NCBI GenBank assembly: GCA_021846565.1
Contig: JAJZWS010000028.1
Location: 1 to 37,444 of the forward strand
Source: Bacillota bacterium
GTDB taxonomy: Bacteria; Bacillota; Sulfobacillia; Sulfobacillales; JAIMBI01
Direction of reading: 5' to 3'
Length of the DNA: 37,444 nt
Shown: positions 1-37,444 of the stretch, one piece after another
How the letters are laid out: every line of letters starts with the position of its first letter
Position numbering within the stretch: the stretch's first letter is position 1
Program-made: the position numbers and the translations under genes
Notes under the pieces: generated by a model
The model's database searches: none
Told to the model about the DNA's origin: nothing
What the model saw: only the letters and a program-made list of their open reading frames with translations

Positions 1-68
1 GGGATTTCCCCCCTTCGAATGGTGGTGGTTTGTCACTCCTTTCATTCGACATCAGGGCCGGAAATCCC
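1..68. repeat. Short inverted repeat at window edge
   Basis: GGGATTTCC at 1-9 is the exact reverse complement of GGAAATCCC at 60-68, giving 9-bp arms around a 50-nt spacer. It lies upstream of the first gene. It could be the end of a mobile element cut by the window edge or chance; nothing else supports either reading. Confidence 0.3.
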
Positions 69-140
69 TTTATTCATGCGGCTTTCCGGGATCTCCACTC
101 CTCGCTTTTTTCAGGGGCCACTATATATGGAGGGATTGTC

Positions 141-585
141 ATGAGCGACATCGACACCATGGACCGACAGGTGGCGGATCGCCGTCAGCGTCAGTTGCAG
201 GCGTGGTCGGTGACCGGGGGGCCGACGATCCGACGCGAAGACGCGTTGGACATCGCCCCGAACCACGAAAGCGCGGAAGCGTACAAGCGCGTCTTGGCCG
301 ATCAGCGGCTCATTCCCGAGGTGATTCGCCATTGGGATCTAGACCGGTATATCGTGCCCGAGTGCGGCCGCGACAGCCACCTGGACGTGGCGCCGGGAGC
401 GGCGCGGCGCCGAACTGCTACTCCGGGTTCTCACCGGGCGGGCGGAGACGTCAGCCATCGCGATGGCGGGCCGCGAAGCCTGCGCCGGGCGAGCGAAAAT
501 CTTCACCGCCCTGTGGCGCTTCATAGGGGCCGTTCACCCGCGGCCGGCCCAAAATGTGTTCAGCACTGCTGGCTCCTGTGGGTGA
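141..585 (+). pseudogene. Hypothetical protein gene with a frameshift
   Basis: A good Shine-Dalgarno (GGAGGG, about 129-134) precedes ATG 141, which opens a hydrophilic protein (MSDIDTMDRQVADRRQRQ...). The frame stays protein-like to about position 390 and then becomes Arg/Pro-rich. From about 400 a different frame reads a far more natural sequence containing ELLLRVLTGRAETSAIAMAG and FTALWRFIGAVHPRPAQNVF, ending at TGA 583-585. The simplest reading is one gene of roughly 145 codons broken by a single frameshift near 385-405, either in the genome or as a sequencing error. Its 3' end overlaps the convergent arsR gene by 26 bp. I do not recognise the family. Confidence 0.45.
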
Positions 586-937
586 GGATGCCGGCCAGCG
601 CGTCCAGCGCCCCGGGCACCAGACGGTAGTAGGCCCACTTGCCGCGTTGCTCGCGTTCCAACAGCCCGGCGTCGACGAGCACCTTCAGGTGATGCGAGAC
701 GGTGGGCTGGGACAGTGCGACCGGCACGGTCAGGTCGCACACGCAGGCTTCGGCGTCCTCGTGGGCGGCAACAAGCGACACCAGTCGGAGCCGGGTAGGC
801 TCTGCTAGGGCCCGCAGCACGGCGGCCAGACGCTCGGCCGACGCGGCATCGAGCACGGTAGCCGTGATCGGGGTGCAACAGGCCGCCAGGTTCGCGACCA
901 GCGGCGACCCGTCCGGCGGGGACACGATGGTGTTCAT
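560..937 (-). CDS. arsR: ArsR-family arsenic-responsive repressor
   Basis: 125-residue winged-helix repressor of the ArsR/SmtB family, which releases DNA when it binds As(III). The recognition helix region is LSQPTVSHHLKVLVDAGL (about residues 75-92), and the metal-binding CVCDL motif (Cys65, Cys67) sits in the helix preceding it. An additional Cys-Cys pair (residues 20-21, AACCTPI) resembles the N-terminal thiols of actinobacterial-type ArsR proteins and could supply a third ligand. The gene is divergent from arsM, with ATG 937 only 7 bp from a long inverted repeat that is its probable operator. Family assignment is firm; arsenic specificity rests on the Cys motif and the neighbour. Confidence 0.9.
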   Translation of the reverse strand: MNTIVSPPDGSPLVANLAACCTPITATVLDAASAERLAAVLRALAEPTRLRLVSLVAAHEDAEACVCDLTVPVALSQPTVSHHLKVLVDAGLLEREQRGKWAYYRLVPGALDALAGILTHRSQQC

Positions 938-943
938 GGACCC

Positions 944-987
944 AGCATCTCATACCCATTGACAGTTGTCGATGGGTATGAGATGCT
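944..987. promoter_or_regulatory. 44-bp near-palindromic arsR/arsM operator
   Basis: AGCATCTCATACCCAT at 944-959 is perfectly inverted at 972-987. Inside the 12-bp spacer GACA and TGTC are also symmetric, so the block is palindromic except at two base pairs. It fills the divergent gap between arsR (start 937, minus) and arsM (start 1025, plus), the expected place for ArsR to shut off both transcripts. Binding by this ArsR is inferred. Confidence 0.75.
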
Positions 988-1024
988 CAACGCATAGACG
1001 ACCATCGATGAAAGGATGGGTGCG

Positions 1025-1864
1025 ATGACGACGAGCGATACCGAGTTGCGTGAGCAGGTCCGCCAGCGCTACGCCGCGGCCGCCAGAGCGGTGGCCACGG
1101 GTGGCACCGATAGCGATGCCCGGGTTCCGGAGGCCGGCTGCGGCACGAGCGCAGCTGCCGGTGGGCCGGACTGCTGCCCGGGGAGCCGGGGCGGGCCCGT
1201 TCCGGTGGAACTGGACGAGTCCTTCGGAGCCGCCCACTACAACACCTCCGAGCGCTCGGAGGTGCCTGCTCAAGCGCTCCTGGCGAGTCTCGGCTGCGGC
1301 AACCCCGTGGCCGTCGCCGATCTGCACCTGGGCGAGCGGGTGCTGGATCTCGGCTCCGGCGGCGGAATCGACGTACTTCTGTCGGCCCGCCGGGTCGGAC
1401 CCTCCGGGTTCGCCTACGGGGTCGACATGACCGACGAGATGCTCCAGCTGGCCCGCGCCAATGCCGCCAAAGCCGGCACCAGCAACGTCGAGTTTGTCAA
1501 AGGCACCATCGAGGCTATCCCGCTGCCGGACGCCGCAGTGGACGTGGTCATCTCCAACTGCGTGATCAACCTATCGGTCAACAAAGCCTCGGTGCTGGCT
1601 GAGATGTTCCGCGTCCTCGCTCCGGGTGGCCGGATCGGCATCTCCGATGTGGTGGCGGAAGACCATCTCACCGAAGCCGAGCGTGCGGAACGGGGCTCCT
1701 ATGTCGGCTGCATTGCCGGCGCGCTGTCCCGCCGCGAATACCTCGACGGCCTCGCGGCGGCTGGCTTCGCGGGCGCCAGCGTGAGCTTCACGCACGAGGC
1801 GGCGCCAGGTATGCACGCCGCGATCATCCGCGCTGCCAAGCCCGAGCATCCGGCCCGGGCGTGA
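1025..1864 (+). CDS. arsM: Arsenite S-adenosylmethionine methyltransferase
   Basis: ArsM methylates As(III) with S-adenosylmethionine, giving methylated and volatile arsenicals. The SAM site LDLGSGGGIDVLL and the acidic GVDMTDEML motif are present. All three catalytic cysteine contexts of ArsM are visible: LASLGCGNP, ISNCVINLS and YVGCIAGAL. The N-terminal segment carries extra cysteines (GCGTS, PDCCPG). I chose ATG 1025 because GAAAGGA (about 1010-1016) is then correctly spaced; ATG 1016 would sit on the ribosome site. The product is 279 residues, normal for the family. The gene is divergent from arsR and 4 bp upstream of a truncated acr3, so it was probably part of an arsM-acr3 transcript. 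Confidence 0.93.
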   Translation: MTTSDTELREQVRQRYAAAARAVATGGTDSDARVPEAGCGTSAAAGGPDCCPGSRGGPVPVELDESFGAAHYNTSERSEVPAQALLASLGCGNPVAVADLHLGERVLDLGSGGGIDVLLSARRVGPSGFAYGVDMTDEMLQLARANAAKAGTSNVEFVKGTIEAIPLPDAAVDVVISNCVINLSVNKASVLAEMFRVLAPGGRIGISDVVAEDHLTEAERAERGSYVGCIAGALSRREYLDGLAAAGFAGASVSFTHEAAPGMHAAIIRAAKPEHPARA

Positions 1865-1868
1865 ACCG

Positions 1869-2000
1869 ATGGCCGCGGCAGCACCGGTCGAGGTGCCGGT
1901 GCCGGCCCGGCTGTCCGCACGGGATCAGTTCCTGCGGGTCCGGATCATCGCCGCGATCATGGAAACGAGAATACGATATATATTGGGTCGATGCGTCTAG
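1869..2000 (+). pseudogene. acr3: 5' fragment of ACR3 arsenite permease gene
   Basis: Starting 4 bp after arsM, ATG 1869 opens a peptide whose residues 14-31 (RLSARDQFLRVRIIAAIM) match the cytoplasmic lead-in and start of the first membrane helix of ACR3-type As(III) efflux permeases (typically RLSTLDRFLPLWI...). Homology stops after about codon 31 (position about 1962). Sequence composition then changes abruptly to AT-richer DNA and the frame ends at TAG 1998-2000. The remaining roughly 320 codons expected for ACR3 are absent. Deletion or insertion of mobile DNA is the likely cause, since transposase scraps follow immediately. Recognition rests on a short stretch and on arsR-arsM-acr3 synteny. 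Confidence 0.6.
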
Positions 2001-2131
2001 ATTCGACGTATCTCTACTGTACACCGTGCAATGGCCCATAACAGAAGCATTGAGGTCGATTCGGATGATTCGGAGCGGCGCAGACTGAAACCGACGTGAC
2101 GCGATGGATGGCGGGTGCTTTCTTGGCTCGT
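1963..2131. other. Junction DNA after truncated acr3
   Basis: AT-richer stretch beginning with GATATATATTGGG, unlike the GC-rich DNA on either side. It contains GTCGA/TCGAC inverted short arms but no convincing coding frame. It probably marks the join between the broken ars operon and mobile DNA. Confidence 0.4.
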
Positions 2132-2254
2132 AGGAAGGGCTATCCCGGCGTCCCATGCCCGCGCCGCCGCGGGGCGGGAAGCAACGGCCACAGTCAGCGT
2201 TTCCAAGGCGCGCCAGGCGGTGGGCATCGAGGCCATGAGGCCAAAGATGTCCGG
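2132..2254 (-). pseudogene. IS1380-type transposase fragment
   Basis: The minus strand encodes a stretch reading DIFGLMASMPTAWRALETL...AAARAWDAG, closely resembling the region of IS1380-family DDE transposases normally reading LFGPVASDPTAWRVL...ARARAWAAG. The other IS1380 remnant of this window carries the same segment (LFGPVASTPTV). Neither start nor catalytic residues are present, so this is a scrap of about 40 codons between the acr3 break and the IS110 element. The rest of 1963-2415 holds no gene I can recognise. Confidence 0.5.
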
Positions 2255-2415
2255 TGGGTGTGACGAAGAGCCATGCCCGCCCCGTCCGACGACCGTCCGC
2301 ACTCCCAGGCCCAGTTCAAGACCCTCAGGCATAGGCCCAACTTGCCCGGATGCTTCCTCAGCCTCGTGGCGCGGCGATCGTTGCAACGAGGTTTCGACTG
2401 GGTACCACACAGTTC

Positions 2416-2676
2416 CCCATGCGGCTGAGCTGCACCCCGCCCCATGAAAAACAGGGCTCCCGGTCGTCCGTGGCGAAGAAGGAGCGGCTCCCGGGAGGAG
2501 GTCGTTTTCTCTGGGGTCCTGCGAGGCCGCTTAGCCGTTTGACCCGGAGCGCCGAGGGGACCTCGCCCGGTTGCGGCCCCTCGGGGCGAGCACGGAGCAG
2601 AATCCATCCTGATGGCGTTCAGCGCCGCCTACGCCCTTCACGTGAGTCGCGAGCGAGAAGGAAAGCCGGGAACCGG
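2416..2676 (+). ncRNA. Candidate bridge-RNA leader of IS110 copy A
   Basis: The 261 bp between the element's left end and the transposase start have no coding frame but are conserved in the second copy. A hairpin is formed by CCGAGGGG (2552-2559) and CCCCTCGG (2577-2584) with a 17-nt loop. In the other copy the stem has one mismatch and the loop differs at about five positions. CGGAGCAG at 2593-2600 repeats the element's right terminus. IS110-group elements encode their bridge RNA in exactly this 5' position. That this segment is transcribed and functions this way is inference. Confidence 0.4.
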
Positions 2677-3858
2677 ATGGAGGTCGTCTTGGCCCGGTGT
2701 GCCGGGCTCGATGGCCACCAGAAGACGGTGGTTGCGTGTGTCTTGGTCCGTCAAGGCCGCGACCGCCTCCGCGCCGTGCGGACGTTTGGCCCCACCACCC
2801 CGGAGGTGCTGGCCTTGCAGACCTGGTTGCCGGAGCACCACGTGACGCCTGTGGCGATGGAGTCCACCGAGAGCTCCGGGAAGCCCCTCTTCACCCCGCT
2901 GGAGAGCCGGTTCACCACCTGGCTCGTCAACCCCGCGGCCATCCAGGCAGTGCCGGGTCGCCAGACCGACGGGCAGGACGCCGAGGGGATCGCGGATCTC
3001 TGGCCACAGGGGCTCCTGCGGCCCCGCTTCATGCCCGACCGGGCCCAGCGGGAACTGCGGGAGCTGACCCACTACCGCAAGCGCCTCATCGAGGAGCGAG
3101 CGCGTGAGCCCAACCGGCTCCAACAGGTGTTGGAGGGCGCCCACAGTAAGCGCGCGTCGGTCCTGAGCGACGGGCGGGGGGTCTCCGGGACCCGGATCGC
3201 CGCGGCGCTCGCCGATCACGGACCCGGCGGCGCTGGCGGCGTGGACCGATGAGCGCGGGCGGGCGACCCCGACGGAGCTCGGGGCGGCCCTCACGGGGCC
3301 GAGGGGCGCCCAGCAGCGCTTCCTCTGGCAAGCACAGCTCCGGCACGTGGACGCCCTGGACACCCAGCTCCCGGCCTTGGATGCGGAGGAGGCGACCCGG
3401 CGGGTCCCTTTGGGGGCAACCCGGGAGCTCCGGGAGAGCCTCCCGGGGGTAAAGACTCGGGTGGCCGAGACCATCCTGGCGGCGGGGGGCCCGATGGTTG
3501 AGGATTTTCCGAGTGCCGCCGCGCGGGCGCAGGGGATCGGCCTCGTCCCGGGGAACCATGAGAGTGCCGGGCCCTCCGCGCGACTCTGGTGGAGGCGGCC
3601 ACCGGCGGGCCGCACGAAAGCGACCGACCTGGGGGCGCCGCATCGCCGGATGGTTTCCACCCAGGGGAAGAAACGGGCCGCCGTCCTCGGGGCGCACACC
3701 CTCGCCGCGGACATCTGGTATATCCTGCGCCGCCAGGAGCCGTATGCCGACCTCGGGGTGGACTCCTGGGACCGGCGGGACACCGACCGGGTCCGGCGGC
3801 AGGCCGTGAAACGCTTGGAAACCCTGGGGTGCGAGGTCACCTCACCCCCGCCTCCCAA
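2677..3858 (+). pseudogene. IS110 DEDD transposase, frameshifted (copy A)
   Basis: IS110-type recombinases carry an N-terminal RuvC-like DEDD domain and a C-terminal Ser-containing Transposase_20 domain. The N-terminus is intact from ATG 2677 (RCAGLDGHQKTVVACVLV; MESTESSGKPLF; GRQTDGQDAEGIADL). A one-base loss near 3220 shifts the frame: the natural DPAALAAWTDER continues in the next frame. Later motifs (LPGVKTRVAETI, NHESAG, QGKKRAAVLGAHTLAADI, KRLETLG) are present, but about 38 nt are missing after NHESAG relative to copy C, and the terminal stop is lost (CAA where copy C has TAA). It cannot make a full transposase. Confidence 0.85.
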
Positions 3859-4059
3859 CCAGCCGGCGGGGGCTGCCTGCGCCCGGCGGGCCCGGGCGGG
3901 CGTCAGCGTGGGGGGCGCGTCGTCTCTCGGGCGGTTGTTCGGAGCAGTTCTCCACGGCCCTGGCGGGCCACCACCAGGAATGAAAAGGCGGGCCGGCGAA
4001 TCTCGTCCCGGCACCTTGCGGAGGTCGTTGCCTCTGTGGGGCCTTTGAGCCCGAGGAGC

Positions 4060-5203
4060 AGGTTGACCGGCGCCCCGTGGAGGGCACCACCACCGCCGAG
4101 CGGATCGCGTTGCGGGACTAGCTGCCCACGGCGGGCGGCCAGGCTGTGGCGAGGGAGGCCACGGGCTCGTACGGGAAGCCCGTGGGGAATGTCTTGGAGG
4201 ACCCTGACCTGACGTTGCTGCTGGCCAATCCGCAGCGCATCACGGCCATTCCCGGGCGGAAGAGTGATGTGCGCGATGCGGAGTGGATCGCGGACCGGCT
4301 CTGCCATGGGCTGGTCCCCGCCAGTTATGTCCCGGACCGGGCGCAACGGGGGCTGCGCGAACTCACCCGCTACGGGACGAGCCTCACGCAAGACCGCGCC
4401 CGCGAGGGCAACCGGCTCGCCAAGGGCTTGGAAGGCGGCAATCTCAAGCTGGGCAGCGTGCTGACGGATATCACCGGCACGACGGGCCGGGCGATGCTCC
4501 GTGCCATCGCGAGGGGCGCGGACGATCCCGCGACCCGGCTGGCCTACCGGGTCGGACCGGTGAAAGCGTCGCCCGCCGCCTTCGCCGCGGCCCTGACGGG
4601 GATCGTGACGCCCCACCCGCGGAGGATGATCACGACGATCCTGGACGGGTCGAAAGTCTGGAGACCCGCCTGGCCGCCTTGGATCTGGCGATTGCCCGTC
4701 AGCTCGCGGCCACCGCCGCCCCCACGGCGCTCCTGCGGACCACCCCGGGGGTGGGGCCCCACGCCGCGGCGGTGATCGTCGCGGAGGTCGGGGGCCCCGT
4801 GGACGCCTTCCCCTCGGCCGCCCACCTGAGTGCCTGGGCCGGGCTCGCGCCCGGCCAACACGAGAGCGCGGGCCAACGCAAGCCGGTGCGGATCCCCCCG
4901 GGCCAGCGCCATCTCCGCACCGTCTTGGTCCAATGCGCGTGGGCCGCCGTCCGCCAACGCCCCACGTATTTGGCGGCCCAGTTCGCGCATCTGCAGCCCC
5001 GCCTCGGGAAGAAACGGGCCATTGTCGCCGTCGCGCATTCGCTGCGCGTGAGCCTGTACTATATGCTCCGCAATGGGGTGCCCTACGCCGACCTGGGGCC
5101 CGCCCCCTTCGCCCCCCGGGACGACGCGCGGGTCATGCGGCGCGCGCTGACCCAGCTCGAACGCCAGGGATATCAGGTGACGCTCACGCGCCCCGTCGCC
5201 TAA
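4060..5203 (+). pseudogene. Second, divergent IS110 transposase remnant
   Basis: A different IS110 lineage from the flanking copies. Visible in order are GTTTAERIALRD then an in-frame TAG (4119-4121); VAREATGSYGKPVGNVLED; PGRKSDVRDAEWIADRL; VPDRAQRGLRELTRY; a frameshift near 4640; and an undamaged C-terminal domain (LRTTPGVGPHAAAVIVAEVGG, GLAPGQHESAG, GKKRAIVAVAHSLRVSLYYML) ending at TAA 5201-5203. The first roughly 60 codons, including the first catalytic Asp, are missing; copy A ends about 110 bp upstream. It is therefore 5'-truncated, carries a stop and a frameshift, and is inactive. Confidence 0.85.
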
Positions 5204-5617
5204 CGGGGGTCCCTCAACCCCGGGAAAGGGCTTTGCGACCGTCTCTCCCTTGTCCTGCCCCGCTGCCCGTTTCCCGAAGGCATCTTTCGCGTCAGAACAT
5301 CGGCACCCGCCATCCAGGCCGCCATCACCAACGCTTCGCTACCTTCCCCGGCTGGGGGTGGCGGCTCATGATCCGGGGGCAGACCCGGCCGTGGCCAGCG
5401 ACCGTGGGATTCTCCTCCCCCATTCCGGCCAAACAGCGTGGGATTCTACACCAGTCCAGCGCCCACAGGTCGTACGCCCCAACTCGCCGGGGCATCCCTT
5501 GGCTGGAACCACCCCTCAAGAGACCGCACTATATCCATACGAAGAACCCTTCCATACGTCGGCACGGCTCCAGACGCCAAAGCGGCGCTGCGGTGAACGG
5601 GCGCCGCTGGCCGCCGG
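5204..5617. other. Intergenic DNA with possible integrase scrap
   Basis: About 410 bp without a credible gene. On the minus strand near 5380-5450 a frame reads IPRCLAGMGEENPTVAGHGRV, faintly like the MAxENPTWGYxRI motif of IS3-type integrases, but it is too short and degenerate to call. The right-hand part presumably contains the 5' control region of the isomerase gene. Confidence 0.3.
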
Positions 5618-5626
5618 TGATATAAT
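5618..5626 (+). promoter_or_regulatory. Extended -10 promoter element (TGATATAAT)
   Basis: TGATATAAT matches the extended -10 consensus TGnTATAAT exactly and stands 37 bp before ATG 5663, with a strong ribosome site (GGAGGGGG, 5645-5652) between. No good -35 hexamer lies 17 bp upstream, which is typical of extended -10 promoters. It would drive the sugar isomerase gene. Confidence 0.6.
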
Positions 5627-5662
5627 TGGTTGCAGTCCCGGCACGGAGGGGGTTTCACTCTC

Positions 5663-6589
5663 ATGAAGCTATCCTTATACTCGTCGGTCGCGCGCACCCA
5701 CCCATTTGGACTGCACCAGGTCATCCGCTGGGCCACGCGCTTTGGCTATGAGCAGATAGACATCCGCGGGTCCTCCCTATACTCCTTTGCCGTGAGTGAT
5801 AATTCTCAGAAGACCCTCGGGTACGACATGATCAACCCCAGCCGCCTGTCTGCCGCCGCCAGGGAGGACCTGACGGCCGCGCTGATTGACCGAGGGGTGG
5901 GCATCAGCTCGATCTCAAGCTATGTGCCGCTGACGGTTTCCGACGCTCGGCTCCAGGAGCAGGCGGTGGCCATGCTGAAGGCCTACGTCGACCTAGCGGT
6001 CGACCTGCAGTGTCCGGCTATCCGAACGTATGGCAACGACGTGAAAAGCCCCGACGAGTATGACGAGGCATTTGCCAACCACGTGGTGCTGCTCCGGGAG
6101 ATCGCCGCCTACGCCGCAACGCGGGATGTTGTTCTCCTGATCGAGACCAACGAAAACACTGTGACGCCAAACCTGGGTGCCGCGTTCAACGTGCATGCCC
6201 AGGTGGGGGCTCCAAATCTCAAGGTCGTTTTGGACGCCGTCAACGTGTACTTTGGCGGCACGCCGCTGGTCGAGCTGGACGCAGAGGTGGACAAGATTGA
6301 CGCACGGGTGGCCATGCTGCACGTAAAAAATGTCCAGATGACGGCTGGCGCCCCGGTGGCGTACCACGGCAGTACGGGACAGGCGTTCGTGTGGACGGAC
6401 CTGGCGACGGGCGACCTCGACTGGAAGCACCTGCTGACGCGAGCCCGTGCACGCGGCTTCGATGGGCCGGTTGTCTATGAGTACGCCAACCCCTTCAAGG
6501 GCATGAGCGAGCAGTTTTGGGACCGCATTCCACCCCCGGATAAGGCGGCCCAGGCCGCCGCGGAATTTCTTCGCGGCGCCATCGCATAG
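5663..6589 (+). CDS. Sugar phosphate isomerase/epimerase (TIM barrel)
   Basis: 308-residue protein of the xylose-isomerase-like/AP-endonuclease-2 TIM-barrel family. Metal-ligand strands of the family are recognisable: Glu in LIETNEN, Asp in VVLDAVN, His in MLHVKNVQ and Glu in VVYEYANP. These bind the divalent ion that drives aldose-ketose isomerisation or 3-/C2-epimerisation. ATG 5663 is chosen for its ribosome site and promoter; a TTG 33 bp upstream is less likely. Only 5 bp separate its stop from the end of the convergent kinase gene. It sits at the edge of the acid-sugar island and probably interconverts a keto-sugar intermediate; the substrate cannot be read from sequence. Confidence 0.85.
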   Translation: MKLSLYSSVARTHPFGLHQVIRWATRFGYEQIDIRGSSLYSFAVSDNSQKTLGYDMINPSRLSAAAREDLTAALIDRGVGISSISSYVPLTVSDARLQEQAVAMLKAYVDLAVDLQCPAIRTYGNDVKSPDEYDEAFANHVVLLREIAAYAATRDVVLLIETNENTVTPNLGAAFNVHAQVGAPNLKVVLDAVNVYFGGTPLVELDAEVDKIDARVAMLHVKNVQMTAGAPVAYHGSTGQAFVWTDLATGDLDWKHLLTRARARGFDGPVVYEYANPFKGMSEQFWDRIPPPDKAAQAAAEFLRGAIA

Positions 6590-6594
6590 GGGTG

Positions 6595-8034
6595 TCACGG
6601 ATCGACGAGGGTTCGGTGCAGCAGATCCAGCAACGCTCGCTCGTCGCCCACGTTCCCCGGAAACACGATGTAGGCCATGCCCGCCCACCGCGATCCCGGT
6701 TGTCCCACCCACACGGAGATGCCTGAGCTGATTTGCCCCAGCACGTGTGCCCGGCGGATGTTCAAGGCTCGCGTAGAAATCTCTCGCGCTGTAATTCCGC
6801 CCTTGATTATTATCAGGCGCGGCGGCGTGACAACCGCCTGAACAACCTCCACCAGGGCGTCTGCCACAGCCTGGCCAATGCGCAGCGTGTCTGTGCGTTC
6901 CCGGCCACGGACGGGGGCGCGGCTCGTGGAAACCACGACGTGCTCGCCCTGACCGAGGCCCTCGTTCACGGCCAGCGCCGCCTCGCGCACCGCTGGGGCG
7001 CGGTCCCCATCGCTCAGTAGGCGCTGGACATCCAACTCCACGTGCTTGAGCGCAACGGCCTCCAGCGCATGCGCCAACTGCCGCGTGGTGCTTGCGACGT
7101 GGGATCCTACGACCACCAGCGCACCGCGACCCTGCAGAGACGCGGGAACCGGCACGGCATCAATCCATCCCGAGGTGGGGGGCTGGCCGCTGTACGACTT
7201 CACGAACGACGACGCGGTCCGGAACAGCAGCCGCTGCCCTCGCGCTTGCGCCTCCAACACGGCCAGGCTCAGGACATCCAGGTCCTCGTAGCTCATGGCG
7301 TCCACGACAACGGGCACATTGCCGCGCGCCGCCGCCAGCCGACGTGCGACGACCGCCGGCCCCGCGCGCACCTCCTCCAGCGGGATCACGAGACAGTCCC
7401 GTGCCGCGATGCGGCCCGCCGTTTTCTCCTCGACCCAGTTCCTGAGATCGGCTGATCTGTAGCCAAACACGTGATCCTGCGCATATTCCGTCTCGTTGAC
7501 GGGGACGAGCTGTGCACCCTTGCGAACGTAGTGCCATCCGTGGTACGTGAAGCGGCCCTCCTCAAGGTAAGCTGGCACCAAGAGGTGGGCGTCGTAGGGG
7601 ACACCCGTCAGCACCTGCATGACTCTGGCCAGCACGTCCACTTCCAGGGGATAGTGGCCCCGCAGCGTGGAGTCGCCACGACTGACGAGGTCAAAGGTCA
7701 CGCCGGTGCGATGAGCCGCAGCCTGAAGGGCCGCCACGACATCCTCGTCAATCTCGCGAGCCTCGTCTGGGGAATGCGCACGCGTGTTCGTGAGGACGTA
7801 AAACAGGTCGCCGGGATCCTCAAATGCCTGCTGAAGGTTGTCCGACTGCCAGTCGGTCAGCACCGCGACGTCTGAAAGCGTCTGTGCGCCCGTGGGATCG
7901 TCATCCAGCACAACCAGTTTTGTATTGCGGACCGCGCGGCGCCTGCGAATCTCCCGCCGCGCGTCCTCAGTTCCGGCCCACGGGGGTGGCAACCGATTTT
8001 GCCCCATCCCGTGGTTGTCTGAGGCTCTACGCAT
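6595..8034 (-). CDS. Four-carbon acid sugar kinase (DUF1537, OtnK/DtnK-like)
   Basis: 479-residue kinase of the former DUF1537 family, whose members phosphorylate threonate, erythronate and related sugar acids at C4. The N-terminal substrate domain starts with LVVLDDDPTGAQTLSDVAVLTDW (Asp-rich motif) and contains SRGDSTLRGHYPLE. The C-terminal nucleotide domain has VVVGSHVASTT and IIIKGGITARE. The start ATG 8034 overlaps the stop of the upstream dehydrogenase-like gene by 8 bp, implying translational coupling; ATG 8007 is a possible internal start. With a PdxA2-like dehydrogenase in the same run, the natural reading is a D-threonate/D-erythronate type pathway ending in dihydroxyacetone phosphate. 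The exact stereoisomer is not determinable. Confidence 0.88.
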   Translation of the reverse strand: MRRASDNHGMGQNRLPPPWAGTEDARREIRRRRAVRNTKLVVLDDDPTGAQTLSDVAVLTDWQSDNLQQAFEDPGDLFYVLTNTRAHSPDEAREIDEDVVAALQAAAHRTGVTFDLVSRGDSTLRGHYPLEVDVLARVMQVLTGVPYDAHLLVPAYLEEGRFTYHGWHYVRKGAQLVPVNETEYAQDHVFGYRSADLRNWVEEKTAGRIAARDCLVIPLEEVRAGPAVVARRLAAARGNVPVVVDAMSYEDLDVLSLAVLEAQARGQRLLFRTASSFVKSYSGQPPTSGWIDAVPVPASLQGRGALVVVGSHVASTTRQLAHALEAVALKHVELDVQRLLSDGDRAPAVREAALAVNEGLGQGEHVVVSTSRAPVRGRERTDTLRIGQAVADALVEVVQAVVTPPRLIIIKGGITAREISTRALNIRRAHVLGQISSGISVWVGQPGSRWAGMAYIVFPGNVGDERALLDLLHRTLVDP

Positions 8035-8983
8035 CGGCGGACCCCCGATCCCGCATCCACCATCGGATCAGGTCCCGCTCACGCGTGCGCTCCATCGCGC
8101 GGCTGGCTTCGTCTGACCACGCGTAGAAGCCGCGTCCGGCCTTCTCTCCGAGTGCGCCCTGGTCCACCAGGGCGCGAAGCGCGCTGCCCGACTCGTGTTC
8201 CGTACTGAGACTCGGAAAGAGATAGCCGGAAATCGCGTGAAACACGTCCAGCCCTCCCATGTCCGCCGTCCGAAAGGGTCCCGTGAGCCCCAGGCGCCGT
8301 CCCAACGTCAGCTCGGCAGCCAGGTCAATGTCGGCGGCCGAGGCCACCCCTTGCTCCAACAGGTACTGCGCCTCACGAAACAAAGCGTACTGCAGGCGGT
8401 TGCCAAGATAGCCGGGCACTTCCCGGCGGACGACGATCGCCTGCTTGCCCATTTGCCGCAGGCTGTCGAGGGCTCGGCTGACGGTGCCCCGGGTGGTGTG
8501 GTGCCCGGGGACGACTTCCACCAGGGGCATGAGGTGGGCCGGATTCCAGAAGTGCATCACCAGACCACGGGTCGGGCAGGTCATCTGCTGAAAAATGGCC
8601 GTGGGGCTGAGTCCAGACGAGTTGCTGGCGATGATGGCGTCCGGACCGCACAGCGGTTCCACGGCGCGAAAGAAGGCCTGCTTGTGGCCGAGGTCTTCGG
8701 GGGTCGCCTCGACAACCAGCGCTGCCCCCTCCACACACCAGGACTGCGATTCGGTGAAGTCGATGCGTGCCAGGACCCGACCCCGTTCCGCGTCCGGGAG
8801 CGCCCCCTCCTCCGTCAGGGTATCGAGCTTTCGGAGCATGCGCCGCCTCGCCGTCTCCAAATCCCGCGGTGATACCCCCCAAAGACGCACGGGCCACGCC
8901 GCGAGCGCAGCCGCCAGGGCGATCGAGTGGCCCATGGTGCCGGCCCCGAGCACGGCGAGCGCCTCATGGTGGCCATCATCCAT
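8027..8983 (-). CDS. 3-hydroxyacyl-CoA dehydrogenase-like NAD(P) oxidoreductase
   Basis: 318-residue protein with the N-terminal Rossmann motif LAVLGAGTMGHSIALAAALA and the family's catalytic-His segment (VMHFWNPAHLMPLVEVVPG), followed by the all-helical dimerisation domain (PGYLGNRLQYALFREA). The length and single-domain layout suit the L-gulonate 3-dehydrogenase/lambda-crystallin/carnitine-dehydrogenase branch rather than long fatty-acid-oxidation proteins. ATG 8983 shares one base with the TGA of the upstream cyclase gene (TGATG) and has an AGGGGG ribosome site; GTG 8986 or 8992 are less likely. In this operon it probably oxidises a 3-hydroxy sugar acid. Substrate is inferred only from context. 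Confidence 0.85.
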   Translation of the reverse strand: MDDGHHEALAVLGAGTMGHSIALAAALAAWPVRLWGVSPRDLETARRRMLRKLDTLTEEGALPDAERGRVLARIDFTESQSWCVEGAALVVEATPEDLGHKQAFFRAVEPLCGPDAIIASNSSGLSPTAIFQQMTCPTRGLVMHFWNPAHLMPLVEVVPGHHTTRGTVSRALDSLRQMGKQAIVVRREVPGYLGNRLQYALFREAQYLLEQGVASAADIDLAAELTLGRRLGLTGPFRTADMGGLDVFHAISGYLFPSLSTEHESGSALRALVDQGALGEKAGRGFYAWSDEASRAMERTRERDLIRWWMRDRGSADA

Positions 8984-9696
8984 CACGGACACCCCCTGTT
9001 CCCCGGCTGGTCGTCGTGGACTTGGTCCACTTCGGCCAGGATGGTACAGGGACCACTGTCCACGCCCTCAATCATCAGGGGTACGACATACACCCGGTCC
9101 AGGTAGTCGATGGGGAGCGAGAGGTCGACATCTTCCAAGATAAAAAAGGGAGGCGCCCCGGGTCGATGGGTGCCCAGGACCGCTTGGTGAAACAGGAGGC
9201 CCGCCTCTAGGTGCTGGGCCGCCGACGCCGACGGCGTGTCCAGGCCCACGGCGCGCAGCGCGCGGAATTTGAGCAAAAACTGGCCGGCAGATTCGTCAAA
9301 TCCCGGGTTGTGCCAGCCATATCGATGCGGATCCGCCTGGCGCACGGCGCCAAATCCCGTTCGGATGAGCAGGAGCTCGGCGACCTCGAGCCGGTCACGA
9401 AGAGGGATCAGGCGTGCGGCGGTGATGAGGCCGTCATCCGCCGTGGGAACATCCGCCACCACGATGTGGTTGAAGACCATCTGGTCCGCGGTCAGCTGCG
9501 AGACCGCTAATCCTTCTGGGTTGAAGTGGCGCGGACAGTCCATGTGCGTGCCACTGTGGGTGACGGCGCCGACCCAGGATTGGTCAAATGGATCGCCGCG
9601 GTCGATCGCGTGTTGGCGGCGCACTTCCACCGGCGGGTTGTCGCGATACACTGGTGTGCGCTCACCCAAGGGATGCGACAGCAAGTATCGTGTCAC
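8983..9696 (-). CDS. Cyclase-family metal-dependent hydrolase
   Basis: 237-residue member of the cyclase/kynurenine-formamidase-like family. The hallmark HSGTHMDCPRHF (HxGTHxDxPxHF) supplies metal ligands, and the N-terminal YLLSHPLGERTPVY and C-terminal VYVVPLMIEGVDSGPC regions also match. GTG 9696 is preferred: GGAGAGG lies 8 bp upstream and the start is 5 bp beyond the pdxA2 stop. A reading from further upstream would overlap pdxA2 by 49 bp. Family members open lactams, lactones or formamides, so a sugar lactone or amide hydrolase would fit the acid-sugar island. This is an uncommon partner for a PdxA2/DUF1537 pair. Confidence 0.82.
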   Translation of the reverse strand: MTRYLLSHPLGERTPVYRDNPPVEVRRQHAIDRGDPFDQSWVGAVTHSGTHMDCPRHFNPEGLAVSQLTADQMVFNHIVVADVPTADDGLITAARLIPLRDRLEVAELLLIRTGFGAVRQADPHRYGWHNPGFDESAGQFLLKFRALRAVGLDTPSASAAQHLEAGLLFHQAVLGTHRPGAPPFFILEDVDLSLPIDYLDRVYVVPLMIEGVDSGPCTILAEVDQVHDDQPGNRGCP

Positions 9697-9701
9697 GTCC
9701 T

Positions 9702-10745
9702 CTACCTCTCCTTCGGTTGCTTGGTTGACCAGCGTGCACGTGCCCCCCACGCGCCGGCCGCGCTAAGGGCCGCCACCTGTCCGTGGGCATTGGCCACCCC
9801 TCGACCGGCAATGTCAAAGGCCGTCCCGTGGTCGACCGACGTGCGCAGAACCGGAAGACCCAGTGTCACACTCACGGTTCCATAAAAGTCCAGGGTCTTC
9901 GCCGCAATGTGTCCCTGGTCATGGTAGAGGGACAGCACCCCCGCATAGCGGCCCATCCGCGCTTGGTAGAAGACGGCGTCGGCAGGAATCGGGCCTTCGA
10001 CGCGATGGCCCTCACTTTGTGCCTGTTTGATGGCAGGCTCCAAGATCGCCCGTTCCTCCGTACCCAACAGGCCATGCTCGCCGCCGTGGGGGTTTAAGGC
10101 CGCGACGGCGAGCACCGGAGTCTCCACCCCCAAGTCCTTGAGGAACCCGAGGCACCGCGTGATGCCGGCGTGAACCTGGGCCACGCCGAGGAGGGCCGGA
10201 ACCTCGCTCAAAGGATGATGCCGGGTGAGAAAGAAGATGCGTAGCGTGTCCACTTCGAACATGGTGTACACACCGTCGACGCCAAACCGCTCGGCCAACA
10301 TTTCCGTGTGGCCCGGATAATGATAGCCCGCCAGGCGCAGCGCCTCCTTGTTCAGCGGCGCGGTATTGATGACGTCTACGGCCCCGGATTTGGCAGCGTC
10401 CACGACCGCCATGATCGCGCGTCCGGCTTCTTCCCCACCCCGACTGCCGACGACGCCGTACGGCACCGGCTCCGGGTCGGCCGCAGTGGCCACCAGCGAC
10501 AGCACCCTCGGGTCGTCGTCCACGGCCGCAACATCGTCGAGAACCTTCACGCGGCGGCTCGCACCCACTAGGTCCAGCGCCGCCTGCAACACATGGGGAT
10601 TCCCAAACAGAACCGGCGTCCATGCGCGCTCAGGCTCCAACTCCAGCAGGGCTTTCACCACGATTTCGGGCCCGATCCCCGCCGGGTCGCCCAACGTAAT
10701 ACCTATTCGCGCGGGACGCCTCTGAGGCTGCGAGAGTTTCGTCAC
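9702..10745 (-). CDS. pdxA2: PdxA2-like 4-phospho-sugar-acid dehydrogenase
   Basis: 347-residue NAD-dependent enzyme of the PdxA family: ITLGDPAGIGPEIVVKAL at the N-terminus, metal-binding histidines in YPGHTEML, LYHDQGHIAAKTL and TSVDHGTAFDIAG. PdxA proper makes pyridoxine precursor, but paralogues next to DUF1537 kinases (PdxA2) oxidise 4-phospho-D-threonate or -erythronate, which then decarboxylates to dihydroxyacetone phosphate. The neighbourhood strongly favours PdxA2. GTG 10745 is chosen because AAAGG lies 9 bp upstream; ATG 10754 would abut it directly. It is first in the minus-strand run pdxA2-cyclase-dehydrogenase-kinase, all joined by 5 bp or less, and lies 51 bp downstream of the deoR stop. 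Confidence 0.88.
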   Translation of the reverse strand: MTKLSQPQRRPARIGITLGDPAGIGPEIVVKALLELEPERAWTPVLFGNPHVLQAALDLVGASRRVKVLDDVAAVDDDPRVLSLVATAADPEPVPYGVVGSRGGEEAGRAIMAVVDAAKSGAVDVINTAPLNKEALRLAGYHYPGHTEMLAERFGVDGVYTMFEVDTLRIFFLTRHHPLSEVPALLGVAQVHAGITRCLGFLKDLGVETPVLAVAALNPHGGEHGLLGTEERAILEPAIKQAQSEGHRVEGPIPADAVFYQARMGRYAGVLSLYHDQGHIAAKTLDFYGTVSVTLGLPVLRTSVDHGTAFDIAGRGVANAHGQVAALSAAGAWGARARWSTKQPKER

Positions 10746-10796
10746 TTCCAACATCCTTTCACATCAGTTCTGGCTTCTGAGACACAGCGACCGGAC

Positions 10797-11597
10797 CTAG
10801 CCCAGACGGTCGGGATCCCCGTCCAGCGGGCCAGGCTCCGTCGGGGCGAGGCGAAACGCCAGCCCGGACGTTTCCAGCTGTTGCCGCTGGCGGTCGCTGA
10901 CGCGCTCATCGATCAGCAACGTGACCTCGTCTGGCAGGGGTGTGACAAAGCCGTACCGGGGTTCCCCCAGTTTGGTATGGTCGGCTGCCACATAAACGTG
11001 GCGCGCTGCCTGCATCATGGCTCCCTTAAGGTACGCCTGGGATAGGGTGGGCGAGACGAGACACCGACTCTCCAGGCTTACGCCGTACGCGCCCATGAAT
11101 GCGCGGTCAGGTCGGATGTGCCGCAGGTTGTCCTCGGTCAGCGAGCCCATCACAGCCTGATTCGCCGACCGAAGAGTGCCCCCCAGCATGATGACCTCAA
11201 AAGAGGCAAAAGGCAGCAGCGCCACCAGGATGTTTACGGCATTGGTGACCACCGTAATGTGGTGAAACCGGGCCAGCTCCCGGGTGATCATCCCGGTCGT
11301 CGTACCCGCATCCAGCAGGACCACTTCGGATTCCTGAATGTAGGAGACCGCCAGACGTCCAATCGCGGCCTTCTCGGCCACATGCGCCCGAGACTTCTCG
11401 GGGACGCTGGGCTCGCCCGGGAGCTCAATCACCCCGCCGTGCACTCTGAGCACCAAACGCTTGTCTTCCAGGACTTGCAGGTCGCGGCGGATGGTGGCGG
11501 CGGATGCGCCGGTGAGGCGTTGCAGGTCGGCGATGCCGACCTGCAACTGTGCCTCCACTGCCGCCAGGATTTTCCGGTGCCGAGCTTCCCGAGACAT
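10797..11597 (-). CDS. DeoR-family sugar-pathway repressor
   Basis: 266-residue DeoR-type regulator. The N-terminal winged helix (RHRKILAAVEAQLQVGIADLQRLTG, then SAATIRRDLQVLEDKRLVLRVHGG) carries the family's RRDL signature. The C-terminal ISOCOT effector domain has LDAGTTT, VVTNAVNI, MLGGTLR and ADHTKLG. Such proteins respond to phosphorylated sugars. ATG 11597 is chosen for the MSREARHRKI opening and the AGGGGGG site 5 bp upstream; upstream codons lie inside the neighbouring gene. It starts 10 bp after the beta-propeller gene and is followed by pdxA2, so it probably belongs to a transcript covering 12.6-6.6 kb and likely controls the whole island. Confidence 0.9.
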   Translation of the reverse strand: MSREARHRKILAAVEAQLQVGIADLQRLTGASAATIRRDLQVLEDKRLVLRVHGGVIELPGEPSVPEKSRAHVAEKAAIGRLAVSYIQESEVVLLDAGTTTGMITRELARFHHITVVTNAVNILVALLPFASFEVIMLGGTLRSANQAVMGSLTEDNLRHIRPDRAFMGAYGVSLESRCLVSPTLSQAYLKGAMMQAARHVYVAADHTKLGEPRYGFVTPLPDEVTLLIDERVSDRQRQQLETSGLAFRLAPTEPGPLDGDPDRLG

Positions 11598-11607
11598 CGA
11601 TGCCCCC

Positions 11608-12579
11608 CTATGCCATCTCAACGGCGCTGTGGCGCAGCTCGTGAGCCCGGTCGTCGCGCGCGTATTCATAAAAATAGTGAATCGTGCTCCCGCGCACCAC
11701 GGCATCAATGTATCGCAACGAACCACTCCCGTGCTGAGACCACAGGCGCGGCCCGTCAGCATCCACCTTGGTAAAGTGCTTCAGATCATGCGATACGGCC
11801 AACCCCGCGCGGTCCTGGTACGTCTCGCCGTTATGTGAGCGACCGTCAAACAGCATCCAGTAGACGCCGTCGCGGGGGATGATCGTCGAGCCCCGCGCCA
11901 GCAGGTAGTCCCAGCCCGATCCGGGTTCCAAGAGGGTGCCCGCCCAGCGGAAGTGGACCCCGTCGACACTGTACGCCAACCCGGTCTTCGACCGGAGGCG
12001 CCCCGTCGCAAAGGCATTTTCGGTCCCGTGCATCTCGTCGGCGCTGATGGGGAAGTCGGGGCGATCCACAAAATTGACCATTATATAGGTCACGGGCCCC
12101 ACCATGAAGACGAACGGATCTTTGACGCCCTCCAGATTGAACTCTGCTGCCGTCAGCGCGGGTCGGCGATCGGCAACACACAGGGCAGAGGGATCCTCGG
12201 CCTCCAACAGGTCGATGCGCCACCGGCGATCGGCAGGATCCACGTAGCTACAGTACAGCCGCCATGTCCCCGATGGCGCAATCTGTAGCGCGGACCGCTC
12301 GATGGATGCCGACCGCAGCTCGTCGGCCGAGATCTCGGTGAGCGACTGGAAGTTCACGCCGTCCGTGCTTTCCGCAATGCGGCACGCGATCCCCCGCCCT
12401 CGTCCAATGGGGTGCCGCACGCGGTACGCCATAACAAAGCGCTCGCGCCGCCCGTCGTACACCACCGAAGGCGCACCCACCCAAAAGTCCGGCTCAGGAC
12501 GATCGGGTTCAACGACCACCGTTCCACCATCTGGATCAAAGAGCGGCAGTGACGACCACTGTCGATCTACGTCGGCCAC
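11608..12579 (-). CDS. Five-bladed beta-propeller glycosidase-like protein
   Basis: 323-residue protein with repeating segments typical of GH43/GH32-type five-bladed propellers: FWVGAPSVVYDGRRERFVMAYRV, ESTDGVNFQSL, GVKDPFVFMVGPVTYIMV, AYSVDGVHFRWAGTLLEP, GVYWMLFDGRSHN and VSHDLKHFTKV. No signal peptide is seen, so a cytoplasmic enzyme acting on an imported oligosaccharide or glycoside is likely. GTG 12579 is preferred for an AAGGGGG site 9 bp upstream; ATG 12636 lacks a close ribosome site. It leads the minus-strand operon and is divergent from the MFS permease. I cannot assign a GH number or confirm catalytic acids. Confidence 0.7.
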   Translation of the reverse strand: MADVDRQWSSLPLFDPDGGTVVVEPDRPEPDFWVGAPSVVYDGRRERFVMAYRVRHPIGRGRGIACRIAESTDGVNFQSLTEISADELRSASIERSALQIAPSGTWRLYCSYVDPADRRWRIDLLEAEDPSALCVADRRPALTAAEFNLEGVKDPFVFMVGPVTYIMVNFVDRPDFPISADEMHGTENAFATGRLRSKTGLAYSVDGVHFRWAGTLLEPGSGWDYLLARGSTIIPRDGVYWMLFDGRSHNGETYQDRAGLAVSHDLKHFTKVDADGPRLWSQHGSGSLRYIDAVVRGSTIHYFYEYARDDRAHELRHSAVEMA

Positions 12580-12721
12580 GACGATAACCCCCTTGCTTGT
12601 GATCGAAATGACGACCAGGTTGAGTGTATCACTCATCTCGGGCCTTGGTCTACGGCGCGCTCCTTTCGCTGCATCGTTGCATCACAAACTTTTTTCCGAT
12701 CCGCCCTGTCCGAGCAGGATC

Positions 12722-12762
12722 CGCGATACGCTTTATCGAATCATCTCAAATGCGCGATACGC
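12722..12762. promoter_or_regulatory. Direct repeats CGCGATACGC, candidate DeoR operators
   Basis: CGCGATACGC occurs at 12722-12731 and again at 12753-12762, start-to-start 31 bp (about three helical turns), in the divergent gap between the propeller/deoR operon and the permease operon. Same-face spacing of identical sites is typical of cooperative repressor binding. That the local DeoR protein binds them is inferred from position. Confidence 0.5.
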
Positions 12763-12796
12763 GCACCAGGAATTTTTTCAAGAGGAGGCCCCTGCA

Positions 12797-14062
12797 ATGA
12801 GGATGGCGTCAAGTGTTCCCAGGCTCCGATGGACTCGGATCATGCCCATCGCCATCGCGATGTACACGATTTCGTTCATGGACCGCATCAATCTCTCGTT
12901 TGCCACCACGGGCATGGAGAAGGACTTCGGCCTGACGGCGACGGGGGTGGGCTTGATCCTAGGCTTCTTCTTCTTGGGATACTTGGTCCTTCAGGTCCCC
13001 GGCGGTTATTTGGCCGAGCGGTGGAGTGCGAAGAAGTTCGTGTTCTGGCTACTGCTCATCTGGGGAGTGTTCGCCGCCTTGAGTGGGCTTGCACAAAACT
13101 CCACGCAGGAGCTTTGGATCCGCTTCTTGCTAGGGGTCGCGGAGGGTGGCATCTGGCCCGCCACCCTGGTGTTGCTGGCTAACTGGTTCCCGCGCGAGGA
13201 GCGGGCGCGCGCGAACGGCCTCTGGATTATCTGCCTGCCACTGGCCGCTGCCATCACATCGCCGATTTCCGGTGCCTTGGTCACGGCCGTGGGCTGGCGG
13301 CTCATGCTGGTCTTCGAGGGGATTCCTGCGCTGATTTGGGCAGCGCTCTGGTGGTGGGGCATCGAGGACCGGCCCGAGCAGGCGAAGTGGCTCTCCACGA
13401 GTGAGCGCGATTTCATCACCACCCGCATCCACGCCGAGCGCCGTCCAACCACTGGCACGATTTGGAGTGTGCTACTGGAGCCGTCAGTGTGGCTGCTGTC
13501 GGCCGCCTACTTCCTGACCATCATGGGCGGGTACGGCTTGAATCTGTGGGCCCCGACCATCATCCATTCTATTGGGGTGGGCTTTTTAGGCACCGGTCTT
13601 CTGCTCGTCATTCCCAACGGCGCCGCCGTGTGGCTCCTCATCTCCGCCGGCCGATACTCAGACCGCATCGGTAAGCGAATCGCCGTCTCGGTCGGGGTCC
13701 TGTGCATCTCGTTTGTCGGCTATCTACTCCTCGGGATCATTGGAACCGGCATCGTCGCGCTGGCGATCTTGTTCCTGGCGTTTGCTACCGCTGGCTTCTA
13801 TGCCCGACAGGGACCCTTGTGGGCCATTCCCACCGAGGTCTTGCCCGCGGGGACCGCCGGCACAGCGATGGGGCTCATCAATGGCATCGGCAACATCGGT
13901 GGGTTTGTCGGGCCCTTCGTGTTTGGCTACCTGGAGACCACTACACATTCGTTCACCGTCGGATACTTCGTGATGGGCTTCGCCATTCTCGCGGGCGCGG
14001 CGGTGTTGCTCACCGTAAGGGAGCAGCGAAAGCAACCGGACGCTACCGCCGCAGCAGGATAG
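12797..14062 (+). CDS. MFS permease, anion:cation symporter family
   Basis: 421-residue integral membrane protein with about twelve transmembrane segments. The first-helix signature SFMDRINLSFATTGM is diagnostic of the ACS family, which imports tartrate, glucarate, galactonate, phthalate and similar organic acids by proton symport. The loop motif LAERWSAKK and the second-half motif GRYSDRIGKRIAV are also present. ATG 12797 is preceded by AGAGGAGG (12781-12788). It heads a plus-strand operon with the dehydratase and two aldolases, so it is the likely entry door for the sugar acid degraded here. Confidence 0.92.
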   Translation: MRMASSVPRLRWTRIMPIAIAMYTISFMDRINLSFATTGMEKDFGLTATGVGLILGFFFLGYLVLQVPGGYLAERWSAKKFVFWLLLIWGVFAALSGLAQNSTQELWIRFLLGVAEGGIWPATLVLLANWFPREERARANGLWIICLPLAAAITSPISGALVTAVGWRLMLVFEGIPALIWAALWWWGIEDRPEQAKWLSTSERDFITTRIHAERRPTTGTIWSVLLEPSVWLLSAAYFLTIMGGYGLNLWAPTIIHSIGVGFLGTGLLLVIPNGAAVWLLISAGRYSDRIGKRIAVSVGVLCISFVGYLLLGIIGTGIVALAILFLAFATAGFYARQGPLWAIPTEVLPAGTAGTAMGLINGIGNIGGFVGPFVFGYLETTTHSFTVGYFVMGFAILAGAAVLLTVREQRKQPDATAAAG

Positions 14063-14076
14063 CTCTCACACCCACC

Positions 14077-14093
14077 GGTGGAGCGGGTCCACC
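14077..14093 (+). other. Small intercistronic hairpin
   Basis: GGTGGA (14077-14082) and TCCACC (14088-14093) form a 6-bp stem with a 5-nt loop between the permease and dehydratase genes. No T-run follows, so it may stabilise or partition the mRNA rather than terminate it. Confidence 0.3.
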
Positions 14094-14119
14094 GCGCACA
14101 CAGAAAGGGGAACGCTCTC

Positions 14120-15292
14120 ATGAGGATCGCCGACGTTCGCGTGCGCTTCTTCCGATATCGCCCCCCCAACCCGCTGGTCAGCAGCGTCGGCAGCCGGAGG
14201 GTTCGCCTGCTCTGCCTCGTGGAAGTGGCTTCGACCAGCGGACTCGTCGGCGTGGGCGAAAGTTGGGTCAACTTTCCGTCCTGGGTCGCCGCGGAGCGCC
14301 ACGCAACCGTTGTAGAGGGCGTTGCCCCCTTGCTGGTGGGCCATGATGCCACCGATGTGGTCGACACCCATCATCGGCTAAAAGCGACCCTGGCCCCGGT
14401 CGGCCGTCAAAGTGGCATCACTGGTGCCGTGTCCCAGGCGCTCAGCGGTGTGGACTTGGCTCTGTGGGACCTCTTAGCCCGTGAGCGTGACGTTCCTGTT
14501 TACCGGATGCTGGGAGGCGGCCGGTCCCGGGTCCCGGTCTACGCGTCCGGGCTCGGCCCTCAGCTGGACGAGGAGATAGTGCGGGCGCAGATGGCCCGGG
14601 GTATTCGCGCCTTCAAGATCAAAGTGGGGTTTGACCCCGTCGAGGACTATACTCAGGTGGCCCGTCTGCGGCACATGGTCGGGGAGGACGCGCGGATCAT
14701 GGTGGACGCCAACCAGGGGTGGCGGACGCCCGCGGAAGCGCTCCAGGCCATCAAGCGGCTCGAACCCCTGCAGCTCGACTGGGTCGAGGAGCCCCTGCCC
14801 TGCGACGACTGGGAAGGCATGGCCCGCGTAGCGGCCCAGTCGCCGGTTCCCATCAGCGCGGGCGAGAATCTTTATGGGCGCGAGGCCTTCGCGTGGTGGG
14901 CCCACCGGGGCGCGTTCACCATTGCCCAGCCAGACGTCACCAAAGTTGGTGGCTTTACCGAGGCCTGGGCCATTGCCCAGATGATGCCGGCGTATGGCCT
15001 AGCCTGGGCGCCGCACTTCCTGGGGGGGGCCGTGGGTCTCGCCGCCACCTGCCACCTCTTCGCACTGGCGCCTGGTGGTATTGCCGTGGAGCTGGACAGC
15101 AACCCGAACGCCCTGCGCGAGGAAGTCGTCGAGCCCCCGTTCCCCACACAGGTTGAAGCGGGGTGCATCATGCTGCCGGATGCCCCGGGGTGGGGCATCA
15201 CGCTCCGCGAGGATTGGCTTGCCGCCCACGAAGTCGCGTGGCACGAGGCCTGGCAGGAGGCGGACCGGTCGGCGGCCCAAGGCCCGCGGTAG
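14120..15292 (+). CDS. Enolase-superfamily acid-sugar dehydratase
   Basis: 390-residue mandelate racemase/muconate-lactonizing-enzyme-type protein. The KxK acid-base motif (RAFKIKVGF), the three metal ligands (Asp in IMVDANQGW, Glu in WVEEPLP, Glu in ISAGENLYG) and the Asp/His dyad (QPDVTKVGG, WAPHFLGG) place it in the mandelate-racemase subgroup. That subgroup contains most sugar-acid dehydratases (galactonate, glucarate, rhamnonate, fuconate). It would abstract the C2 proton and expel the 3-hydroxyl to give a 2-keto-3-deoxy acid. ATG 14120 follows AAAGGGG. The aldolase downstream is the natural next enzyme. Which acid is used cannot be decided from motifs alone. Confidence 0.88.
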   Translation: MRIADVRVRFFRYRPPNPLVSSVGSRRVRLLCLVEVASTSGLVGVGESWVNFPSWVAAERHATVVEGVAPLLVGHDATDVVDTHHRLKATLAPVGRQSGITGAVSQALSGVDLALWDLLARERDVPVYRMLGGGRSRVPVYASGLGPQLDEEIVRAQMARGIRAFKIKVGFDPVEDYTQVARLRHMVGEDARIMVDANQGWRTPAEALQAIKRLEPLQLDWVEEPLPCDDWEGMARVAAQSPVPISAGENLYGREAFAWWAHRGAFTIAQPDVTKVGGFTEAWAIAQMMPAYGLAWAPHFLGGAVGLAATCHLFALAPGGIAVELDSNPNALREEVVEPPFPTQVEAGCIMLPDAPGWGITLREDWLAAHEVAWHEAWQEADRSAAQGPR

Positions 15293-15295
15293 GGG

Positions 15296-15326
15296 CGCGT
15301 GGGTGTCAGCGTCGGCGGCCCACGCG
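15296..15326 (+). other. Intercistronic stem-loop after dehydratase gene
   Basis: CGCGTGGG (15296-15303) pairs perfectly with CCCACGCG (15319-15326) over a 15-nt loop, directly after the dehydratase stop. No T-tract follows. It may be an mRNA processing or attenuation structure setting relative expression of the aldolases. Confidence 0.35.
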
Positions 15327-15360
15327 GGAGAGGGTAAAACGACACCGTGGAGGATTGATC

Positions 15361-16263
15361 ATGGCAGACTTGTACCCGGCACTGCTCACGCTCACCCGGG
15401 AGCCATCCGAGGATGCCCGCAGCGGCCCCGGTCCATCCGTGGACCAGGACGCCATGCTGCAGTACCTGGACTGGATCCAGTCGTCGCGCCGCAGCGACGG
15501 ACTGTTCGTGCTGGGCAGCACGGGGGCGGGCCCCATCTTGCCCTGGGCCCAGCAGCAGGACGTATTGACGCTCGTGCGCGACAGCGCCCGCCAGCCTGTG
15601 GTGGTCATGGTGGGGCCCCCCCTGCCCCGCGCCCCCTTTCTGGAGAAGCGGTCGTGGCTCCGATCGCGCGACTTCCAATCGATCGCCCTCCTGCCTCCCC
15701 TCTACTATGCGTTTCCCCCCGACGCTCAGGTGGCGACGATGACCGAGGCGGCGGCGTCCTGGCCGGGCGACGTGTGGCTGTACAACATTCCTCAGCGCGT
15801 GGGGTACTCGCTCACCTACGAAACCGTCGCACGCATTGTGGACCGCTGCCCCAATGTGGTGGGCATCAAGGATTCGAGCGGTGACGGGGCCAATGTCCCC
15901 GTCTGGCGCCAGATATTTGGCAGGGGGCGCGTCTTCTGCGGAGCCGAGCCGGTGGCCGTGGCCAGTCTGCTCACGGGAGCCGACGGCCTAGTGTCTCAGT
16001 ATGCCAGCGTCCTGCCCGAGGTGGGACGGGTGCTGGCGACCGAGGACCATCCCGAACGCTGTGACATTCAGGCGTCGCTCAACCGGCTGATTCAACGGTC
16101 CGCCCATCTGCCCCTGATGAGCTTGTTGGGGGAACTGGGATTCCAACGAGGTATTCTTCCGCACCGCATACAGCACCCGTGGCCGGTGCTGGGGGATATG
16201 GCCGGGGACCTCGTGCAGGAGTGGCTGGCCCTGGGCCGGGTGGCCGCGGCAGCTTGCCTCTGA
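15361..16263 (+). CDS. DHDPS/KDG-aldolase family protein
   Basis: 300-residue (beta/alpha)8 class I aldolase of the dihydrodipicolinate synthase family. The keto-acid binding loop reads VLGSTGAGPIL (GSTG), the catalytic Tyr region VWLYNIPQRVGYSLTYE, and the Schiff-base Lys VVGIKDSSGD. Members next to acid-sugar dehydratases are 2-keto-3-deoxy-sugar-acid aldolases or dehydratases rather than lysine-pathway enzymes. ATG 15361 follows GTGGAGG by 7 bp. It would split the dehydratase product into pyruvate (or a tartronate-type keto acid) plus an aldehyde, which the next gene's aldolase may relate to. Role is from context. Confidence 0.87.
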   Translation: MADLYPALLTLTREPSEDARSGPGPSVDQDAMLQYLDWIQSSRRSDGLFVLGSTGAGPILPWAQQQDVLTLVRDSARQPVVVMVGPPLPRAPFLEKRSWLRSRDFQSIALLPPLYYAFPPDAQVATMTEAAASWPGDVWLYNIPQRVGYSLTYETVARIVDRCPNVVGIKDSSGDGANVPVWRQIFGRGRVFCGAEPVAVASLLTGADGLVSQYASVLPEVGRVLATEDHPERCDIQASLNRLIQRSAHLPLMSLLGELGFQRGILPHRIQHPWPVLGDMAGDLVQEWLALGRVAAAACL

Positions 16264-16290
16264 TCCGCAGAAAGGTTGGTTTCAGACGTC

Positions 16291-17136
16291 ATGCTCATCA
16301 ATCTGCGAGCCGCCCTGACCGAGGGTTCGTGCGCCTGCCTGGGGTTTAACGTGACGACCCTTGAGGCGCTGGACGCCTTGATGGCGGTGGCCGAACGGCG
16401 GCCGGGCCCCACGATCCTCCAGATGACCGATCGCTACGTGGGCCACTTTGGGGAATCGCTGATCAGCAATTGGATGGTGCCCCGGCTCGCGGCCAGCCCA
16501 AAGGCGTTCGTCCTGCATCTGGACCACGGGGTGGACCTGGACGCCGTGCACCGGGCGCTTGACCTCGGGTTCACGTCCGTAATGTACGACGGCTCTCGCA
16601 AGCCGCTGGCCGACAATGTGGCCGGAACGCGACTGGCGGCCGAAGTCGCCCGGCGGGTTGGCGCCTCCGTTGAGGCGGAGGTGGGCCACGTCGGAGGCAA
16701 GGAAGACGGCAGCACACCCGCAGAAGACTCGTGGCTTACGACCATCGAGGATGCGCGAACCTTCGTGGCGGGGGTAGATGTGGACGCACTGGCCATCTCC
16801 GTCGGCAGCGTTCACGGGGCCCATCCCCTAAACCAGCCCCCACACCTGCGCTTGGACCGCATTCGCGACATCGCCGCGGTCGTGGCCGTACCCCTCGTCC
16901 TTCATGGGGGCAGCGGCCTTCCGCCGTCACTGCTGCAGCAGGCCATCCGCGCAGGCATTCGCAAGGTGAATATCGGAACCGAGCTGAAGCGGGCGTGGCT
17001 CGCAGGCATCGAAGCGGCCGCCCAGGCCACCCAAGAGCCCTGGGAGATTCGCGAGCGAACCACGATGCGCCTCATGACGAGCATTTGCCAACTGGAGAAT
17101 GCCGTTTGCCCGCCGGAGCATGCGTCCCACGCCTGA
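16291..17136 (+). CDS. Class II (zinc) ketose-bisphosphate-type aldolase
   Basis: 281-residue zinc aldolase of the FbaA/GatY/KbaY family: FNVTTLEAL, zinc-ligand segment LHLDHGVDLD, MYDGSRKPL, VEAEVGHVGGKEDG, SVGSVHGAH, LVLHGGSGLP (zinc ligand and phosphate loop) and VNIGTELK. Such enzymes condense or cleave dihydroxyacetone phosphate with an aldehyde. Here it could act on the DHAP made by the PdxA2 branch or on a ketose phosphate from the isomerase. ATG 16291 is the likely start although the nearest AAAGG (about 16271-16274) is 16 bp away; TTG 16276 is the alternative. Last gene of the plus-strand sugar operon; debris follows. Confidence 0.9.
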   Translation: MLINLRAALTEGSCACLGFNVTTLEALDALMAVAERRPGPTILQMTDRYVGHFGESLISNWMVPRLAASPKAFVLHLDHGVDLDAVHRALDLGFTSVMYDGSRKPLADNVAGTRLAAEVARRVGASVEAEVGHVGGKEDGSTPAEDSWLTTIEDARTFVAGVDVDALAISVGSVHGAHPLNQPPHLRLDRIRDIAAVVAVPLVLHGGSGLPPSLLQQAIRAGIRKVNIGTELKRAWLAGIEAAAQATQEPWEIRERTTMRLMTSICQLENAVCPPEHASHA

Positions 17137-17149
17137 TCCGCCTGTCCAG

Positions 17150-17440
17150 GGCGGGACTGGACATATTCGAGGGCGCCCTGCCCACAGACCCGGCGGCCGT
17201 GCGCCGCTGGGTGGAACGCGGTCGGACCGGACCACGCGGCGAGTCTGCGACGAAAGAGGACCGACGGGGGGGTGGAGGGGGCGACAATTGGCGGCGTGGG
17301 GCGTGGCCCCGGAGTTGGTGCCCGCCAATCCCACCGATCAGCCAAAGACTGAGCGGCGGACGCGATCACGTGGGCGGAGGCGTTGGACGGGACCCTGACT
17401 CCGTCCGGCTCCTTCCCCGTTGTCGTGGGGGCGGACCTGA
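17150..17440 (+). pseudogene. Decayed IS110-like transposase fragment
   Basis: Pieces in three frames resemble the N-terminal domain of IS110/IS1111-type recombinases: TDPAAVRRWVER, then VCDERGPTGGWRGRQLAAWGVAPELVPANPTD, then RRDAITWAEALDGTLTPSGS (compare YEAGPTGYGLARQL...GIxCxVVAPS...KTDRRDAxxLAR). At least two frameshifts and no start or C-terminal domain remain. It is of a different lineage from the other two IS110 types in this window. Confidence 0.6.
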
Positions 17441-18180
17441 TCTTGTCCGGGTGGTTGGGTTCCAGTCTGCGGGTCGTTCACCTAGCCGTGATGTCGGGTG
17501 CCATGCTCCACGTGAGCATCAATCAGGTCAATGCCCGCACGGCGCGCATCTTGGCGGTCACCTGCATCGTGGTCAGCTGCCCTCCTGCCGGGGGGACCCT
17601 GCCATACACCAGCATCGAGGTGCAACTCCGACTTCACGATCGGGTTTCGGAAGGTGCATCCCGTCGAGCCGCCGCCGACGGTCATTGCGGTGCCCCCCGA
17701 CGAACGCGAGGGGTGGAGATGACGATCTGGACAGTCTGGCGCCTGGAACTACCGCGGTCTGGTTTACCTGCCCGAGGAGGTTCCGCCCCCGACCTCGCCG
17801 CCTCCAGGGGACGAGCCCATGGTCGGCGAGCGCCCCTCTGTCAACAACCCTCTTCATTTCCCCAAAAGCGCCAACGCACACTTCCCCAGATCAGCACCAG
17901 GGACTTGCTGGCGACGGCATCCGGTCCACCACCATCCCATCCCCCGTCAGCGTCGGAAACCGCGCAGCGATGGCGACGCGCCGCCGCCGAGGCGAAGTCC
18001 CCAGGCCGGGGTGTCAACCGGATCGGGCGGGGGCGCCCGTTATCCCACACCGTGGCGCACACCCGCCGCGCCATCGAACAAAAGCCATGCGGATCTCCTC
18101 CTCTTCTGGGGCTGACGCCAGGTGTTACATCGCGTCCCGCGGCGCCTGTCTGCGGACGCCTTCGGTCAGGCCGGCGGGGC
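17441..18180. other. Gene debris without an intact frame
   Basis: About 740 bp following the transposase remnant. Open frames exist but switch composition and carry no recognisable domain. One short plus-strand stretch (REGWRWRSGQSGAWNYRGLVYLPEE, spanning a stop, near 17.7 kb) looks protein-like but is unassigned. Best read as old mobile DNA. Confidence 0.4.
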
Positions 18181-18189
18181 CGGGGGCGC

Positions 18190-18378
18190 CGACGGCCCCC
18201 CGGTCCCGGGGCGGGCCGCCCCGGGTCCCGGCCCGCTTGTTGTTCTTCCACCGATACGCCGCGTCCCACATGGTCAGCAGCGCGGCGTGGTGGCGCCGGC
18301 GGTCGAGGATGGCCGTCGCCCACCCCGGATCGCCACCGACTTCGCCCCGCTTGCTGACGCCCTTGGTCGAGGAAGCGC
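18190..18378 (-). pseudogene. Unidentified minus-strand coding remnant
   Basis: One minus-strand frame over roughly 60 codons shows almost exclusively G or C at third positions and a natural composition (KRGEVGGDPGWATAILDRR, then HHAALLTMWDAAYRWKNNKR). This is unlike the other frames, which are Arg/Pro-rich. There is no start or domain I recognise. It is probably the surviving part of a gene deleted on both sides. Confidence 0.35.
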
Positions 18379-18456
18379 GTGGCTGTCCGTGTCATAACGG
18401 CGCGGTCCGCGCGGACGGAGGATGACAAAGATCATCCCACCCAGCACACTGTTCAG

Positions 18457-18650
18457 ATGGAGCCCGAATGGGACGAGGCCACGAACACGGCGAACAGCGC
18501 TGGGTCGGACTTGGGTGTGTGCGACGCGAGGTAGTAAACGTGGTTTTCACCCCAAGGGGCAATCGCGTGCGAGTCATTTCGTTAAAGAGGGCGCTCCGTC
18601 GTGAGCGACAAGCAGACTTCCGAGCGTTACAGCGGACAGAGTCGGTGTGA
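18457..18650 (+). pseudogene. brnT: BrnT-type toxin gene with internal deletion
   Basis: BrnT is a ribonuclease toxin of about 90 residues normally starting xFEWDxxKAxxNxxKHGVSF. Here ATG 18457 gives MEPEWDEA, after which the frame runs into stops. The C-terminal half (GHEHGEQRWVGLG, then VVFTPRGNRVRVISLKRALRRER) continues in another frame to 18650. The central region with the KHGVSF-type motif is missing. The toxin is therefore inactivated while brnA, overlapping its 3' end by 50 bp, stays open. Identification relies on the C-terminal motif and on brnA being next door. Confidence 0.6.
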
Positions 18651-18888
18651 TTGGGCACGAGCCCGCCAGATGCCTGATGACAACATTGACTACGACTACA
18701 GTGACAGCCCCGCCACCGATGACGCATTTTGGGCGGAGGCCGAGTGGTGGATGCCTGCATCCAAGACCCGCCTATCGCTTCGATTGGACAGCGATGTGGC
18801 GCAGTGGTTTAAGAAGCAAGGGCCCGGCTACCGGGGTCGCAGGAATGCCGTTCGCCGGGCCGATGTACGCAGCAAGGTTAAGAGTTAG
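18601..18888 (+). CDS. brnA: BrnA-family antitoxin
   Basis: 95-residue ribbon-helix-helix antitoxin of the BrnA family. The family pattern is clear: SRCDWARARQMPDDNIDYDYSD, DDAFWAEAEWWMP, then the DNA-binding segment SKTRLSLRLDSDVAQWFKKQG followed by GYRGRRNAVRRADV. BrnA neutralises BrnT and represses the operon. GTG 18601 is the start; it overlaps the end of the brnT remnant, as in intact modules. With its toxin apparently destroyed, it is either a relic, a repressor acting elsewhere, or an antitoxin against a BrnT encoded outside the window. Confidence 0.8.
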   Translation: MSDKQTSERYSGQSRCDWARARQMPDDNIDYDYSDSPATDDAFWAEAEWWMPASKTRLSLRLDSDVAQWFKKQGPGYRGRRNAVRRADVRSKVKS

Positions 18889-18965
18889 CGACCGGCGCAC
18901 CGTCTGCGACGGCGCGCCGGTCGAAGGGCCCGATGGCGTTGGGCGATGTGCTCCGGCCTCCCCCT

Positions 18966-19433
18966 TTACTCCCGATGTCGCAGCACCCAGCCCGCTGGCC
19001 ACGTCGTGCCGTACCGGGCGAGCGCCTCAGCCACCACGCGCGGACGCACATCGCAGGCGCCCAGGGAGAGCAACGGCACCCAGCGCGGCACGTAAGCCCG
19101 TACGCCCGCCGCATCCGCGAACTCCGGCCCGCTGCCGGTGCCGAAGGCCCCGGATACCCACTGTGCTTGATAGTACAACTGCAGGCTCTCTTCGGCCGCG
19201 GGTTCGGCGCTGGATGGACGGAACCGCACTTCGGCCAGCAGGGGACCCAATGCCACGTGGATTCCCAATTCCTCGCGGGTTTCGCGCACGGCGGCCGCCT
19301 CGGGCGACTCCATCGGCTCCACCCCACCACCGGGAAACACGTAGTACGGCATCACCCCGTCCCGATGGCGTTCGATAAGCGCCACTTGGCCCTCGTGCAC
19401 CACCACGACGCCCGCGCGCACGCGCGGGCTCAC
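18966..19433 (-). CDS. NUDIX hydrolase
   Basis: 155-residue NUDIX protein. The 23-residue Nudix box is complete: GGGVEPMESPEAAAVRETRE followed by ELGI, with the REtrEE metal ligands. It would hydrolyse a nucleoside diphosphate linked to another moiety; candidates are 8-oxo-dGTP, ADP-ribose or dinucleotides, and the substrate is not readable. GTG 19433 overlaps the stop of the upstream fusion gene by four bases (GTGA), showing translational coupling. It is the last gene of the four-gene minus-strand operon. Confidence 0.88.
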   Translation of the reverse strand: MSPRVRAGVVVVHEGQVALIERHRDGVMPYYVFPGGGVEPMESPEAAAVRETREELGIHVALGPLLAEVRFRPSSAEPAAEESLQLYYQAQWVSGAFGTGSGPEFADAAGVRAYVPRWVPLLSLGACDVRPRVVAEALARYGTTWPAGWVLRHRE

Positions 19434-20518
19434 TGGGAACTCACTGCCAGAAACCGCTCCCGCCCCGGGTACCGTTCCCCCAGCGAGTGGACCACAAAGC
19501 CCAGCCGTCGGTAGAACCCGACGGCATCCTCGTCGGTCGTGAGCCAGCACACCCGTGGAGCCACTGCGCGCTGGATGGTCTCCACCAGCCGGCGACCGCG
19601 GCCCTGGCCACGGCACGACGCCTCCACGGCCAGGTGGGAGATTTCCACCAGGCCGGGATCCCTGAGGTCGACGCCCACCACGCCCTGAATGGCCCCCGCC
19701 TCGGCCAGCGCATACAGGGCGTGGGGCCACCCGTGATATTCGTCCAGCAGGGTGTCCAGGTCGGCGTCGGTAGGATGAAACAGCGACGGTGCCAGTGCGG
19801 CGGCAAGCTCCGTGCGGGTCCACACTGTCTCCCGGGCGTCTACGCGCATCACACCGGAGTCGACGGCGGGGAACGTTGGGGTTGCACGTTCCGGCCAGGC
19901 GAACACGCGTATCTGCCGGTTCTCATAGTCGTTGACAAACAGGCGTCCCGCGCCCCACGCCAATCCTGTTGGCTGCCCGCCGACGACCTGAGGAGCCGTG
20001 GATGCCTCGCGGCCGTCACCGTCCAACACGCGAATCGCGCCTGACTGCACGTCCGCCCACACGCACTGTCCCCCCACCAGGGTGAGCCCGCCGGGGGTGG
20101 CGGTGGAAGGCCACGTGCCCAGTACCACCCCCGATCCCCACTCCTGGGCCTCGAGGATGCCCAACCGCTTGCGGAGCAGGTACAGCACCGGTCCGCGTCC
20201 GTCTATGCCGCACACGTCTTCGCCCAGCGGACGCAACCCCTCGGCGGCTCCCGTCGCTGGATCGATGCGCACCAGGCTTTTCGGGCGCCCCGCCACTTGG
20301 TAGAGCATTCCGTCCCGGTAGGCCAGTCCCGTCCGCACCGAATGCTGGGTGGCGTCCAGCTGGTGCTCCTGCAAAACGTCTCCCGTCCGCGGGTCGAGCC
20401 GGCTCACCCGGTGCGTGTCCCCGTCGGAATACCAAAGGGCGCTGCCATCCCAGGCGAGCCCGCACGGGTGCGGCCCGGGGGTTGGCCACACGCGCACGGA
20501 CCGCACTTCAGCGATCAT
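19430..20518 (-). CDS. Beta-propeller-GNAT acetyltransferase fusion
   Basis: 362-residue two-domain protein. Residues 1-210 are repeating propeller blades of the SMP-30/YncE/NHL type (GLAWDGSALWYSDGDTHRV, GLAYRDGMLYQV, GLTLVGGQCVWADV, GLAWGAGRLFVNDY). Residues 222-362 form a GNAT N-acetyltransferase: EISHLAVEASCRGQGRGRRL carries the RGQGRG acetyl-CoA loop (303-310), and DAVGFYRRLGF is the C-terminal motif. ATG 20518 follows AGGGGGA by 9 bp and overlaps the CCA-adding gene by 11 bp. The continuous frame with no stop or linker defect argues for a true fusion. Substrates of either half are unknown; the propeller may bind the acyl acceptor. Confidence 0.8.
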   Translation of the reverse strand: MIAEVRSVRVWPTPGPHPCGLAWDGSALWYSDGDTHRVSRLDPRTGDVLQEHQLDATQHSVRTGLAYRDGMLYQVAGRPKSLVRIDPATGAAEGLRPLGEDVCGIDGRGPVLYLLRKRLGILEAQEWGSGVVLGTWPSTATPGGLTLVGGQCVWADVQSGAIRVLDGDGREASTAPQVVGGQPTGLAWGAGRLFVNDYENRQIRVFAWPERATPTFPAVDSGVMRVDARETVWTRTELAAALAPSLFHPTDADLDTLLDEYHGWPHALYALAEAGAIQGVVGVDLRDPGLVEISHLAVEASCRGQGRGRRLVETIQRAVAPRVCWLTTDEDAVGFYRRLGFVVHSLGERYPGRERFLAVSSQ

Positions 20519-21956
20519 GGACGGGATCCCCCTGTTCGTCCGATGCTGCGTCGGGCGATCCCTCCTCGATGCGCGGATCCGGGGGAACTTCGCCATGGCG
20601 GCGCTGCCACTGGAGGGCTTCCCGGTGCAGCGCCTCGCGGCGGTTGTTCTCGGGATGGAGGAGCACCCAGTGACGCAAATGTGTCAGCACCGAGCCCACG
20701 GCGCGGCTGGGGCGGGCAATCCCCAGCCATTCTTGCACATCCTCGCCTGTGCAGGCGAGCGCCAACCCGTAGGGCGCGTCGGTGACGACGGCTGCCTCCA
20801 GCTTCGCACCCAGTGCACTGGGGTGGCTCGGCGGCTCGCCGTCGAGCGCGGCGACATCCGCTTCATAGAGGGTCAGCAAGCTGCGCACCCGGTCGGGCCC
20901 GTCGTCTACCCAGAGGCGGCGCAGCTCCGTCGCGGTGGCCTGACGCCAGCGGAACCCATGGTGGGCCACCAGCCAGGTCATGTCCTCCGTGGTCTTCCCG
21001 GGAAAGCGCATGCGGCGCAGCATGCGCTCAGCCCAAAGCGCACTCACCTGCTCGTGCCCGTCAAACCGCCAGGCCCCCGCGCTAGCCTGTCGGGCACACA
21101 CCGGCTTGCCGATGTCGTGCAGCAGCCCCGCCAGCCTGAGCCGCGGCGGCAGCGCGACCGCCGTGGCCAGGCAGTGCGCATCGACGGGATGGCCGTTTTG
21201 CGGAAAGCCCCGTGCCACCGCCCACTCCGGCCAGATGACGTCCCACACGCCCAGCTCCTGAAGGACAGCGAGCGCTCGCCCCAACGCTTCGGGATCCTGG
21301 GCCGCCAGCAGCCGGGTCAGCTCCTCGCCTTGGCGCTCGGGCGCCACCATGGCCAGGCGCGGACGCTCCACGCGAATCGCCCGGGCCGTGGCCTCCTCCA
21401 GGTGAAAGCCGCCTTGGCTCAAGAGGCGCACGGCCCGCCACATGCGGAGTGGGTCCTCGCGAAAGCGGTCGACGGGCGGCCCCACGGAGCGCACGCACCC
21501 GGCGGCCAGGTCTCGGAGCCCTCCAACCGTGTCCACCACCTGACCATCGAGGTCAATGGCCAGCGCATTCATCGTAAAGTCTCGCCGCGCGGCGTCCTCG
21601 GCCCACGACGTGCCAAAGCGCACCGAGCTGGGTCGCCGCCCATCCCGATACACCCCGTCGGCGCGAAAGCTGGTCACGTCGACGGCACCGGATCCCTTGG
21701 GTCCGTGAATGGCCACGGTGCCCCAGCGAATGCCGCCGTAAGCCAGCATCCATTCCGGATGCACCCGCCGCACCAGCGCCACCGTGTCGTCGGGCGCGAG
21801 GATGGTGGCGAGGTCCCAGTCGCGCGGGGCACGGCCCCGGATCACATCCCGGGCGGCGCCGCCCACCAGATACGTGGGACCGGCGGACCCGAGCAACTCC
21901 CACACGGTCCGCACCAGCGGCGGCACGGACCCGGTGTCCACCCGTATTGGATCCAC
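20508..21956 (-). CDS. cca: CCA tRNA nucleotidyltransferase with HD domain
   Basis: 482-residue class II CCA-adding enzyme. The polymerase head shows GGAARDVIRGRAPRDWDLAT (GG and DxD), the RRDFTMNALAID motif and GRPxxR-type segments. The middle has the template-like EDPLRMWRAVRLLSQ. The C-terminal half contains an HD phosphohydrolase domain (LLHDIGKPV, HHGF), as in the bacterial HD-containing branch. It adds or repairs the tRNA 3' CCA end. GTG 21956 has GGGAGAGGG about 6 bp upstream and begins 22 bp after the alpha-mannosidase stop, so this housekeeping gene is embedded in the carbohydrate/nucleotide operon. Confidence 0.93.
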   Translation of the reverse strand: MDPIRVDTGSVPPLVRTVWELLGSAGPTYLVGGAARDVIRGRAPRDWDLATILAPDDTVALVRRVHPEWMLAYGGIRWGTVAIHGPKGSGAVDVTSFRADGVYRDGRRPSSVRFGTSWAEDAARRDFTMNALAIDLDGQVVDTVGGLRDLAAGCVRSVGPPVDRFREDPLRMWRAVRLLSQGGFHLEEATARAIRVERPRLAMVAPERQGEELTRLLAAQDPEALGRALAVLQELGVWDVIWPEWAVARGFPQNGHPVDAHCLATAVALPPRLRLAGLLHDIGKPVCARQASAGAWRFDGHEQVSALWAERMLRRMRFPGKTTEDMTWLVAHHGFRWRQATATELRRLWVDDGPDRVRSLLTLYEADVAALDGEPPSHPSALGAKLEAAVVTDAPYGLALACTGEDVQEWLGIARPSRAVGSVLTHLRHWVLLHPENNRREALHREALQWQRRHGEVPPDPRIEEGSPDAASDEQGDPVHDR

Positions 21957-21978
21957 GGCACCCTCTCCCTGGTCTGTA

Positions 21979-24900
21979 TTATGCGCGGGGCGAGGCCACC
22001 CGCCAGCGCATCACCGCGATGCCGTACGCGGGCAGGCTGACGGTGGCCGTCTGGCGCTCGGTGTCCCACCGCACCACCGCGGCGTCGTTGGGCACTTCTG
22101 TGATGGGGTCGACGCTCACGGCTCCCGTGCCGGCGATGGGCAGGCTCACCACCGCATCCGTCTGGGTGCCGTACGTCTCGCCCAGCGCCAGCACGAAATC
22201 ACCCGACTGGTCTTCCGCCGCGGACAGGCCCAGCACTACCACATTGAGCGGGAGAGACGCGAGCGGCGCATAGAGGCCAGGTGCGCCGTGGGGCTCTATC
22301 GCCGCCGATACGCCGTGCGACCACGCCTGGGCGGCCCCGTGAACGGACGGGGTGGCCCACGTGCCCTCGTGTGGCAGAATCAGGAGGCTTACGGGGGCGG
22401 GTTTTTGATCCGCATCGGGATCGGGATAGAGCGGGGCGGTGGACAGCGTAACGCCTATACAGCCCCCGTCGGCCGAATGGCCGTAGCGGCCGTCGTTGGC
22501 GATGGCCACGCCCACCCCCGCCTCCGCCAGGGAAACAAACCGCTGGGCCACCCACTCAAAGGCCGCCAAGTCATTTTCTCCTTCGGGGACGGTGGGATGG
22601 CGCGACATGCCCCAGAGCCCCTCGGCCTCCGCGGCCGCGGCCTGAAGCGTGGTGGCCAGCTCCCACCGCACCACCAAGTGCCGGTCGCGCACGTCCGCTG
22701 TGACATCGGTGGCCACGCGGCCGTGCACGCGGTCCACCGCCACGTGTTCGGTCACCACGGTCGCGCCGGTCCGATGCTCGAGCCGCACCACGGTCCGCCA
22801 AGCGTGGTGCTCCACCACCGCCAGCGGATCGTGGTGCCAGGTCACAGGCGTCTCACGGTACTGCGGCGACAGCTCCCACGCGTCGTAGTGGGCCGGGTGG
22901 TCCAGGTAGCCCCGCACACCCGACGGTTCGGCCAGAAGCTCCCGTCCTCGGTGCACAAAGTTCCGGATCCCTTCGGGTCCCACCACCACCCGTCCCTGGG
23001 GCAGGGGCAGCACCATGGCATCGCCTTCAGCCGTGGGCAAAGCCTCGGCGGCCGTCGCCGCCTCGAGGAGCCGCATGGCGTATCGAGCCACCGACAGTGC
23101 CGGCTGCCCGGGCACCGGCACGACAAAGCGCCCGTCGTGCGTACGCTCGGCTGGCCGCCACGCGCCCTCCACCTCCACCGCTACGGGTCCGGCCGCTTGA
23201 AACACCTGGAGGGAGCCGGGCACCGACGTCCCCGCGGCATTGGCCACCGTGAGGACGTCGTCGGCCCCGTGAGTGGGCAGGGACGCCATCAGGGTGTCCC
23301 AGCTGGCATCCACCCGCGACGCCACCACGGCCATGTCGTCCCGCCAGTCTTGATACACCTCGGCAATCGACGACCCGGGCAGAATGTCGTGAAACTGGTT
23401 TCGGAGCACCCGACGCCACGCGTCTTCCAACCCTTCGGTCCCGCGACCCAACAGCGCCGACCAAGCTTCCACGGCATTGAGCCGCGCCTCCCAGCGTCGG
23501 TTGCCCCGCTTCACGGCCGTCTGCGTGGTGAACACTCCACGGTGGTACTCCAGGTACAAGTCGCCGCGGTGCTGGGGCCAGGTGTTGGCCGTCCGCTCGT
23601 CGGGAATCAGGTCCTCCAGCGTTCCCCACTCCAGGCGGGGCGCCAGTGGCAGTCCGCGATACCGGGTGAGCCGCTCCAGCATCTCCCGCGTGGGCCCACC
23701 ACCGCCGTCGCCAAAGCCGAACGTGTACAACACCCGGCCGGTGCCGCCGCCCTCCTCGTAGTTGGCCCACGCGCGGTCCAAATCCTCCAAGGTGCCGTCG
23801 CCGTTGTATCCCGCCGCCGCTCCTCCGTAGAGCTGCACGGCCACGCGGCTGCCGTCCGGGCCCACCCAGCCAAAATCCGTGTACGGAAAGCGCGTCGTGT
23901 CGTTCCACAGCAGCTTGGTGGTCACCATCATGTCGATGCCCGCCAGGCGCAAGAGCGTCGGCCAGCCGCCGGCGAAGCCAAACGTGTCGGGCAAAAACGC
24001 CACTCGGGGCCGCTGACCCGCCTCGGCCATAAAGTAGCGGCCCGCATATCGAAGGTGGCGCAGCACGGCAGCGGCCGACGGCAGCTGGGCGTCGCACTCC
24101 ACCCAGGTGGCGCCGGCGGGCTGGAGGCGGCCCGCGCGCGTTTGCGTCTGCATGCGCTCAAACAGGGCCGGCTCCGTCTCCTGCACGCCCCGCCACATCT
24201 CGGGGCTGGACATGAGATAGCCCCAGTCGGGAAATGCCGACAGCAGCCGGTCCTGGGTGGCCATGGTGCGCAGAATCTTGCGACGGGTCTCGGCAATCGG
24301 CCAGAGCCACGCCAGGTCGATGTGCGCATGGCCGATGGCCACCAGCCGTCCCGCCCCCTCGGGCCAAGTGGCCGCCAGTTCGGCGCCAAGCTCCGTGAGC
24401 CGCTCCCCCACAGTCCGGACAGCGCGGGTCACATCGGCGCGGTCCACCGCCTCCAATCCCACCACCCGACCGGGGTGGACCACGAGCCGCTGATACAGGC
24501 CCGCCTCCACGGAGGCGTCTGGCCGCCGGCGCTCCCGCGCCTCCCAGACCGCCCGATCCGGACTGAGCGCCATGAACGGCTTTACCGCTGCGAGCACCCG
24601 GGGGCAAAGCCAGTTGCGCACCGCCACCGGGGTGGCGCTGCGCATGCCCAGCTCACGCAGCACCGCCAGATCCCATCGCACGCATTCGAACGCGGGGTCA
24701 AGACCCAAGACTGCCATCGACCGGAGCTGCGGATAGGCCAGCGGCCGCCCGAACCCCCCGCGGGGCACCACTTCCAGGGTGAGCTCGAGGGTCCGCCCCG
24801 CCTCAGGCGACAGGTCCGCTTCCCGATGATTGGGGTTGATGCCCCACGCTGGAACGCCGTCGACCCGCAACAGCGCCTCGCCATCGACGTCGACCACGAG

Positions 24901-25122
24901 TCGCACGGACCCGGGGGGCAAGGCCACCCGCGCGCTCAGCACTGCCATCGCGGCGTCGGGATGCGTCCAGGGCCTGCCCCAGGCCACCGGCTCCTCTCCC
25001 AGGACCCCCGCCCGCCCCCGGTACTGAACGGTGGCGTCGTGCACGTCCACGCGGTCCACCACGGCCCAGGTATCCAGCGCCTCCACCCAAAACTGCAGCC
25101 CATGCCAAAAACTGCGATCCAC
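21979..25122 (-). CDS. GH38 alpha-mannosidase
   Basis: 1047-residue retaining alpha-mannosidase of family GH38, the usual length. Zinc-site and catalytic motifs are present: [20 protein letters not shown] (zinc His and Asp), [20 protein letters not shown] (Asp nucleophile region) and [18 protein letters not shown] (zinc His). The N-terminal beta domain and the long C-terminal beta-sandwich follow the family pattern. No signal peptide: cytoplasmic action on imported manno-oligosaccharides is likely. GTG 25122 has GGAGGG 8 bp upstream; ATG 25149 lacks a ribosome site. First gene of an operon with cca, the propeller-GNAT fusion and the NUDIX gene. Confidence 0.93.
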   Translation of the reverse strand: [1047 protein letters not shown]

Positions 25123-25214
25123 GCTGACATCCCTCCACACGCTGGCCATTATGTTCTCTTGACCACGGTGTCATCGACCCGCCGCCTCCGTCGTCGCCTG
25201 TTCGGGCCATTCTA

Positions 25215-25246
25215 CCGCGTGCGGCGTAGCTGCTAGCCGCACGCGG
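25215..25246. promoter_or_regulatory. Perfect 11-bp inverted repeat in divergent gap
   Basis: CCGCGTGCGGC (25215-25225) and GCCGCACGCGG (25236-25246) are perfect reverse complements around a 10-nt spacer. They lie between the start of the mannosidase operon (minus) and the membrane-protein gene (plus). No T-run follows either arm, so an operator is more likely than a terminator. Confidence 0.5.
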
Positions 25247-25402
25247 AAACCAGACGCTTGCCTCCATCGCTCGGAGTGGTGCACGCTGCGCATCCGCCCG
25301 GCGAGGCGCCGCGGCGCATCGGTGAAACGTGATAGGATCGTACGAAAATTGTGCGACGACCCGCTGACCGGGGCGGCGCCGCGGACGAGGGAGGCGACGC
25401 TC

Positions 25403-25945
25403 ATGTGGACCGGAACACGGACCGGCATACGGCTCGGACTGCTCTTCAGTCTGCTGGGCATTGCTCTCGCGGCGCTGGACCTGTCGATTGGGTTCAAAGT
25501 GGCCACCACGCTTGACGGCGGTGTGTGGTGGAACGTCTTGTTGGACGTTATTCCGCTGGGCTTGTTTGCGCTGGCGGGCGGCATCGCGCGGCGCCGCGGC
25601 AACCATCCCCTTATCGTGGGGCTGTGGGTGGGGCTCGTGTACGGCCTAGTGGCGGGGGTGGCCAGCTATGTGGTCGCTCTGGTCATCCCCGGCAAGGCGA
25701 CCTTGATTCGCGTGATGTGGCAAACCTACGAGCACCTCCACGGCAAGGCCAGCGCCACCGTGAGTTCCCACTCGCAGCTGGTGGCCGCGGTCCTGCACCC
25801 GGCGTTTGCCAACTACGTGGTCAACGACGCTCTGCAGATGGCGCTGTTTGGCTGCATTTTCTCCCTCTTGGGCGGCATGGCGCCCCGGCGTCCCCGGCAG
25901 CCGGCGTCTGGGTCCCCGAACCCGGGACCGGCCCGTCAAAACTGA
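25403..25945 (+). CDS. Small multipass membrane protein, unknown function
   Basis: 180-residue hydrophobic protein with about four predicted membrane segments: LGLLFSLLGIALAALDLSIG, WWNVLLDVIPLGLFALAGGI, the LIVGLWVGLVYGLVAGVASY region and a C-terminal ALQMALFGCIFSLLGG. The hydrophilic tail is Pro/Arg-rich (APRRPRQPASG). ATG 25403 has GGAGGC upstream; a start 81 bp earlier lacks one. Its last 10 bp overlap the end of the convergent GNAT gene. The pattern resembles small DUF4199-like or YrhK-like integral proteins but I cannot assign a family. Confidence 0.7.
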   Translation: MWTGTRTGIRLGLLFSLLGIALAALDLSIGFKVATTLDGGVWWNVLLDVIPLGLFALAGGIARRRGNHPLIVGLWVGLVYGLVAGVASYVVALVIPGKATLIRVMWQTYEHLHGKASATVSSHSQLVAAVLHPAFANYVVNDALQMALFGCIFSLLGGMAPRRPRQPASGSPNPGPARQN

Positions 25946-27066
25946 TCTAGGCTCCACAGAAACGGCGTGGCGGGAGGAAACAGGGCACCCAGCCACGGGT
26001 CGTCATCCCGCCCGCAGATCACAGCCTCCAAGAAATCCGCGCCCGCGAGCGTTCGTTCCCCAGCCGCCCACACCAGACGCACCCCGTCGGGCCGTTCGCC
26101 GAGGGTGAGCGCCGGCACCCCCGCGTCCTCGGCTCGCCGCGCCAGCACGGGGTGAATGGCGCGCAGCAAGGCCGGCGCACTGACCAGCGACCACATCCCC
26201 CGGTGGCGACCCGGGATCACCGATCGCCCTTCGGCCAACACATGCCCCGCGGGCAGAGACAGCGGCACCATGCCCGGCGCCCCCATCTGCCGGTGGGCGC
26301 GTTCCACCAGTGCTTCGGCGGCGCCGGGATGATTCAGATGGGACACCACTTCCCATAGGCGGATGCGACGGCCCTGGACGGTGGGCCCCTCCTCATCCTC
26401 CCCGACCTCTGGAATCCGGCCGAAGAAATAGCCAGCCAGTCGGCCAGCCTGCTCTGCCACCAGCCACTCTCTGCCTGGATCCACCTGCTCGGTCCACCGG
26501 ATCGCATCCGTCCAAAACGCCTTGGAGCGGACATGGCCCAGCGGAGCCATCTGGGCGGCATAGATCGTCCGAATGGCCCTCCAGTCCGCGGGCTTTACGG
26601 AGCGCACGGTGTACCCGCTACGTGTCGCCCCGTCGTCCGGCGACCATGCCACCGTGGTGCCAAACGGCAAGCGAACGTAGCCCGCGCGCTCATAAAGCGG
26701 AATCGCTCGTTCGCGCGCAAACAGCAGGGCCAGAGCAAAGCCCGCGGGGGCCATCCAGGCGCGTTGCGCGTTTAACACGGCCAGCGCCAGCCCCTGCCCA
26801 CGATGGGTGGGCCGCGTGGCCACGCTGCCAATGCCCGCCACCAAAAGCGTGGTGCCATCCCAGCGCGCGTCAAAGGGGAAAATCTGCGCCGCGCTCACGA
26901 CCTCTCCCCCCACCACGGCCACCCAGGTGGTGGCGGAGTCGTATGTACGATCCCCCTCCAGCCGACGTTGAAAAAACCCTCGGTCCTCGTCAAAGACGTC
27001 ACCCCACAGCTCAAAGCATTGTTCCAGCTCCTCGCGCCCTCGCACGGGACGCACCTGGGACTCCAT
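25936..27066 (-). CDS. Eis-like GNAT N-acetyltransferase
   Basis: 376-residue protein with a first GNAT domain (AAQIFPFDARWDGTTLLVAG, then GIGSVATRPTHRGQGLALAV with the acetyl-CoA loop, and ALLFARERAIPLYERAGYV), followed by a second GNAT-like and a sterol-carrier-like segment. This is the architecture of Eis/GNAT_acetyltr_9-type enzymes that acetylate amines, including aminoglycosides in some hosts. ATG 27066 has AGAGGAG upstream. Convergent with the small membrane protein, overlapping by 10 bp. The substrate is unknown. Confidence 0.85.
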   Translation of the reverse strand: MESQVRPVRGREELEQCFELWGDVFDEDRGFFQRRLEGDRTYDSATTWVAVVGGEVVSAAQIFPFDARWDGTTLLVAGIGSVATRPTHRGQGLALAVLNAQRAWMAPAGFALALLFARERAIPLYERAGYVRLPFGTTVAWSPDDGATRSGYTVRSVKPADWRAIRTIYAAQMAPLGHVRSKAFWTDAIRWTEQVDPGREWLVAEQAGRLAGYFFGRIPEVGEDEEGPTVQGRRIRLWEVVSHLNHPGAAEALVERAHRQMGAPGMVPLSLPAGHVLAEGRSVIPGRHRGMWSLVSAPALLRAIHPVLARRAEDAGVPALTLGERPDGVRLVWAAGERTLAGADFLEAVICGRDDDPWLGALFPPATPFLWSLDQF

Positions 27067-27159
27067 GAGCGTGCTACTCCTCTCCGTCGGTCGCCATAGT
27101 TGTCGACTGCGGCACAATGCGAACCCTCCCCGCCCGGTGTCGTATCGCCGGCGCCCCGA

Positions 27160-28149
27160 TCAGGGATTCATCCGGGCGCCGACCAGCGCGACCACGGCGG
27201 CGTGCGCGTTTCGGGGCAGATAGCGGTCGGGACGCACGGTTTGACCGCTAAAGCGGCACGCCTGGAGCGTCTGACGCCAACGGAGGGGAATATCCGCTTC
27301 ACCGTACACGGCACCGGCCAGTGCCCCCGCGATGGCGGCATTGGTGTCGGTGTCGCCGCCCAGCATGACGGTAGCCGTGATGGCCGCTTCGCTGTCGGTC
27401 GCATGCAGCCCCTGAAAGAAGGCGTTGTGGAGCGCCGTCAGGACGTAGCCTGTATGGTGCGAAATAGGCGGGACTTCTTCGGCGGCCTGCTCCAAGCAGC
27501 GCGTCACTGCGGCTTCACTCCCGAACTCACGTTGGTACGCCTCGGCAAAGGCATAAGCATCCCGGCCCGTGCCGCCGTGCTGGATGATGTGGGCCAGCGT
27601 GGCCACGTAAACGGCCGAGGCGTCCAGGCACACCGGATGCGGATGCGTGAGGCGTGCGTCCTCGCGGGCCAGGGCTCCCAGGGTGGCGGGCGCCACGCCG
27701 GTGCCCCAAATGCCCAGGACACTTTCCCGCATCAAAGCCCCGTTGGCTTGGCTGACGAGACTGGTGTGCTGGCGCATCACCGCGGCCATGTTCTTACGAC
27801 CCGGTGCCCCGGCGGCGGCCCGGAGCACCGTCCCGATGGTGATGCCCATGTCGAAGGGACGCGAGTCAAACCAGCGCACATAGCCGCGGGCGACGGCGTC
27901 CCCATCCACGTAGTCCCCGTCGGCCGGCAGGGCATGCAGCAACTCGACTGCCATCTCCGAATCGTCGGTGAGCTGGCCAGCGGCAGTGCCCCAGACCGGA
28001 CTGGCTCCCATGTCTCGGAGCCCGTCGGGATACCGCGCCGCCAAGTCTCCGGGATGGGAAAACTCGACCATGCTGCCCAGGGCATCCCCCGCCATCTGGC
28101 CCCACCAGCATCCCAGGGCCCGGTCCCGCCGCTCGCTCGCGTCGCTCAT
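27160..28149 (-). CDS. ADP-ribosylglycohydrolase (DraG/ARH family)
   Basis: 329-residue member of the ADP-ribosylglycohydrolase family, which removes ADP-ribose from proteins or degrades related ADP-ribosides. The N-terminal CWWGQMAGDALGSMVEF, the metal-binding LTDDSEMAVELL (TDDSxM) and the second site MLGGDTDTNAAIAGALAGAVYG (GGDTDTN) are all intact. ATG 28149 has AAGGAGGGG directly upstream. The left end of IS110 copy C lies only about 47 bp before the start, so the native promoter may be interrupted. No ADP-ribosyltransferase partner is visible in the window; the NUDIX hydrolase at 19 kb could act on released ADP-ribose, but that is speculation. Confidence 0.92.
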   Translation of the reverse strand: MSDASERRDRALGCWWGQMAGDALGSMVEFSHPGDLAARYPDGLRDMGASPVWGTAAGQLTDDSEMAVELLHALPADGDYVDGDAVARGYVRWFDSRPFDMGITIGTVLRAAAGAPGRKNMAAVMRQHTSLVSQANGALMRESVLGIWGTGVAPATLGALAREDARLTHPHPVCLDASAVYVATLAHIIQHGGTGRDAYAFAEAYQREFGSEAAVTRCLEQAAEEVPPISHHTGYVLTALHNAFFQGLHATDSEAAITATVMLGGDTDTNAAIAGALAGAVYGEADIPLRWRQTLQACRFSGQTVRPDRYLPRNAHAAVVALVGARMNP

Positions 28150-28196
28150 GGCCGCCCCTCCTTGCCCATTCACTGCCCGTTCACTGTACACAATTG

Positions 28197-28452
28197 CCCA
28201 TGCGGCTGAGCTGCACCCCGCCCCATGAAAAACAGGGTTCAAGGTCATCGATGGCGAAGGAGGAGCGGCTGCCGTGAGGAGGTCGGTATCTCTGTGGTCT
28301 TGCGAGGCCGCGACACCGTTTGACCCGGAGCGCCGTGGGGAATTCGCCTAGTTGTGGCCCCTCGGGGCGAGCACGGAGCAGAATCCATCCTGATGGCGTG
28401 GGACGCCGCCTACGGCCTTCACGTGAGTAGCGCGGACGAAAGCAGGGAATCG
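28197..28452 (+). ncRNA. Candidate bridge-RNA leader of IS110 copy C
   Basis: Non-coding 5' part of copy C, colinear with the leader of copy A. The stem CCGTGGGG (28333-28340) and CCCCTCGG (28358-28365) has one mismatch compared with the perfect copy-A stem. The 17-nt loop (28341-28357) differs from copy A at about five positions, while the following 40 bases are nearly identical. CGGAGCAG at 28374-28381 again equals the element's right terminus. Position and pattern suit an IS110 bridge RNA; expression is unproven. Confidence 0.4.
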
Positions 28453-29667
28453 GATGGCGGTCGTATGCGCCCGGTGCGCCGGGCTCGATGGCCACCAGAA
28501 GACGGTGGTCGCCGGTGTCCTCGTGCGCCCGGGCCGGGACCCCCTCCGGGCCGTGCGGACGTTTGGCCCCACCACCCCGGAGGTGCTGGCCTTGCAGACC
28601 TGGTTACCGGAGCACCACGTGACGCCTGTGGCGATGGAGTCCACCGAGAGCTCCGAGAAGCCCCTCTTCACCCCGCTGGAGAGCCGGTTCACCACCTGGC
28701 TCGTCAACCCGGCGCCCATCCAGGCCGTGCCGGGTCGCCAGACCGACGGGCAGGACGCCGAGGGGATCGCGGATCTCTGGCCACAGGGGCTCCTGCGGCC
28801 CTGCTTCATGCCCGACCGGGCCCAGCGGGAACTGCGGGCACGGACCCGCTGCCGCAAGAGCCTCATCGAGGAACGGGCGCGCGAGCACAACCGCGTCCAA
28901 AAGGTCTTGGAGGGCGCCCACATCACGCTCCGGGCGGTCCTGAGCGACGGGCGGGGGGCGTCCGGGACCCGGATTCTCGCGGCGCTCGCCGACGAGTCAC
29001 GCACCCGGCGGCGCGGGCGGATGAGCGCGTGCACGCGACGTCGGCGGAGCTCGGGACGGCCCTTACGGGGCGGATGGCGGCGCACCCGCGCTGTTTCTGG
29101 CAACACCCGCTGCAGCATCTGGACGCCCTGGACACCCTGCTGCAGGCGTTGGATGCGGAGGGGACGACTCGGCGGGCCCCTTTGACGGCGACCCGGGAGC
29201 TCCGCGAGAGCCTCCCGGGGGTGAAGACCCGAGTGGCGGAAACCCTCCGGGCGGCGGGGGGCCCCACGGTGGCGGCTTTCCGGAGTCCCACGGCGCTGGC
29301 GCAGGGGATCGGCCGGGCCCCCGGGAATCATGAGAGCGCCGGCCAACGGGTATCCGGCCGCACCCTCCCCGGGACCCGCGCGCTCCGCGCGACCCTGGTG
29401 GAGGCGGCCACCGGTGGGCCGCACGCAAGCGACCTATCTGGGGGCGCAGTGTCGCCGGATGGTGCGCCCCCAGGGCAAGAAACGGGCCGCCGTCCTCGGG
29501 GCGCACACCCTCGCGGTGGACATCGGGTACCTCCTCACCCGCCACACCCCCTACGTGGATCTAGGGGGGACTCCTGGGACCGGCGGGACACCGACCAGGT
29601 GCGGCGCCACGCCGTGAAACGCTTGGAAACCCTGGGGTACGAGGTCACCCTCACCCCCGCCTCGTAA
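28453..29667 (+). pseudogene. IS110 DEDD transposase, frameshifted (copy C)
   Basis: N-terminal domain intact (RCAGLDGHQKTVVAGVLV; MESTESSEKPLF; GRQTDGQDAEGIADL; ERAREHNRVQKVLEGAH). Frame changes near 29000 (natural HPAARADERVHATSAELG continues in another frame), near 29410 (GRTQATYLGAQCRRMVRPQG in a third frame) and near 29565 (DSWDRRDTDQVRRHAVKRLE), ending at TAA 29665-29667. Copy C retains the C-terminal segment QRVSGRTLPGTRALRATLVEA that copy A has lost. At least three frameshifts make it non-functional. Confidence 0.85.
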
Positions 29668-29973
29668 CGGTCCGGCGGGGGGCGCCTGCGCCCGGAGGGC
29701 ACGGGCGGGCGTCAGCGTGGGGTGCGCGTCGTCTCCCGACCTGTTTTTCGGAGCAGAATAGCACGTTTCACGCTTTTTTCCGAAGATGGCAGGTACACGA
29801 CACCTCATCCTGGGTGTCCGCGTTCAGCGTGGAGATCCATAGCGACCTGCAGTATCGACAGAGCCGGTGCACGCGGTCGCGGAAGCCCGGGAGTTTCCAG
29901 AACCCATGGTACACTCCCTTTGGGGCGGTCAAAACCGGTCGATCTGTGCCGTGTGGGAAGAAGGAGACGTCCC

Positions 29974-30486
29974 ATGCTATATATTTTTTCTGGACTGCCT
30001 GGCACCGGGAAGTCCACTCTTGCGGTCGCCCTAGCGAAAGACGTCCACGCGGTCTATGTGCGGGTGGATGTGGTTGAACAGGCGATGCGGGATGCAGACG
30101 TCTGGGTTGATGGACCCGCCGGATACGTGGTGTGTTATGAAGTAACGAGGCAGAACCTCGGATTAGGACTCGACGTGGTGGCAGACAGTGTGAACCCCGT
30201 CCGCGAAACACGTCAAGCCTGGTGCCACCTCGCTCAGTCATTGGCCATCCCCTTTGCCGAGATTGAGGTGGTCTGCTCGAATAAGTACGAACATCAGCGG
30301 CGCGTCGAGTCGCGTGTGGCCGACATTCCGGGACTCGTACTGCCGACATGGGCCAACGTGGAATCCCGCAAGTACGAGGTTTGGGACCATCGCCACACGG
30401 TAATTGATACCGCCCGGCACACGGTTGCGGAGAGCTTAGCGGAATTGCGACACAAGCTCTCGCTTGAGACCGAATCCGGAAGGTGA
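29974..30486 (+). CDS. P-loop kinase of the AAA_33/zeta-like class
   Basis: 170-residue nucleotide-binding protein. The Walker A motif SGLPGTGKSTLAVALA is at the N-terminus, followed by an Asp-containing strand (VYVRVDVVEQAM) and the lid region NKYEHQRRVESRVAD. The size and layout fit small phosphotransferases such as chloramphenicol phosphotransferase, gluconate kinase-like or zeta-toxin-like kinases; an AAA ATPase ring is unlikely. ATG 29974 is preceded by GAAGGAGA. It is a lone gene between IS110 copy C and IS3/IS1380 scraps, consistent with accessory cargo. The substrate is unknown. Confidence 0.82.
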   Translation: MLYIFSGLPGTGKSTLAVALAKDVHAVYVRVDVVEQAMRDADVWVDGPAGYVVCYEVTRQNLGLGLDVVADSVNPVRETRQAWCHLAQSLAIPFAEIEVVCSNKYEHQRRVESRVADIPGLVLPTWANVESRKYEVWDHRHTVIDTARHTVAESLAELRHKLSLETESGR

Positions 30487-30535
30487 CGAAGCTCGGGCAG
30501 AACCGACGTGGTCGGGGTGGGGGGCTGACGGCGCG

Positions 30536-30685
30536 TGCAGGAGCGCGGCGCTGGCCGCCGCCCTAATCCGCGTGACCGTGCGCCGCCGGGGCGTCGCGTG
30601 CGAGACGCGGACGCTCCATGCGGACAACGGGGCAGAGAGGGCGTCCCAGCCCGTGGCGGCGCTCTTAACCCGCCTCTTTCAATAA
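30536..30685 (+). pseudogene. IS3-type integrase core fragment
   Basis: A short plus-strand frame reads SAALAAALIRVTVRRRGVAC then TRTLHADNGAERASQPVAALLTRLFQ-stop. It resembles the rve integrase core around the second catalytic Asp (LHxDNG), preceded by the ExAxLAAxLIR helix. Only about 50 codons are left. Confidence 0.45.
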
Positions 30686-30786
30686 CGGTCCGGGGAAACT
30701 AGCCCCGCAGCACGCAAGAGGCCCCCCGGTGCGGGATAGTGGGGTTAACCGGATTCCATTTGACCGCCAAGGAGGGAACTTCGTAG

Positions 30787-31460
30787 GTGAATCGCAACAC
30801 ATTGTTTCCCCGCCGTCAGATCGAGGCGGGCGATGACCGGATTGTGGCCCATGTCGGAGCGCGGGGGTTGGGTGATCTCGCCGACCGGACCGGCTTGGCG
30901 GCCGGCCCGTCGGCCACGTTGACCTCCCTCAAGCAGCGTCACCGGGGCCATGACCGGGGCCAGGGGCTGATGCAGATGGCCGTGGCGATCGCGGACGGGG
31001 CGACCACGCTGAGCGACCTCGCCGTCTTGCGCCACCAACCGGCCCTGTTTGGCCCCGTGGCCTCGACCCCGACCGTGTAGCGCACGCTGACCGCCATCAC
31101 CGGCGCGCCGCTGGCCCAGGTCGCCACGACCCGGGCGGCCGCCCGGCGCCGCGGGTCTGGGCCGCCGGGTTGGACCCGAAATTCTGCGTGGTCGACATCG
31201 ACGGCACCCTGGTCACGGCCCATTCCGACAAGGAAGGAGTGGCCCCGACCTACAAGCGCGGGTACGGTTTCTACCCGCTGGTGGCGACGCTCGATGCCAC
31301 GGGGGAACCCCTGGTCGCGCTGCTCCGACCGGGCAATGCCGGGTCGGGCACGGCAACGGACCACATCCGCGTGCTGGACGCGGCGCCGGCCCAACTTCCG
31401 GTGGACCCCCAGGAACAGGAGGTCATCGTCCGCACCGACAGCGCCGGCTGTGCCGGCTAG
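30787..31460 (+). pseudogene. IS1380-family transposase, broken and 3'-truncated
   Basis: GTG 30787 (ribosome site GGAGGG) opens the IS1380 N-terminal domain (VGARGLGDLADRTGL, LADLAV-type SDLAVLRHQPALFGPVASTPTV), ending at an in-frame TAG (31078-31080). The natural frame resumes after a shift near 31165 with the catalytic segment FCVVDIDGTLVTAHSDKEG (first DDE Asp) and YKRGYGFYPLVATLDATGEP, then LRPGNAGSGTATDHIRVLDAA. The remainder of the transposase, including the last catalytic residues, is missing. The homology ends at the stop codon of serS. An upstream GC-rich end (CCCCCGGTGCGGGATAG, about 30724-30740) may be its left terminus. Confidence 0.8.
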
Positions 31461-32728
31461 GGAAACGCCGCGCGGCCCCCGACGAACGGGCCGAGGACGG
31501 CGGGCACGCGAAACCCGCCGTCCTGGGTTTGGTGATTCTCCATGATGGCCGCCATGGTGCGGCCCACGGCCAGGGCGCTGCCGTTCAGGGTGACGGGAAA
31601 CTCGGTGGTGTGCTGGCCGCGCCGGCGCCAGCGCATCTTGGCGCGACGCGCCTGGAAGTCCCCCATGAGGCTCACGGAGCTGATTTCCACGTAGCGGCCG
31701 TAGCTGGGCATCCACACCTCGTGGTCGTAGGACTTGGCATGCCCAAAACCCAAATCGCCGCCACAGTGCTCCACCGTACGATACGGGAGTTCCAACTGCT
31801 CCAACAGCTGCGCCGACTGCCTGCGCATGGCCTCCAGCTCCGCGAGCCCGTCTTCCGGCCGCGCCACGGCCACCAGCTCCACCTTGTCAAACTGATGGCG
31901 GCGAATAAGGCCCCGGGTGTCACGGCCGGCCGCACCCGCCTCGGAACGAAAGCTGGCGGTGTGCGCCGTGTAGTGCAATGGGAGCTCGTCCTCGTCCAAA
32001 ATCTCTTCCCGACGAAGATTCACCAGCGGCACTTCAGCCGTGGGAATCAGGTACAGGTCGTGCGGGCTCACGCGAAACACGTCTTCCACGAACTTGGGAA
32101 ACTGACCGCTCCCGTAGAGGGTGTCCGCAAGCGCCAGGAGCGGGGGCGCCACCTCTTCATAGCCGGCCCCCGCGGCCTGGGTCAGCATGAACTGGATCAG
32201 GCCCCGCGACAGCTGGGCGCCAAACCCCTTTAACACCACAAAGCGTGCGCCCGCCAACTTCTGCGCCCGCTCAAAGTCCAAAATGCCCAGTGCCACGCCC
32301 TGGTCCCAGTGGGGCGTGACGGCCTGGGAGTCCGTGCGTGGCGTGCCCCAAATCGCCACTTCGCGGTTTTCCGACTCGCCCGCACCCTCGGGCACACTTG
32401 GGTCCGGCAAGTTGGGAAGCTCCCAAACCAGCCGGTCCAGTTCTTCCGCGACCGGCCGATGCTGTGCTTCCAGTGTCCGAATTTCCTCGCCCAGGCGGCG
32501 CATGTCCCCGATAATCGCGTCGGCGTGGGGGTCCTTCGCCCGGCGCCGCCGGGCCACCTCCTCGGTAGCGCGGTTGCGCTCCGCCTTTTTGGCCTCCAGG
32601 GTTTGCAGCAGCTCCCGGTGCTGCCGGTCCAACTCCACGACCCGCTCCCACGGGGGATCCACCCGCTTCACCCGATATCCGTTCCGCACCCGGTCCGGCT
32701 CGTGGCGCAGGATGTGCATGTCCAGCAT
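31457..32728 (-). CDS. serS: Seryl-tRNA synthetase
   Basis: 423-residue class II synthetase. The N-terminal coiled-coil arm (VVELDRQHRELLQTLEAKKA and following charged helices) clasps tRNA-Ser. Motif 2 is FRSEAGAAGRDTRGLIRRHQF-like and motif 3 NGSALAVGRTMAAIMENHQ. The usually conserved EISSCSN stretch reads EISSVSLMGDFQARRAKMR, so the Cys and Asn are replaced. ATG 32728 has AAAGGAG 6 bp upstream. A T-box leader precedes it. The C-terminus (VPAVLGPFVGG, then RAAFP) ends exactly where the IS1380 fragment begins, so the last few residues may have been replaced by insertion. Confidence 0.94.
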   Translation of the reverse strand: MLDMHILRHEPDRVRNGYRVKRVDPPWERVVELDRQHRELLQTLEAKKAERNRATEEVARRRRAKDPHADAIIGDMRRLGEEIRTLEAQHRPVAEELDRLVWELPNLPDPSVPEGAGESENREVAIWGTPRTDSQAVTPHWDQGVALGILDFERAQKLAGARFVVLKGFGAQLSRGLIQFMLTQAAGAGYEEVAPPLLALADTLYGSGQFPKFVEDVFRVSPHDLYLIPTAEVPLVNLRREEILDEDELPLHYTAHTASFRSEAGAAGRDTRGLIRRHQFDKVELVAVARPEDGLAELEAMRRQSAQLLEQLELPYRTVEHCGGDLGFGHAKSYDHEVWMPSYGRYVEISSVSLMGDFQARRAKMRWRRRGQHTTEFPVTLNGSALAVGRTMAAIMENHQTQDGGFRVPAVLGPFVGGRAAFP

Positions 32729-32763
32729 GTGTGCTCCTTTCGCTCGACGTCGTCGGCGAGATC

Positions 32764-32791
32764 AAAAAAAGCCCGTCCCCGAGGGACGAGC
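32764..32791 (-). terminator. Regulated intrinsic terminator of the T-box
   Basis: A 9-bp G+C-rich stem with a 3-4-nt loop followed by seven T residues on the minus strand, 35 nt before the serS start. The 5' arm overlaps the T-box antiterminator sequence, so the two folds are mutually exclusive. Confidence 0.88.
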
Positions 32792-33060
32792 TCACGCCCG
32801 TGGTGCCACCCTGCTTTTACTCTGCCAGCGCTATCGGGCTGACCCGCCGCCACTACGCGGAACTCCAGGCTGGAATGCGGATCTCCGTACCGGCTTGCAC
32901 CCACCGCCGGCTCGCTGTCAATCGGATGGCCGCTCAGGCCCTTCATCGCCACTTTGTCGACAACGCGGCGCCGTGCACACGCGTTGGCGCTATGGTACGC
33001 ACCGCTGGCCATGGTGTCAAACTGCATCGGGCCTTGCCGTCCTCGTGCCCACAAGAACAG
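32764..33060 (-). promoter_or_regulatory. T-box riboswitch leader of serS
   Basis: On the minus strand, upstream of serS, lies the T-box signature AGGGTGGCACCACGGGCG (plus positions 32795-32812). It is followed by an intrinsic terminator hairpin GCTCGTCCC/GGGACGGGC (32771-32791) and seven T's (32764-32770). Further 5' are the conserved GCGAGCCGGCGG...GCAAGCCGG segment and stem I sequence up to about 33060. Uncharged tRNA-Ser would pair with the leader and stabilise the antiterminator. I did not assign the specifier codon with certainty. The 5' boundary is approximate. Confidence 0.9.
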
Positions 33061-33215
33061 GATTGAAGCAGCCCGTAACTGGGATTATCTTATCAAGGGC
33101 GGGACGGCAGGGACCGGTCGGCGTTGGTGGAGCACTCCCCGACGCCGTCAGATGATGGGCCGCCCTGCATGACCCTGACCGACATGGCTCTGGAACGGTA
33201 GTAAGGAGGCTAGCC

Positions 33216-33887
33216 GTGGTGGACGCTGACTGGGAACGCGTGCTGGCGACCCAGCGTCTGATCCAAGCGCACTTTCCCGAATGTGTGCTGGTCGGCGGAA
33301 CCGCTGCAGCGCTCCACGTCCACCATCGCGTCTCGGTTGACGTGGATTCTGTCCTGGTCGACTTGCGGCGCCACTTCGGCGACGTGCTGGCCCAGTTGGA
33401 AACGCTGGCGGGGTGGAACACGTCCCGGGTCCGGCCGCCGGTTCTGATTCTGGGCCATTTCGAAGGGGTGGATGTTGGCCTCCGCCAGTGGCGCCGGGCG
33501 GCGCCGCTGGAGACGACGACGATTTCGGGAATCGTGGTGCCGACTCACGCAGAAACGACAAGAGTCAAAGGATGGCTGGTGGTGACCCGGAACGCGTTGC
33601 GCGACTTCCTGGACTTCGCAGCGCTCGCCGCCGGACTGGGTGCGGATTTCATGACCGCCATGCGGCCATTGGACGACCTCTACCCCCAGCGTCCAGGTGG
33701 TGAAACCACTCGCCGGCAGTTGATGAAACAGCTGGCCGAGCCCCGGCCGTACGATTTTGACCCTGAGCACAACAGCCGCACGCTCTCGGCGTGGCGCGCG
33801 CTGACCCCGCCCTGGACAGACTGGAGCTACACGGTCGAGTTCTGTCGGCAGCTGGCGGACCAGCTGATGACCGAGGCCATGGCTTGA
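33216..33887 (+). CDS. AbiEii-type nucleotidyltransferase
   Basis: 223-residue protein of the nucleotidyltransferase AbiEii/AbiGii-like superfamily. The GGT motif and the acidic pair are at VLVGGTAAALHVHHRVSVDVD. The C-terminal part has conserved VKGWLVVTRNALRDFLDFAAL and DLYPQRPG. AbiEii proteins are nucleotidyl- or GTP-binding toxins of abortive-infection systems. GTG 33216 (or 33219) follows AAGGAGG by 6 bp. It is followed at 55 bp by a small HLNP-type gene, here proposed as its partner. Toxin activity is inferred from family; some chromosomal members have unknown roles. Confidence 0.75.
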   Translation: MVDADWERVLATQRLIQAHFPECVLVGGTAAALHVHHRVSVDVDSVLVDLRRHFGDVLAQLETLAGWNTSRVRPPVLILGHFEGVDVGLRQWRRAAPLETTTISGIVVPTHAETTRVKGWLVVTRNALRDFLDFAALAAGLGADFMTAMRPLDDLYPQRPGGETTRRQLMKQLAEPRPYDFDPEHNSRTLSAWRALTPPWTDWSYTVEFCRQLADQLMTEAMA

Positions 33888-33942
33888 GCGGCCAAAGCCA
33901 GAATGGGTTCGCAATAGGGTCACCCCCAAGGGAGGAGTCGAG

Positions 33943-34215
33943 TTGCGCCATCGCCACCTCAATCCCGGATTCGAGGATTCGGCCGCCGCGGTGGCTGACG
34001 TGCTGGACCGAGGCACCGTCGCTGACTGGCGCGAATTGGCCCGCCACGTTCGCGAGGATCCGTTTGGTCCCTACGCCACGGCGGTTGAGCGCGTTCTGAC
34101 TGGGCCGCACCTGTATGGCACCACCGTGCTTTGGACGCGCTACCTGGCAGGTATTCAGCAACAGGCCCGCCAGGGGGCGGCGGCCGCGCCCGCTGGCTCC
34201 GATCCCACGCGGTAA
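33943..34215 (+). CDS. Small partner of AbiEii-like protein (putative antitoxin)
   Basis: 90-residue acidic-to-neutral helical protein beginning RHRHLNPGFEDSAAAVADVL and continuing DRGTVADWRELARHVREDP, with YATAVERVL and YGTTVLWTRYL. The HLNPxFE...ADWxELxxxVREDP pattern recurs in small genes next to AbiEii-type nucleotidyltransferases in actinobacteria and relatives. TTG 33943 has GGGAGGAG upstream (33930-33937). The order toxin-then-partner is the reverse of the classic abiEi-abiEii operon, and the sequence is not an AbiEi winged-helix protein. Function is inferred from linkage. Confidence 0.6.
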   Translation: MRHRHLNPGFEDSAAAVADVLDRGTVADWRELARHVREDPFGPYATAVERVLTGPHLYGTTVLWTRYLAGIQQQARQGAAAAPAGSDPTR

Positions 34216-34280
34216 CGCCCCCTCGGACGCCCGAAAGGCGCGGCCGCCCCGAATGACCGCGCCGCATCAAGTCATAAGTA

Positions 34281-34304
34281 TATGCTAATATGCTAATATG
34301 CTAA
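34281..34304 (+). repeat. Triple tandem repeat TATGCTAA at arsR2 promoter
   Basis: Three perfect head-to-tail copies of TATGCTAA fill 34281-34304, directly before the ribosome site of the second arsR gene. The block is strikingly AT-rich for this genome and could contain the -10 element. ArsR sites are usually inverted repeats, so a tandem array is unusual. It is the likely operator by position. Confidence 0.6.
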
Positions 34305-34320
34305 CGAAGGTGGGGTGCCC

Positions 34321-34677
34321 ATGTACGAGGACTGGGCGGAACAATTTCGAGTGCTGGGCGATGCCACGCGACTGCGCATCCTGATGCTGCTCGGCATCCG
34401 GGATGCGTGTGTGTGTGAACTGGCGGCGGTGCTGCCGGTGAGCCAGCCGGCCGTCTCGCAGCATCTGCGCCGGTTGAAGCAGGCCGGGCTGGTGGTGGAA
34501 TACCGTCAGAAGTCCTGGATGTTTTATCGCCTGAGGCCGGATCTGCCCGAACATGTCCGCCGTTGGTTGGCCGACATGCCGGTGGACCCGGGAGATGCGG
34601 CGTGGCTTCGCACCCACCATGCGGAGGCGGCATGCGGCCTGGCATCGGCTTCGGATCCCGTGCGGCCAACAAACTAG
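34321..34677 (+). CDS. arsR: ArsR-family repressor of the arsB operon
   Basis: 118-residue winged-helix repressor: LGDATRLRILMLLG, the As(III)-binding CVCELA motif and the recognition helix VSQPAVSQHLRRLKQAGL. Unlike the first ArsR it lacks an N-terminal Cys-Cys pair; one Cys lies near the C-terminus (AACGLA). ATG 34321 is preferred because AAGGTGG is then 8 bp upstream; GTG 34315 is too near. The arsB gene follows after 15 bp, so the two form an autoregulated arsenic operon with the TATGCTAA array as control region. Confidence 0.9.
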   Translation: MYEDWAEQFRVLGDATRLRILMLLGIRDACVCELAAVLPVSQPAVSQHLRRLKQAGLVVEYRQKSWMFYRLRPDLPEHVRRWLADMPVDPGDAAWLRTHHAEAACGLASASDPVRPTN

Positions 34678-34692
34678 GGGAGTCGATACTGG

Positions 34693-35994
34693 ATGGCAGT
34701 GGCGTTGGCGCTGGGCCTGTTTATCGTCGTGCTGGTGCTGATCATCGCGCAGCCGCGCGGCTTGTCCATTGGGTGGGCCGCCGCCGGGGGAGCGATGCTG
34801 GCCCTGCTCTTGGGCATCGTGTCGTGGGCCAACGTGGGAACCGTGGTGGGCATCGTCTGGGACGCCACGCTCACGTTTGTGGCCGTGATTCTCATCTCCT
34901 TGATTCTCGACGCGGTCGGCTTTTTCGAATGGTCGGCGCTGCATATGATTCGGCTGGCCCGGGGCCGCGGTCTCCGTCTGTTTCTGCTGCTCGGAGTGCT
35001 GGGCGCACTGGTGGCCATGTTTTTCGCCAATGACGGCGCCGCCCTGATCCTGACGCCCATCGTGTACGAGCAGGCCAAGGCGTTGAAGCTCGACCCGAAG
35101 GCCACGCTCGCCCTCATCATGACCAGTGGCTTCATCGCCGACACGACCTCGCTCCCACTGGTGGTCTCCAACCTGGTGAACATTGTGTCCGCGGGGTATT
35201 TTCACCTGGGCTTTGCGTCCTACGCGCTTCGGATGGTGCCCGTGGACGCCGTGTCGCTGGTGGCAAGCCTCGGGGTGTTGTATCTGTTCTACCGACGCAC
35301 GCTGCCCGTCACGGTCAGCACGGACGCCCTGGCGGCCCCCAAGAGCGCGCTCAAGGATCCGCAAGTGTTCCGGGTGGCGTGGGTGGTCCTCGGTCTGCTG
35401 CTCCTGGGCTATTTCGCCAGCCAGCTGTTGGGGTGGCCTGTGGCCGCCTTTGCCGGGGCCGCCGCCATCTGCCTCCTGCTGGTGGCCCACAACAGTCCGG
35501 CGGTGAACATCCCGACCCTGGTGCGCGAGGCGCCCTGGCGCATCGTCGTGTTCTCCATCGGGATGTATGTGGTGGTGTTTGGGCTGAGAAACGTCGGCCT
35601 CACGCACCTCTTGGCCCACGTGCTGACGGCATTGACGGCCCAGGGCGCCGTCGTCGGCATCGTCGGCACCGGGGTCGTCGGCGCCGTGCTGTCGTCCATC
35701 ATGAACAACATGCCCTCGGTGCTGATTAACGCGCTCGCGATTCACGACGCGACCGCCCACTCGGTGCTGCAAGCCGCGATGGCCTACGCCAATGTGGTGG
35801 GGTGTGACTTGGGTCCGAAGTTCACGCCGATTGGGTCGCTCGCGACTTTGCTGTGGCTGCACGTCCTGAATCGGCGCGGCATTCGCATCACGTGGGGCTA
35901 TTACTTTCGCGTGGGCGTCACGCTCACGGTGCCCGTCCTTTTGGTGACACTCCTGGCGCTGTGGGGTTGGTCGGCCCTCTTGGGCGCCGCGTGA
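34693..35994 (+). CDS. arsB: ArsB-type arsenite efflux permease
   Basis: 433-residue integral membrane protein of the ArsB/SLC13 ion-transporter superfamily, with about 11-12 membrane segments. Family motifs: FFANDGAALILTPIVYEQAKAL, MTSGFIADTTSLPLVVSNLVNI (the two re-entrant substrate regions), and in the second half SIMNNMPSVLINALAIHDA with DLGPKFTPIGSLATLLWLHVL. It exports As(III)/Sb(III) by antiport. ATG 34693 has GGGGAG 9 bp upstream. This is the only intact arsenic efflux gene here; the acr3 at 1.9 kb is truncated. Confidence 0.95.
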   Translation: MAVALALGLFIVVLVLIIAQPRGLSIGWAAAGGAMLALLLGIVSWANVGTVVGIVWDATLTFVAVILISLILDAVGFFEWSALHMIRLARGRGLRLFLLLGVLGALVAMFFANDGAALILTPIVYEQAKALKLDPKATLALIMTSGFIADTTSLPLVVSNLVNIVSAGYFHLGFASYALRMVPVDAVSLVASLGVLYLFYRRTLPVTVSTDALAAPKSALKDPQVFRVAWVVLGLLLLGYFASQLLGWPVAAFAGAAAICLLLVAHNSPAVNIPTLVREAPWRIVVFSIGMYVVVFGLRNVGLTHLLAHVLTALTAQGAVVGIVGTGVVGAVLSSIMNNMPSVLINALAIHDATAHSVLQAAMAYANVVGCDLGPKFTPIGSLATLLWLHVLNRRGIRITWGYYFRVGVTLTVPVLLVTLLALWGWSALLGAA

Positions 35995-36073
35995 TTGTAG
36001 AGGCCGACACGACCACTGAACAATTCCCTCGGTGTTCCGGGGGGTGTCACAACCGCCCGCCGCCAGCGACAAA

Positions 36074-36100
36074 CCTCATGACACAGGCCTCGTCATGAGG
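36074..36100. promoter_or_regulatory. Perfect 9-bp inverted repeat before membrane protein
   Basis: CCTCATGAC (36074-36082) and GTCATGAGG (36092-36100) are perfect reverse complements around 9 nt, 32 bp before ATG 36132 and 80 bp after arsB. With no T-run it looks like an operator or an mRNA hairpin at the next gene's leader rather than an arsB terminator. Confidence 0.45.
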
Positions 36101-36131
36101 GGACCCGGGGCCGGAAATGAGGCGATGCGCC

Positions 36132-36974
36132 ATGACAGACGACGATCGGTTGGCCGATGTGCGGGCGGCCGTGGACGAAGAGGTGTCGGATCCCGAGGAA
36201 CAGCGCCAGCTCATGGCACTGGCGGACGGTCTCGACCGCCACTACCGAGGGCGAAAGCGCGGGGCGTGGGGGTTCGCCGCCGGCGTCGCGGCAGCCGCCG
36301 TGGCGCTGCTGGTGGGCGGCGCCTACGCGCTGTTGAATCACCCGCTGGCGCCGGTCAGCCCGGCCAACGGCTCCCCCCCTGCGGCGGTGAGCGCGGCGGT
36401 GCCGATGGCCACCGAACTGCCGGCCGCCAAGATTGCCGCCGCCTATCGTCCGGCGGGGATGGCCCCCAATGCGACGATGGGCCTGATGGCAGGGCGGCTG
36501 GCCGATGGGGCTACGGCCGTCCTGGTGTGGAACATGAACGGAACGGCCGCCCCCCTGGAAGAGGTGGTGCTGCCGAACGCCAACGCCATCCTGAGCCCAT
36601 CGGTGGAGCAGACGGCCTGGTTTCCGGTCACGGCCCGCAAGCTGGCCGTGGACGGGCCCTCATTCTCATGGGTCACGGTGCTTAAGCTGATGGCCCAGGG
36701 GACCCCGCCCCAGCTGTCGTTCGTGGCGCTGCCGTCCGGCAGCTTTCCGGGCTTTTCCGCGCCCACGGTCCCGATCCGCTACGCGCCGGGGGTATCGCAT
36801 CTGACGGGCGGCCGCCTTATCCTCATCAAAGTGTCTGGGCTCAATCCCGCGTACTGGCTCATCAACACGGATGGGCAGGTGATGGCGGCGGGCCAGACGA
36901 CCGCAGCTCCCCTCTCCAGTTATGGCACGGTGCAGCAGGGACTGCCGGCGCTGGAGCACCTGCTGGGTTTGTAA
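36132..36974 (+). CDS. Bitopic membrane protein, unknown function
   Basis: 280 residues: a charged N-terminal cytoplasmic stretch (TDDDRLADVRAAVDEEVSDP..., residues 1-43), one membrane helix (GAWGFAAGVAAAAVALLVGG, about 45-65) and an extracytoplasmic domain of about 210 residues rich in Ala/Pro/Thr at first and beta-strand-like later. The topology (short cytoplasmic N-terminus, single helix, outer sensor-like domain) resembles anti-sigma factors of the RsgI/zinc-finger type, but no HCC zinc-finger is present and no sigma gene adjoins. ATG 36132 is used; the ribosome site is weak. Unassigned. Confidence 0.7.
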   Translation: MTDDDRLADVRAAVDEEVSDPEEQRQLMALADGLDRHYRGRKRGAWGFAAGVAAAAVALLVGGAYALLNHPLAPVSPANGSPPAAVSAAVPMATELPAAKIAAAYRPAGMAPNATMGLMAGRLADGATAVLVWNMNGTAAPLEEVVLPNANAILSPSVEQTAWFPVTARKLAVDGPSFSWVTVLKLMAQGTPPQLSFVALPSGSFPGFSAPTVPIRYAPGVSHLTGGRLILIKVSGLNPAYWLINTDGQVMAAGQTTAAPLSSYGTVQQGLPALEHLLGL

Positions 36975-37444
36975 GGCTCGCGGCGGGGCAGCTCCTTGGG
37001 TGGTCCGCCCCGCTGGCGCCATTCCTTCAGGTGTCCGGGCGGCCCGGAGGGCCGCCCTGCATCTTGCATTGGCGGCGGGACCACCTGCGGGGTGTGGTCG
37101 CCGTCTCCACAAAGCAGGGGACCTCGCACTCGGTGGCACGGGTTCCGCCGTGGCCATCGAGGCCGCCGCCATGATCGGTGATGACGAAGAATGACCCTGT
37201 CGCAGGCGGCCCGATGGGTGGCCACAGAGTCTGCGAGCCGCCGCCGCAACCAACACGTCACCATCCGGGGTGTCATCGCGCTGGCAGTACCATCCGCCGT
37301 CCCAGTCCGGCCCGAACAGGTCGCCCCCCCCCCCCCCAGGGGAAGCCCGCAATGGCGGGACCCCAGCCGCGGTGCACCGTGCGTTGACCGCTTGGCGGCC
37401 GAGGATCCGACCGGCTTGCTGATCCTGCACCACGCGGCGGCCGA
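36975..37444. other. Non-coding or decayed tail of the window
   Basis: 470 bp with only Arg/Pro-rich shadow frames and no recognisable domain. It includes short GC-rich inverted segments (GGGCGGCCCGGAGGGCCGCCC near 37037-37057) and a run of 14 C residues at 37324-37337. It may be debris of a transposon continuing beyond the window. Confidence 0.4.
37324..37337. repeat. Homopolymer of 14 cytosines
   Basis: Fourteen consecutive C's, the longest homopolymer in the window. It could be a slippage-prone phase-variable tract, but no clear gene overlaps it; an assembly error is equally possible. Confidence 0.6.

What the first reader, a model, noticed from the sequence alone, without database searches (positions are those of the whole stretch)
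2416..2676. IS110 leader looks like a bridge RNA with a variable loop
Both IS110 copies have about 260 bp of conserved non-coding sequence between the left end and the DEDD transposase start, the place where IS110-group elements encode a bridge RNA. A stem (2552-2559 with 2577-2584) is kept, but its 17-nt loop differs at about five positions between copies, whereas flanking bases are almost invariant. Loop-only divergence is what a retargeted guide would show. I could not match the loop bases cleanly to the present flanks, so retargeting is unproven. These elements come from a lineage with little sampling.
Basis: partly seen in the sequence, partly recalled or inferred. Interest (0 to 1): 0.72.

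Follow-up and report, generated by a model that had tools for sequence, protein, structure and literature searches.

The report
Mirror-order bridge RNA of IS110 elements
The stretch in front of two dead IS110 transposase genes encodes a guide ("bridge") RNA whose short target guide matches the DNA beside the element in dozens of related insertions, but the guide sits about 25 bases upstream of the loop that was flagged, and the guides appear in the opposite order from the well-studied IS621 RNA.

Summary
The leader is a bridge RNA, but the flagged loop is not the target guide. A covariance model built here finds the RNA at 2483-2604 and 28264-28385, and in a third IS110 remnant at 4010-4107. 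Across 82 non-redundant insertions, the 5 nt before the RNA's AG core guide match the 5 bp left of the element: 317/410 matches versus 135±9 in shuffled pairings; 51 distinct guides give 201/255 versus 82±7. In copy A this guide is 2531-2535. A left donor guide matches the element's right end (151/168 versus 113±5). Left guides lie on the 3' strand of their loops, the reverse of IS621 and ISEc21, although the RNA lies upstream of the transposase. The right target guide is only weakly supported. Both copies have frameshifted transposases sharing indels, so the lineage probably spread in trans. B still matches its site; A does not. Overall: a known kind of system with an apparently mirrored guide order, and with guides aimed at IS right ends (including A's own) and CRISPR repeats.

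The parts
2411..3947 (+). IS110 copy A: left end begins with core AG at 2411-2412; right end ..TTCGGAGC-AG ends at 3947; transposase (ATG 2677) broken by frameshifts and a 37-bp deletion
   Evidence: copy alignment and shared ends
2406..2410 (+). left target flank of copy A (CACAC), not part of the element
2483..2604 (+). bridge RNA of copy A as covered by covariance model R1 (86.8 bits, E 2.6e-20); true transcript ends unknown
2484..2503 (+). 5' arm of target-module basal stem (P1b about 2484-2491, P1a GGTC 2500-2503)
   Evidence: covarying helices 1 and 2
2504..2512 (+). candidate right target guide plus CU core guide on the 5' strand of the target loop (GTTTTCTCT)
   Evidence: weak: best of 149 windows, z 3.0, in the 34-copy set only; permutation P 0.03 to <=0.002
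2513..2530 (+). apical hairpin P2 of the target module
   Evidence: helix 3
2531..2535 (+). left target guide of copy A (TTAGC); does not match its present flank CACAC; same guide as intact relative L006, whose flank does match
2536..2539 (+). core guide (CG here, AG in most relatives) and 2 nt (TT) that equal left-end bases +3,+4: candidate handshake guide
   Evidence: match 0.97-0.99 vs 0.54-0.57 expected
2541..2552 (+). 3' arms of P1a (GACC 2541-2544) and P1b (GGAGCGC 2546-2552)
2556..2563 (+). candidate right donor guide (GGGGACCT, near-complement of left end AGTTCCCC); not established
   Evidence: sequence reading; family-wide scan inconclusive
2594..2600 (+). left donor guide GGAGCAG, identical to the right end GGAGCAG (3941-3947)
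28192..29756 (+). IS110 copy B: left end starts AATTGCCC (core AA), right end TTTTTCGGAGC-AG; transposase frameshifted
28264..28385 (+). bridge RNA of copy B (R1, 86.9 bits, E 2.5e-20)
28312..28316 (+). left target guide of copy B (GACAC), matching flank TACAC (28187-28191) at 4 of 5
28375..28381 (+). left donor guide of copy B (GGAGCAG), identical to its right end
   Evidence: coordinates read
3946..5297 (+). third IS110 remnant (C), directly abutting copy A's right end with one shared AG; its left end is AGTTCTCCACGG; N-terminal part of transposase missing; right boundary approximate
4010..4107 (+). bridge RNA remnant of C (R1, 28.6 bits, E 8.5e-6), donor half degraded
4055..4059 (+). left target guide of C (GGAGC, followed by AG), identical to copy A's right end (3941-3945 GGAGC, then AG)

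Best explanation
2483-2604 (and 28264-28385) encodes an IS110 bridge RNA. A covarying stem (P1) and hairpin (P2) enclose a target loop whose 3' strand reads [5-nt left target guide]-[AG core guide]-[2 nt equal to left-end bases +3,+4]; its 5' strand ends in CU and probably carries the right target guide. A second module (P3) is followed by a left donor guide identical to the element's right end. Shown by comparison: left target guide tracks the left flank; left donor guide tracks the right end; helices covary; single AG core at the junction. Inferred from IS621: an IS110 recombinase bound to this RNA pairs the left target guide with the bottom strand left of an AG, and the donor guides with the joined right end/left end of a circular intermediate, and exchanges strands at AG. 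Left guides on the 3' strands mean the order is right-then-left in the target module and, if a right donor guide lies upstream, in the donor module too: the mirror of IS621 and ISEc21. In the window the recombinase genes are dead, so A and B could only have moved recently with recombinase supplied in trans (inferred).
For: 82 insertions: 317/410 guide-flank matches vs 134.9+-9.2 permuted (max 172 in 10,000), 33 perfect vs 0.9; 51 distinct guides: 201/255 vs 82.0+-7.1; signal confined to positions -5..-1. Earlier set of 41 found with a different search: 142/164 vs 62.7+-5.8; in a scan of all RNA columns the four highest scores are the consecutive diagonal -4..-1. Left donor guide vs right end: 151/168 vs 113.3+-5.0, none of 20,000 shuffles as high. 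Helices: 90.2% paired vs 79.6+-1.0, 44 double changes vs 13.9+-2.7 (structure hand-drawn on these sequences); P1 cognate duplex energy -16.0 vs -11.3 kcal/mol non-cognate. Ends: identical copies diverge exactly after the right end; in L196 left flank + AG + right flank restores a CRISPR repeat present intact beside it. Both DEDD and Tnp domains present; IS621 is the best solved relative. Model R1 finds the RNA in 29/42 genomes of the order and 37/348 sampled from the phylum.
Against: No transcript, RNP or transposition data. The right target guide is weak: in-register match P 0.03 (all) or 0.009 (distinct RNAs); offset-tolerant P 0.002 or lower; best window z 3.0 among 149 in all 34 copies, but not the best when restricted to the 24 with good left guides. 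The right donor guide is not established. Copies are related, so permutation tests overstate independence somewhat. Copy A's guide does not match its flank. Both window copies are pseudogenes.
Confidence: 0.93

Rival explanations
1. One reading: 2552-2559/2577-2584 is the stem and its 17-nt loop is a retargeted target guide.
For: The five differences between A and B in that loop are real.
Against: The stem is mismatched in B and not conserved; it competes with the covarying hairpin P3. In the scan against left flanks the high scores are all at the other site. The region lies in the donor half, next to a donor guide that copies the right end.
Confidence: 0.03
2. The guide-flank match is trivial: the 5 bp belong to the element and travel with it, or the RNA region is a copy of its end.
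For: Identity (not complementarity) is what an internal repeat would also give; RNA bases after the AG do equal left-end bases +3,+4.
Against: Sequence-identical elements have different 5-bp flanks (L202 TAGAGT and L203 CACGGT; L195 CCTCAT and L194 AGCCTT), copies diverge exactly at AG on the right, and the L196 flanks rejoin to an intact CRISPR repeat with one AG.
Confidence: 0.03
3. The RNA works with IS621 polarity (left guide 5', right guide 3') and the helices drawn here are wrong, so that the 5-nt left guide is really the 5' strand of a loop whose 3' strand lies downstream.
For: The right target guide is weakly supported where the mirrored model puts it. IS621 and ISEc21 have that order (PMC11208160, PMC11187229).
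Against: P1 closes directly after the left guide in diverged groups with compensatory changes, leaving no 3' strand inside it; the left donor guide also lies 3' of its hairpin; no downstream window scores higher against right flanks in the full set.
Confidence: 0.18
4. For copy A only: its target loop was exchanged after insertion (gene conversion with an L006-like copy), rather than A having been inserted by a sibling's RNA acting in trans.
For: Both strands of A's target loop (GTTTT / TTAGC) are L006-type, while its site (CACAC-AG) is the kind that B- and L025-type loops (GGTAT / GACAC) match.
Against: Shared disabling indels across A, B and C7 at different sites make movement in trans likely anyway, and donor guides are shared among siblings, so trans use of RNA is equally possible.
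Confidence: 0.45

Closest known systems
IS621 bridge RNA (IS110 group; Durrant et al. 2024, PMC11208160; Hiraizumi et al. 2024, PMC11208158)
   Same: Upstream position in the left end, two modules (target then donor), left target and left donor guides that copy the top strand and include the core, short handshake-like bases beside the core, IS110 recombinase with RuvC-like DEDD and Tnp domains.
   Different: IS621 has left guides on the 5' strand and right guides on the 3' strand of each loop, core CT, and handshake bases after the right guides. Here left guides are on the 3' strand, core AG, and the handshake-like bases follow the left guide. The left target guide is about 5 nt plus core instead of 7 plus core.
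seekRNA of IS1111-type elements (ISEc11, ISKpn4, ISPa11; Siddiquee et al. 2024, PMC11187229)
   Same: Top-strand match lies 5' of the bottom-strand match, the order inferred here.
   Different: IS1111 elements carry the RNA downstream of the transposase and have 11-13 bp subterminal inverted repeats; here the RNA is upstream and no such repeats were noticed (not systematically tested).
seekRNA of ISEc21 (IS110 type; PMC11187229)
   Same: Upstream RNA; natural reprogramming between relatives already reported for this kind of element.
   Different: Guide order reported as bottom-strand match 5', top-strand match 3', opposite to that inferred here.

Membership tests
IS110 family element | DEDD RuvC-like domain (PF01548) and Tnp domain (PF02371) | tested here: met
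   PF01548 in copies A and B and remnant C, PF02371 in A and C; relatives' intact protein scores 217 bits against NF033542 (cut-off 140). Genes in the window are frameshifted.
IS110 group (not IS1111) | long non-coding region upstream of the transposase, short right end | tested here: met
   RNA lies between left end and transposase start in A, B and relatives
IS110 group (not IS1111) | placement with IS110 rather than IS1111 transposases in a tree | not tested
bridge RNA | left target guide pairs with left flank of the insertion | tested here: met
bridge RNA | right target guide pairs with right flank | tested here: inconclusive
   weak signal in the expected strand
bridge RNA | left donor guide matches the element's right end | tested here: met
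bridge RNA | right donor guide pairs with the element's left end | tested here: inconclusive
   no clean diagonal
bridge RNA | conserved secondary structure with target and donor modules | tested here: met
   (four helices with compensatory changes); closing stem of the donor module not identified
bridge RNA | RNA is expressed, binds the recombinase and is needed for transposition | not testable with these tools
   needs RNA sequencing and assays
IS621-type bridge RNA | left guides on the 5' strand of each loop | tested here: not met
   left target guide is followed directly by the 3' arm of P1; left donor guide lies 3' of P3
IS1111-type element | RNA downstream of the transposase | tested here: not met
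   RNA is upstream
IS1111-type element | subterminal inverted repeats of about 11-13 bp | not tested
   none seen by eye at the ends; no systematic search

The most novel reading that the evidence does not exclude
A widespread IS110 lineage (29 of 42 genomes of this order, 37 of 348 sampled in the phylum) carries bridge RNAs in mirror image: right guide first, left guide last with the handshake bases behind it, while the RNA stays upstream of the transposase. Its guides have been rewritten many times, including towards CRISPR repeats and the right ends of sibling elements, and copies with dead recombinase genes still moved in trans.
Probability: 0.55. Interest if true: 0.75.

Novelty: new variant of a known kind. 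Interest (0 to 1): 0.58.

Why it matters
Bridge RNAs are programmable recombination guides, and only a few have been worked out. A natural lineage with mirrored guide order, a short left guide and an AG core would show that the recombinase tolerates either polarity and would give new starting points for tools. The set of insertions with matching guides gives a natural record of retargeting, including insertions into CRISPR repeats and next to other IS copies. The window copies also suggest that defective elements with intact RNA and ends can be spread by a relative's recombinase.

Tried and rejected
Rfam at gathering and relaxed thresholds: nothing relevant. Folding single leaders: no better than shuffles. 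RNAalifold on a plain MAFFT alignment: almost no structure because of misaligned arms; replaced by a hand-drawn structure checked by pair counts. Complementarity (instead of identity) to the left flank: no coherent signal. Right-flank scan with 16 copies: nothing; with 34 copies: weak. Right donor guide by scan against left ends: no clean diagonal. More right ends by looser motif search: few additions, not used in the tests. Considered and rejected: that the 5 bp travel with the element (see rivals).

Full report
What is there. Window copies A (2411-3947) and B (28192-29756) are IS110 elements, 84% identical, with DEDD and Tnp domains. Both transposases are broken. Compared with the intact relative L006 (408 aa) in a same-genus genome, A, B and a third own-genome copy (C7) share a 2-bp and a 1-bp deletion, A and C7 also share a 5-bp deletion, and B and a same-genus copy (L025) share a 1-bp deletion. 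Since these copies sit at different sites, either the defective lineage spread in trans or the defects were shared by gene conversion. The genome assembly is incomplete, so an intact copy in this genome cannot be excluded.

Ends. Relatives in the same order share the left end AGTT[C/T]CCCATGC... and the right end TTTTC.GG..AG. Sequence-identical copies diverge exactly after the terminal AG. In one copy (L196) the left flank GTTTCAATTCCTCAT, one AG and the right flank GTACGCTGAAAAC rejoin to the CRISPR repeat that stands intact beside it. The element therefore lies between two AG core dinucleotides of which the target had one.

The target guide. I aligned the leaders of 41 copies and compared every RNA column with every flank position. 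The four highest scores are the four consecutive bases just before the RNA's AGUUUG, each equal to the corresponding base just left of the element (z 4.6 to 7.9; permutation 142/164 vs 62.7+-5.8). A covariance model, used to collect more copies, extended this to 82 non-redundant insertions: 317/410 matches over 5 nt vs 134.9+-9.2 permuted; with one copy per distinct guide, 201/255 vs 82.0+-7.1. Positions -6 and beyond show nothing. Related copies are not independent, so the exact significance is overstated, but the distinct-guide test has the same outcome. This is the left target guide of a bridge RNA.

In the window the guide is 2531-2535 in A and 28312-28316 in B. The leaders differ in 40 of 266 columns; 2531-2534 is one of two unbroken four-base runs of substitutions. 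B's guide (GACAC) matches its flank (TACAC) at 4 of 5. A's guide (TTAGC) does not match its flank (CACAC), but equals that of L006, whose flank matches it; the opposite strand of A's loop is also L006-type (GTTTT), whereas B and L025 have GGTAT with GACAC. So A was either inserted with a sibling's RNA or had its loop exchanged afterwards. The core guide is CG in both A and B instead of AG.

The stem 2552-2559/2577-2584 is mismatched in B and, over 21 relatives, pairs at 69.5% against 66.6+-1.7% in shuffled columns, with two central pairs mostly broken. Its 3' arm overlaps a covarying hairpin P3. The loop falls between the target module and P3, in the donor half. Just downstream, the left donor guide (2594-2600, GGAGCAG) is identical to the right end of the element; across 21 distinct guide/end pairs the match is 151/168 vs 113.3+-5.0 permuted. 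A right donor guide at 2556-2563 is possible but not shown.

Structure and order. A hand-drawn structure of four helices gives 90.2% paired cells vs 79.6+-1.0 and 44 double changes vs 13.9+-2.7, with a sharp drop when partners are slid; since I drew it on these sequences, the percentage paired leans towards it, the double changes less so. P1 duplexes are stronger with their own partner than with those of diverged copies (-16.0 vs -11.3 kcal/mol). P1 closes directly after the left target guide, and the left donor guide follows P3. Both left guides thus lie on the 3' side. In IS621 and ISEc21 they lie on the 5' side (PMC11208160, PMC11187229); IS1111-type elements have the order inferred here but carry the RNA downstream (PMC11187229). 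The two bases after the AG in the target loop equal left-end bases +3,+4 in 97-99% of 76 distinct RNAs vs 54-57% expected, which recalls the handshake guides of IS621 (PMC11208158), there attached to the right guide. The change between AGTT, AGAC, AGTC and AGAT types happened few times, so this is a small number of events.

Weak point. A right target guide should sit on the 5' strand of the target loop, which ends in CU. Right flanks of 34 copies match it only weakly (P 0.03 in register, 0.009 for distinct RNAs, 0.002 or lower with free offset). In an unbiased scan it is the best of 149 windows in the full set (z 3.0), but not in the 24 copies with good left guides. The mirrored order is therefore likely, not proven.

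Third element. R1 finds another RNA at 4010-4107, in an IS110 remnant whose left end starts on the AG that ends copy A. Its guide GGAGC-AG equals A's right end GGAGC-AG. The simplest reading is that C was inserted against A's right end by its own guide.

How it most likely works. By analogy with IS621, recombinase and RNA recognise the joined ends of a circular element with the donor module and a target with the target module, and exchange strands at AG. Only the comparative guide matches, helices and ends are shown here; expression, protein binding and catalysis are inferred.

Novelty. Bridge RNAs and natural reprogramming are published. Rfam 15 has no match. The combination of upstream RNA and reversed guide order is not in the text of the papers read; six further RNAs are shown there in figures that I could not see, so prior depiction cannot be excluded.

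Noticed in passing
L188, L191, L193, L195, L196 (genomes G189, G298, G221): Copies of the same RNA family sit inside CRISPR repeats. L196 lies in an array of 30-nt repeats spaced 65-67 bp; G221 has four junctions GTTTCAATTCCTCATAG-AC, G298 two and G189 one. In G189 the guide CTTAT-AG fits the repeat; in G221 the fit is partial.
   Followed up: partly
window 3941-3947 with 4055-4061; L125, L226, L028, L229, L207, L184: Several guides match left flanks that look like right ends of other IS110 copies (TTTTC.....-AG), as in remnant C beside copy A. This would build head-to-tail tandems (one search lists 15 of 82 flanks with a loose T-rich match; not all are real right ends).
   Followed up: partly
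window 28192-28199 with 28338-28345: Copy B's left end starts AATTGCCC instead of AGTTCCCC and its RNA reads GGGGAATT where copy A has GGGGACCT: a possible paired change of left end and right donor guide, one case only.
   Followed up: no
G000 C22 end and C57 start (L005, L004): Two contigs of the same genome break 167 bp inside the left end of identical copies, so at least one more, probably recent, copy is collapsed in the assembly.
   Followed up: no
L053 / L226 region (G020 C129, G038 C57): L053's right end is followed at once by an AGTTCCGCATGCCGCC left end, another tandem junction.
   Followed up: no
window 944-987: A 44-bp stretch matches its own reverse complement at 91% (imperfect palindrome) inside the open reading frame 1016-1864 upstream region.
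   Followed up: no
L058, L074, L188, L222: A -10-like sequence (TATGAT, TATAAT, TATACT) stands just upstream of the modelled RNA in several relatives; not seen in the window copies.
   Followed up: no

Follow-up and report, generated by a model that had tools for sequence, protein, structure and literature searches.

In a 37,444-nucleotide stretch of DNA from a Bacillota bacterium (the window), one gene was found to encode a small beta-propeller followed by a GNAT acetyltransferase domain. The propeller-GNAT fusion is a real, genus-restricted two-domain protein; its parts are ordinary and the combination is new. Our preferred explanation, to which we give a probability of about 50%, is that the fusion arose at the level of the genus and that a non-catalytic, binding propeller would hold an acceptor or present it to the GNAT domain. 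The gene and its immediate surroundings are composed of the following features.

18966-19433, minus strand: NUDIX hydrolase, 155 aa, GTG start, overlapping the fusion gene by 4 bp (GTGA); PF00293
19430-20518, minus strand: propeller-GNAT fusion gene, 362 aa; recognized by ORF reading, Pfam, relatives and alignment
19433-19813, minus strand: GNAT domain, residues ~236-362; Pfam, R303-G-Q-G-R-G308, Tyr336
19814-19894, minus strand: linker, residues ~209-235; low pLDDT, dN/dS
19895-20518, minus strand: five-bladed beta-propeller, residues ~1-208; AF2 model, glutaminyl cyclase fold match, alignment with stand-alone propellers
20508-21956, minus strand: cca tRNA nucleotidyltransferase-like gene, 482 aa, overlapping the fusion gene by 11 bp

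Reading frame and conservation of the fusion

The fusion gene starts with the ATG at 20518 and ends with a TGA at 19430, and no internal stop codons were present. The mechanical ORF begins at an upstream ATG (20596), deeper within cca. The plus strand at the same coordinates contains a stop and encodes no such protein. GC contents of 0.74/0.53/0.81 at the three codon positions followed the same pattern as in cca and the NUDIX gene. An earlier note on this DNA had described one unbroken frame spanning propeller and acetyltransferase, and this was borne out: the protein of 362 residues lies on the minus strand and is in frame in three genomes. The overlaps of 11 bp with cca and 4 bp with the NUDIX gene were likewise confirmed. 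The order of the domains stood as well; the note, which named no strand, placed them at 1-210 and 222-362, and they are read here as ~1-208 and ~236-362 with a linker in between. Production of a separate GNAT protein from an internal start was considered and rejected; an ATG occurs at residue 224, but inspection by eye revealed no ribosome-binding-like sequence before it.

The full-length fusion was detected in 3 of 61 relative genomes, namely the window's own (G000), G003 and G001, all belonging to one genus of uncultured bacteria; this count rests on three loci, and in G002, the fourth genome of the genus, the contig carries cca (90% identity) and ends inside it, before the fusion site. The window protein and that of G003 aligned without gaps over 362 residues including the junction, and G001 is likewise in frame across it. 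Identity to the window protein amounted to 73% for G003, with a dN/dS of 0.37, and to 59% for G001; the conserved fusion is thus more than chance. No relative was found in viral contigs. Phage records did not yield any match to the propeller, and plasmid records gave eight weak partial matches to it, none spanning 80% of the query. When the whole protein was used as query against plasmid records, 24 records were matched; among the 20 listed, only the GNAT half was matched. Judged by the titles and abstracts of their hits, narrow full-text searches found no paper on the propeller-GNAT architecture; such a negative speaks only weakly for its absence from the literature.

The propeller half

An AF2 model of the full protein, built from a two-sequence alignment, had an overall pLDDT of 58.8. 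Residues 20-207, mostly at 70-87, formed five blades, the starts of which were read from the model near residues 17, 61, 101, 142 and 181; the N-terminal strand appears to close blade 5. The blades received no support from an ungapped repeat-periodicity test, in which 171 of 1000 shuffles scored as well, and the blade count is therefore that of the model. A strongly hydrophobic N-terminus was looked for in the fusion protein and not found, which sets it apart from the plant-type glutaminyl cyclases. Pfam matches on the propeller all stayed below cut-off (DUF6923, Glu_cyclase_2, Vgb_lyase), and none of six aligned propellers matched NCBIfam. Judged by sequence, the propeller half is in no curated family.

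The best Foldseek match of the propeller was the glutaminyl cyclase of Xanthomonas (3mbr, E 1.1e-10). VIA-align also placed 3mbr at the top (Z 19.9, rmsd 2.8, 207 residues aligned), followed by 3nol (18.8), 2iwa (18.6), YjiK (18.5), TRIM2 NHL (17.7) and olfactomedin domains (~16); rows within 1 Z count as tied, so that YjiK and other propellers are close. The likeness to the plant-type (type I) glutaminyl cyclases (PF05096; 3mbr, 3nol, 2iwa) resides in the five-bladed fold, with Z values of 18.6-19.9. Sequence similarity to PF05096 was weak, at 18.2 bits for the propeller alone and 16.7 bits for the whole protein (cut-off 22.3), and the window propeller differs from these enzymes in being fused to a GNAT domain. 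Published work on plant-type glutaminyl cyclase names E69, N155, K225 and Q24 as active-site residues and Glu69 of the papaya enzyme as the proposed proton shuttle (PMC5837995). Papaya Glu69 aligned opposite T63 of the window protein, in a column whose residues across the six propellers are T, P, G, T, T, T. With the register set by eye, papaya Q24 would correspond to C19 and K225 to Y198. Glutaminyl cyclase activity of the propeller was rejected because the catalytic Glu69 is replaced by T, P or G. As the propeller has the fold of a glutaminyl cyclase and lacks the catalytic Glu, it is probably a non-catalytic binding module. H17, C19, R62, Q74 and C103 are possible pocket residues; they are among 39 columns that are invariant in the six fused and stand-alone propellers, a number that makes the conservation no proof of a pocket.

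The GNAT half and the linker

The GNAT half was recognized by Pfam at residues 254-344 with 43.5 bits for PF13508 (cut-off 27) and 42.6 bits for PF00583 (cut-off 20.7). GNAT enzymes bind acetyl-CoA through motif A, Q/R-x-x-G-x-G/A. This motif is kept as RGQGRG at residues 303-308, although the loose pattern also matches twice within the propeller; Tyr336 is kept likewise. AF2 modeled this half poorly, with pLDDT mostly below 50 in the full protein and a mean of 47 when it was modeled alone from an alignment of two sequences.

The closest solved GNAT by sequence was RibT from the riboflavin operon of Bacillus subtilis (5xxr, profile E 3.5e-13), the alignment with the window GNAT ending at RibT residue 98, before Cys112, a residue probed for its part in catalysis. 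RibT reportedly acetylates a protein, RibH (PMC9048828). As solved, the RibT chain comprises one domain of 132 aa, whereas the window GNAT is fused to a propeller. RibT also differs in sitting in a riboflavin operon; the neighbors of the window gene are cca, the NUDIX gene and a GH38 gene, and scans of 20 other window ORFs (cut-offs 1e-8 and 1e-5) found no riboflavin families.

Differences from the stand-alone relatives became evident in an alignment of ten GNAT rows, eight stand-alone and two fused, with G001 left out. The position preceding TD in the ETD motif is E in seven of the eight stand-alone rows and Y in the remaining one; it is T in both fused rows and M in the fused GNAT of G001 outside this alignment. 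The Cys of R(F/Y)xC near the C-terminus is present in all eight stand-alone rows and replaced by Ala in both fused rows. In a tree of the ten rows, in which some forks are open, the stem leading to the two fused rows measures 1.79 changes per column. On these sequence distances, the fused GNAT has diverged fast. Since two conserved features are absent and the branch is long, the chemistry or the acceptor of the GNAT domain may have shifted after the fusion, or the domain may now differ in activity or be less active.

Comparison of the window gene with that of G003, the one pair for which dN/dS was calculated, gave an overall value of 0.37, with 0.40 for the propeller and 0.25 for the GNAT half. 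The linker was poorly conserved, and codons 208-235 had a dN/dS of 1.24 that derives from just 17 differences (4 synonymous and 13 nonsynonymous). By this measure, purifying selection was shown for both halves. Such a pattern is what one would expect of two functional domains connected by a spacer.

Occurrence of the halves apart and in other combinations

A profile of the propeller family found 6 of 154 genomes of the class, three with the fusion and three (G029, G035 and G037) with stand-alone propellers of 207-216 aa that are 31-35% identical. In a sample of 398 genomes of the phylum, it found the window's genome, and G505 added only a weak repeat match. The G505 locus (L110, G505:C19:15000-21000) holds near-identical blade repeats (YGLAWDG...LWLAG) in an unrelated frame of ~405 aa. 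The GNAT subfamily was more widespread, with matches in 33 of the 154 class genomes, three of them fused to the propeller. G035 and G037 carry a subfamily GNAT in addition to the stand-alone propeller, on different contigs; in G029, the subfamily was seen only as a weak match of 40 residues. Neither cca nor NUDIX was detected by tblastn at the stand-alone propeller loci L068, L069 and L070 (L070 comprising 3.7 kb). Because the stand-alone halves are unlinked and the propeller loci lack cca and NUDIX, the fusion is most likely a genus-level joining of unlinked genes at the cca locus. The earlier note had named relatives with the two halves as separate genes and a stop at the junction as evidence against it. 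Separate halves do exist, but they are unlinked, and no adjacent pair with a stop was seen.

Three long frames among the 33 GNAT subfamily matches were translated (G100, G090 and G112), and those of G100 and G090 were scanned. In G100 (L106, G100:C19:1-4000; match 756-1139), an N-terminal Imm5-like putative immunity domain (PF21805, 71.1 bits, cut-off 25) and the GNAT share one frame. G090 (L107, G090:C23:3000-8000) has tandem GNATs in one frame, the first of which belongs to this subfamily. These frames resemble the window protein in that the same subfamily has been joined and differ from it in the partner, which is Imm5-like or another GNAT and not a propeller. Since the G100 and G090 frames are fused to other modules, this GNAT subfamily has entered into fusions more than once, with the propeller as one of several partners.

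Genes adjoining the fusion

The NUDIX gene matched PF00293 with 62.8 bits (cut-off 21.1). The consensus of the NUDIX box is GX5EX7REUXEEXGU; the box of the window's NUDIX protein, at residues 36-58, is loose, with Thr at a hydrophobic U position. The coupling to a NUDIX gene proposed in the earlier note held in part. An open NUDIX gene adjoins the fusion in G000 and, 64% identical and directly behind it, in G001, but in G003 a frame-broken remnant takes its place (tblastn pieces L067 10734-10859 and 10856-11020, the translations of which contain stops). A second NUDIX gene of G003 (L109), 52% identical and with an open frame, lies ~27 kb away on the same contig. NUDIX matches at E 1e-12 were obtained in 4 of the 61 genomes. 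Given the remnant in G003 and the few genomes with a NUDIX match, the pairing is a habit of the locus and not an obligate partnership. The spacing between cca and the fusion gene varies as well, from overlaps of 11 bp in the window and 4 bp in G003 to a gap of ~30 bp in G001.

In G001, the C-terminal piece of the GNAT lies in a different frame (tblastn pieces 10038-10442 and 10399-10458), and this difference opens an ORF of 514 aa that runs through the GNAT into NUDIX (L066, 9381-10925). A designed triple fusion of propeller, GNAT and NUDIX was rejected, as the expected GNAT C-terminus runs on in another frame. The frame difference may be an assembly error or a true frame change.

A GH38 alpha-mannosidase gene (21979-25149, minus strand) ends 22 bp before cca in the window. 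By sequence, a GH38 gene precedes cca in G003 too and not in G001.

Proposed mode of action and alternative explanations

The fusion would have originated from a small five-bladed propeller family (~207-216 aa alone) and a GNAT subfamily, both of which occur separately in the same order. The propeller would serve as a binding disc, linked to the GNAT domain through a flexible spacer, and it would tether or present a protein or metabolite acceptor, to which the GNAT domain would transfer the acetyl group of acetyl-CoA. The idea of the earlier note that the propeller could select the acceptor is thus plausible. The NUDIX enzyme is probably a co-transcribed neighbor that can be lost. Eukaryotes have a GNAT that works with an acceptor-recognizing beta-propeller, HAT1 with its WD40 partner RbAp46/Hat2. 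That pair consists of two chains with a seven-bladed propeller and is invoked as an analogy only, no homology being claimed. In a more specific version, which we regard as improbable, the window protein is a one-chain counterpart of such a GNAT-propeller complex: a disc for acceptor recognition built into a bacterial acetyltransferase, in which a propeller of cyclase fold without cyclase chemistry captures an N-terminus or a side chain.

Alternatively, the fusion may be a mere tether that fixes co-expression of proteins working side by side, or it may be near-neutral with a declining GNAT. The near-neutral linker, the long GNAT branch with its two missing features and the other-frame GNAT C-terminus of G001, merged with NUDIX in one ORF, are in line with this, as is the joining of the same subfamily to unrelated modules elsewhere. 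We nevertheless consider it rather unlikely, as the GNAT half has the lower dN/dS and an intact acetyl-CoA motif and Tyr336, and as genomes with both halves apart have them on different contigs. A bifunctional enzyme, in which the propeller would catalyze a non-cyclase reaction such as making an amine for the GNAT domain to acetylate, appears somewhat less plausible still. H17, C19, R62, Q74 and C103 remain invariant across fused and stand-alone propellers despite the low identity, the register would put C19 and C103 at blade positions facing the central pocket, and the propeller also exists alone, where it is presumably functional without GNAT. However, many of the invariant propeller positions are common blade-motif residues, and alike blades occur in the unrelated G505 array; besides the absence of Glu69 of glutaminyl cyclase, no other catalytic set was recognized. 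A sequencing or annotation artefact merging two genes is hardly credible. Frame changes do occur in such draft assemblies, as G001 illustrates, but artefact was rejected on the finding that three genomes are in frame across the junction, in two of them within ungapped proteins of 362 residues, and with the halves unlinked elsewhere, there is no known pair of neighboring genes for an error to have merged.

To our knowledge, many bacterial members of the GNAT superfamily have no known acceptor. If the propeller does pick the acceptor, the fusion would be a compact case of a GNAT gaining substrate specificity by fusion, and the stand-alone propeller and the stand-alone GNAT of sister lineages would be natural controls for the contribution of each half. 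If it does not, the protein would be ordinary, one more lineage-specific joining of domains.

Other genes of the window

Neither an Rfam scan nor a tRNA scan detected anything in the window. Another GNAT gene (Acetyltransf_9) adjoins an ADP-ribosylglycohydrolase gene at 25936-28248 on the minus strand. A catabolic-looking run at 6595-17136 comprises SBD_N/NBD_C kinase-like, 3-hydroxyacyl-CoA dehydrogenase-like, cyclase, PdxA, DeoR regulator, MFS, MR_MLE, DHDPS and class II aldolase genes. An ArsB-type arsenical pump gene (517 bits) is located at 34693-35994 on the plus strand.
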